Positions 1 through 64,000 of a DNA stretch of 64,000 bases are shown here, piece after piece. The notes below the pieces were generated by a model. It saw only the letters and a program-made list of their open reading frames with translations. It ran no database searches and was not told the DNA's origin. The number at the start of each line of letters is the position of its first letter. Positions within the stretch are counted from its first letter, which is position 1. The translations under genes and the position numbers were made by a program. This stretch comes from Eunapius fragilis. Lineage: Eukaryota > Porifera > Demospongiae > Spongillida > Spongillidae. The stretch covers positions 5,769,004 to 5,833,003 of the forward strand of contig OY811980.1 of assembly GCA_963681505.1 (NCBI GenBank), read 5' to 3'.

Positions 1-2513
1 TCCTCCCCTCACCAACCGGCTGGGCTGTAGCCTTATTAGCATAAGTAGGATAACCCTTTGGCTCATGGACTGCTGCAGCACAGGGCAGGGAACCACCATT
101 TATATCTGTAGGGGCTTGTGTGAATACAATATAGTGGTTGGTACAAATGAAGGTATGAATGTGTGGTATGTGGACCCTCACACCCACTCCCATGCACCTC
201 TTTGCCAAATATTGGCCAGGACAACTAAGTCAATGCCATTAACCTTACATGGATAATAAATGATGGGCTGCATCCTATGGGTTTATTTTGGTAGGCAAAG
301 TGTACCTGCCACCCACCAGATACGAAGTGAATCCCAAATAGAGTTATGTTACGTAGTAATCAGAGAAAGGTGCTGTATCTCAGATACCATACACTGGTCA
401 ACTTCCTGCCGATTTATAGCCTGCAACTCAAATGTATATGGGTAAAACAAATTCAGTAAACGATGCATGTTGCAGGGCAGAAATGTTGATCTACACTATG
501 CCAGCCTTAATGATGTAGCACATGTAGGTATTCTTTAGTTGTGAGCTTAATAACTTCATTGTATTGCGGTTACTTACTTATATGGTATCATGTTTACTTC
601 ATGGTTTGGGCTTCTTTTCCTGCTGTCACATGTATTCATCATTGTAATGTTATTCTGACTATTGACTGTTTTTTTACTTCATTTTGATGATGTAATGTCT
701 TTAGAATTTTTATGATTGAGCATTAGAAACAAGTACTGTGCCTAAGAAATAACTTCGGATATTTGTTTTGTCCAGAAGTTTACAGCATTCTACTCTATTG
801 GTATTATTAAAGGAAAGGAAAGTCTAATGAAGTGGTGCCTCATCATAGGTCAAGTTTTATTACCACTGTCAGGGATCTCCATGTAGAGTAAAAGCTCAAG
901 CATGATTTCTTTCACTCTGAGCTCTCACCTAGTGTACTGCAGAAAAATGCAGCATGTTTATAAACTCGGTTACATCTTTACAATTGGCTCTATACACATG
1001 TACCAGTTTTGGCATTGTGGAGCTCTTTACTATGCACTGTCACAACAGCTGTTGCAGTGGAAATTTTTTCTTAGTCACAAATTTTTGCTATCATACCCAT
1101 TATCAGTTTGATTCTCCAAGTTACTATTTTTGCAATTATCTTATGCCCCTAATGGCCCAGCACACATATCGCCTAGTGTATATGTGTAAGTTGTGGTGAC
1201 TTCTGTTGCTGGCAATATGTTGCCCAGAGTTGTGCACTATTCAACTTTGGGTGACTATTTTAAACTAACCGCAATCAATAGTTAATAAAATGCACTTTCT
1301 GCATCCATTCAAACAAAGTCTGTTCTTTTCTGTATAGCCGATGCCCCTCTGTACTAGTTGGTAGTATGCTCTCTGAGAACTGCAACATCCTCATTCTAGC
1401 CAAGATGGAACCTATTTTGATCTTTTTCGACGTCTTTGCTTTCTTCTAAGCAAAATTGCTAAAACCACCACGCAAACACCTAGAATCTTTGTATGCATAC
1501 TAATCCGTATCTAAATAAAAGAAGTCTCTATTAGTTGGTTACCCACACCTACAACTGCTGGTATTAGTTGTGGGCGACATCGCTTAGTGTGTACCTGACC
1601 TAAAAGAAACAATATCATTGGTGACTAGTTTCTGGTGATATTGCCGAACTAATGTGTGCTGGGCATTCAATCAAAATATCACTCAGGTGATTTAAGACTG
1701 GCTACACTTGAAATGTTTAAATGACTGCCAAAGGAATTGTTTATTCTTACTCAGGGACCTTACCACAGGATTCATAATGTCCCAGATTGGTAACACTTTA
1801 TTAACTTTATAATTATATAATGTCGTTTCTATGACAACGGTTACATGTGGGAAGTATTTAATTGAATGTTGAAATTGAAAACCCAGATGATAAGAATATC
1901 GTTTTTCGCATGTTTCTACAGCTCTTCTATTCCAGGAATACCCATACGTAATCACCTTGATAGGCATATTGATTGGTATTTTGAAACGCTTAGAGTGCTT
2001 GCAGGCAAAATATAAAACTGCGAAACATAAAGCAAAAAAATTGATATTTTTCGAATGCAACTTACGCATACGATGTTAAGATTCATTTTGCCTGGTGACA
2101 ATTATTAGACCAGTAGCAAATAGATAATATACAGCCGTTTTTATTCCATACGAACGATGTTTAATCATCCGGGTTTTTGCAAAAACGTTAAGAAACGCCC
2201 CCTACATTATGGTGCGCAATGCAATAAACGGAGGTGGTTGCTATGACAACTATCAATTAAATTGATTAGTGGGATTATTGTACAAATATTTGGTACAAAG
2301 AAAGCAGCTATAACAAGCATCCTTATGGAAATGCGCATCTTGTAATGGCTGAAATTGCTGATATTTTGGTAATTCCAAATAGGTGTAGCCAGCCTTAACA
2401 TACCTGAGCAGATCATTGTCATTGTGGAAATGCTATTTGTATCAGTCTTAACTAGGGTTAATTAAAATCGGATAATGCATTTATTTATAATCTACATTGC
2501 AGGAACTGGACTC
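1..2513. other. Non-coding flank, no gene recognised
   Basis: No open frame here has a recognisable domain, and the frames present are short and unsupported by splice signals. A TGCAG acceptor-like site lies at about 2498-2502, just before the first start codon of the receptor phosphatase gene, so an upstream non-coding 5' exon could lie in this stretch. I see no RNA gene, long repeat or clear promoter. Confidence 0.5.
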
Positions 2514-2583
2514 ATGATGCATTTCCTATATTGGGGCTTGTACACTTTTCTCATTGCATCATTGCTGCAATGGAATGTAACAA
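2514..2583 (+). CDS. RPTP leader exon (signal peptide)
   Basis: The exon begins with two adjacent ATG codons and encodes a hydrophobic stretch (MMHFLYWGLYTFLIASLLQ), a convincing signal peptide. It ends in phase 1 at a GTGAGT donor, which fits the phase 1 start of the next exon. An in-frame ATG 39 bases upstream (2475) would add residues but crosses an acceptor-like TGCAG. I therefore prefer 2514. Confidence 0.7.
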
Positions 2584-5500
2584 GTGAGTATGTCTTGGTA
2601 GTATGTACTTTATGCATCACCTTTAATTTATTTTACCTCATTAGACAGTTCAAACATCATTCAAATTGGCACAGGAGTAGCTGGAGAAGCATACACCCTG
2701 AATTGTACAATAGTAAACTCAATATGGTTGAACTCAAGTGGAGGAGTAATGCAAAGTGGACGCAATATCTTTGTATCAAATGGCAATCTCACCTTCAATC
2801 CTCTCCTAACGTCAAATGGTGGCAGCTACTGTTGTAATTCGTCAGAAAAAGCTGAAAGTTTAAGTTTTAACATCACAGTTCAAAGTAAGGGAAATGTTTG
2901 CATCTTTACATGCTTTTCAAGGTATACTTTAAGCGATACTACGAGAAAATGGGCCTTGTGGGGGTCAGGACATATTATATATATTGTAAATTCAGTGCCC
3001 AATAAATTTATGACAGATAGTCCAATTTAGGATGCTTTGCTCAGGAGTTTCACGGAAAATCAAAAATTTGAAAACTTGAAAAACTATCCAGAAGGGTGAT
3101 TTTGTTGGATACTGTCCATCTAAATGAAATCGATATATCTTCCTAACTATTAATGCCATCCCTTTTCTATTTTCAACACAGCATACCACACCATTGCTAT
3201 ATATGTAAATACATTTTGGTGTCTTAGTCATTGAATTTCGAATTCCGGTGGATCAACTTAGCAGAAAGCCCAACCGAAAGCACAAAAAGCCGGAAAGATT
3301 CGGGCATAATATATACGACTAATTATTGATGGATTGTTCCCGGGGGAGGGGAATAGTGTAGCGAATAACATCATTGCGCAAGCGTACTGGATCTGTGTGC
3401 CTGTATACGTACTGTGCATCTACTCTTGCTGTGCACTTCTTGATTAAAGCTGGCCTACACTAGTGTGCATGAAGGTCCCACTCCTGTTCATTCTCAGATG
3501 CTGCAAGGCTGAGGAGATTAAGCAGTGTACTGACGCTCCGATACCCCATACGGTTCAAAACCACCACATCTTCAGGTTCGAGTGATCAAATTGCTTCAAG
3601 TTTGTAGTGTGCGTAGAAGGATCCTGTCGCTTTGAATTTATCTGTACGTTAATTTTTACTTTATCCATTACAAAGATACAGTTCTGCAAGTGCATGCACA
3701 GTTTCCCGCTCAATTCATGCCAATGATTTAGGCACCCGCCTCCCATTCATTAAATGGCCAAAATCATTGGCGCGAATAGAGCGGGAAACTGTGCTCACAC
3801 TTTGCACATATCTCTGGAGTAAAAATTAATGAACAGATGAATTCAATAACGACAGGACAGTTCAATGTGCACTACAAATTTGAAGCAATTTGATCACTCC
3901 AACCTGAAGATGTGGTGGTTTTGAACCACATGGGGTATCGGTCATTGCAACGTTGGTACCGGCATGACTAAGACACCAAAATGTATTTGCACTGGTATGC
4001 CGTGTTGAAAATAGGAAGGCGATAGCATTAATAGTTTGAAAGATAATATCGATTTGATTTAAATGCTATATATACAAATCCACAAGGCCCATTTTTTTCT
4101 AAGAACGTTCCACATAATGTTTGTAAATATTTGTACCATAGTTCCACTAATGAACTCATTCCTGTGGCCATTTATGTTATTGAAATGAATGTCAAAATGA
4201 AGGGTTAAGGAGGAATATTATGTGGAAAGTGCAATTTAGTGGCACTGATGTCACATACTGTTATTATACATCCCTATGTAATGTTGTACACATATTAATT
4301 AACTGTGCACTACAATGTAATTCATGCAGTACCAGTAGTTAGTTACGAGCTCATGATAAATAATTAGGTATTGGTATTATAATGAAAGACATGGCTTGCT
4401 TGATTGCGTTTTGAAGCTAGTAGTATTGCCCTGTATTGCCCTCATAAACCCCCTACAACCCTGCCAGGTTGCCATCAGTGGAAGGTGCTGAGACAGTGGT
4501 CACCTGTCTTTTGTCATTTGTTTTTTCCTAATGATTATTCATGTATTTCGTAATTTGTGCGTGTGCTCGCGATTTAATTACAATTTGAATGTGCTGAATG
4601 TGCATGGAAGTATCGCTTGTATCTGAATCGATCGGTTATATTAATGTTTAATCTCCCGCAATCCTTATTTAAGGATGGCCATCCTTAAATAAGTAATTGG
4701 CCAGTACATGGCCAGTACATGAGTGTAGATTGTTGAATGATGACCAATTTCTAAAAGAATGATGTACACTTTATGCTTTGTTTTATATTAGTGATCCACT
4801 AAATTCAAGATCATGCAGGTTGGCGATACTGCCATGATTAAAACAGGTTTGGCTTGCTCAAAAACCGGTATTGCAGTGTAAATACGGCGAAACCACCATT
4901 TGCCGTTGGCTATATAGTAGTGAGCAAATTTACTTTGTATGACGTATGGCAAGGAAGGACAGTTTTCTGGTAGCTTAGGAGTAGAATGTACACTGTCAGA
5001 TGGATCTGTGGAACAATATCCACGGCTTCAACAATCTACACTCATGTACTGGCCAGTTACTTTCAAAGGTTGAAGCGATTGCATACACTTGAAAGCGTCA
5101 AGCTAAGCAACCCTGCTTAGATACCGAGGGAGCCACAGAAAGCGAGGGATGAGTTGTAACAAGGCTTATATGGTGTGTCGCGCACGCGCCATGATTACAA
5201 TGAAAGATAGTTAACACATCAATATCATCGATTGTATTGCGTCACTTATTGAATTTGTGTTTTGAAGAAGGGTGGAGTTAGTGGAGGAGGTGGAGGGGAC
5301 GCCAGAGCTTGGGGAGGAGGGGGCTATGGCCCACTATGCCATAGTCTGCCCCATCAAAAAAGAAAGACTCTTGATTAAATATTCATATCTTTGCAACCAT
5401 GAACGACTATTTAGAAGAAAAGGTTACTATATATAGAAGTGTTCATGTTTATGGAGTGGCTGAACGGTCTATAGAGAGTAGAAAAAAAACCAGAGGAAGT

Positions 5501-8500
5501 TTTGTTTCCTACCAAGAGAATCAAATCCAATAGTGAGTATTTTATTTGCAAAAGGCTCATTTTGCATAACGGTCACTCTTCAGTAGTGGATCTGGGTGGG
5601 CTGGGGGAGGAGTGGGTTGTAGGTTTTAATTCTCCTTCTCTGCCCTTCAAGAATATTATTCGTAGACATTAGATAATCTGCAATGATAGTTGTGATAAAC
5701 TGCGCTTAATCGCGCAACGAGCGCTAACATTGAATCGTGATTTACATTAATGTCCTACACTGCTGTTTGCAGCTGGACAAAATTCAGATAATTAGTCATT
5801 ATGATATACTTCGAATGATGTAAAAAATATTGTTCAAAGAGCTCATTATAAATCGTACTTTTTACAACACACATTTTATGCTTTTTTCAAGTCATCTCTT
5901 TGAGATCATTCGTTCTTTCATACACCCTACACCGCTGTTAATAGAAATTACATATATGCGCGACCTGTAATGTTACTGTCATAGCCGCGCATCCTTTTTA
6001 TACGCACATGTAATGGAGGCGGTATCTAAGAGGGGGTACTGTGATCGTGCGTAGCAAAGACGGCAACAATATTTCGAAGGCCAGCGAGTATAAACATGAA
6101 CAAGACAGATCAAAAGGCATATTGACAACTATTAGAACAAGCCACAGTTTTGTGTTAGCACCTTTTGCTGCGTGTACATTTTATGAATAATAGGTGCGGT
6201 TTGAATAGAGCAACACCACATAAACAAAGATCAGGAGTGATGCAGTGTGTTGTCGATTGCTTGTGGCACCTAGGGATAAGAAATCAAGGCGGTCATACCA
6301 ATGCACTGAGTTTGCAGCAGATTTACACTTAGTATTTGGCATTGATACTCACAATGATGCTGTTACTTTAATTCTGTTATCATTGCAAAAAAGTTATGGA
6401 TCCAGCGCAATGCCAACGATCTCACTACAACAGTTAGTAAAATTCCTTATGAGTTGAAGAAAAACACTGTGGAGAGCATCCAGACCAACTACAGCAATTT
6501 CATGGCAGCAGGTGGGGTTAGGAAAAAAATCAAGGACAGCAACAATTGTGTGGCTTATGGCATTTTTCACGTTCCCCTATCACAGGTATACCTGTACAGC
6601 CCTTTAACTATCATATGACTACAATTTTATTTTCATTACATGTACTAGGCATGCCTACCTCCACATCGCTCAAGGCACCTTCACAAAGTTATATGAACTG
6701 TTAGAGGATGCTTGTCACAGTTTAGATTTGCAGTTGGCCCTGACAAACCATGCAGAAAGTAGCACATATAGCTTCACTCATTTTTCCAATGAGCTGAAAA
6801 AGCTGCAAGCAGCACAAGCTAAGCAAAAACAGGCCCGGAGTGCTCATCAGCTGCAGAGGAACAGGTCACTTATGTAACCATTGCATTTGGTACCATCCTG
6901 GAAAACCTCTGATGAAATGAGACAATCTGTGAAAAAATTGGTAAGGATAAGACTAGTGCTGAGTTGTTTTGCATATTTACACTACATCACACACACACAC
7001 ACACGCACAGGATGACGAGATTGCGGCTATCACCAAAGTAGTCCAGAATGGCTTCAGCATCCATGATGGACCATTTGTGAAAGGTTTGGATGCAGCTGTA
7101 CAATCCTTTCATGTACACAAGCAACAATACTTTGGTGGTGCCATTGTTGGTAATCATATACACAAGGTGTTACAGGTACACATGGAGGTTATCAAGTTGA
7201 GTTAAAATGTGCTTACGTGAATCCTATTTCTACTACATTACCAAACTGTGCAACTGTATGATTGAAGTTGCCACAGTAATGTGTACCACACTGATTACTT
7301 CTGCCATAGAAGTGTGCATGAAGTTCACGAGAACACTATCCCTGCTTAGCCAGTGTCATTGTGTACATGAAATTCATCACAGAAGCACAGTACAAGGAAC
7401 TAGGTACAGTATGACACAAATTACAACTCACATAACAAAATGATTAATTTAATTACCAACAGAAACACAGCAATACCACAGTTCATGGGAAACTTCAGAG
7501 CTTCTTTCTCTGATTCCTCCATTTCACCCAAAATGCATCATAATAATCCCTTGGGCAAAGGAATGGCATGTTGAATTTGGCCTCTTTGGAGAACAAGGGG
7601 CCGAATCAATACATGCCCATTTCAACACACTACAAAGGACCTACCATTCTATATGCCAGATAAGGTCCAGCAGTTGCTCTCAATGATTAAAGAACAACTG
7701 CTGTTCATTGCCCCATGTAATGTGGCGGCAATCCCACAGTAGCTAGTAACCAAACACATAAACATCAGACGATACTCCAGCACTGGCCCGTATAGTGTAC
7801 TAACTTTTAGTATGTCTGATCACTGTAAAAAAAAACTGTGCCTACAAACCAATGCTAGTTTCTATTAGTACCTTTAGTTCCCTTTATGAACAAGCCTTTA
7901 TGTCAGCTTTCTGATTGTTGCAGGTGTGGAGAATCACTTCTGTATCGAAGGGGTATGCAAAGACTAACCCGCTTTCAAGTCTCGTAGCTTGCCGTAGCAG
8001 GTTGACTATGCCTCGTGGTTTGAGAAAAAAAAGGTGTTCCTTTCCTGTTAAAATGGCAATTAGCTCATGGCTGTTTTCAGTGAGCTCACGTTCCAAAGGT
8101 CTTTGGTTGTGAAGGTTGTTGTTAAGGGTATGACATGATTTCAATTTTTCGGAAATACGAACTAATGTCCACAAAAAACTGGGTCGCAAACAGCAGTGCC
8201 TATTCATCACTAGCGTACTTAACAGAGCTTAATCGCGCTGTTACATGTCAGAATGGCCTCTAGCAGCACGTTGTACGATTAATCAACTGTGCTGTTTATA
8301 AGGCAATTACATTTGTAGCACAATGTATCCTGAGTCGAATTACTATTGCAGCAATGATTCATCAGTAGGGTAAAACTAACCTGTCTCATGAGGGTCTAAA
8401 CCCAGCTCACGTTCCCTGTTAGCGGGTGAAAAATCCGATACATGGTGAATTCTGCTTCACAATTATTGCTCGTGCATGATTAAGTGTGTTGTGCAGTAAT

Positions 8501-11500
8501 TATTTCTTTAATATGAATATTCAACACAATAGTACAACAATTAATAGAACACACTGCCACACCCATTTGAACATGTGTAAATCGTAGTCTACTCACCATC
8601 CCAACCAAAGTTCTGATGGGCTGCACGAGTAAAATTTCAAATTTACACATGACTCACGTGATGGAATCATGCCCATTTGAACACGCCCTCCTCTGAAGAC
8701 AATTGTCCTCCACAGGTTGTGTAAGTCTTAGTGTCTACTCACCACCCCAACCAAAGTTCTGATGGGCTGCACAAGTAAAATTTCAGATTTAATCCACTAC
8801 TCACGTGATAGAACCACGCCCAATTGAACATGACTTCCCTGGAAGACAAAGTTCCTCCACAGGTTATGTATGTCAGTCTAAAAGCTGCCTACTTCTACTC
8901 ATAATCCTGTTGTATAGTTTGCTCCCTTACTTGACGACACCACACTTATTTGAACACAGCATCCCAGGGGCCCCTGAAGACAGCTAGTATTCTCCACAGG
9001 TTGCGTCAGTCTCAGAGTCTGATAACCATCCAAAGCATATGCCATTTGAACATTTAGTGTTCCACAGTACACATCCAAGGTTGAAATTAACCGTATATGA
9101 ATTATTATTTATTAAACTGAACTATGCTGCTGAATCGCGTCAACCTAAACTATCACGTACGCTAACGTGATGCAATAATAGTTGTAGCGCTCAATCACTA
9201 TTCAATGCGATTAAGCGCGCTGCCACGCGATTCATCGCAATATTTTTCCTTCAGGTTGTGCTATAATTTACAGTGTATGTAAATATTTGTGTGATAAATC
9301 CTGATTAATGTGGTTTGTTTTTCAAACTGTTGTGATTATTAATTGGACTAGTTTCATAATACTAGGTCGCATCATTTATATGTTGTCAACCAATTCCTTC
9401 AAAAGTCATCATCGATTATAGTTTTAAACTACTTTTGGATCGAAGGTTGGCCATCATGTTTACATCCATTAATCTAACCTGTCAACTAAACAGTAACTAA
9501 GGAAACCAGAATGCTGTTCTGAAATTGGTTAACTATAATACATGTGTACCCCTATTTATTGTGAACTCAATCTTGAATATTTGAATAACTGTAAAAACCT
9601 AAAAATCAGTGTGATATATGTACAATCGGATGTGCGCATGCGTATTGCGGGCGCGGGACAAGTACCGGATAAACCGGTTGTTATTGTATATAAATGTGTG
9701 TTCGTGTGTCATTTGGGCTCTCCGTCTGGTGTGTCACAAACCAGTTTGTGAATATATTACATTGGCGACGAGGGTGCGCACCATGACGGGAGCCCCTCTC
9801 ACGAGAAGGCAGAAAAAGTGAAGCGGTGTACGAGGACGGAGTGATCTTCTCACCGAGGTAGAAATTCAAGAACAAGGAGGAGAGGATGTGTACCTACGAG
9901 ATGTATGGGCATATGTATGCGCGTCAGATGAGAATGAAATGTGATCTCTATGTAGAGGGCCCTGACAAATGCGCTAGTCATTGAAACCGGCCGCCGGGGA
10001 GGACAGCTAACCTACCACCGGGGAGGAGTCACCTCTTTCAAGAAGCGGGTGAAGGCATGTGCTACAGAGCCAGAGGGAGAATGGTCAGCGACCATGTGGA
10101 CGGCCCCTGATTAGTTCGAGTCATCCGTAGGAGCCTGCTTCGGGGAGGACGAAGAGATCCTGCCGCCGGGAGGCAATTAAGGAACTTACCGAGGGAGTGT
10201 AGGCTTCACGGGCCACGGTGAAGGCCCCGGATAAGAGTTTTTGAGTTGTATGCAGTCTGAGGGAGTGTGGGAACCAGTAACGCCACGTCGCGAAGGCCCC
10301 AGACAGCCGCATGGAACAATGGATCGCCAGTGTAAACAGTGCCTGATGGTCGAATAGATTTGAGGCCGAAGGTCAACTGCCCCGCAGCGCCGCTACAACA
10401 AAGACCTCAACCTAAGTGGGGAGGGGTGTGATATATGTACAATCGGATGTGCGCATGCGTATTGCGGGCGCGGGACGAGTACCGGATAAACCGGTTGTTA
10501 TTGTATATAAATGTGTGTTCGTGTGTCATTTGGGCTTTCCGTCTGGTGTGTCACGAACCAGTTTGTGAATATTTTACAATCAGTTACACATCCTAAGTAG
10601 CGGGAACCAATATTTAGCACTACTTATGAAGTGAAATGATTGTCTATAATGTTTGTTAACTGTGTTAACTTCTTGTCCACAGTACCACCACCAAATGCAT
10701 ATATTACATTTTTCCCTCAAAGGAGCATGCTGTATTTAGGAACAATGACAAGCATTGTCTGTGTCTTTGCAATCCAATTGGTAGTGGACACACCTGTAAC
10801 GATGAATACAATATGGATTGGACCACAGGGAACTGTGTACAATGGAAACAGGACCACAGTCACCTCCTATTCACAACCCTCAGCCATGGTCTACAACACT
10901 ACACTTCAGATCAGTCCTCTAAACTCTAATGACACTGGCACATATCAATGTGTGGGCAACATCTCTTCAAATATCAGCTACATTGCACCTTTCATTAATG
11001 CATCAACAAATACATCATTGGCTGTCCAAGGTGAGGATGTGTAAGATGACCATTGATGTGATGCTTATCCTACCTCTTACCTCCAGCCCTCCCTCCTCCT
11101 GTGGTCACTGCATCATCTGGCAGCTCAATAGCTGGATCTGTGTATTCACTGGTGTGTACAGTGAAGATGGTAGATGGACTGGTAGTTGTCCCTGATGTAG
11201 CGTGGATGAAGGATGGAAGAGTACTTGTTAATGGGACTAATACCACACTGACTAGCACTGTATCAGGAGCCACCAGCACTCTATATCTCACCTTCAATCC
11301 ACTTCTAACATCACATGGAGGACTATATGTATGCAATGCCACAATTACCATATTTGAAATTCTTCCAATTCGTGCAAACATTCCAACTACTATGACAGTT
11401 AAGAGTAAGTTAGATGTTTGATAACTCATTACATTTCTAACTCTTTCTCTCCAACAGTACCCTCACCCCAGCTAACTTTGAAAACCGTCCCAACATCCAC

Positions 11501-14500
11501 ATCCTTCTTCTCTGGGACTGGTGTGAGCATCATATGTGCTTTAGCAACCCAATCAGTAGTGGACACTCCTGTAATGGTGAACACAACATGGATTATACCT
11601 CAGGGACGTATCAACAACAATATTCCTAGGAATATGGTAGCAGTATCAGAGTATGCCATCAACTATACATACAAGACAACACTTCAGATCAGCCCTCTGA
11701 ACACCAGTGACACTGGTTATTATCAGTGTACTGGAAATTTATTACCCTCCAATAATTACACAGTACCCTCTGATTTTTCTTCTGGAAGCATTTCATTAAT
11801 GGTGCAAGGTGGGTGTGACCAAATGTATACCATTACCAGTTGATAACTAGTATCTATACATTTTTGTACAGCTCTCCCACTTCCTGTGGTGACTGCATCA
11901 TCTGGCAGCTCAATAGCTGGATCTGTGTACTCACTAGTGTGTACAGTGAAGGTGGTAGATGGACTGGTAGTTGTCCCTGATGTGGTGTGGATGAAGGATG
12001 GAAGAGTACTTGAAAATGGGACTAATACCACACTGTCCAGCTCTGTATCAGGATCCACCAGCACTCTATATCTCACCTTTAACCCTCTGCTTACATCACA
12101 TGGAGGACAATACACCTGTAATACAACTATATATTTTCAACAGCTACCTCTGTTGATATCCAGAAATTCAACAGTGGTTAATTTATTAGTGGGAAGTAAG
12201 TATAGTCAAGGTGTCAGTTGTTGGTATTAAATAATTCTCCCGCAGTTCCACCACCGAATATAACTTCTATGGTTAATTCCTCTGGTCGCATGTTGTATCT
12301 AGGAACTAAAACAAGCATCCTATGTATATTCACTCTCCCATCTGTAGTGGACACTCCAGTAATAGTGAATACAATGTGGATTGGACCACAGGGAACTGTG
12401 TATAATGGAAACAGGACTACAGTAATCAATTCCCAACCCTCAGCCATGGTCTACAACACTACACTTCAGATCAGTCCTCTAAACTCCAGTGACACTGGCA
12501 CATATCAATGTGTAGGCAACATCTCTTCAAATATCAGCTACATTGCACCTTTCATGAATGCATCAACAAATATATCATTGGCTGTCCAAGGTGAGGATGT
12601 GTAAGATGACCATTGATGTGATACTTATCCTACCTCTTACCTCCAGCCCTCCCTCCTCCTGTGGTGACTGCATCATCTGGTAGCTCAATAGCTGGATCTA
12701 TGTACTCACTGGTGTGTACAGTGACAGTGGTAGATGGACTGGTAGTTGTCCCTGATGTGGTGTGGATGAAGTATGGACAAGTACTTGTTAATGGGACTGA
12801 TACCACACTGACTAGGAATGTATCAGGATATCTTAATCTCACCTTTAACCCTTTGCGTACATCGCATGGAGGACAATACACCTGTATTGTTACTGTATCA
12901 ATTCAACAGGAACTTCTGATGTCCGGCAATTCAACGCTGGTTAATATATTAGTGGGAAGTAAGTGTATTCATGGTATCAGTCATTTGTATTAAATAACCT
13001 TCCCACAGTTCCACCACCAAATATAACTCTTATGGCTAATCCTTCTGGTAGCATGTTGTATGTAGGAACTAAAACAAGCATCCTATGTGTATTCACTATC
13101 CCATCTGTGGTTGACACTCCTGTAATGGTGAATGCAACATGGATTGGACCACAGGGAGCTGTGTATAATGGAAACAGGACTACAGTAATCAATTCCCAAC
13201 CCTCAGCCATGGTCTACAACACTACACTTCAGATCAGTCCTCTAAACTCCGGTGACACTGGCACATATCAATGTGTGGGCAACATTTCTTCAAATATCAG
13301 CTACATTGCACCTTTCATTAATGCATCAACCAATATATCATTGGCTGTCCAAGGTGAGGATGTGTAAGATGACCATTGATGTGATACTTATCCTACCTCT
13401 TACCTCCAGCCCTCCCTCCTCCTGTGGTCACTGCATCATCTGGCAGCTCAATAGCTGGATCTGTGTACTCACTGATGTGTACAGTGAAGGTGGTAGATGG
13501 ACTGGTGGTTGTCCCTGATGTGGTGTGGATGAAGGATGGAAGAGTACTTGTTAATGGGACTAATACCACACTGTCCAGCTCTGTATCAGGATCCACCAGC
13601 ACTCGAAATCTCACCTTTAACCCTCTGTTTACATCACATGGAGGACAGTACACCTGTAATACAACTATATATTTCCAACAGCTACCTCTGTTGATGTCCA
13701 GAAATTCAACAGTGGTTAATTTATTAGTGGGAAGTAAGTATAGTCAAGGTGTCAGTCGTTGGTATTAAATAATTCTCCCACAGTTCCACCACCGAATATA
13801 ACTTCTATGGTTAATTCCTCTGGTCGCATGTTGTATCTAGGAACTAAAACAAGCATCCTATGTATATTCACTCTCCCATCTGTAGTGGACACTCCAGTAA
13901 TAGTGAATACAATGTGGATTGGACCACAGGGAACTGTGTATAATGGAAACAGGACTACAGTAATCAATTCCCAACCCTCAGCCATGGTCTACAACACTAC
14001 TCTTCAGATCAGTCCTCTAAACTCCAGTGATAATGGCACATATCAATGTGTAGGCAACATCTCTTCAAACAGTGGCTATGTTGCACCTTTTATTAATGCA
14101 TCAACAAATATATCATTGGCTGTCCAAGGTGAGGATGTGTAAGATGACCATTGATGTGATACTTATCCTACCTCTTACCTCCAGCCCTCCCGCCTCCTGT
14201 GGTGACTGCATCATCTGGCAGTTCAATAGCTGGATCTGTGTTCTCACTGATGTGTACAGTGATGGTGGTAGATGGACTGGTAGTTGTCCCTGATGTGATG
14301 TGGATGAAGGAAGGAAGAGTACTTGTTAATGGGACTAATACCACACTGACTAGGACTATATCAGGATCCACCAGCACTCAAAATCTCACCTTTAACCCTC
14401 TGTTTACATCACATGGAGGACAGTACACCTGTAATACAACTATATCTTTTCAACAGCTACCTCTGTTGATATCCAGAAATTCTACAGTGGTTAATTTAGT

Positions 14501-17500
14501 AGTGCGAAGTAAGTATATTCAAGGTGTCAGTCGTTGGTATTAAATAATTCTCCCACAGTTCCACCACTGAATATAACTTCTATGGTTACTTCTTCTGGTA
14601 GCAGGTTGTATGTAGGAACTAAAACAAGTATCCTATGTGTATTCACTATCCCATCTGTTGTGGACACTCCAGTAATAGTGAATGCAATGTGGATTGGACC
14701 ACAGGGAACTGTGTACTATGGAAACAGGACTACAGTAATCAATTCCCAACCCTCAGCTATGGTCTACAACACTACACTTCAGATCAGTCCTCTAAACGCC
14801 AGTGACACAGGCACATATCAATGTGTAGGCAACATCTCTTCAAATATCAGCTACATTGCACCTTTCATGAATGCATCAACAAATATATCATTGGTTGTCC
14901 AAGGTGAGGATGTGTAAGATAACCATTGATGTGATGCTTATCCTACCTCTTACCTCCAGCCCTCCCTCCTCCTGTGGTGACTGCATCATCTGGTAGCTCA
15001 ATAGCTGGATCTGTTTACTCACTAGTGTGTACAGTGACGGTGGTAGATGGACTGGTACTTGTCCCTGATGTGATGTGGATGAAGGATGGAAGGATATTTG
15101 TTAATGGGACTGATACCACACTGACTAGGAATGTATCAGGATATCTTAATCTCACCTTTAACCCTTTGCGTACATCGCATGGAGGACAATACACCTGTAT
15201 TGTTACTGTATCAATTCAACAGGTACTTCTGTTGTCCAGCAATTCAACGCTGGTTAATATATTTGTGGGAAGTAAGTGTATTCATGATATCAGTCATTGG
15301 TATTTAAAAATAACCTTTCCACAGTTCCACCACCAAATATAACTCTTATGGCTAATCCTTCTGGTAGCATGTTGTATGTAGGAACTAAAACAAGCATCCT
15401 ATGTGTATTCACTATCCCATCTGTGGTTGACACTCCTGTAATGGTGAATGCAACATGGATTGGACCACAGGGAGCTGTGTATAATGGAAACAGGACTACA
15501 GTAATCAATTCCCAACCCTCAGCCATGGTCTACAACACAACACTTCAGATCAGTCCTCTAACCTCCAGTGATAATGGGACATATCAATGTGTATGCAACA
15601 TCTCTTCAAATAGTGGTTATGTTACACCTTTTATTAATGCATCAACAAATATATCAATTATTGTCCAAGGTGAGGATGTGTAAGATGACTATTGATGTGA
15701 TGCTTATCCTTCCTCTTACCTCCAGCCCTCCCTCCTCCTGTGGTCACTGCATCATCTGGTAGCTCAATAGCTGGATCTATGTATTCACTGGTGTGTACAG
15801 TGAAGGTGGTAGATGGACTGGTAGTTGTCCCTGATGTGGTGTGGATGAAGGAAGGAAGAGTACTTGTTAATGGGACTAATACCACACAGTCCAGCTCTGT
15901 ATCAGGATCCACCAGCACTCGAAATCTCACCTTTAACCCTCTGTTTACATCACATGGAGGACAGTACACCTGTAATACAACTATATCTTTTCAACAGCTA
16001 CCTCTGTTGATGATCAGAAATTCAACGCTGGTGAATTTATCAGTGGGAAGTAAGTGTATTCAAGGTGTCTGTTGTTTAGTATTAAATAATTCTCCCACAG
16101 TTCCACCACCAAATATAACTCTTTTGGCTAATCCTTCTGGTAGCAGGTTGTATGTAGGAACTAAAACAAGCATCCTCTGTGTATTCACTATCCCATCTGT
16201 AGTGGACACTCCAGTAATAGTGAATACAATGTGGATTGGACCACAGGGAGCTGTGTATAATGGAAACAGGACTACAGTAATCAATTCCCAACCCTCAGCC
16301 ATTGTCTACAACACTACACTTCAGATCAGTCCTCTAAACTCCAGTGACACTGGCACATATCAATGTGTAGGCAACATCTCTTCAAATATCAGCTACATTG
16401 CACCTTTCATGAATGCATCAACAAATATATCATTGGATGTCCAAGGTGAGGATGTGTAAGATGACCATTGATGTGATACTTATCCTACCTCTTACCTCCA
16501 GCCCTCCTTCCTCCTGTGGTGACTGCAACATCTGGCAGCTCAATAGCTGGATCTGTGTACTCACTAGTGTGTACAGTGAAGGTGGTAGATGGACTGGTAG
16601 TTGTCCCTGATGTGATGTGGATGAAGGATGGAAGAGTACTTGTTAATGGGACTAATACCACACTGATGACTAGGACTACATCAGGAGCCAATAGCACTCT
16701 AAATCTCACCTATAACCTTCTGCGTACATCACATGGAGGACAGTACACCTGTAATACAACTATATCTTTTCAACAGCTACCTCTGTTGGTGTTCCGAACT
16801 TCAACGCTGGTGAATTTATCAGTGGGAAGTAAGTATATTCATGGTATCAGTAGTTGACACAGCTACAATGTATACATGTAATTCAATTCAATTCAATTAT
16901 TTCCCTTTTCACAGTTCCCCCACCATCAATACTTATATCTGTGTTACCTTCTGCTGGTCCTTACACAGCTGGTACCAGGGTAGCCTTTACATGTTATGTT
17001 CTCTTCATTTCACCTGTTGACACTGGAATGATGGTCAATATCACGTGGAGGAAGAATAGCACTGGGGCAGTGGTTGGCTATGACAGTTCCCCACTCGCAC
17101 CTGTCATCACCATGAACTACTCAAGCACAATTATGTTTGATCCTGTTGGGACTGAGGACAGTGATATTTATATTTGTGGAGCTAGCATTGGAAGTCCTTC
17201 TTCGTTTACTTTTCTCAATGTCTCTTTTGTCAGCAATTTCAGTGATTACCTTCACAGCATAAAGTGTGAGTGACAGCCTGAAGAATGTAATCCTGATCTG
17301 ATCTGTGTTGTCCTTGTATTGCAGCTCTCCCTGATCCCAATGTTACCATCACCAATAATAATACATACAAGTACACCATCAATCAAAATTACACACTGGT
17401 CTGTAATGTCACAGTTATTAATGGTCTAGTTTTGCCAATTATTATCACATGGTCAAAAATCAATGGAATGGATATAAGAACACTTAGTGTGACCACTGGT

Positions 17501-20500
17501 AGCATTAGTACCGTTTCTTTCAGTTCACTCAAGGAGAATGACTCTGGGATTTATGTGTGCATGGCGAACATATCTTCATCATCTAAGAACATCCACAATT
17601 CAAGTAGTGCATCCACTGATATCTCATTAACACGTAAGTGCACACTATGTTGGCCTGTAGTGTTAATCTTTCTATGTTGCATTATTTTATAGCACCTTCT
17701 ATGGTATCATTCATTGGAACAAAAGTTGATTTACAAAGGGAAGTAGTTATCATCCAATGGAACCCCCCTTGGTACCCCAATGGTCGTATTTATAGCTATG
17801 AACTTACATTGTCTGTGCTTGAGGATTATGGCTTAATTTATAACTCAACATCATATTCTTTGAACGCTAGCACAATGGAGCATACACTTTCTTGGCTGGG
17901 TATGTTTGATCTCATTTACAGCTGTTGATGATTAATTAACCACCCAGGTGCTGGTGTTCCTTATATGGTTTGTGTGAGTGCAAATAATTCATTTGGTTTA
18001 GGAAAACACCAGTGTGCTGTGTTCTTCACAAAAGAATTAAGTATGTGCTTTGGTTCCTTGTAGCATATTTTTATAGTTGTGTTTTTTGATTTGGCAGATG
18101 CAACTGATGTCCCCAAAGATGTGGTAGTAACCCGTTCACCTGATGGATTTAGCATGAATATCAGATGGACCCCTATAACCCTAGCAAAGGCTAGGGGGTT
18201 TCCCCTGTATGTCATAACTTACAAACCTCTGAGCTCTCTTAAGCGTGCTGCAATGCAAGCCTCCACCAACATGAGCTATGTTAACATCTCTGGACTGGAT
18301 CCTTCTCAGTCCTACAGTGTTGTGCTTAGTGTTCAAACATCAGGAGGATCCGTATTCAGTAATGCATCTGTGACCTACTCACCCATTGTGGCTGGTCCTT
18401 CTTCAATAGTGTATGGTCAGCATTCATTTGCTCCATTGTTGGGTCTTGCATTATTCCTGCACCTTCCCCCCCCCACAGCGGTCATTGGTGCTGTTGTTGC
18501 TGGTGTTGCGGTGTTCACAGTGATGATGATTGTTATTGTTGTGTATTGCATAGTGCAGTAAGTTTGGTCACCGATCATGGGGATTTTTATAAATGTATTG
18601 CTAATATACAGTTTCAGAAACCAACGGAGGTTAATCATTACGACCGCCAGGAAAGATTTTTATGAGATGGACGATAAAGTGTCTGCAGAGAAAATCAAAT
18701 GGACAGATGAACCTCCTGCAGAGAGTAGTGCATCACCACAACACCATGAGCCTCAGTGCAAAGTTAATACTACTCAAGGTAACCTCTACAATAGATTGCA
18801 TCTATCCTTTACTCTTTCACGGTGGAAGCCACATTGGGTTTATGCGTTCAATTATTATCAGTGGGCGGGGTGGTCACTTCAATTGACTTTTACCGTACAT
18901 AAACAAGTGCTGGAACACTACTTTTTCATTGCTTATTGTGAAAATAAGTTAGAGGATAGGTTTTGTAGGCCAAAGAGACACGCAAAACGCTATTTCAGAC
19001 ATAAATTGGAAAGGCGCCAAAAATTGTAGTTCCTGCTGCCGGCGCAAACTTGCGCTTCCGCCCACGGGCATGGATACATTACTGTGCAATATTGCTCTGC
19101 TGCCCGTGAAAGAGTTAAACATCACTACAAGAAATTGCGCCTATCCCTAAACATCTCTATAACAGATTACAACTATCCTTAAACATCTTACTCCTTTCCA
19201 GATGATGAAAGAATGAATCCGATCAGTCTAATAAGTTTTCGTGATCATGTGATGAAGATGCACACAGAGCGTGACAGAGCGTTTGAGCGTGAATATCAGG
19301 TAATGGTTTCCTGATGGCCATCTTTGTACTTACTTTGCTATGGCCACACTTAGTCATTAGATGTTGATGTTGGTAGTGTCGGGTCACAGTCCACTGCATC
19401 ACTTCAATGTAATGCAACTAAGAACAGATTTAATAACATACTTCCATGTGAGTTATATATTTCCTCACTGGGTGGCTGTCAGTTTCTGTTGTGCCCCAAC
19501 CCACACTCCTCCTACCTCCTCTTTTGTGTAGATGATGCTAGCAGAGTTGTGCTGCAAGAGATTCCTGGTGATGAAGGCTCAGATTATATAAATGCCAGCT
19601 ATATTAATGTGAGCATGCTTGTCATCTCTAAGGAAGTTAGAAATTAATGTGAAATGTGATTACTTCCAGGGATACCATCAGCAAAAGTGCTACATCGCTT
19701 GTCAAGGTAAACAGGCATTTTCCGATCTGTATGGCTTGCTTCTGTGGGGTTGTATTAACTCCGGCAGATTGTAAACCTGTTGTTACCAAACTAATGCAAC
19801 CAATCATGCAATAGAAAACCTTGTTTCCACCAATGTACAGGCCCTGGTATAAATAAAATCAGTGTAAGTGAGCTTCCAATCATGTTATGATCACTACTCC
19901 TAATAGCAGTAAAGAAAGAATTCAAAAAATCTGTCATGTCTAAATTCATACGTACACCTGTAAAGAGCAGCCTTTTTCTTGCATACATCTTTAATACTGT
20001 ATCTGTGAAAATTACACACCTATATTTCCAACTATCTTTTTGTATTATTAGTTGGAAGGTCATGTTGCAGTTGCAATCACATTTTGGACGTAGCTATTTA
20101 TTCTGAGGCGGCTCATCCTTACTTACCAAATTACCTATAGTAGAACTGCAATAGTTGTAGCTGCTATTATCAAGCCAAAATTAAGCAGCTTTGTATTGAT
20201 GGCTGACGACAACCTGTAGGAAAAAACTGCCGTCATATTGCGGTGTAAAGGCTTATGATGTGGCACAGCTGTTGACACTAAGACCCGTTGGTATTATGAA
20301 TGGTAACGTGTACCGCTATTATTTGAGGTGAAGTGCATTATTATGGCCGAATTGGATGCGTTAGGTGATATAACGCTGTACTTGTCGACACATTTAAATG
20401 TGGTATATAGTGCTTAATAAATTCCGTTGTAATCCATTACTGTATAAATTAGTGATGTCATTAATAAAACTATTCATTGGAATAACAAATGTTATCCTTT

Positions 20501-23500
20501 TTACAAAAAAAAAACTTGTCATTTGAATATCACTTTGCACATTCTCTCCAAATATGCTTGAACATGTCTGTACTTCCTGTTCAGGTTTCCTATCTTGCCT
20601 GACCCATCCTGCTAGTCCTCACGTAGTAAATGTGTTTTTATACTAGCATGAGGTCTTCTAAAAGGAATGACTATAATGATATGTTATGATAGACACACAA
20701 GATACCTTCAGCTCCTTCTATTGACACCATTTTCATAGCCAGAGTCATTGATCTCCAAAAAACGGGCCTATATTCTTCTCAGCAATCCTGATGACCAAAG
20801 TTACACTGTGCTACTCGTATTTCTCACTAGCCTATTCATGGAACATGGCATTGTAGGTTATCCCCACTTTCTAATCTATGATCCATGCTAATGTGTACAT
20901 AGACCTGTTAGGAAGTTTGTATGACTGACCTGAGAGCCTTGATTCGTAGAGATCTGTCTGATTGAGACCAGTTGGTGGAAATGTAGAGAACGGCTGAACT
21001 GGTACTGTCATGTGGATGCGCGATGTGCTTTAGAAAAATTAAAACAATATGGAGGTCAATGTATGTTAAATTCAGCGAGAACTATTTTTCTTGAGTAGAC
21101 TTATACAAAGTAGCAGCAAATGTTTCATCCCAGTGCAATTGAGAGTCCAGTTAGTCTTTGAGAGTTCAGACCATGCTGTCGAAAGTTTGTACTGAGGTTA
21201 AAATACACAATTCTATTTTTACAAGACACATTCACATTACTAGTACCGGCATCATCGCGTGGGCAAAAACTGCAGCTAGAATTATATCAAATGAAGTTAA
21301 TGAGTTGTATTTGATTGTAGTGCACTTTAACTTACAAAGATCAAAAAACAAACATCGAGGTACTCAGTTAATTCGACTCATACTTGATCGCTCGTGAGCT
21401 GAGGTCTACCAGACAATTCGTTCTTCATTGAGCTATGAACCACCTGGTGTTAGCAACGTGTGGAGTCTATTCCTAGATAAATCGTGATTTATTAAACGGC
21501 GTCATCTAATAACTTAGTTGAGCAGATGTAACATGATTAAACACAGCATGCTTTAATGATTTTACTGTGGGAAAATTCTTTCTGGTTACAGTTGCCAGTC
21601 TCCGAAATAGCGTGTGGACATTAGTCATTTCTGTGTATTTTATAGTAATGACCAGACTATTACGATTTAGGTTGGACAAGCTGTCCATTCAATCTTTGCA
21701 TTGTTCAATACACATGAGATTACATGCTTCGTAACTGATACATTACCATGGCAAAATATCGATTGATGTTGCACCTCCAATTAGTAGTGCTTCCATGATG
21801 AACCTCGTTGCGTAGTCTTGGCCCCAGACCCAACGGACACAGCTGCAGGTGGTTACATCACAGTAGGATCTGGTGACATATTCATGGCCGAGGAATGTCC
21901 TAATCAACAATAAATCACATGCCAAAGATGAATAACTACCTCCTAGCTAATGAATGACAAGAATGATAGGTAGTCAATAATTATCAGCATGTACAGACCT
22001 TGCACGCATGGTTTGGGAAATGCTCAGTCTATATATAATTGATGTTAATTCTGGCGTTTTATTTTCCCATTGTGGTACTCAATATCAGTGTCATGTCAGA
22101 ACCATCCTGACTGTGTGAGACTTGGCAAATCTTTATGATGAATACATGGGCTACTCAGTGACACTTGGAAATAAAACTTAAGATGTATTGTTTCCTCTGA
22201 GAAGATGTATTCCATGCTTGCACAGGTATAAACCATTAAATGAGATTAGTGAGGTATGTGTGATTCCTACTTCAATTTTATTTTTAAAACTCTTACTCAA
22301 TTCCTTACCTGATTATAAAATATTTCCATTCCAATAATATGAGCATCCTAGTTTGTACATTACGAAGTCTTTATATAACCAATTCTTGATTATTTCAAAC
22401 TCCTTATCTTAATAAAATTACAAAGCATTTTGAAAGGTTGTGTGTTACAGATTGATTTTTCCTCTTTAGCCATGAATCGCCTTAATAGATTTTGATTTAC
22501 AACCTTATACATTGACTCACTGGTATATCATTTAATGCCTTTCATACATTCAAGCAAATAATACACGGTATTCTTGGGGAACACAGCAACAAATAGTAAG
22601 AAATTAATATTTTCAGTAGCTATTCTTAAGCAGTCTTACATTGTATGGACATTACATGTTTCTGTCAGGTGTACTAACTACCTTATATAAATATTCTTCA
22701 GGCAGTACAGTAGTGCAGTGCTTATCCACTACTGTGCATGCAATTTGTATATAAGCTGTACAATGAACCAATTGCTACCAATCTCTATTTAGTTACATAT
22801 GGAACACTTCTACTTGAATCAAACATATTGTGTCACACTCATTCACATACACTCACACACACACACGCACACACACACAATGATGAACCATAAATCTCCT
22901 TGATCTATTGTACAAATTCTCTTCAGGTCCAATGGAATCCACTTTGGAAGATTTTTGGAGAATGATTTGGGAGCAACGTATTCAAACAATTGTAATGTTG
23001 ACAAAATGCTTTGAGGATGGAAAGGTAGAGAGACCCATAATGCTGTATCGGATGCTCATGCTGGATAGAGAGCTGACTATGCCGTATTTTTTTACACTTC
23101 TCTTTTCAAGCGCAAATGTGATCAGTACTGGACAGACAACATAGGGGAGGGGTTTTTCACCACTAACATCACCGTTACAACTACTGCTATTGACTCCTTT
23201 TCAGATTTTGTTATCAGAACTCTTACATTAAAGGTGAGCAGTAGTGGCAGCTGCAGTGCAATTCTATTTAAATTTTAGATCTAAAATGGAAACCCTGGTA
23301 ATTGAGTATAAAAATTTTGCCTGATCGTCAATGTTTGGAATTATCTTTATCAATAGGGGTAGGAGCTATAATAATACATTTTGTTGGCAACCGTTTAGAC
23401 AAACAGACTTCGAATTTTAAGCATGTGATGTGACTTATTTGTTTCTATTTTGGAGAATTCGTTTCCTTCCTTCAGAAAAAAAATTCTAGCTTATTTTTCC

Positions 23501-26500
23501 CCCTTATGGAAACAGATCAGACTGATCATTGGCAGACATGCATAACTACCCCACATTTAACCACATCACATGGGCAGGGCTGAATGGTGAATGTGGTAAA
23601 CAGTTCAAGGATTTTTTGTACACAAACGTGCAGTTTTAGGGAGAAATGCATCTCAGTTTTTTGCCTTGCGTTGTGTTTAGGGTAGCATAACTTGATTTAA
23701 AAATATGTAGAAGGTAGTTGTATTTAAAATGCTTGTTTAATGAAAACGTTCGTTACTTCTAAAACATTTACCTCAAACATTAGGTCTTAAAAAGTAAGGC
23801 ATTTTCGGAGAATAACATTTACATTATGGCTATAGTTTTTATGAGTGAACAAATGAGCCAACCATGGTTTTTTCATAATCAAATGACTTGGTTCATTAAT
23901 ATGCTGGCTACCATCAATGTCTAATGAGATTTGGCATGTAATCAGCTGACGATCAAATTCTTTGGACAATCATTTCAAATAAAACTACCAGTCATCTAAA
24001 TATAATGGCCTAAACACAATGCAATACAAGTCAAATAGCTAGATGCATTGCCTCTAAAAACAAAAAATTTCTGACAATGGTCTTTGAACTGTATACTGCA
24101 TTAACATTTGGCCGAGCCCAAGTTATGTGGTTATATGTATATATGCCAACATTAAGACTGATCTGTTTTCAAAAGGAGGAGAAGATGTTATTCTGAATGA
24201 GGGACACAAATTACCCAAACTAGAAACAAAGTACTTAATCATGTGTTTAAAGTCTTGATGACAACTGCATTAAAAGAATTCCATTAGCCCTTAACATTAT
24301 TGATAAAACTAATTCCATATATTGAAGAACAGGGTTTCCACTTCAGGATTATGAGAGAGCCTAGACAATAGAAATTGTATTGATATGATCTTGTGACCTG
24401 GTGACATTCATGCCTATTTGTGGGACTAGTGTTCTGGACAGACTGATTTTAGGTAGATAGCTACACATGTTTTATTTTAGTATCCTGGGATAAGAAGTAA
24501 TTCACATGATTACTGATTACTGTAGCCTACTGCAAGTACTTTGCAGTAGGTATTGTATTGATATGACCTTGTGACCCGATGACATGTCAATTGATCCCAA
24601 GCAACGTTTGGTCGAGTCACATGTGCAGCGCGAGACACTCATTACGAGCCCACCAATGTAATGACATGTTCCAACGTATGGTTATGTTAGTATCCTGGAT
24701 AAGAAATAATTCTCATAACAGACCAGGAAGCTTTGCAATTTAAGGTGAATAAAAACCCCGCGTGGCCCAGGGAGACCACTGGGTCATCGAAGGAGAACTC
24801 TTCTGCAGGCGCTATGGAGGTTTTCTCATTGTGTGCATGCATTTCGACAACCTTTGCTCAGGATGCTACAAGTGTTTTATGATTTAATATTTATCACTAT
24901 AATATTAACATCTGGAGTATTCACAACCTCTTTATTATAATTTTTCACAGAATACTGCAACATCTGCACCCAGTTTAACTGTCACTCAGTATCACTTCAC
25001 TGCCTGGCCTGACCATGGAGTACCAAAGAGCAGTTCAGCGCTCATCTCCTTCATCCAGAGAATTCAGAAGTGTCACGGAAAGAAGGTCGGTGTGCCAATG
25101 CTCGTGCACTGCAGCGCTGGGGTGGGACGCACTGGAACATTCATACTGCTGGACACCATGCTGGAGAGGATGAAAGTAGAGGACTCTGTAGACGTGTATG
25201 CAGCATTGTGTAAGATGCGCCAGTGTCGAGTGAAGATGGTTCAAACACTGGTATTCAACCTTACTCATTCTTTGTGGGATGGTGATAATTTTCACATCCT
25301 GTATTCTACAGGACCAATATGTGTTCATCCATGATGCTCTTCTGGACTACATCACGTGTGGGGAGACCAGTATCGGTGCATCAAGCCTCCGCAGCAAGGT
25401 CAATAAGATGAGCAAAGTGGTCCCAGGAAATGCCTCCAATGTGTATGAACAGCAGTTTCAGGTACCACATCTAGAGTTAGGAATGTTTTTTTTTGTGCAA
25501 TGGCTTAGTTCAGCAATATTTACCCCCCCCCCCCCCCCCCCCCTTAGCTCATTGTTCATCTCAGCAAGCGACCAAGCATAGACTGCTGTGATGGGGCAAG
25601 ACACTACAATGTGGACAAGAACCGCTATGCAGACAGGCTTCCGTGTATGCACTGTTTCAACATATGTAACTAGTATATTATTGCACGTATTTGTTACTGC
25701 ATTAGATAATACGAAGCGCATTTATCTGAGACAGACGGCTGCTGAAGGATCAGACTACATCAATGCCAGTATTGTACCTGTGAGTGTGAAATCATAATGA
25801 TGCACTTAAATAGTGACATAAAACTCTTTCTATACCCAGGGATACAAAGGGTCTAAGGCTTATATTGCAGCCCAGGCTCCACTTGAGAAGACAGTTAATG
25901 ACTTCTGGCGTCTGTTGCTCGAGTTCAAGAGCAAAACCATTGTGATGTTGTGCCAGCTGTCTGAAGAAGGGGCGGAGTCCTCCTACTGCTACTGGCCCAC
26001 AGCAGAGCAGGCAGCTGAAAACTACGGGACTGTGTCCGTCACGTTGTTATCTACATCAGTCTATGATGGCTTTGTAATAAGGAAGTTTGACATTCAAGAA
26101 GAAAAGGTAATGTTAGGAATGGTCTAGATATATACGTACATAGTTCTCATCTACGTACTATATGCAGGCTAAGAAGCAAGAATATATTGTGACGCAGTTT
26201 CACTACACTGAGTGGCCTAAGGAAGGCAAGCCATCTGACACAACCAACATGCTTTTGCTGCTGGACATGGTCAACAAGGCTAAGGTCACTAATGGCAACA
26301 CCCCCATAACTGTCACTTGCGAGTAGGTTGCTGTGTTTTTCAAGAATGTCTCTGTGCTTAAACAATGTGTGCATATGTTCCTTTAGCGATGGCATGGGTC
26401 GAACGGGTGCTTTCATGTGTATTGATTGTGAACTGGAGCGCCTCAAGACGGAAGGAGTTGTCGACATCTTCCAGTTTGTCAAGTCATCAAGAAGCTGTCG

Positions 26501-26660
26501 TCCCTCCTTGGTGGAGAATGTGGTAAGGGAGTGTGCCCTATTGACAGATGTGCAGCCACTAAAACCTTTGCCATGCCTTATCTATTAGACACAGTATGCG
26601 TTCTGTCATGAGATATTGGCTGACTATGTTGAGAGTATGGATACGTATTCCAACTTCTGA
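2514..26660 (+). CDS. Receptor protein tyrosine phosphatase, 19 Ig + 2 FN3 + TM + D1 + D2
   Basis: This is a type I membrane phosphatase that would remove phosphate from tyrosines in cytoplasmic substrates under control of an adhesive ectodomain. Order: leader (residues 1-23), 19 Ig domains (to about 2101), two FN3 domains (to about 2310), one membrane helix (about 2330-2354), a juxtamembrane stretch, phosphatase D1 (about 2410-2736) and D2 (2737-3002). Every ectodomain exon starts and ends in phase 1. Summing my exon lengths gives 9009 bases, an exact multiple of three, ending in TGA at 26658-26660. The tail of D2 resembles the end of LAR-type (R2A) phosphatases. The ectodomain is far longer than the usual three Ig domains of LAR-type receptors. 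Exon boundaries are read by eye. The weakest links are the 7.8 kb intron after the first Ig exon and the join before the membrane helix. Confidence 0.85.
2645..2884 (+). CDS. RPTP Ig domain 1 exon
   Basis: The exon is 240 bases, phase 1-1, with acceptor TTAG and donor GTAAGG. It encodes a compact Ig domain: Cys in TLNCT, Trp in IWLNS, then LTFNPLLTSNGGSYCC with the second Cys. The NPLLTS-GG-Y-C segment matches the B-type Ig exons 8 kb downstream, so this exon belongs to the same gene despite the long following intron. Confidence 0.75.
2940..4098. repeat. Nested foldback element, outer arms
   Basis: The outer arms are inverted copies of each other. The left arm runs through about 2945-3236 and the right arm through about 3966-4098. 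They share blocks such as ACACCAAAATGTATTT and CAAGGCCCATTTT in opposite orientation. The left arm is longer because it carries an extra block at about 2993-3118, which is a piece of another dispersed family also seen at 52021-52238. A second foldback sits in the centre (3538-3941). I see no transposase; this is a non-autonomous foldback or MITE-like element. Confidence 0.65.
3538..3941. repeat. Inner foldback/MITE with about 75 bp inverted arms
   Basis: The left end CCGATACCCCAT is mirrored by ATGGGGTATCGG at the right end. The arms continue through TCAAAACCACCACATCTTCA and its complement. A second stem nearer the centre uses CACAGTTTCCCGCTC and GAGCGGGAAACTGTG. The whole 404 bp could fold into one long imperfect hairpin. 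It is non-coding and lies inside the outer foldback. Confidence 0.75.
4664..4693. repeat. Perfect 30-base palindrome
   Basis: CTTATTTAAGGATGG is followed directly by its exact reverse complement with no spacer. It immediately precedes the foldback at 4694-5060 and may mark the end of that element or a separate insertion footprint. Confidence 0.8.
4694..5060. repeat. Short foldback element
   Basis: The left arm at 4694-4736 (GCCAGTACATGAGTGTAGAT and onward) is mirrored by the right arm at 5029-5060. An 11-base motif GGCCAGTACAT is repeated in tandem in the left arm. The interior is non-coding. It fits a small MITE-like element. Confidence 0.6.
6245..7740 (+). pseudogene. Broken copy of a multi-copy metazoan ORF (GEQGAESIHA type)
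   Basis: Scattered segments read as pieces of one protein. Near 6650-6860 there is a helical stretch (LYELLEDACHSLDLQLAL). At 7011-7171 an exon-like piece with good splice signals encodes FHVHKQQYFGGAIVGNHIHK. At about 7515-7660 the segment EFGLFGEQGAESIHAHFN appears. I recall such GEQGAESIHA proteins as an uncharacterised family present in many copies in sponge and cnidarian genomes, possibly derived from a transposon; that recollection could not be checked. The segments lie in different frames with stops between them, so the copy is dead. No function is assigned. Confidence 0.45.
8562..9050. repeat. Diverged tandem repeat, unit about 110-155 bp
   Basis: Successive units begin with variants of CCCATTTGAACA and share CCAACCAAAGTTCTGATGGG, ACTCACGTGAT and TCCACAGGTT. 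About four units are visible; the first two are closest and the last two have drifted and lost blocks. No reading frame is kept across the units. Confidence 0.65.
9610..9761. repeat. Left LTR of the TRIM-like element
   Basis: 152 bp, TG...CA ends, with TATATAAA at its centre as a possible promoter box. Its partner is 10427-10578. Confidence 0.85.
10427..10578. repeat. Right LTR of the TRIM-like element
   Basis: 152 bp, the same length as the left LTR and about 97 percent identical by eye, preceded by the purine tract and followed by the ATCAG target duplication. Confidence 0.85.
10683..12195 (+). CDS. RPTP Ig domains 2-5 (diverged A/B pairs)
   Basis: Four phase 1-1 exons at 10683-11030, 11087-11404, 11458-11808 and 11872-12195 each encode one Ig domain. 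Odd members are A-type (TSIVCVFAIQL...TWIGPQ...NDTGTYQCVGN). Even members are B-type (SLVCTV...WMKDGRV...TSHGGLYVCN). Each has the Cys-Trp-Cys core and many N-X-S/T sites. The domains would form the membrane-distal part of the ectodomain. These two pairs are more diverged than the six pairs that follow, the third exon (11458) most of all, so they are older members of the array. Confidence 0.85.
12246..16828 (+). CDS. RPTP Ig domains 6-17: six near-identical A/B Ig pairs
   Basis: The exons are 12246-12590, 12647-12958, 13009-13353, 13410-13733, 13784-14128, 14185-14508, 14559-14903, 14960-15271, 15325-15669, 15726-16049, 16101-16445 and 16502-16828. A-type exons are all 345 bases. B-type exons are 312, 324, 324, 312, 324 and 327 bases. 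All are phase 1-1, so skipping or duplicating any of them keeps the frame. Introns of 50-56 bases are almost as conserved as the exons. The exon at 15325 has an extra cysteine (YQCVCN). This block would form a long repetitive stalk of Ig domains. Confidence 0.9.
12246..16828 (+). repeat. Tandem array, 0.77 kb pair unit inside a 2.31 kb higher-order unit
   Basis: The A/B pair repeats six times with a period of 763-776 bp. Exon lengths and residue variants repeat every three pairs: the 312-base B exon recurs at 12647 and 14960, 2313 bases apart, and the A exon with LMANPSGSMLYVG recurs at 13009 and 15325. Some A-exon variants cross this register (NGTYQCV with SNSGYV at 13784 and 15325), which suggests conversion or unequal exchange within the array. 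Confidence 0.75.
16915..17633 (+). CDS. RPTP Ig domains 18 and 19
   Basis: Two phase 1-1 exons, 16915-17265 (donor GTGAGT) and 17325-17633 (donor GTAAGT), encode single Ig domains. They are clearly distinct from the repeated pairs: RVAFTCYVLF...ITWRKNS...DSDIYICGAS, and YTLVCNVTV...ITWSKING...NDSGIYVCMAN. They sit between the homogenised array and the FN3 domains and have not taken part in the recent duplications. Confidence 0.85.
17693..18478 (+). CDS. RPTP FN3 domains 1 and 2
   Basis: FN3-1 is split over 17693-17899 and 17948-18040 (IIQWNPPWYPNGRIYSYEL, then VPYMVCVSANNSFGLG). FN3-2 starts at 18098 (MNIRWTPITLAKARGFPLYV...SGLDPSQSYSVVLSV). From 18098 the frame stays open into the membrane helix at 18479. 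There may be no intron there, or a short one: a CCCCCACAG acceptor precedes 18479 but I find no strong donor upstream. The domains lie next to the membrane, as in LAR-type receptors, but there are only two. Confidence 0.7.
18479..18557 (+). CDS. RPTP transmembrane segment
   Basis: It encodes AVIGAVVAGVAVFTVMMIV and a few more hydrophobic residues, a single helix of about 24 residues followed by basic residues in the next exon (RNQRR). That puts the phosphatase domains in the cytoplasm. The donor is GTAAGT in phase 2. Confidence 0.85.
18612..18778 (+). CDS. RPTP juxtamembrane exon
   Basis: The exon enters in phase 2 and leaves in phase 1. It encodes a basic stop-transfer stretch (FRNQRRLIITTARKDFYEM), then a polar, acidic, Ser/Pro-rich segment before the phosphatase domain. 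It has no recognisable domain. Confidence 0.65.
19202..25461 (+). CDS. RPTP phosphatase domain D1 (catalytic)
   Basis: The exons are 19202-19299, 19354-19447, 19532-19608, 19670-19706, 22927-23024, 23111-23233, 24951-25250 and 25312-25461. Class I Cys-based phosphatase motifs appear in order: KNRFNNILP, DYINASYIN, the DFWRMIWE segment, KCDQYW, the WPD loop (WPDHGVP, Asp codon 25011-25013), the signature HCSAGVGRTG (nucleophile Cys codon 25110-25112) and the Q-loop region ending QYVFIHDALLDY. All catalytic residues I would expect are present, so D1 should hydrolyse phosphotyrosine. Two long introns (3.2 and 1.7 kb) interrupt an otherwise compact gene. Confidence 0.9.
19707..22926 (+). other. 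3.2 kb intron inside D1
   Basis: The donor GTAAAC follows CYIACQ and the acceptor CTTCAG precedes GPMESTLEDFW, in matching phase 1. The intron has short open frames on both strands that match no family I know, and a (CA)n run at about 22849-22880. No full gene or clear transposon is recognised. Confidence 0.55.
23234..24950 (+). other. 1.7 kb intron inside D1
   Basis: It lies between the KCDQYW exon and the WPD/HCSAG exon, both phase 0. It is AT-rich and non-coding apart from the duplicated segment at 24374-24710. Confidence 0.55.
24374..24710. repeat. Imperfect tandem duplication, period about 178 bp
   Basis: ATTGTATTGATATGATCTTG at 24374 recurs with small changes at 24552. TTAGTATCCTGGGATAAGAA at about 24478 recurs near 24687. 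The two copies have diverged by several substitutions and small indels. Confidence 0.6.
25523..25543 (+). promoter_or_regulatory. Pure poly-C polypyrimidine tract at a splice acceptor
   Basis: Twenty-one consecutive C residues stand directly before the TTAG acceptor of the first D2 exon (25548). This is an unusually homogeneous 3' splice-site tract and a likely site of length variation. Confidence 0.6.
25548..26660 (+). CDS. RPTP phosphatase domain D2 (divergent, probably not catalytic)
   Basis: The exons are 25548-25644, 25706-25779, 25840-26106, 26168-26322, 26387-26522 and 26589-26660 (stop TGA). The fold is clear: NKNRYADRLP, SDYINASIVP, GYKGSKAYIAAQAPLEKTV, DFWRLL and a C-terminal NVTQYAFCHEILADYV. 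The catalytic loops are changed: WPD is WPK (Lys codon 26219-26221) and HCSAG is TCDDG (Cys codon 26318-26320, followed by two Asp), although GRTG is kept. In LAR-type receptors D2 is also weak or inactive but usually keeps HCSAG. Here D2 is more likely a regulatory or substrate-binding pseudophosphatase. Confidence 0.85.
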
Positions 26661-26821
26661 TTCCTGATTATGATGTTCACAGTCTTTATTATCTTTTTGT
26701 AACATTTCCCGAAGTGTTGCTAGCTTTGTATCATGCATGTGATCTATATCTTAACTGAGCTGTACCTTGCATAGTTTTCTCCCCCTGTGTATTCGCTGCT
26801 GTATGATGAATGTATGAGATG

Positions 26822-26890
26822 AATAAATGTATGAGATTAGTTGGTTCAGATGTTTGCAATAACGTACATGTACATGTTTATATCAATAAA
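26822..26890 (+). terminator. Polyadenylation signals of the RPTP gene
   Basis: AATAAA occurs at 26822-26827 and again at 26885-26890, about 160 and 225 bases after the stop codon. Either could direct 3' end formation. Confidence 0.55.
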
Positions 26891-27247
26891 AGCGCGTAAA
26901 CTTTCTACAGGCGGCTTGCAAACATCAAGCCTTGTTCTGATCTGACTGAAGCACCTTGCATGTAAACAAGTACCAAACCACCCTGCATGCAGGCATGTAA
27001 AAAATTTTCCTGTGATGCCCTGCTGTTTGTGTATACTAGTTTATACAAACGAGCCGCTGCCATCAGTAGTATCTGTGGAAACTCCTTCAACATTGCTGCT
27101 CATGATTGATCAGTCCAAGGCAGGCAACTAGGAAGTAGGAAGTATGTCGTTTTGCTTATAAAACCAATCAGAGCATTAAATCAGAGCAGACTTTATAAAT
27201 TTCCAAAAAACCATCAATATAGGCACAGCAAAAAAACGCGTCAAATA

Positions 27248-27361
27248 AATTCTTGATTTTCAATTGATTTGTCACTTATATTCTGGTACATATTGTTAAC
27301 AGTTTGCACCAGGTATATAATACCAGAATGTAAGTGACACATCAATTGAAAATCAAGAATT
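27248..27361. repeat. Small hairpin element (114 bp)
   Basis: AATTCTTGATTTTCAATTGA at the left end is mirrored by TCAATTGAAAATCAAGAATT at the right end. The arms continue through GTCACTTA and TTCTGGTA. It is a near-perfect inverted repeat with a loop of about 35 bases; MITE-like. Confidence 0.7.
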
Positions 27362-28156
27362 TTTGCTTGTGCGACAAATAAAGCAGCAGGTTAATTAATT
27401 AGACTGAGGGTATCTTACCCTAAAGGTTAAAGGTATAATGCTAGGGTGGTACCACATGGTAACACGAATGACGGCATAAGAGGGTCACGTTTGTAGACAG
27501 CTCATTACAAGAGAGGGAAGTAACTCCTCGGTAAGGTGGTCGGGTGCAGGGTTATCGCCTGCCTTGACCTTGGCATCCACGGCAAGTAAGTGGACTGCAT
27601 GTATGAAACGCGGCGTGTTGTGCCTTGATGTCTGTCTCCGCCCCATGCATTTGCACGTCGCCAGCCAGGACACTGGGAGCATTTTGGGCAGCCCTGCAAC
27701 ATACAACTTTTGATTTCCTACTAAGCTTAGTTACTGTATAGGCAGTATGCATCCATATAATTATACCCATTCTGTGCATACGGTATAGGCAGCCCACGTA
27801 CATGCACTGACGAGCCACCCCATATAACCACTGAGATCGACCATGCATGCATCAGTGCATTTACAACCTATAATTAAGGAATGTACAATCACTTTAATAC
27901 AATTTGCACACTCAGAGTGTGCAACTTTCTCGTGCATTCAAATACTACACTGATACTACTGGCGTTCGTAATAGTCGAAATAGGATCAGTTGCAAAAGTA
28001 AACATCGTTCGTCTAAACTGTAGTCTATTTGAATGACAGCAATTACGTATACGCAATAGCTACCCATGTCAGTAACTAATATAGGTAATCCAATTAAGAG
28101 CGCCAGCTGTTCCGAACGCGATGTGTTACGTTCCACGCACTGCAACAAATCAAATG

Positions 28157-28223
28157 TTGTGTGTGTGTGGGTGTGTCTGTGTTTGGGTGTGTGTGCATGT
28201 GTATATGTGTGCGTGTGTGTTTG

Positions 28224-28261
<38 letters not shown>

Positions 28262-28290
28262 CGCGCGCGTGCGCGCATGTGTGTGTGTTT
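28157..28290. repeat. TG/GT microsatellite
   Basis: Interrupted (TG)n with a pure central run and a CGCGCG segment. It yields spurious Cys/Val-rich open frames. Confidence 0.85.
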
Positions 28291-28525
28291 GTGTGTGTTG
28301 CTTTTAGGTATCATCTTTCTTTGATCTTAAGCCACTGTCCCCATTTGCTGTGCTTGTATTTTTGTATGGCTTTTGTTTACTCTCAACTTAAAGTACTTCT
28401 GAATTACCATTGAACACATGTAAGTACATGTATATGGTGTGTGTTGTGCGTGTATGCATGTGTGTGCATGTGTGTGCATGTGTGTGCGATTTTGTTTTCA
28501 TCTTTAGCAACTGTCTATAGCCCTC

Positions 28526-28686
28526 CACAGGAAAAAGTTTCGTGTTCCCATCCTTGGATTTTGATCCACATTCCCAGGGTGGAATGGCTCATGTCATTGT
28601 ACCTTAGATGTGGTTAGCAAAGATAACTGCAAACCTGGGAACATGAATCAAAATTCAAGGATGGGAACACGAAACTTTTCCCTGTG
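28526..28686. repeat. Hairpin element with about 45 bp inverted ends (161 bp)
   Basis: The left end CACAGGAAAAAGTTTCGTGT and the following CCCATCCTTGGATTTTGAT are mirrored by ATCAAAATTCAAGGATGGG and ACACGAAACTTTTCCCTGTG at the right end. It is non-coding and MITE-like. Confidence 0.75.
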
Positions 28687-28945
28687 CTCCTGTTATGCAG
28701 TGACCTATCTGCTAAGACATGGGCTCATCATTAATGCTATCAGCTACCACAACTCATTGGCTCTGACCAATGATGTTGAATAGGAATACTGAGGTGCCCA
28801 ACCAGTAATCATTTTAGGCTGTGAAATTTAGGAATATTGTGGGTATTCCCAGGTTACAGACTTTATTCCAGAGCATTTGAAAAGGCCAGATGCTTTATGC
28901 ATCTCTATTGTGTCAATACAAGAAACACAAGTATATTGTTGTGTG

Positions 28946-28947
<2 letters not shown>

Positions 28948-29018
<71 letters not shown>
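28948..29018. repeat. Pure (TG)n microsatellite
   Basis: About 35 uninterrupted TG units. Confidence 0.9.
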
Positions 29019-29019
<1 letters not shown>

Positions 29020-29331
29020 CTGCAAAAGTGAATAACAGTGCGTGTTGCTAGTCCTGAAATTAATGATTGTTAGGTTGGCAATGCAATGGTTAATGAGGCA
29101 TGTATTGCAGATGGTTGTTCAGTGGATGGAGTGAGTGGATTGAGGGTGCATGGTACTTGTCAGAGATCTGGCTTGGTGATGGATGTGTACATTATAGGTG
29201 TGCGGAGTTAATAATGTGGAGGTTCTTCAGTAGTGGAGGATATTCAATGAGGTGGAGTAGCGATGTGGAAGTTATTTGGTAATGCCTTTGGAGTTAGTGA
29301 TGATGGTTGTCAGATCTGAAGACTTGGTTAT

Positions 29332-29643
29332 GTGGGTGGAGTTGGTGATATGGTTATGTGTGGTATGTTCAATGGAAGGTGGTGGGGATGGCGGAGTAGA
29401 AGCAGTACATGGAGAAGGCGGTGCTGGACGTGGAGATGGTGGAGGGAGCTAGAAGGTGGCAAAGACGGTGCTGGATGGGGTGGTAGGGAAGAAAAACGAG
29501 GCAAGCCAGAGGTCGAAGTGGAAGAGGATGACGATGAGAAGGTGGGAGAGACAAAGGAGGCCGAGGTGGAGGCAGCCAAAACGGAAGAGGAAGAGGCAGT
29601 GGAGAAAATTGAAGAGGACGAAGTGGAAGAGGAGGGTGTGTAA
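29332..29643 (+). other. Purine-rich low-complexity open frame (103 codons)
   Basis: The + strand is strongly GA/GT-biased from about 29100 to 29640. The open frame reads Trp/Arg/Gly-rich and then Glu/Lys-rich (VEEDDDEKVGETKEAEVEAA), which is what a purine tract gives by chance. Other frames of the same tract are open as well. I do not call it a gene. Confidence 0.3.
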
Positions 29644-30010
29644 TGTATTATAACTCAGAAAATGTATTCGTGTATAACTATTAATGTTAGTTTTAGTTGT
29701 CCATACGTGTTTTATTTGCGTTAATCTAATAATAACAGTTCCAATATGCCAAATGCCACCCAAGTACAGCATCGAAAGGCACTGACACGAATGTCTAAAA
29801 CACACATCCTGTCCCACCTTTACAGTAGACTTCTGATGACCTGATCGCTTAGCTTCGTTCATCCTATGTATGTGGATGTCTTAGCAAATTGCATCCACAT
29901 GACGTCACAAAACCCATGGTGTACACACAAAAAAATCAATGAAACAAGTAATAAAAAACATTCTCTATGAGAACGTTGGTGGTATATAGGCAATAGTGGT
30001 GTAAAAAGCA

Positions 30011-30147
30011 AGGAAACAAGTGTCTAATAATAAAGTAAAATAATGTAATAGTCCTATATTTAGCACACAACGAGCACAGTATCATACAAATGTGCTAAAT
30101 ATAGGACTATTACATTATTTTACTTCATTATTAGACTCTTGTTTCCT
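30011..30147. repeat. Hairpin element with 56 bp inverted arms (137 bp)
   Basis: AGGAAACAAGTGTCTAATAA is mirrored by TTATTAGACTCTTGTTTCCT with few mismatches. The arms continue through GTAATAGTCCTATATTTAGC and its complement. The loop is about 25 bases. It is followed by a run of G. Confidence 0.8.
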
Positions 30148-30472
30148 GAGGGGGGGGGGGGGGGGGAGAGAGAGGGGGCGGGTGGCAAATGAATGGGCGT
30201 ATCTTTCGGCAGAGGGTGGGTAGGGCCCTTCGAACTTTTGAATTATTAGGATGGTGTTTAGCACTTTTTACTACCTCCCCCTCCTATTATATAATAAAGG
30301 TGAGGGGGCATGCCCCTCCCCCTCCAACAATTCTGTGGAGGCAAATGCCCGCATGACCTCCATGCTTCCTACGCCACTGCAGGCTACTTGGTGCAGGCTA
30401 CTTAGTACTATTAATAACAAGGATACATAATATGAATTGCACTGCACAATTTTTCAGGTTGAATGGCTCATG

Positions 30473-30617
30473 GATGATCGTGCCCCTCTGATGGAAGAGA
30501 GGAGGGAGAAGGAAAGATGATCGTGCCCCTCTGATGGAAGAGAGGAGGGAGAAGGAAAGATGATCGTGCCGCTCTGATGCAGATGATGGAAGAGAGTAGG
30601 AGGGAGAAGGAAAGATG
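30473..30617. repeat. Tandem repeat, 43 bp unit, about three copies
   Basis: GATGATCGTGCCCCTCTGAT starts at 30473 and 30516. A third copy at 30559 has a short internal duplication. Each unit ends in a purine-rich GAGGGAGAAGGAAA. Confidence 0.8.
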
Positions 30618-31049
30618 ACAGCGAATCCTGCTAGACCTATGGATCATTGATGCTGAACATGCTTCCTTCACCCATCTCATCTTCTCTGCCACTGAACCAG
30701 CCATACCTAAGAGCTAATGAAAACTCGGAAACAGTCTTGCATAGGATGAATCCATTCTCTTCTATAGGAAGCATTGGATGCTCCTTTTTCCTGGCATAGG
30801 TCCATTGCTAGCAAAAGGCATGCAGCATGGCCCTGAGATGAGTAGCGGCAGTATTGTGACTATTGAGCTTCAATTTATACTTCCTTTTTTACTCAAAGAC
30901 AGTATCCTCAGTGCATGTGCCCATCATCTACCTTCATTTTTACATAATCCATTTTCAGTGTGGTCTGAAAAATTGCTTTTCAAGTGGGGAAGAAAGAGCC
31001 CTCCTTAGTGAAGACGTCCTTCGAAAGCTGACTGTATTTGAACTTCATA

Positions 31050-32084
31050 CATAATAGGAGAGATCCCAAAGCCAAGAGCTCTACTTCACAGCCTTCAGGC
31101 TGGGTATCCCATGCAAATAGTTGCTGTAGATATTTTAGGCCCCTTTTCAGCTACACCAGATGTGGTGAGCGATTGTTTTACAAAGTGGGTAGGGGCCTTT
31201 GCAATGCCAAATCAAGAAGCTGCACTGTGGCCCGTAAATTGGTGGATGATGTTTCTGCCAATTTTCCCACCAAAGCAACTGCATGCAGACCAAGGCAGAC
31301 AGTTTGAGGCAGATTTGGTGAAGGAGATTTGTAGCCTGCTCCAAATTAACAAAACTCATTCCACTGCTTATGGTAACGGGTTGGTAGAAAGGTTTAATAG
31401 AACCTTGCTCGACATGTTAGCTACCTTGGTAAAGGATCATCAGGTGGGTTGGGATCAGTGGTCGTCGGGCATGCATAGCATATAACTGAACTGTTTATTC
31501 CTCTACAGGGTATTCTCCTTTTTTTAATGTTTGGTCACCAGGTGCAGCTTCCTGTTGATCTCATGTATGTGCCTACACCTCAAGAGAATGTAACCTTTAG
31601 TTGGTATGTCCAAAACTTAAAGCCCTACAAAGTGGGTGACTTAGCATGGTTACACATACCAGTGGTTAAAAGGGGGGAATATGTAAGTAGTTACTTCATC
31701 CTTGAACTGGCTCTTTTGACGTTATTAGGCACATGAGTTACTGTGTCTATAAGATCAAGGCTCAACAGGGGAGGGCGATCAAGGTAGTTCATTCTGATTG
31801 TCTGAAGATATGCACCATCAAGCCAAAATGGCTAGGTAAAAAAAAAAAACACTCAACTCTCAACCTCAGACCCAGCTCCCAAGTCTTGTCAACAGACTGT
31901 ACCACCACAACAATGTACTGGAGATGAACCTGATCCTTGCAGATAGCGATACTGAAGAGCACCTGGACGAAGTACAGCATGAGCAGGAAGATTCCCCCCC
32001 CCCCCTCCAAGAGCCTCGGTATCCTCATCGTGTGAGTAGACCACCAGACCGCTATATGGACTTTATAGAAGAGGAAGTGGTGTA
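31050..32084 (+). mobile_element. Fossil of a Ty3/gypsy-type LTR retrotransposon (integrase region)
   Basis: The readable parts are an integrase catalytic core segment (VDILGPF, LHADQGRQFEADL, GLVERFNRTLLDMLA), an integrase C-terminal-type segment (KVGDLAWLHIPV) and a short tail region. No gag, protease, reverse transcriptase or LTR pair is recognisable around it. It is a fragment with several breaks, old and inactive. It lies between the two receptor genes. Confidence 0.8.
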
Positions 32085-32825
32085 ATGCAGTGACTATCAC
32101 CTGACTACATGACCCTATGTCCCCTGCCATTGTACTTCCCGACATTGTGCCTCAGGCTCATTTGTTATAATAGCGTATATTTTTGTGTTGTGCATCTATA
32201 TATCTTGTTGTGTTCGCGTCATGGCGTTACATTTTCATTTAATTTAGGTCATCCCCCGATATGTAACACAACTCCCTCTCTCCACTCTCAGGCCCTATCA
32301 CCGCAAAGAATTTGCTTCGTCAGCGAATGGGTGCACAATTGAGATGCCTGCGATATAATTTGATTGGTAATTAACGCACGAAAGACAAGTCTGCATTCCA
32401 ATCCTACGGCTCAATTATATGTTTACTAGCTAGGCGTTTTAATATGTATTCAGTGGTGCATGGATTATTTGGAGGGGGGGGGGGGGGGGGGGGGGGGAGA
32501 GGATAATTATAGGCTCTGTATAAGTGCAATGTCATCAAGTGATGGCATTGTAACATTGTTGTACAAATTGTGCGCTAAACTAAAATGAATATCAGTGGGG
32601 ACATTGATCCCAGAGCGAAAGATGCATGTGATTGAACGCCCAATAGTGAAACAGGCCAGGTGTTCAATATGATCATCTATTCTTTTTAAAATGGTTTGAG
32701 GTCGTGTCCATAAGAGGATGACGTCACATACCCACTAATTAACCAAGTGCGTTCCTCATGATTGGGGAAAATCCTTTGGGACCGGCGTAATATACATGCA
32801 TGCGTAATATAAAAATGGTACTGAA

Positions 32826-32833
32826 TATATAAG
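32826..32833 (+). promoter_or_regulatory. Possible TATA box upstream of the FN3 receptor gene
   Basis: TATATAAG lies 181 bases before the first start codon at 33014, with no other gene between. This is weak evidence in an AT-rich genome. Confidence 0.25.
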
Positions 32834-33013
32834 GGCTCAATTTGTCGTAGGAATCGCGATTCAAAAATCTTAGTCAAAGGTAACAACTGATTATATATTA
32901 CGTTGTGGCACGTTATATGCCACATATACTAGTCGTTATGTACTAGTTCGCTTTTTCAATAGGCTATTATAAGGACACAGACTCTTTCAGAGGCTTCCTG
33001 AATTTAAAGAGAT

Positions 33014-33204
33014 ATGGCGTACAAACCACTTCGTTTCCACTGCCATCAAGCCATTTATAGATATGGTAAGCGATGAATAACTATTTTTAAAAGACATATT
33101 TTAACGTTCGAGCGTTAACGTTTCAGGCGGCTGTATACATGCATTTTTCACAGTTCTATTCATCACCTGTCAGCAATGTGCATATGTGAACGGAAATTCA
33201 GAAG
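33014..33204 (+). CDS. FN3 receptor leader exons
   Basis: Exon 33014-33065 starts at ATG (MAYKPLRFHCHQAIYRY) and ends in phase 1 at GTAAGC. Exon 33127-33204 encodes a hydrophobic core (CIHAFFTVLFITCQQCAYV) followed by NGNSE, and ends in phase 1 at GTAAAT. Together they make a signal peptide with an unusually long n-region. The phase fits the first FN3 exon at 34559. Confidence 0.6.
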
Positions 33205-36200
33205 GTAAATTCAATTTAATTGTACACATATGTAAAACTGATATGAGCTCTCATGCAGCAAAAAACTTTAAGTGTATGCGCAATAGCAAAGGCAATTCAA
33301 CTGGATCAATCCGCATTGCAGTCAATGAATTTGGTCGGTGAATAGAACTAACTGATTACATTCATTGAACACAGTGGGGCTCGATTCGATTTGCCTTTGC
33401 TAGTATGAAAACACCGGATGTTGCAAGGACATGTATATGTCGCTATATACATCTCATTTGGATGTTGAGTGCTTGCACGCAGTCAGTGCATTGTGTATGT
33501 GAATTGTTTGTTCTTAGTACAAGTTGCGTTATTAATACAAGAGGAAATGGAATCGATGCAGCGAAAAGGGGCCTAACGTACAATTTTCCATGTTTTCAAA
33601 TATTCTAAGAGATTCTTATGTCCTCTATAACTTCACAGGAAATTAGTGTGTCCATCATGGAATGGCAGTGGCCTGAATTTTTTATTATGCGTAATTTCAC
33701 TTGCACGCATGAACTTTGATGCTCCTTCCTGGTAATTTTTAGATCCCTTTTCACTACAATATCAAGTTTTAAAAATAATCAAATGTTGTGCCAAAATTTT
33801 AAATGACCTACTTAATAAATATGATATGATCTTGAATATTAATAAATTTATGCAACTTAAGTAACTCACTATTAAAATTCGTATACTGTAAGTACTGATT
33901 GGTCCACTGCATGTCATAATCTTAGAAAACGTCATTGATTTAAATTATGGGGGAAAATTAACTTTTAAATTATTTTATTGCATTACAAATATTTACCTGT
34001 CATTGTATTTTATATCAAGTGGTAACTATACTCAAGCTTTTTCCATTATATCCACCCTGAATACAAGTGTGTTAGTGGGAGCATTATTTCTGTGTGTTTG
34101 TTTGTGCATGTGTTTCTGTGCGTTTGATGTGCATGTGCATGTGTGTATGTATGTGAATGACAGACCCACGGGTAGCAAATCACTAACAATGGTTATTTAA
34201 ATGATCTAAATACAAGTCTATTAATTGAATAAATTCACGATTGATTATTTCCTTAATTCTCCTAGTTTGCTTATGTAATGAGCTGGTGTATTATATGTAT
34301 ACTATCATGGAATAGGTTTACATCAGATCTGTAAGCAAAGAATTCAGTTGGAGTAGCTTGTCAGCATGCAGTTGGCACATTGTTATGCATAATTGGTGTA
34401 AGACATAGTTGCAGTATATTAACTGCAATTCAATTGCAACAGCATACAACATATATGAATAGGCGGGGAAGGAATGCATCAGCAGCATTTTTACCCCTAC
34501 TTATGTATTACATTTAGCTAAAGCCAAGCATTTATTTCGGATTCACATTTCCCCACAGTACCTGGAGCATCATTCAGTTTTGCTGCCACTGTGCTCAACT
34601 CTACGGCCATCTTTGTCTCTTGGACACCCCCATCTATCACTAATGGCACCATCATGAATTATGACCTGTTTTATGCTAACAGTACGGATTGCTTTAATGG
34701 TACAAATCAATCCATCATTACTGTGCCAGACCAGACAGCATACAATATCACACTCATTGATTTGCTGGCATACACAAACTACTCATTGTGTGTGCAAGCA
34801 GTATCTGAGGCTGGTCCTGGGAACTTCACTTCCATCACTGTCACAACATATCCAGACATTTCTTCTCCTCCAACTGATTTTAATTTCACATCTTTCAATT
34901 CTACGTCCATCATTCTAACATGGTGGTATCCAACTACTCCAAGAGGTCTCATACAGGGATACCTGATTGTCTACAATGCATCAGTGATGGAAATCATGGA
35001 GAACATTACAATATCAACTACTGACATGGGGATACAGAATTATACCATCCATGGCCTGTCACCACACTCAGTGTACAACATTTCTGTGAGGGCTTATAGT
35101 TTTCATCCTGGTATGAATGGTCCGCTGTACGGAGAGTACTCTGCGCTAATTATTAGCACTGCAGACGGCTGTGAGTAGTGTGATGCATGCACACATGCAG
35201 GTGATGGGTGCTTTGCAAAACATTGGTAGTTCTCTGTTGCCTCCAAAGATATGTGTGACACTGCCCAGCAAAATCACCGTATTGTGATTATACTTTTTAT
35301 CAACAACAATTGTAGGTTATAATATTTAATCAATATGTCTTTGCAACCCGACTGCACTTTTCTCCTAAAACTCTCTTGCTATGGAAACGTATTTTAGTGC
35401 TCAAGATATTTTTGTTGCCATTAATAACATATCTCCAGGTACAAGTGGTTGAACATACAATTTTTATACTGACAAATTTATAACCACAGAAGGATGACTT
35501 TGCTAGACACTGCCACATACATAAATACAACCACACGCTCCAGCTCTACTTTACGAGTGCTAGTTTTATGAAATCAAACATGCTCTGTTTATGCACGATG
35601 AAAATAAATTTAAAAACAGAGATGCTTGGTATAATATCAATATGATATGGAGCCAGACCAGTCAATCATATGAATGCGTAATTATAGTGTGAAGTAGCTA
35701 GCAAAATGTTGCTGTCCGCACCATGTTGTACAACGTTTTGTGAGTGCTGCACAGCGGTTGCTTAGAAGTCCCAATCTGTCACAAATGGCAATGCCATCGT
35801 CATCCTTTAAGACTGCTTTACACTTAACAGTGCTAAATGCATTGAGGGTATAAGTCCATCAGGCTAGATATGTTAAAACACATTGATTTGCTGGTATAAA
35901 TATATACTGATTTGCAAGCATCAGCTGGGATCTTCTCTTCAATGCCTATCAGAACACCTGATATCCAGATCTCGCTCCTCCAACAGCTTTTAGTGCCACA
36001 CGTTTAAACTCTATATCCATCACTTTAACATAGAGATATCCAGCATCACAATGTCCCATACATAATACAATAGCAACTACTAACACAGGGGTACAGAATT
36101 ATACCATCTGTGGCCTGACATCCTGCACAGTGTACAACATTTCTGTGAGGACTTATAATTTCATCCTGGTCTACTGTATGGAGAGCACTCTAAGTAATTG

Positions 36201-39200
36201 TTCATTTTTAGTGCATCACACATCCATGAGTGGTGTGGTGCATGCACACTTATGGTACATGCATGAAAATGTTGAATCCTGGTGTAATACAAACCATTAT
36301 AATATTCAGAAGAAGGCACCCACTACTACTGTTGATAGGCAAGTGTGCACATTTGTGCTGATGAACTGTATAATATACTGGATGCATGTACCATATGTGT
36401 GCATGCATCCAGTATATTAGACAGTTCATCAGCACAAATGTGCACACTTGCCTATCAACAGTTGTAGTGGTTGCCTTCTTCTGAATATTATAATGGTTTG
36501 TATTACACCAGGATTCAACATTTTCATGAATCCTCTTGTTATATCGAGGTATATCTCAATGAATATTAAAGTAGTAAAGAGATTATGTCGTACTTTAATG
36601 TATAACTTTCTCTGTGCATTTCCACAGTACCCTCAATGCCACTAAACTTCCAGCTCTCTGCAGTCACATCCAGTGTCCTTATGGCCAACTGGACACCTCC
36701 ATCCTCACCCAATGGGATTGTGACAGGCTACACAGTGTACTGCACAGTATCACAGAACCAGACCTATCCTGAACAGGTGCCAACTGGTGGTTCTACCTAT
36801 ACTGTCTTCAATGAGACCAGTCAGACTTCTGTATACCTGAGTGGCCTTCTTCCATTCACATTCTACCAGTGTTATGTCACTGCTAACACTAGTGCTGGTG
36901 AAGGAAATCCCTCAGATACCAACACTACACAAACCAATCAGGCAGGTAAGTATCAAATATTTTGTACATTTACACACATTATTGATATTACAGTTCATAC
37001 AGTACTCTCCTAACTGTATAGGACAGCCAACAGATATGAAAAAATAGGGTGAGGGACTAGGGAATGGTAAGGGGAAATGGTCCTAAATGTTCCATTTCCT
37101 CTATGTTCCTGTTTTCTAATTCCCTAATTTTAAATACCCTAAGACCTTATGGCAATTTTCCTTGCAGTTCCATCACTACCTCTGAACATCTCTCTGTCTT
37201 CCATTGCTGCCTCACCATCGCAGCTATCTGCTAGTTGGTCTGTACCCATACCTAGGAATGGTATCATCACTGGTTACTCTGTGTACTGTAACACTTCTGC
37301 TAATCAAACATATCCAGAGCAAGTGATTGGACCAAATGTGCCCACCATTAGATCTGTTGTCAATGGGACAACACTGTCTGCTACACTGAGTGGACTCAGC
37401 CCATACACACAATATAGTTGTTATGTGACTGCTAATACATCAGTGGGAGAAGGAAGTCCATCATTTGTATTCACCATGATTACTGTTCAGTCAGGTAATC
37501 TGTTATGCTATTATGCTGTTGCTTACAATCCAAAATCTATGAAACTTGCCCTTCCAAACTTTACTTCTAGTATAACCTTTACTAACAAATCATCACTATT
37601 TATTTGCAGTTCCAATGACACCTCAAAACTTCTCTCTGTTTCCTGTTGCTGGTTCACCATTTCAGCTGTCTGCTAGTTGGTCTGTACCCATACCTAGGAA
37701 TGGTATCATCACTGGTTACTCTGTGTACTGTAATACTTCTGATAATCAAACATATCCAGAGCAAGTGATTGGACCAAATGTGCCCACCATTAGATCTGTA
37801 GTCAATGGGACAACACTGGCTGCTACACTGACTGGACTCAACCCATACACACAGTATAGTTGTTATGTGACTGCTAATACATCAGTGGGACAGGGAAGCC
37901 CTTCAGCTATACTCACAGCTCTAAGTGCTCAGTCAGGTACTTGTATTCTTGCTTTGTATTATTTCCTGTTGTAGTTTACCTGGGGCACAGATTGTCTACA
38001 CCAGGCAGGCAGCAATCTCCCCCCCCCCCCCCCCCCCCCCCCCAATCCTTCTGTAGCTATTATTACCAAAACAACCAAACATTTGTGATTTACAAAGGCA
38101 AAATTATACTGGCTTTTTTGGACCCACTATTTTTACAAAGCATGCAAATGGATCATATCATTTTAAAAATGGTACTACATTGCAAACTGATAACCATACC
38201 TCTATATAAACTATTCCATTCTGGAAAATTATATTATTGTTTACGCCTTCAGTTCCTTCCTCACCTTCAAACTTCATGCTATCCCCTGTTCTGGGTTCAC
38301 CAACTTGGCTCTCTGCTAACTGGTCTGTACCCATACCAAGGAATGGAGTCATCACTGGATACACTGTGTACTGTAACACTTCTATCAACCAACCATACCC
38401 TGAGCAAGTGGTTGGTCCAAACACTCCCACCATTAGATCTGTAGTGAATGGAACAACACTGACTGTAGCATTTGACACAGGACTCAGCCCATACACAGAG
38501 TATAGTTGTTATGTCACTGCTAATACATCAACAGGAGAGGGAAGCCCTTCTGCATTGGGCCTAGCCAGGACTGTTGACGCTGGTAAGATTTAGCTCTGAT
38601 GTGTATGTTATGCAAAGATACATACTTTTGGCATTTATTCATAGCCCCACCTCCTCCATATAACCTCACTGCATACAATCAAAGTTCTACTTCAATTGCT
38701 CTAAATTGGACACGCCCCCAGTTTCCCAAAGGCCTCATACAGATGTATGTGGTTGTGTACTACCCAGCAGAGAACACTAATGGAACCACTAACATCACCA
38801 CACTGACCACATCACTAACTATAAGTGGACTTGCCTTCTATACCTTGTACACCTTTGAAGTGAGTGTGATGACCAGTGGAGGGACAAGTGTCTACAGTGA
38901 TCCTGTTAGTCAGCTCACTTCAGAGGATGGTATGTATTGTGAGAGTGTGTACTGCATCATTCTTTAATTTGCATACCATCAAACCATCCTAGCCCCCTCC
39001 CCTCCCCTCAATGTTGTGGCCTACAACACAAGCTCCACCTCCATCATGGTTACCTGGCAACCACCCCAGTTCCCCAATGGCATCATCAGAGGCTACCAAG
39101 TGAACTACACACTTACAGGAGGAGCTGGAACTACATCTGTTGTGAACACAAATGTTACCAACAGCACTCTCCTCACTGGCCTGTCTATTTACATGGAATA

Positions 39201-42200
39201 TATAATATTTGTGAGAGCCATAACAGTAACCCTTGGCAACAGCAGCTCTAGTGTCTTGGCAACCACAAATGAAGATGGTATGTTTTGTGTACAACTTTAA
39301 CGGATGTTATTTAATGATTATACTTTATTATATACCACAGTGCCTGGTACTCCTAATGCCCTGACCTCCTCAGTAGTCAATTCATCAGTGCTATTTGTCT
39401 CATGGGCAGAACCAACTGCTGTCAATGGAATCATTACTAGTTATGACTTGTACTATTCCATCAGTACTTTTGGTAATTGTACTACAAGTGGAACAAGTCA
39501 ACGTATTCCTCCTGTACCAGGGCAGACAACATACAATGCAACCTTGACTAATCTGGTTCCATTTAGCATGTATGTCCTGTGTGTGCAGGCCTCAACTAGG
39601 ATTGGCCCTGGTGCTCTCACCACTGCTGTGGTCATCACTACAGACCCAGGCCTATCCTCACCTCCCACTAACTTTACTGCCACTGCTGTCAACTCTACAT
39701 CAATCAAGCTAACATGGGGATATCCACAGACTCCCCAAGGTCTCATTGCTGGGTATCAGATAATGCACAATACTTCACTGTCATTCAACCCAGTGAATAT
39801 TACCATCTCCACCAATGATAGCTCACAACAGACCTACATGTTTATTGGTCTTAATCCGTTTACAATGTATTCATTTACTATAAGAGCATACAGCTATTCT
39901 ACCAGGCTTAGTGCCCAAGTATACGGAAACTATAATCAGCAACTAGTTATCAGAACCTTACAAGATGGTATGTATAGTGATGTTATTTAGTAACACATGT
40001 TATTGATATTTTAATATGTTTCTGCAGTTCCCTCAATGCCACTGAACTTCCAGCTCTCTGCAGTCTCTTCCAGTGCCCTTATGGCCACATGGATACCTCC
40101 ATCCTCACCCAATGGGATTGTGACAGGCTACACAGTGTACTGTACAGTATCACAGAACCAGACGTATCCTGAACAGGTGCCAATTGGTGGTTCTACCTAT
40201 ACTGTCTTCAATGTGACCAGTCAGACTTCTGTATACCTGAGTGGCCTTCTTCCATTCACATTCTATCAGTGTTATGTCACTGCTAACACTACCGTTGGTG
40301 AAGGAATACCTTCTACTACTGTGTTATCACAAACCAGTGAAACAGGTATAGTTCACAGTATGATATGCTGCATATATATACATGTTGTGCATACATCATG
40401 TGCCTAGCCAGAGCTATCTGAAATAATAATGATATTGATCTTTAACAGTTCCAACGACACCTCAGAACTTCTCTGTCACTCCTGTTGCTGGTTCACCATC
40501 TCAGTTATCTATTAGTTGGTCTGTACCCATACCTAGGAATGGTATCATCACTGGTTACTCTGTGTACTGCAACACTTCTGCTAATCAAACGTATCCAGAG
40601 CAATCGATTGGACCAAATTTGCCCACCATTAAATCTGTAGTCAATGGGACAACACTGGCTGCTACACTGAGTGGACTCAGCCCATACACACAATATAGTT
40701 GTTATGTGACTGCTAACACATCAGTGGGAGAGGGAGGCCCTTCAGATATATCAACATCCAGGACAGTTGAAGGAAGTATGTTGTTCATTGAGCTTGGTAC
40801 TATTACTCAATATGTTGCCACCTTTTTCTAGCCCCACCTCCTCCTTATAACATCACTGCATACAATCAAAATTCTACTTCAATCACTCTGAACTGGACAC
40901 GCCCCCAGTTTCCCAATGGCCTCATACAGATGTATGAGGTTGTGTACTACCCAGCAGAGAACACTAGTGGAACCACTAACATCACCACACTGACCACAGC
41001 ACTAACTATAAGTGGACTTGCCTTCTATACCTTGTACACCTTCAGAGTGAGTGTGGTGACCAGTGGAGGGACAAGTGTCTACAGTCATCTTGTTAGTCAG
41101 CTCACTTCAGAGGATGGTATGTATTGTGAGAGTGTGTACTGCATCAACCTTTGACCTGCATACCATCAAACCATCCTAGCCCCCTCCCCTCCCCGCAACA
41201 TCATGGCCTACAACACCAGCTCCACCTCCATCATGGTTACATGGCAACCACCTCAGTTTGCAAATGGCATCATCAGAGGCTACCAAGTGAACTACACACT
41301 TTCAGGAGGAGCTGGAACCACTTCTGTTGTGAATACAAATGATACCAACAGCACTCTCCTCACTGACCTGTCCATTTACAAGGAATACATCATATTTGTG
41401 AGAGCCATAACAGTAACCCTTGGCAACAGCAGCTCTAGTGTCATGGCAACAACAAATGAAGATGGTATGTTTTGTGTACAACTTAAATGGATGTTATTTA
41501 ATGATTACATTATTATCATTTATACCACAGTGCCTGGTACTCCTAATGCCCTGAACTCTTCAGTAGTCAATTCATCAGCTCTCTTTGTCTCATGGGCGGA
41601 ACCAACTGCTGTCAATGGAATTATAACTGGTTATGACTTGTACTATTCCATCAGTACTTTTGGTAATTGTACTACAAGTGGAACAAGTCAACGTATTCCT
41701 TCTGTACAAGGGCAGACAACATACAATGCAACCTTGACTAATCTGGTTCCGTTTAGCATGTATGCCCTGTGTGTGCAGGCCTCAACTAGGATTGGCCCAG
41801 GTGCTCTCACCACTGCTGTGGTCATCACTACAGACCCAGACACATCCTCACCTCCCACTAACTTTACTGCCACTGCTGTCAACTCTACATCAATCAAGCT
41901 AACATGGGGATATCCACAGACTCCCCAAGGTCTCATTGCTGGGTATCAGATAATGCACAATACTTCACTGTCATTCAACCCAGTGAACATTACCATCTCC
42001 ACCAATGATAGCTCACAACAGACCTACATGTTTATTGATCTTAATCCGTTTACAGTGTATTCATTTACTATAAGGGCATACAGCTATTCTACCAGGCTTA
42101 GTGCATTAGTATATGGAAACTATAACCAGCAACTAGTTATCAGAACCTTACAAGATGGTATGGAGATGTTATTTAGTAACACATGTTATTGATATTTGAA

Positions 42201-42644
42201 TGTTTCTGCAGTTCCCTCAATGCCACTGAACTTGCAGCTCTCTGCAGTCTCTTCCAGTGTCCTTATGGCCACATGGATACCTCCATCCTCACCCAATGGG
42301 ATTATGACAGGCTACACAGTGTACTGTACAGTATCACAGAACCAGACCTATCCTGAACAGGTGCCGACTGGTGGTTCTACCTATACTGTCTTCAGTGTGA
42401 CCAGTCAGACTTCTGTATACCTGAGTGGCCTTCTTCCATTCACATTCTATCAGTGTTATGTCACTGCTAACACTAGTGTTGGTGAAGGAAATCCCTCAGA
42501 TACCAACACTACACAAACCAATCAGGCAGGTAAGTATCAAATATTTTGTACATTTGCACACATTATTGATATTACAGTTTAAACAGTACTCTCCTAGCTG
42601 TATAGGGCAGATTTTTTCAACAGGTATGGAAAAATAGTGGTGGT

Positions 42645-42677
<33 letters not shown>

Positions 42678-45600
42678 GAGAAACATTTTTTTTTTACATT
42701 CCACTATCCCTCTTTAATACATCACTTTATTTCTTGCAACTTAGGTATATTAAGGCCATACAAGTTTTGTCACTTCCAGCATCTCATTATTTTATGAGAG
42801 GCACTGCATGTACCCATCATTAAGCATTCTAGTCAGAATTATTTATCAATGAAATAGTGCAAGGATCCAGCCTATTAGAAATGAATCAAAGAACAGTGTC
42901 ATTAGTTGTTTTTTTTTTTAATCTCACATACATCCAGAGCATAACATATAAAAATACTTCAGTGCAAAAATGTCAGCACAGGAAATATACTCTAAGTGCT
43001 CTTCAGATGGATGTTCCATTGCCACTATGAACTGACCATAATAGTGTGCACCACCAGTTGTAGTTTGTAGTTACTGGCCTAGTTCACTAGGGAATGATAA
43101 GGGAAAAAGGTTCTAAATGTTCCATTTCCTCTATGTTCCTGTTTTCTAATTCCCTAATTAAACACCCTTAGACCTTATGGCAATTTTCCTTGCAGTTCCA
43201 TCACTACCTCTGAACGTCTCTCTGTCTCCTGTTGCTGGTTCACCATCTGAGCTGTCTGCTAGTTGGTCTGTACCCATACCCAGGAATGGTATCATCACTG
43301 GTTACTCTGTGTACTGCAACACTTCTGCTAATCAAACATATCCAGAGCAAGTGATTGGTTCAAATGTGCCCACCATTAGATCTGTAGTCAATGGGACAAC
43401 ACTGGCTGCTACACTGACTGGTCTCAACCCATTCACACAGTATAGTTGTTATGTGACTGCTAATACATCAGTGGGAGAAGGAAGTCCATCAGTTGTGTTC
43501 ATCATGACTACCATTCAATCAGGTAGGTGTTCAGTTAGTCTTTTATGCTTTTATATTCTGTTGTATAAATCCAAATCTATCATAATACTTATTTGCAGTT
43601 CCATCATCACCTCAAAATTTCTTTCTATCTCCTGTTGCTGGTTCTCCATCCAAGCTGTCTGCTAGTTGGTCTGTACCCATACCTAGGAATGGTATCATCA
43701 CTGGTTACTCTGTGTACTGTAACACTTCTGATAATCAAACATATCCAGAGCAAGTGATTGGACCAAATGTGCCCACCATTAGATCTGTAGTCAATGGGAC
43801 AACACTGGCTGCTACCCTGACTGGACTAAACCCTTACACACAATATACTTGTTATGTGACTGCTAATACATCAGTGGGACAGGGAAGCCCTTCAGCTATA
43901 CTCACAGCTCTAAGTGCTCAGTCAGGTAACTTATATCCTAGCTTTAAATGACCATTCTATTATGTAATATTGTAGCTTACCTGGGCAGAGAATGTTTATA
44001 CCAGGCAGGCCCATATCCACGGAGGGTACTTTGAGTACTGCAGCAACCATCCCCCCCCCCCCCCCCCCTCCCCCAATCTCTCTTGCCAAAACAACCAAAC
44101 ATGGTATCATTTGTGATTTACAAAGGCAAAAATTACAGAATAATTATACTATAATGTTCGGCACAACAATGCTTTTTATTGGACCCACTATTTTTACAAA
44201 GCATGCATCTTTTTTTAAAAATGAATTACAAACTGTTAACCATACCTCTCAATAAACTATTCCATACATGAAATGGAAAATTATATTGTTTTTTACGCCT
44301 TCAGTTCCATCCTCACCTTCAAACTTCACACTATCCCCTGTTCTGGGCTCACCAACTTTGCTCTCTGCTAATTGGTCTGTACCCATACCAAGGAATGGAA
44401 TCATCATTGGATACACTGTGTACTGTAACACTTCTATCAACCAACCATACCCTGAGCAAGTGATTGGACCAAATGTGCCCACCATTAGATCTGTAGTCAA
44501 TGGGACAACACTGGCTGTAGCATTTAACACAGGACTCAGCCCATACACACAGTATAGTTGTCATGTGACTGCCAATACATCTGCAGGAGATGGAAGCCCC
44601 TCTGCATTGGGCCTAGCCAGAACTGTTGATGCTGGTAAGGTTTAGCTCAGAGGTTCTATTTGGTGTGCAAAGATACATAAAACTTAACCATCCGAATTCA
44701 TTTCTAGCCCCGCCTCCTCCATATAACCTCACTGCATACAATCAAAGTTCTACTTCAATCAATCTAAATTGGACACGCCCCCTGTTTCCCAATGGCATCA
44801 TACAGATGTATAAGGTTGTGTACTACCCAGCAGAGAACACTAGCGGAACCACTAACATCACCACACTGACCACATCACTAACTATAAGTGGACTTGCCTT
44901 CTATACCTTGTACACCTTCAGAGTGAGTGTGGTGACCAGGGGAGGGACAAGTGCCTACAGTGATCCTGTTAGTCAGCTCACTTCAGAGGATGGTATGTAT
45001 TGTGAGAGTGTGTACTGCATCAACCTTTGACCTGCATACCATCAAACCATCCTAGCCCCTTCCCCTCCCCTCAATGTTGTGGCCTACAACACCAGCTCTA
45101 CCTCCATCATAGTTACCTGGCAACCACCTCAGTTTGCAAATGGCATCATCAGAGGCTACCTAGTGAACTACACACTTTCAGGAGGAGCTGGAACCACTTC
45201 TGTTGTGAATACAAATGATACCAACAGCACTCTCCTCACTGGCCTGTCTATTTACAAGGAATATATCATATTTGTGAGAGCCATAACAGTAACCCTTGGC
45301 AACAGCAGCTCTAGTGTCATGGCAACCACAAATGAAGATGGTATGTTTTGTGCACAACTCTAACAGATGTTATTTATTAATTATTATGTATACTAATTAT
45401 CATTTAATACTTTAATCACAGTGCCTGGTACTCCTAATGCCCTGAACTCTTCAGTAGTCAATTCATCAGCTCTCTTTGTCTCATGGGCAGAACCAACCAT
45501 TCTCAATGGAATTATTACTAGTTATAACTTGTGCTATTCCATCAGTACTTTTGGTAATTGTACTACAAGTGGAACAAGTCAACATATTCCTTCTGCACCA

Positions 45601-48600
45601 GGGCAGACAACATACAATGCAACCTTGACTAATCTGGTTCCATTTGGCATGTATGCCCTGTGTGTGCAGGCCTCAACTAGGATTGGCTCTGGTGCTATCA
45701 CCACTGCTGTGGTCATCACTACAGACCCAGATACATCTTCAGCTCCCACTAACTTTACTGCCACTGCTGTCAACTCTACATCAATCAAGCTAACGTGGGG
45801 ATATCCACATACTCCCCAAGGTCTCATTGCTGGGTATCAGATAATGCACAATACTTCACTGTCATTCAACCCAGTGAACATTACCATCTCCACCAATGAC
45901 AGCTCACAACAGACCTACACGTTTTGTGGTCTCATTCCATTCACAGTATATTCATTTATAGTAAGAGCATACAGCTATTCTACCAGACTTAGTGCCCAAA
46001 TATACGGAAACTATAACCAGCAACTAGTTATCAGCACATTACAAGATGGTATGTATGGTGATGTTATTTAGTAACACATGTTATTGATATTTGAATGTTT
46101 TTGCAGTTCCCTCAATGCCACTGAACTTCCAGCTCTCTGCAGTCTCTTCAAGTGTCCTTATGGCCAACTGGACTCCTCCATCCTCACCCAATGGGATTAT
46201 GACAGGCTACACAGTGTACTGCACAGTTTCACATAACCAGACCTATCCTGAACAGGTGCCAACTGGTGGTTCTACCTATACTGTCTTCAATGTGACCAGT
46301 CAGACTTCTGTATACCTGCGTGGCCTTCTTCCATTCACATTCTACAAGTGTTATGTCACTGCTAACACTACCGTTGGTGAAGGAAGACCTTCTACTATTG
46401 TGTTATCACAAACCGGTGAAACAGGTATAGATCACAGTATGATATGCTGCATATACATGTTGTGCATACATCATATGCCTAGCCAGAACTGTCCTGGTAA
46501 ATATTGTATTCCACTATGTATCCTGCTCCCACGTATTGATTTCTATTATAAACACTGGTGAAATAATATTAGTATTGATCTTTAACAGTTCCAACGACAC
46601 CTCAGAACTTCTCTGTTACTCCTGCTGCTGGTTCACCATCTCAGCTTTCTGTTAGTTGGTCTGTACCCATTCCTAGGGATGGTATCATCACTGGTTACTC
46701 TGTGTACTGTAACACTTCTGCTAATCAAACATATCCAGAGCAAGTGATTGGACCAAATTTACCCACCATTAGATCTGTAGTCAATGGAACAACACTAGAT
46801 GCTACACTGACTGGACTCAGCCCTTACACACAATATAGTTGTTATGTCACTGCTAATACATCAGTGGGAGAGGGAGGCCCTTCAGTTATATCAACATCCA
46901 AGACAGTTGAAGGAAGTATGTTGTTCATTGCAGCTTAGTACTTTTACTCAATATGTTGCCACTTCTTTTAGCCCCACCTCCTCCATATAACCTCACTGCA
47001 TACAATCAAAGTTCTACTTCAATCACTCTGAACTGGACACGCCCACAGTTTCCCAATGGCATCATACAGATGTATGAGGTTGTGTACTACCCAGCAGAGA
47101 ACACTAATGGAACCACTAACATCACCACACTCACCACATCACTAACTATAAGTGGACTTGCCTTCTATACCTTGTACACCTTTGAAGTGAGTGTGGTGAC
47201 CAGTGGAGGGACAAGTGACTACAGTGATCCTGTTAGTCAGCTCACTTCAGAAGATGGTATGTATTGTGAGAGTGTGAACTGCATCATTCTTTGACTGTGC
47301 ATACCATCAAACCATCCTAGCTCCCTCCCCTCCCCTCAATGTTGTGGCCTACAACACCAGTTCCATCTCCATCATGGTTACCTGGCAACCACCCCAGTTC
47401 CCCAATGGCATCATCAGAGGCTACCAAGTGAACTACACACTTTCAGGAGGAGTTGGAACTACTTCTGTTGTGAATACAAATGTTACCAACAGCACTCTCC
47501 TCACTGGCCTGTCTATTTACACAAAATATATTGTTTTTGTGAAAGCCCTTACAGTAACCCTTGGCAACAGCAGTTCTGCTATCATGGTATCAACAAATGA
47601 AGATGGTATGTTTTATGTACATACTAAATGATGTATACATATTAAATTATCATTTATACCACAGTGCCTGGTACTCCTAATACCTTGAACTCCTCAGTAG
47701 TCAATTCATCAGCTCTCTTTGTCTCATGGGCAGAACCAGCCATTCTTAATGGAATTATAACTAGTTATGATCTGTACTATTCCAGTACCTCTGGTAATTG
47801 TACTACAAGTGGAACAAGTCAACGTATTCCTTCTGTACCAGGGCAGACAACATACAATGCAACCTTGACTAATCTGGTTCCATTTAGCATGTATGCCCTG
47901 TGTGTGCAGGCCTCAACTAGGATTGGCCCTGGTGCTCTCACCACTGCTGTGGTCATCACTACAGATCCAGACATATCCTCACCTCCCACTAACTTTACTG
48001 CCACTCCTGTCAACTCTACATCAATCAAGCTAACATGGGGATATCCACAGACTCCCCAAGGTCTCATTGCTGGGTATCAGATAATGCACAATACTTCACT
48101 GTCATTCAACCCAGTGAACATTACCATCTCCACCAATGATAGCTCACAACAGTCCTACACATTTAGTGGTCTCATTCCATTCACAGTATATTCATTTAAT
48201 GTAAGAGCATACAGCTATTCTACCAGGCTTAGTGCCCAAATATACGGAAACTATAACCAGCAACTGGTTATCAGCACATTGCTAGATGGTATGGTGATGT
48301 TGTTTAGTAACACATGTTATTGATATTTGAATGTTTTTGCAGTTCCCTCAATGCCACTGAACTTCCAGCTCTCTGCAATCTCTTCAAGTGTCCTTATGGC
48401 CAACTGGACACCTCCATCCTCACCCAATGGGATTGTGACAGGCTACACAGTGTACTGCACAGTTTCACAGAACCAGACCTATCCTGAACAGGTGCCAACT
48501 GGTGGTTCTACCTATACTGTCCTCAATGTGACCAGTCAGACTTCTGTATACCTGCGTGGCCTTCTTCCATTCACATTCTACCAGTGTTATGTCACTGCTA

Positions 48601-51600
48601 ACACTACCGTTGGTGAAGGAAGACTTTCTACTACTGTGTTATCACAAACCGGTGAAACAGGTACAGATCACAGTATGATAACGTGCATATACATGTTGTG
48701 CATACATCATGTTCCTGGCCAGAACTATCCTGGTAATTATTGTATGTCACTATGTATCCTTCTCCCATGTATTGATTTCTATTATAAATACTGGTGAAAT
48801 TATATTAATATTGATCTTTAACAGTTCCAACGACACCTCAGAACTTCTCTGTTACTCCTGTTGCTGGTTCACCATCTCAACTTTCTGTTAGTTGGTCTGT
48901 ACCCATACCTAGGAATGGTATCATCACTGGTTACTCTGTGTACTGTAACACTTCTGCCAATCAACCATATTCAGAGCAATTGATTGGACCAAATTTGCCC
49001 ACCATTAGATCTGTAGTGAATGGAATAACACTGGGTGCTACACTGAGTGGTCTCAGCCCATACACACAATATAGTTGTTATGTCACTGCTAATACATCAG
49101 TGGGAGAGGGAGGCCCTTCAGTTATATCAACATCCAGGACAGTTGAAGGAAGTATGTTGTTCATTGCAGCTTAGTACTATTAATCAATATGTTGCCACTT
49201 TTTTCAGCCCCACCTCCTCCATATAACCTCACTGCATACAATCAAAGTTCTACTTCAATCAATCTAATTTGGACACGCCCCCTGTTTCCCAATGGCATCA
49301 TACAGATGTATGAGGTTGTGTACTACCCAGCAGAGAACACTAATGGAACCACTAACATCACCACACTGACCACATCACTAACTATAAGTGGACTTGCCTT
49401 CTATACCTTGTACACCTTCAGAGTGAGTGTGGTGACCAGTGGAGGGACAAGTGTCTACAGTGAACCTGTTAGTCAGCTCACTTCAGAGGATGGTATGTAT
49501 TTTGAGAGTGTGAACAGCATCATTCTTTGACCTGCATATCATCAAACCATCCTAGCCCCCTCCCCTCCCCTCAATGTTGTGGCCTACAACACCAGCTCCA
49601 CCTCCATCATGGTTACCTGGCAACCACCCCAGTTCCCAAATGGCATCATCAGAGGCTACCAAGTGAACTACACACTTTCAGGAGGAGCTGGAACTACTTA
49701 TGTTGTGGATACAAATGATTCCAACAGCACTCTCCTCACTGGCCTGTCTATTTACACAAAATATATTGTTTTTTTGAGAGCCCTTACAGTAACCCTAGGC
49801 AACAGCAGTTCTGCTGTCAGGGTATCAACAAATGAAGATGGTATGTTTTACTCACATACTTAAAATATGTTCATATCATACAATCATTTTAACCACAGTG
49901 CCTGGTACTCCTAATGCCCTGAACTCTTCAGTAGTTAATTCATCAACTCTTATTGCCTCATGGGCAGAACCATCCCCTGTCAATGGAATTATAACTAGTT
50001 ATGACTTGTACTATTCCATCAGTACTTTTGGTAATTGTTCTACAAGTGGAACAAGTCAACGTATTCCTTCTGTACCAGGGCAGACAACATACAATGCAAC
50101 CTTGACTAATCTGGTTCCATTTAGCACTTATGCCCTGTGTGTGCAGGCCTCAACTAGGATTGGCCCTGGTGCTCTCACCACTGCTGTGGTCATCACTACA
50201 GACCCAGGCATATCCTCACCTCCCACTAACTTTACTGCCACTGCTGTCAACTCTACATCAATCAAGCTAACATGGGGATATCCACAGACTCCCCAAGGTC
50301 TCATTGCTGGGTATCAGATAATGCACAATACTTCACTGTCATTCAACCCAGTGAACATTAACATCTCCACCAATGACAGCTCACAACAGATCTACTCATT
50401 TAGTGGTCTCATTCCACTCACAGCATACTTTTTTTCTGTGAGGGCATTTAGCTACCTCACCAGACCCAGTGTATTAACCTCATTAATGTATGGAAATTAC
50501 TCTCAAGAGCTATTTATTAAGACGTTGTGGGATGGTAAGTTGGAACACTTCAATTGGCAATCACACACAACTAATGAAATTGGCTCATATATGCACATGC
50601 ACACCCGCACATGCACACACACACAAACGCATACACACACACACCATAACATGCGGGGCATTTTTTAACAGTCACAGCATCACCACAGCACTTTGGACTT
50701 ACTGAAATCTCTTCAAGTGTCTTTATGGCCAACTGGACACCTCCATCCTCACCCAGTGGGATTGTTATAGGCTACACAGTGTACTGTGCAGTATCACAGA
50801 ACCAGACCTATCCTGATCAGGTACCAACTGGTGCTTCTGCCTATACTGTCTTCAATGTGACCAGTCAGACTTCTGTATACCTGAGTGGCCTTCTTCCATT
50901 TACGTTCTACCAGTGTTATGTCACTGCTAACACTACTGTTGGTGAAGGTAGTCCTTCCATCACTGGCATATCTCAGACCAGTCAAGCAGGTGTGTGCATT
51001 TAAATATATCTATAGTTCATGTCTTCATTTATACCAAACACATTTTCTCCAATTGAATAATTTGTTTCATAATATGATATAATAGGCATTATTTCTTGTA
51101 CCAACCTGTACTTCATTAAGGCCTTAATTATGCCTAACTTCTATCGTACTATACTTGAAACGTGTCTTAGCTTCCATTCTAATGATGTAACAGAAATTGA
51201 CGAGTTTGATTGCTCTTCAGCTCCATCCTCACCTCTGAATTTCACATTGTCCACTGTTCCTGGGTCTCCAACTGCTCTCTGTGCTGCATGGTCTGTACCC
51301 ATACCAAGGAATGGTATCATCACTGGATACACTGTGTACTGTAACACTTCTATCAACCAACCATACCCTGAGCAAGTGATAGGTACAAATATTGCCACCA
51401 TCAGATCTGCAGTGAATGGGACAACACTGGTGGTAACATTCAACACAGGACTCAACCCACACACACAGTATAGTTGTTACGTGACTGCTAATACATCTTA
51501 TGGCCAAAGCAGACCTTCGGCTCTGGTCACTGCTTTAACTGCTCAATCAGGTAATTATGCATTATCCAAAAGGGGTAATTCTATGGAATATGAATGTGAT

Positions 51601-52422
51601 CAAATTCATTATATGCTACATTGCAAACTTTTTTCAGTTCCTTCATCACCTCAGCACCTTTCTCTGTCTCCTATTTTGGACCATCCAACTGAACTCTCAG
51701 CCAATTGGTCTGTACCCAAACCAAGGAATGGTATCATCACTGGATACACTGTGTACTGTAACACATCTATCAAACAACCATACCCTGAGCAAGTGATTGG
51801 TTCGAATATTGCCACCATTAAATCTGTAGTGAATGGGACAACACTGGCTGTAACATTCAACACAGGACTCAGCCCATACACACAGTATAGTTGTTATGTG
51901 ACTGCAAATTCATCGACTGGAGAGGGAAACCATTCAGATGTTGTCACTGAGAGAACTGGAGAAGCAAGTGAGAAACATTTAATCATCAGAGAATTTGTTT
52001 TGGATTTATAATATGGGAAAGTGTCCAGCAAAATCACCCTTCTGAATAGTTTGTCAAGTTTTCAAATTATTCTGTGAACTCCAAAGAGCTTCTGTATGCA
52101 TCCTAAATTGGACTATCCATCATAAATGTATTAGGCACTGAATTTATAACTAGCCATTCATTTCAATGTGAGCGTTACTTTCTTTTGCTTGTCCTGGAAA
52201 ATTTGATAAAGTATCAAAATTGCGATTTTGCTGGACACTTCCATGTATGCTTTGAAATACTTGGAAGTCAAATTAGGTTTTTTGTGTGGTCAACTGTTCA
52301 ATCTCTCAAAGAAAACTTGCAGATGAATTATTAACGTACCATGTTGAACTATGTAATTATGTCAGTAAGATATTAACCCTTACTAAATAATCTCACTCAA
52401 GGTACACTTATTACAATCTGAT
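33014..52422 (+). CDS. FN3-array adhesion GPCR, N-terminal part (39 FN3 domains), cut by a gap
   Basis: Two leader exons are followed by 33 exons encoding 39 FN3 domains. All FN3 exons are phase 1-1, with one or two domains each. The last exon before the gap is 51638-51967; the intron after it runs into the run of N. Standing alone the model has no membrane anchor or stop. Joined to the minus-strand exons 57968-53519 (right contig flipped), phases match and the total is 15663 bases, an exact multiple of three: about 5220 residues. This ectodomain would be exposed at the cell surface and is dense in N-glycosylation motifs. Its job is unknown; long FN3 arrays usually act as adhesive or spacer stalks. 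Confidence 0.8.
33205..34558 (+). other. First large intron of the FN3 receptor gene
   Basis: 1.35 kb, AT-rich and non-coding. It has a weak foldback at 33284-33402 and a TG-rich patch near 34090-34155. I see no gene inside. Confidence 0.5.
33284..33402. repeat. Weak foldback element
   Basis: The terminal TAGCAAAGGCAA is mirrored by TTGCCTTTGCTA. The inner parts are only partly complementary (TCAATGAAT and ATTCATTGA). Confidence 0.5.
34559..39277 (+). CDS. FN3 unit 1 (long type, 8 domains)
   Basis: The exons are 34559-35170 (two FN3 domains in one exon, type D), 36628-36945 (A), 37168-37494 and 37610-37936 (B), 38253-38582 (B'), 38645-38929 (C) and 38993-39277 (E). FN3 hallmarks recur: W in the B strand (FVSWTPP, MANWTPP, LNWTRP, VTWQPP), NG-I-GY turns and a Tyr-rich F strand (YQCYVTANTS). 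This unit is the most diverged copy and has been stretched by insertions in its first intron. Confidence 0.85.
35257..35514. repeat. MITE relative of the GTGTCCAGCAAAATC family
   Basis: The left end has CTGCCCAGCAAAATCACC and the right end, on the opposite strand, GTGTCTAGCAAAGTCATCC. Both resemble the ends of the copy at 52021-52238. The interior has diverged. Confidence 0.5.
35941..36200 (+). pseudogene. Decayed FN3 exon within the intron
   Basis: The sequence follows the second FN3 domain of exon 34559-35170: CACCTGATATCCAGATCTCG, CTCCTCCAACAGCTTTTAGT, ATTATACCATCTGTGGCCTG and GTGTACAACATTTCTGTGAG align with that exon. Internal deletions and in-frame stops (for example TAG after TCACTTTAACA near 36030) destroy the domain. 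It looks like a leftover from an earlier duplication of a type D exon. Confidence 0.7.
36262..36528. repeat. Long hairpin element (267 bp, about 120 bp arms)
   Basis: CATGAAAATGTTGAATCCTG at the left end is mirrored at the right end. The arms continue almost without mismatch through TACAAACCATTATAATATTC and TGATGAACTGTATAATATAC to a short central loop rich in GCATGC. It is non-coding; MITE or foldback class. Very high arm identity suggests a young insertion. Confidence 0.8.
39341..41464 (+). CDS. FN3 unit 2 (short type, 6 domains)
   Basis: The exons are 39341-39967 (D, two FN3 domains), 40028-40345 (A), 40449-40775 (B), 40832-41116 (C) and 41180-41464 (E). The two extra B-type exons of unit 1 are absent. 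Unit length to the next D exon is 2190 bases. The C-E intron (63 bases) is nearly identical to that of units 3-5. Confidence 0.88.
41531..45340 (+). CDS. FN3 unit 3 (long type, 8 domains)
   Basis: The exons are 41531-42157 (D), 42212-42529 (A), 43196-43522 and 43599-43925 (B), 44305-44634 (B'), 44708-44992 (C) and 45056-45340 (E). The order matches unit 1 exactly, including a poly-C run in the B-B' intron (44051 onwards, compare 38020 in unit 1). Units 1 and 3 therefore descend from one long ancestral unit. Confidence 0.88.
42530..43195 (+). other. Intron with a long G-run in unit 3
   Basis: The A-B intron of unit 3 is 666 bases and carries about 29 G at 42645-42673 and a nearby T-run. The 3' 110 bases match the corresponding intron of unit 1 (CTATGTTCCTGTTTTCTAAT). 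The middle part is unit-specific and matches nothing I recognise. Confidence 0.6.
45422..47605 (+). CDS. FN3 unit 4 (short type, 6 domains)
   Basis: The exons are 45422-46048 (D), 46107-46424 (A), 46589-46915 (B), 46972-47256 (C) and 47321-47605 (E). The D exon has a substitution of Tyr by Cys (SYNLCYSIS for SYDLYYSIS). The part from 46543 on is repeated in reverse at the right end of the window. Confidence 0.88.
47665..49840 (+). CDS. FN3 unit 5 (short type, 6 domains)
   Basis: The exons are 47665-48288 (D, one codon shorter than its relatives), 48343-48660 (A), 48825-49151 (B), 49208-49492 (C) and 49556-49840 (E). The last exon differs from its inverted copy at 49708 (G here; the mirrored base gives Asn instead of Asp). 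Confidence 0.88.
49899..51967 (+). CDS. FN3 unit 6 (partial, 5 domains)
   Basis: The exons are 49899-50534 (D, with a longer and diverged second domain end), 50672-50989 (A, diverged start), 51221-51550 and 51638-51967 (B'-type). The C and E exons are missing. After 51967 the gene continues in an intron that runs into the assembly gap. A CA-rich microsatellite lies in the intron at about 50600-50645. Confidence 0.85.
52021..52238. repeat. MITE, GTGTCCAGCAAAATC family
   Basis: The element starts with GTGTCCAGCAAAATCACC and ends with the inverted GATTTTGCTGGACAC. It is 218 bp and non-coding. An internal block resembles, in opposite orientation, 2993-3118 in the RPTP intron. The mirrored copy lies at about 58305-58522. 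Confidence 0.75.
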
Positions 52423-52622
52423 NNNNNNNNNNNNNNNNNNNNNNNNNNNNNNNNNNNNNNNNNNNNNNNNNNNNNNNNNNNNNNNNNNNNNNNNNNNNNN
52501 NNNNNNNNNNNNNNNNNNNNNNNNNNNNNNNNNNNNNNNNNNNNNNNNNNNNNNNNNNNNNNNNNNNNNNNNNNNNNNNNNNNNNNNNNNNNNNNNNNNN
52601 NNNNNNNNNNNNNNNNNNNNNN
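52423..52622. other. Assembly gap (200 N)
   Basis: Exactly 200 N: a round number typical of a placeholder of unknown true size. The left contig stops in an intron of the FN3 receptor; the right contig begins beyond the 3' end of a minus-strand gene. Confidence 0.95.
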
Positions 52623-53518
52623 CACAGCTTGGAAGAATGAGTATTCGACACCCATTTAAAGTACATTCAAAACCATTTGAATGTTTGGGAGGAGTCTCAT
52701 CTCTGGTCACGTGTGCCCCATCATAGGTAAAAAAAAAAACGTGGGCTACGTACGGTCGGATACGAATATACGCAACTGACCTATGGGAGATTGGCATGAT
52801 TGTGCTTAGAATGGCCCGTTCAACACTGGCTTATCTTCACATCTTGAAGTTGATAGTGGCTGGGATCAAGATGGCTCAAGGGCTTGAATCGACTCGCTAT
52901 CGGAGTACGAATGAATCAATCGACAGGCCACGCCGATTTCAATTTGGCTACCCATTTGACCCGCACGATTGTATGTACTATATATGTCTGTGGCACCAAT
53001 AACAAAAATGTTTCAGTGAGGCCCGATACGAAAAGTGGGTGGTGGTGGGAAGGGGGGGGGGGGGTGCTGTCCACTTGAGGCCATACGCTGCAAGCCCGAA
53101 AGTAGGAGTTTTTAATACGGGCCTTTGTTAATATGGCACGCTGTATTTTAGCAAATACACTGCACGTTATCGTTGATAATTAATGGTAGGACCAGGTAGG
53201 TCGAGGGGGACCCGGGCCATGTGATTGAAAAGTTGCGCACCGAATGCATTCGTAGCGGTAAGAATATAAACATTCATTCATATAACATTCAAATGGATTC
53301 TTTGCCATTCGTATTCTTCCAACCCGTGCACCATTTTGCATAGTCATGTCATCACCGCACAGAATAAAGCACTACATGCGACAGGAATTTGAAGAACTAC
53401 ATAAGGTATATCAAGCACACATACTCATGTACCATGCATATCACACAGAACTAGCAAACAGAGTAAAATTTTAACGACGGGCAGCAGTTTTTCAGTCATA
53501 GCTAATAGCTCAGCGACC
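52623..53518. other. Sequence downstream of the minus-strand GPCR, no gene seen
   Basis: This 0.9 kb stretch lies beyond the stop codon of the minus-strand gene. It has a G-run at about 53051-53062 and short unsupported open frames. An ATTAAA variant polyadenylation hexamer on the minus strand is at 53111-53116, a weak candidate for the gene's 3' end. Confidence 0.5.
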
Positions 53519-54759
53519 TCACAAATTCAGCTCAACATCTTCGTCGAATGTCACTGTCACCACTTCCTCCATGTGACGCTTGTGACGTGATAAAGTGCGG
53601 GTGAGCATCGCGGTGGGTCCGAGAGCTTTTATTTCTTCAGTAAAGACAGTTTCATCGGGATCAGGTTTGCCTAAAATTGTTCCGCGAGTCATCAGACTCA
53701 GCTTAGTTGATGCTCGTGTTGAAGATAGAGACCATATATGTTTCTTGTCACGAGGCCTTAGAAGCTGCAACCACGAGAGACGAACTTCCTTCTTCAGGGC
53801 GCAGAAGAAAATGAATATTAAGAAACCTTGGAATGAATTTATCAATGTGAACACAATCTGGAAAGCCTGGTCAGCTTTCACGATGGTAAGTGCCCCAAAG
53901 ATCCAGGTAAGGCCAAATAGGACGAATACACTAATGATGTTTATCATCAGTTGAATGGAACCAAAATTCTTGTTGTGGTCGCTTGATCGCTTCAGCGCGT
54001 GCTTAATTAGTACCACAATCGCGATAACGAATATGACAGCATTGAAGGCAAGCATGAGAAGAATTGGTCCCAAGAATGCAGCAAAGAATACTGTGACATT
54101 ACTAATGAAGCAGCTATTGAGGTGGGGAAGATATCAGCGGAATGACAAGTGCACATGAAACCACGCGGTTAGCTTACTATCCATACGGTGCGTCACGTTT
54201 GACAAGCAGATTTCGATCCATGGCTAGTGGAATAATTACGGGAACCAATGGTGTCACTGAAAGGTTGAAAATATAATATACTGTAACCCGAAATCATCTA
54301 CAGCATACCCCAACAGACAAGAGATAGAATGATGATGTATCGTGTGGTGATCTGGAAAAACACAAGGACAAGCTTCTGGAACATCAACAAGGCCTCCGCC
54401 CCCATCCACATCACGGCCACCAGGGTGAAGTAGTGGACCAACACTGACACAGTCACGCAGCCTCCATAGTTCTCTGTCCTGTCAATTCCAATCACAAACA
54501 CCAACAGCATACCAATGAGGGCACAGCACAGCTGAACATGGTACTTGGAGACATCCTTCTCTCTCTGCTTCCTAAGTTTTGCATTGTGAACCACGTAGGT
54601 AACTATTAATTAAATATTAACTTACTTTATAAGTGTTAGGCTCATAATTGTTGCCACCAGTCCAAGAAGAGACAGTGACACTCCAACAAAGGTGATGGCT
54701 TCCAATGCTCTTTGAACAGGTGTACTTGGAGGTTCAGGTCTGATTCTGCTTGATATGTC
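53519..54759 (-). CDS. Seven-transmembrane domain and cytoplasmic tail
   Basis: TM1 lies in 54759-54626 (FVGVSLSLLGLVATIMSL). TM2-TM4 lie in 54571-54309 (LCCALIGMLLVFVIGID; VLVHYFTLVAVMWMGAEALL; YIIILSLVCWG) and continue in 54256-54178. TM5-TM7 lie in 54113-53519 (LGPILLMLAFNAVIFVIAIV; FVLFGLTWIFGALTIV; FTLINSFQGFLIFIFFCAL). VMWMGAEAL in TM3 and GLTWIFGAL in TM6 are adhesion-class signatures. The tail is about 75 residues, Ser/Thr-rich, and ends DEDVELNL without an obvious PDZ motif. Confidence 0.9.
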
Positions 54760-57700
54760 CTGCAATGATCAAAGTAAGAGTACTGGGTATGACCACAGAG
54801 AAACCTTACCACTAAGATGGCAAAGTTTGTCAGGTGTGAGCATTGACACTGTATTTGGCTATTTGAAGTGTTGCTCATGTTGGTGATGCATCCCTCTGTA
54901 GTCCAGTTACCTCTCCCTCCTGATGGTAGATGTAGTATATGCATTGTTTATAAGTAATTGTTCCTTTTCATACCATAGGACTTGTCCCTTCCTCCACAAT
55001 TCCCTCCCAACCTGATCATTAATACCCCCCTCCCTCAACTAAACCTCATTCCTACCCCTCCCTCACTGTACCTGCTGCACTAAAGTTCCAACTGACACAG
55101 TCATATTTTGTGTAATTCTGCATTCAGTAATGGTCAATCAAACTTTGCTCAAAATTTTTGTAATGGTCTTACTTTGCTAGGAATAGTGAACATGAATTGA
55201 GCTGGGGTCGAAAGGTTTCCAAATGACGTATCACTTCCTGCTACAATTGTAGCACCAAGGACGAGAGATGCTATCATGGTGGTATTTGAAGAATTAGCTA
55301 GTGGGAAAAAAGATGCTGTGCGATAGATAGAGAAAACAAGTCCAATACGACTGTTATTTAAGGATTTGAACAATGATGGTGGCAGGAAAACTGATGCAGT
55401 GGATGCAGGAGTATTGGAGACACTGGAAGTGTTTCCTGTTTCTTCCAGGCTACTATTTCCAACATCTTGTGGGGAAAAGCTAAAGCTGGTTCCCCCAATG
55501 GTAAGGTTAGCTAGAGGAATCTGGTTGGCAGGATTACTGAATGACCACAACTTTTGCATTTCATTACAGGCTAACCTTTTGAGCAACAAGTGTTGTCTGG
55601 TTTTTTATAGAAACAAAAGATGTGAAATTTTCTTGCTCAACAAGACTTGAAGCAATGTTTTCAAATGACTTAACAATTCTGGAAATACGATTTGTTTTAA
55701 AATGGTAAGATGTCTTAATAAATTGTAATTTACATTGAACCACTTCTTTCCAGCACCATTGGTGGCCAAGATTGGATACTGCTTAGGACTGTAACAACGT
55801 TGGTGATGGTCTGATGAGATATAAATGTAAGTTCAAAATGCACTGGCTTGCTTATCACGTACTTCAGGCTGCACGAGAACAGATGGTGATGATATGTTGG
55901 CAATTTGAGTGATGACATTTGTCACAACAGCCAGGTTTGAACTACTTTGGTCCACCACCTCCGTAGCTTGAGACACTACAGTCTGTAACTGTGATGTCAC
56001 ATTAACCACATTTTCTGAGCTGATGGTTTGCTGTTGAGCATATATAACTGTAAGTACTGTACAATGATTTTAAAAAACCTCACATTTTGTATAACTGATC
56101 CGAGGTCCTTGAACTGCTTGGTCACCACTGTGGGGCATTTTGAAGCATCCTCTGTCCAGATCTGTCCATCACAGTACCGTGTAACATTTTGACCATCTAT
56201 CCCATACTGACACATTTGAGATACAGTCTGACCATCCACTGCCTCTGGCCAGCTGTATGTCCCTCCTCTGTTGACCACGTCCAGAGCACAACTGCAAAAT
56301 CTGTTTGCTGTAAAGGATTAACCACAGTAGAATCATATGATTGATTGATAATACAATGCTAAAATAAACCTGATATAACTTGTGCACTATTTCCTAGAAC
56401 AATTGCTCTGCTGGTGATGTGTTGAGATTTAAATGACTGTACAAACATGGCTATCTCAGTGGATGTCAACTTCAGAAAAATCAAAATGTTGCATTCAATC
56501 CTATATGATCCAGTAGTGACATCATTTGGACACCTAATATCAGTGTACATAGAGTTAAAACCACATCAACATATTGATTTTACCTTTGCACAGAACTGCA
56601 CAGTGCCCCCAAAGGAAATACTCCATTTATGCCACTCCCCCGAAGACTGACATTTGCTACCATTGCTATCTGAAAATGGAGAACATTATTTTATGATTCT
56701 GTCAAATATAAGGTTACCTCATCTTGAAACTGTGAGAGAGCAAGATCATTTTGATTATTATCAACGTTGGTTTGTGTGGATATCCTGAGATATACAACAA
56801 GTGGATCTGTGGTCGGTGCTGTATTGGAATAATACAATAAATAAATGTCATAAGTAATGTTACTAGAGATAGCTAGTTACCATGAAGGGTTGTTGCATTT
56901 ATAGAGGTGTTAGGACCACACCCACTAATGGTAAAAGCACACACAATGACTGAGTACTGGGTATAATTGAAAAGGTTTTGAATTAGCAGTGTGGTATTTG
57001 AAACCCTAGAAGACCTTGCTGGAAAGCCATTTGATGGTGTGTAGGTCACCTATACAAATTAGTAATTGACACAACATTTTAAATGTCACTTCTCCTAAGC
57101 CTCACCATGTATCCTAATACAATTCCATTACTACATGATGGAGGACTCCATGACACTAGCAGACTGCTGTAGCTGAGGTCACTGACACTGATATTGAGAG
57201 GGGAAGATGGCGGAGCCTGTAGGGTGGTGAATGATTGAGGCATGGAGAATTCTCCCTCTCCTTCAGTTGTGTTTACCAACACAACAAATGAGTAAGAAGT
57301 GAATGGCACTGTGGGAACATTGGACATCAACATTAAAACATGACAGCAGAGTCATGTTAGACCTCCTACCAAGTGACATGTCTTTCAGTGCTTTGTATCG
57401 CTGGCTTCCAGGTACTGTAATGTAGTAACTGTGATTGCGACCATTTAAGCAGTCTTCACCAACAGAGCTGGGATCATTAACAGTTACATTAACAAAGTAT
57501 GAAATGACTGAATAGTTCTTTTCCAGAGGACAGCTCCAAGTGAGATTGGCAGAGGTAGCAGTGAGGGCACTTGATGGAACCTCTGGAGGTTGTGGGACCT
57601 CAGCATATGCTGTGAGGTCATGTAAGTTATACAGGTTTACCACTTTGTACAGAGACAGGACTCACTGTTAAGGGATGAATCAACAACTGGTCCACTAAAT

Positions 57701-57968
57701 GGTCCAGGACCTTTGCTTGTGTATGCTCTCACTGAAATGCTGTACTGCACACACTCCAAAAGCATATTCAGTACTAGATGATTTGGAGCACCGCTGGTGT
57801 TCCTATAGCTGACACTGGTCTGTCCATTGTCCAAGGGCCATGTATACCTCACTTCATAGGCTATGAGGATACCATTCCTTGATATATTAGGTATCTGTTC
57901 CCAACTGACATTGACTGAAGTTGGTGCAAATGTAATGGCAGACACTTCGATGGGAGCAGCACTAGGAC
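53519..57968 (-). CDS. Adhesion GPCR C-terminal part: 3 FN3, HRM-like, GAIN/GPS, 7TM
   Basis: Eighteen minus-strand exons, given 5' to 3': 57968-57666, 57609-57370, 57308-57106, 57049-56881, 56818-56718, 56669-56584, 56533-56370, 56307-56084, 56030-55863, 55810-55734, 55678-55576, 55520-55173, 55117-55072, 54919-54810, 54759-54626, 54571-54309, 54256-54178 and 54113-53519 (stop TGA at 53521-53519). Phases are consistent throughout. The first exon begins in phase 1, the same phase in which the plus-strand FN3 array stops before the gap. This is the signalling half of a family-B-like adhesion receptor: the GAIN domain cuts itself at the GPS and the seven helices couple to G proteins. It most likely belongs to the 33014-52422 gene, with the contig placed backwards. 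Confidence 0.85.
54810..56030 (-). CDS. GAIN domain and GPS autoproteolysis site
   Basis: Exons from 56030 to 54810 encode a helical N-terminal part (VVNVTSQLQTVVSQATEVVD) and a beta-rich part (RIGLVFSIYRTASFFPLANS). The GPS follows: CVSWNFS, NWTTEGC, CQCSHLTNFAIL. The cleavage triad His-Leu|Thr is intact, with the scissile bond between codons ending at 54831 and starting at 54830. After the cut the residues TNFAILV would form the start of the tethered agonist. The glycine-tryptophan and cysteine pattern is complete, so self-cleavage is expected. Confidence 0.85.
56084..56307 (-). CDS. HRM-like (hormone receptor motif) domain
   Basis: Spaced cysteines and signature residues fit the HRM fold: CSCALDVV, TYSWPEAVDGQTVSQMCQYG, NVTRYCDGQIWTEDASKC. 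HRM domains stand directly before GAIN in many adhesion GPCRs, the position seen here. No ligand can be inferred. Confidence 0.7.
56370..56818 (-). CDS. Linker exons between FN3 and HRM
   Basis: Exons 56818-56718, 56669-56584 and 56533-56370 encode a region with no confident domain (LVVYLRISTQTNVDNNQND; SGINGVFPLGALC; CPNDVTTGSYRIEC; EIAMFVQSFKSQHI). Alternation of hydrophobic residues and a hydrophobic helix hint at a small alpha/beta module such as a SEA-like domain, but this is only a guess. The donor of the last exon (GTTTAT at 56369) is weak and was chosen because it alone keeps phase with the HRM exon. Confidence 0.55.
56881..57968 (-). CDS. Last three FN3 domains of the adhesion GPCR
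   Basis: FN3-40 is a single exon (57968-57666: SVNVSWEQIPNISRNGILIA...YSISVRAYTSKGPG). FN3-41 spans 57609-57370 and the start of 57308-57106 (ANLTWSCPLEKNYSVISYF...YSFVVLVNTTEGEG). FN3-42 continues in 57308-57106 and ends in 57049-56881 (LLVSWSPPSCSNGIVLGYM...YSVIVCAFTISGCG). Unlike the array upstream, these are split by internal introns (one in phase 0) and are well diverged from each other, so they are the old, non-duplicating base of the stalk. Confidence 0.85.
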
Positions 57969-58304
57969 CTGAAAGAAAAATCTGTTGTTAGTTGCAATGA
58001 CAGGATTTGAAAGAGTCAAATATAAAATGGTAATCATTAACAAGACTATTATCTACCAAAATCAGTCGAGTTGTGCATCTCACCACAATGGATTTTAGTA
58101 GCATATACGAAGGTCTAAGACATCAGATTGTAATAAGTGTACCTTGAGTGAGATTATTTAGTAAGGGTTAATATCTTACTGACATAATTACATAGTTCAA
58201 CATGGTACGTTAATAATTCATCTGCAAGTTTTCTTTGAGAGATTGAACAGTTGACCACACAAAAAACTAATTTGACTTCCAAGTATTTCAAAGCATACAT
58301 GGAA

Positions 58305-58522
58305 GTGTCCAGCAAAATCGCAATTTTGATACTTTATCAAATTTTCCAGGACAAGCAAAAGAAAGTAACGCTCACATTGAAATGAATGGCTAGTTATAAA
58401 TTCAGTGCCTAATACATTTATGATGGATAGTCCAATTTAGGATGCATACAGAAGCTCTTTGGAGTTCACAGAATAATTTGAAAACTTGACAAACTATTCA
58501 GAAGGGTGATTTTGCTGGACAC
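58305..58522. repeat. Mirrored copy of the GTGTCCAGCAAAATC MITE
   Basis: Reverse complement of 52021-52238. It lies in the intron between the last mirrored FN3 exon and the FN3 exon at 57968, so that intron is about 0.6 kb with the MITE inside. Confidence 0.8.
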
Positions 58523-58575
58523 TTTCCCATATTATAAATCCAAAACAAATTCTCTGATGATTAAATGTTTCTCAC

Positions 58576-61500
58576 TTGCTTCTCCAGTTCTCTCAGTGAC
58601 AACATCTGAATGGTTTCCCTCTCCAGTCGATGAATTTGCAGTCACATAACAACTATACTGTGTGTATGGGCTGAGTCCTGTGTTGAATGTTACAGCCAGT
58701 GTTGTCCCATTCACTACAGATTTAATGGTGGCAATATTCGAACCAATCACTTGCTCAGGGTATGGTTGTTTGATAGATGTGTTACAGTACACAGTGTATC
58801 CAGTGATGATACCATTCCTTGGTTTGGGTACAGACCAATTGGCTGAGAGTTCAGTTGGATGGTCCAAAATAGGAGACAGAGAAAGGTGCTGAGGTGATGA
58901 AGGAACTGAAAAAAGTTTGCAATGTAGCATATAATGAATTTGATCACATTCATATTCCATAGAATTACCCCTTTTGGATAATGCATAATTACCTGATTGA
59001 GCAGTTAAAGCAGTGACCAGAGCCGAAGGTCTGCTTTGGCCATAAGATGTATTAGCAGTCACGTAACAACTATACTGTGTGTGTGGGTTGAGTCCTGTGT
59101 TGAATGTTACCACCAGTGTTGTCCCATTCACTGCAGATCTGATGGTGGCAATATTTGTACCTATCACTTGCTCAGGGTATGGTTGGTTGATAGAAGTGTT
59201 ACAGTACACAGTGTATCCAGTGATGATACCATTCCTTGGTATGGGTACAGACCATGCAGCACAGAGAGCAGTTGGAGACCCAGGAACAGTGGACAATGTG
59301 AAATTCAGAGGTGAGGATGGAGCTGAAGAGCAATCAAACTCGTCAATTTCTGTTACATCATTAGAATGGAAGCTAAGACACGTTTCAAGTATAGTACGAT
59401 AGAAGTTAGGCATAATTAAGGCCTTAATGAAGTACAGGTTGGTACAAGAAATAATGCCTATTATATCATATTATGAAACAAATTATTCAATTGGAGAAAA
59501 TGTGTTTGGTATAAATGAAGACATGAACTATAGATATATTTAAATGCACACACCTGCTTGACTGGTCTGAGATATGCCAGTGATGGAAGGACTACCTTCA
59601 CCAACAGTAGTGTTAGCAGTGACATAACACTGGTAGAACGTAAATGGAAGAAGGCCACTCAGGTATACAGAAGTCTGACTGGTCACATTGAAGACAGTAT
59701 AGGCAGAAGCACCAGTTGGTACCTGATCAGGATAGGTCTGGTTCTGTGATACTGCACAGTACACTGTGTAGCCTATAACAATCCCACTGGGTGAGGATGG
59801 AGGTGTCCAGTTGGCCATAAAGACACTTGAAGAGATTTCAGTAAGTCCAAAGTGCTGTGGTGATGCTGTGACTGTTAAAAAATGCCCCGCATGTTATGGT
59901 GTGTGTGTGTATGCGTTTGTGTGTGTGTGCATGTGCGGGTGTGCATGTGCATATATGAGCCAATTTCATTAGTTGTGTGTGATTGCCAATTGAAGTGTTC
60001 CAACTTACCATCCCACAACGTCTTAATAAATAGCTCTTGAGAGTAATTTCCATACATTAATGAGGTTAATACACTGGGTCTGGTGAGGTAGCTAAATGCC
60101 CTCACAGAAAAAAAGTATGCTGTGAGTGGAATGAGACCACTAAATGAGTAGATCTGTTGTGAGCTGTCATTGGTGGAGATGTTAATGTTCACTGGGTTGA
60201 ATGACAGTGAAGTATTGTGCATTATCTGATACCCAGCAATGAGACCTTGGGGAGTCTGTGGATATCCCCATGTTAGCTTGATTGATGTAGAGTTGACAGC
60301 AGTGGCAGTAAAGTTAGTGGGAGGTGAGGATATGCCTGGGTCTGTAGTGATGACCACAGCAGTGGTGAGAGCACCAGGGCCAATCCTAGTTGAGGCCTGC
60401 ACACACAGGGCATAAGTGCTAAATGGAACCAGATTAGTCAAGGTTGCATTGTATGTTGTCTGCCCTGGTACAGAAGGAATACGTTGACTTGTTCCACTTG
60501 TAGAACAATTACCAAAAGTACTGATGGAATAGTACAAGTCATAACTAGTTATAATTCCATTGACAGGGGATGGTTCTGCCCATGAGGCAATAAGAGTTGA
60601 TGAATTAACTACTGAAGAGTTCAGGGCATTAGGAGTACCAGGCACTGTGGTTAAAATGATTGTATGATATGAACATATTTTAAGTATGTGAGTAAAACAT
60701 ACCATCTTCATTTGTTGATACCCTGACAGCAGAACTGCTGTTGCCTAGGGTTACTGTAAGGGCTCTCAAAAAAACAATATATTTTGTGTAAATAGACAGG
60801 CCAGTGAGGAGAGTGCTGTTGGAATCATTTGTATTCACAACATAAGTAGTTCCAGCTCCTCCTGAAAGTGTGTAGTTCACTTGGTAGCCTCTGATGATGC
60901 CATTTGGGAACTGGGGTGGTTGCCAGGTAACCATGATGGAGGTGGAGCTGGTGTTGTAGGCCACAACATTGAGGGGAGGGGAGGGGGCTAGGATGGTTTG
61001 ATGATATGCAGGTCAAAGAATGATGCTGTTCACACTCTCAAAATACATACCATCCTCTGAAGTGAGCTGACTAACAGGTTCACTGTAGACACTTGTCCCT
61101 CCACTGGTCACCACACTCACTCTGAAGGTGTACAAGGTATAGAAGGCAAGTCCACTTATAGTTAGTGATGTGGTCAGTGTGGTGATGTTAGTGGTTCCAT
61201 TAGTGTTCTCTGCTGGGTAGTACACAACCTCATACATCTGTATGATGCCATTGGGAAACAGGGGGCGTGTCCAAATTAGATTGATTGAAGTAGAACTTTG
61301 ATTGTATGCAGTGAGGTTATATGGAGGAGGTGGGGCTGAAAAAAGTGGCAACATATTGATTAATAGTACTAAGCTGCAATGAACAACATACTTCCTTCAA
61401 CTGTCCTGGATGTTGATATAACTGAAGGGCCTCCCTCTCCCACTGATGTATTAGCAGTGACATAACAACTATATTGTGTGTATGGGCTGAGACCACTCAG

Positions 61501-63954
61501 TGTAGCACCCAGTGTTATTCCATTCACTACAGATCTAATGGTGGGCAAATTTGGTCCAATCAATTGCTCTGAATATGGTTGATTGGCAGAAGTGTTACAG
61601 TACACAGAGTAACCAGTGATGATACCATTCCTAGGTATGGGTACAGACCAACTAACAGAAAGTTGAGATGGTGAACCAGCAACAGGAGTAACAGAGAAGT
61701 TCTGAGGTGTCGTTGGAACTGTTAAAGATCAATATTAATATAATTTCACCAGTATTTATAATAGAAATCAATACATGGGAGAAGGATACATAGTGACATA
61801 CAATAATTACCAGGATAGTTCTGGCCAGGAACATGATGTATGCACAACATGTATATGCACGTTATCATACTGTGATCTGTACCTGTTTCACCGGTTTGTG
61901 ATAACACAGTAGTAGAAAGTCTTCCTTCACCAACGGTAGTGTTAGCAGTGACATAACACTGGTAGAATGTGAATGGAAGAAGGCCACGCAGGTATACAGA
62001 AGTCTGACTGGTCACATTGAGGACAGTATAGGTAGAACCACCAGTTGGCACCTGTTCAGGATAGGTCTGGTTCTGTGAAACTGTGCAGTACACTGTGTAG
62101 CCTGTCACAATCCCATTGGGTGAGGATGGAGGTGTCCAGTTGGCCATAAGGACACTTGAAGAGATTGCAGAGAGCTGGAAGTTCAGTGGCATTGAGGGAA
62201 CTGCAAAAACATTCAAATATCAATAACATGTGTTACTAAACAACATCACCATACCATCTAGCAATGTGCTGATAACCAGTTGCTGGTTATAGTTTCCGTA
62301 TATTTGGGCACTAAGCCTGGTAGAATAGCTGTATGCTCTTACATTAAATGAATATACTGTGAATGGAATGAGACCACTAAATGTGTAGGACTGTTGTGAG
62401 CTATCATTGGTGGAGATGGTAATGTTCACTGGGTTGAATGACAGTGAAGTATTGTGCATTATCTGATACCCAGCAATGAGACCTTGGGGAGTCTGTGGAT
62501 ATCCCCATGTTAGCTTGATTGATGTAGAGTTGACAGGAGTGGCAGTAAAGTTAGTGGGAGGTGAGGATATGTCTGGATCTGTAGTGATGACCACAGCAGT
62601 GGTGAGAGCACCAGGGCCAATCCTAGTTGAGGCCTGCACACACAGGGCATACATGCTAAATGGAACCAGATTAGTCAAGGTTGCATTGTATGTTGTCTGC
62701 CCTGGTACAGAAGGAATACGTTGACTTGTTCCACTTGTAGTACAATTACCAGAGGTACTGGAATAGTACAGATCATAACTAGTTATAATTCCATTAAGAA
62801 TGGCTGGTTCTGCCCATGAGACAAAGAGAGCTGATGAATTGACTACTGAGGAGTTCAAGGTATTAGGAGTACCAGGCACTGTGGTATAAATGATAATTTA
62901 ATATGTATACATCATTTAGTATGTACATAAAACATACCATCTTCATTTGTTGATACCATGATAGCAGAACTGCTGTTGCCAAGGGTTACTGTAAGGGCTT
63001 TCACAAAAACAATATATTTTGTGTAAATAGACAGGCCAGTGAGGAGAGTGCTGTTGGTAACATTTGTATTCACAACAGAAGTAGTTCCAACTCCTCCTGA
63101 AAGTGTGTAGTTCACTTGGTAGCCTCTGATGATGCCATTGGGGAACTGGGGTGGTTGCCAGGTAACCATGATGGAGATGGAACTGGTGTTGTAGGCCACA
63201 ACATTGAGGGGAGGGGAGGGAGCTAGGATGGTTTGATGGTATGCACAGTCAAAGAATGATGCAGTTCACACTCTCACAATACATACCATCTTCTGAAGTG
63301 AGCTGACTAACAGGATCACTGTAGTCACTTGTCCCTCCACTGGTCACCACACTCACTTCAAAGGTGTACAAGGTATAGAAGGCAAGTCCACTTATAGTTA
63401 GTGATGTGGTGAGTGTGGTGATGTTAGTGGTTCCATTAGTGTTCTCTGCTGGGTAGTACACAACCTCATACATCTGTATGATGCCATTGGGAAACTGTGG
63501 GCGTGTCCAGTTCAGAGTGATTGAAGTAGAACTTTGATTGTATGCAGTGAGGTTATATGGAGGAGGTGGGGCTAAAAGAAGTGGCAACATATTGAGTAAA
63601 AGTACTAAGCTGCAATGAACAACATACTTCCTTCAACTGTCTTGGATGTTGATATAACTGAAGGGCCTCCCTCTCCCACTGATGTATTAGCAGTGACATA
63701 ACAACTATATTGTGTGTAAGGGCTGAGTCCAGTCAGTGTAGCATCTAGTGTTGTTCCATTGACTACAGATCTAATGGTGGGTAAATTTGGTCCAATCACT
63801 TGCTCTGGATATGTTTGATTAGCAGAAGTGTTACAGTACACAGAGTAACCAGTGATGATACCATCCCTAGGAATGGGTACAGACCAACTAACAGAAAGCT
63901 GAGATGGTGAACCAGCAGCAGGAGTAACAGAGAAGTTCTGAGGTGTCGTTGGAA
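58576..63954 (-). CDS. Mirrored FN3 exons (copy of units 4-6)
   Basis: Twelve minus-strand exons, 5' to 3': 63954-63628, 63571-63287, 63222-62938, 62878-62255, 62200-61883, 61718-61392, 61335-61051, 60987-60703, 60644-60009, 59871-59554, 59322-58993 and 58905-58576. They encode the same B, C, E, D, A, B, C, E, D, A, B', B' series of FN3 domains as 46589-51967. They lead in frame and in phase 1 into the exon at 57968-57666. This is either the same locus seen twice through an inverted contig, or a second gene copy. Confidence 0.88.
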
Positions 63955-64000
63955 CTGTTAAAGATCAATACTAATATTATTTCACCAGTGTTTATAATAG

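Follow-up and report, generated by a model that had tools for sequence, protein, structure and literature searches.

Does this region of the Eunapius fragilis genome hold two near-identical receptor gene copies in inverted orientation around an assembly gap, or a single receptor gene, part of which was assembled twice? We analysed a window of 64,000 nucleotides of contig OY811980.1 (assembly GCA_963681505.1, positions 5,769,004 to 5,833,003 of the forward strand), in which the sequences ending at 52422 and starting at 52623 are called the left and the right contig, respectively (Table 1). We consider it very probable that the second answer is the right one, namely that an overlapping contig was mis-oriented during assembly and one receptor split.

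Table 1. Elements of the inverted repeat, the assembly gap and the receptor gene (positions in the window)
Feature	Position	Strand	Remarks
FN3 exon array, left contig	34559-51967	+	36 model exons, 39 FN3 profile matches
Left copy of the repeat	46543-52422	+	Flush with left contig end; self-comparison and alignment
Intron truncated by contig end, 455 bases	51968-52422	+	Exon ends at 51967, then GT
Assembly gap, 200 N	52423-52622	.	Only N run in the window
Single-copy part of right contig, 5499 bp	52623-58121	-	Receptor gene 3' part on its minus strand
Secretin/adhesion-type 7TM pieces, C-terminus, TGA stop	53519-54609	-	PF00002, E 1.1e-09 and 2.3e-14
GPS motif exon	54810-54919	-	PF01825, E 1e-11
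Last FN3 domains, about three	56818-57968	-	Pfam fn3 above cut-off in two of the three frames scanned, third below
Same intron, complete	57969-58575	-	454 shared bases, then 153 to the acceptor
Right copy of the repeat	58122-64000	-	Reverse complement of left copy; cut at window edge

The comparison of the window with itself aligned the left copy to the minus strand of the right copy over 5880 columns with 99.966% identity, one mismatch and one gap opening. In the alignment, the sole substitution is a G at 49708 facing an A (minus strand) at 60835, and the sole indel concerns the GG at 52275-52276, one G of which is absent near 58267/58268. A second, separate repeat finder recovered the same two arms, broken into two at the indel. 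All three procedures therefore agree with the preliminary description, which had reported an inverted, near-identical stretch of 5.9 kb around a 200 N gap. The two arms that it had delimited hold as a match, but 46543 does not hold as a boundary: the match reaches base 64000, the last of the window, so that 46543 only mirrors the window edge and the length of the repeat is at least 5879 bases. The size of 200 N is the usual gap size of one scaffolding tool and was given no weight as evidence.

The inner edge of the left copy coincides with the final base of the left contig. At this end the overlap is flush; its opposite end lies beyond the window, and no rearrangement breakpoint is visible at either repeat end within the window, the left one being the contig end and the right one the window edge. 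No 25-mer of the remaining part of the right contig recurs in the left contig, whichever strand is considered, and blastn at E 1e-3 gave no other match to this part in the rest of the window. The arrangement is that of two contigs overlapping at their ends, one of them turned round. Both contigs would cover one locus, with an overlap of at least 5.9 kb; they would have been left unmerged, with the right contig placed reversed behind the gap. The genome would then hold the repeated stretch once, the scaffold order being presumably right otherwise, and the two copies may come from a single haplotype, the difference being an error in the consensus, or from two different haplotypes in a tract of low variation.

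The near-identical copies lie on one scaffold with a gap between them, which is the configuration expected of a false duplication. Ko et al. (2022, PMC9516828) name a gap separating the two members of a same-scaffold pair as one of the primary traits of false duplications. The homotype and heterotype false duplications treated there share with the present case a near-identical pair on the same scaffold, an intervening gap and false partial genes; they differ in that the second copy is here reversed, and in that our case is judged from sequence alone. Mis-oriented contigs are counted among the scaffolding errors in the YaHS paper (PMC9848053), with for instance 21 of them in one simulated human test. 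Such Hi-C scaffolding 'inversions' likewise consist of a contig placed backwards in a scaffold, whereas the contig considered here also overlaps its neighbour. As an illustration, and with no claim that they concern the present species, two sponge genome notes (PMC12648040, PMC12398682) mention 37 and 84 misjoins or missing joins corrected, and 13 and 28 haplotypic duplications removed.

An artificial palindrome could also arise from a fold-back chimera in the reads or in the contig, through a missed adapter or template switch. Artefacts of this kind produce near-identical inverted copies, as found here, but they are expected to leave a mirror at the centre, whereas the present arms are parted by a gap and by 5499 bp of unique sequence lying on one side only. 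Disfavoured by this one-sided spacer, a fold-back origin seems very improbable.

A more serious competitor is a real and very young inverted duplication, in which the FN3 array, or the whole gene, would have been copied in reverse nearby. The sequence as given reads in this way, and the locus is rich in duplicated cassettes. Within the FN3 array of the left contig, the self-comparison detected repeated multi-exon cassettes with typical offsets of about 2.1 to 3.9 kb, introns included, and 85-93% identity over more than 1.6 kb among the matches listed; the array looks like the product of a recent tandem duplication of FN3 exons within one receptor gene. The inverted copies differ at just 2 of 5880 columns, whereas two cassettes inside the right arm are 93.3% identical over 1678 columns (6.7% difference), so that an inverted duplication, if real, must be much more recent than those that produced the cassettes of the array. 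It would leave two convergent copies, with the 3' end of the left copy and the inner breakpoint both hidden in the gap. The coincidence of the repeat edge with the contig end, in place of a visible breakpoint, speaks against a duplication. Repeat arms can break contigs, and contigs may end at a true repeat edge; the flush end alone is hence no proof of an artefact. Nevertheless, where a repeat is assembled independently on its two sides, one would usually expect it to be bridged.

The same data raise three difficulties for a mis-oriented overlap. First, an overlap of 5.9 kb with 99.97% identity is one that assemblers would normally be expected to merge; some complication must have prevented this, perhaps haplotype branching or a confusion between cassettes. 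Second, the break falls in an intron for which no other high-identity copy was found within the window, the only matches being a partial one of 79% at 2984-3117 and its own inverted ends, and the break is consequently not explained by a local repeat. Third, base 49708 is private to the left copy, which carries a G where the right copy and four other plus-strand places matching the surrounding pattern carry an A. The copies are thus not strictly one sequence, as a duplication would have it; the G/A difference fits a young duplicate just as well as it fits an error in the consensus or the presence of two haplotypes. A mis-oriented overlap remains favoured over a duplication by the flush contig end with no visible breakpoint and a gap between the copies, by the near-identity that includes the introns, by the right-contig remainder being single-copy in the window, and by the fact that nothing recognisable follows on from the left gene when the layout is read as given (see below).

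Concerning the intron cut by the gap, its segment 52016-52240 has inverted ends (45 columns, 82% identity), and part of it has the 79% identical relative at 2984-3117 cited above. This stretch and its relative are possibly copies of a small mobile element.

The domains encoded on both sides of the gap were identified with Pfam. On the left contig, PF00041 was matched with E 1.9e-27 (34522-35175) and E 1.2e-20 (51073-52008). On the right contig, the FN3 frames matched the same family with E 2.3e-09 (exon at 57968), 6.7e-09 and 0.013, the last value being below the cut-off. Next come an HRM match that is weak and below cut-off (E 0.01) and then the GPS and 7TM elements of Table 1. One frame lying between these elements, 55152-55604, gave no match. 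Among PDB structures, adhesion GPCR L2 matched the C-terminal piece best (E 4.2e-17). Once flipped and merged, the two contigs would form one plus-strand gene in which a long FN3 array is followed by a GPS motif and a 7TM domain; in this merged gene the GPS motif precedes a 7tm_2 domain, as in adhesion GPCRs. In the given layout, the FN3 array and the GPS and 7TM parts lie on opposite strands, as two truncated genes.

We also considered that the left gene might continue on the plus strand of the right contig. Nine frames were scanned for this continuation, seven of them being the listed right-contig plus-strand frames of at least 80 amino acids. None of these seven matched Pfam above the cut-off, and the whole set of nine gave one sub-threshold match (E 0.056). 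In these frames nothing recognisable therefore continues the left gene in the given orientation, and such a continuation is not supported. Relatives were searched in two collections, neither of which is meant for animal DNA: the 7TM piece had 38 pattern matches and no relative in genome_contigs, and the FN3 piece no relative in viral_contigs. Owing to the nature of these collections, both searches say little.

The intron that crosses the break was examined on both contigs. On the left, as the preliminary description had proposed, the sequence halts at the gap within an intron, which starts with GT after the exon end and runs to the contig end. On the right, beyond the shared part, the intron extends to an AG followed by the FN3 exon at 57968 (minus strand), with phase 1 on both sides; the continuation of about 150 bases to an in-phase exon claimed earlier is accordingly found. 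In the merged layout the disputed intron measures 608 bp, is of the GT-AG type in phase 1 and resembles the introns of the array. The in-phase splice had also been put forward as an argument for a backwards contig, and here we depart from the earlier interpretation. The whole intron (58575 to 57968, minus strand) lies inside the right contig, so that the splice phase cannot separate an artefact from a real inverted duplication, which would show an identical splice; we rejected it as proof of mis-orientation. The proposal that the right contig is the unmerged, backwards continuation of the left one is still supported, partly on other grounds than those originally given, and the split into two truncated genes on opposite strands is observed in the given layout, with FN3 on the left plus strand and FN3, GPS and 7TM on the right minus strand.

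A splice model was computed on the flipped layout, with the overlap counted once. An array of about 42 FN3 domains leads there in phase to the GPS motif and the adhesion-type 7TM domain. The 5169 residues of the model are encoded by 54 exons, of which the left contig contributes 36 and the right contig 18. Phase 1 is the starting phase of every left-contig exon (imposed for the first one) and of the first three on the right. The model begins inside the first FN3 exon and skips part of the 7TM region, and no signal peptide or 5' exon was identified in it. This was the second of two models: its start was forced into the first FN3 exon (with the phase and one carry base assumed), its end was forced at the stop of the C-terminal frame, and frames of the right contig itself made up part of the training set for its codon scores. 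The first model, in which neither start nor end was imposed, yielded the same junction and phase-1 FN3 exons; it stopped within the 7TM region, its 5' part was implausible and two of its exons had zero length. Generic splice-site weights were used in both. Both scripts forbid in-frame stops, so the merged model is open by construction, which is no test of it. The FN3 profile gave 43 matches on the merged model, two of them overlapping, hence about 42 domains (39 on the left, about three on the right). Since this profile was built from 27 of the model's left-contig exons, 27 of the 39 left matches are profile seeds and the FN3 number is a count, not an independent test.

Adhesion GPCRs have been described in the sponge Amphimedon, where a GPS is present in 28 of 40 receptors (PMC4302439). 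Its architecture-figure legend includes fn3, Ig, GPS and HRM among the domains. The array of about 42 FN3 is long, the comparison being made with this legend and not with array lengths.

If the contig is indeed mis-oriented, annotation of the scaffold presents one adhesion-GPCR-like gene as two truncated ones, each on a different strand, FN3 domains and one gene copy are falsely added, and counts of receptor expansion in Eunapius fragilis are inflated. Biologically this would be ordinary and of little novelty; its practical value is a warning for annotation, and a cheap screen would be to check scaffold gaps for contig ends that overlap in reverse orientation. Should the duplication be real instead, which we judge improbable, an extremely recent duplication of a giant FN3-array receptor gene would mean that receptor diversity is actively being generated at a locus already made up of repeated cassettes.

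Other elements were observed in the window. Upstream of the FN3 array, at 31042-31482, a frame resembling an integrase core matches PF00665 at E 1.4e-05, short of the curated cut-off, and is probably a decayed retroelement. Inside the receptor gene, positions 36259-36531 form a hairpin with two arms of 133 bases, 96% complementary, and a loop of 7 bases, which looks like a small non-autonomous transposon. Finally, the plus strand of 10640-26585 carries tandem Ig-domain frames in cassettes up to 93% identical, together with one frame whose FN3 match lies at the Pfam cut-off and three with partial matches to tyrosine-phosphatase domains; this region looks like a putative receptor-type tyrosine phosphatase with an expanded Ig array.
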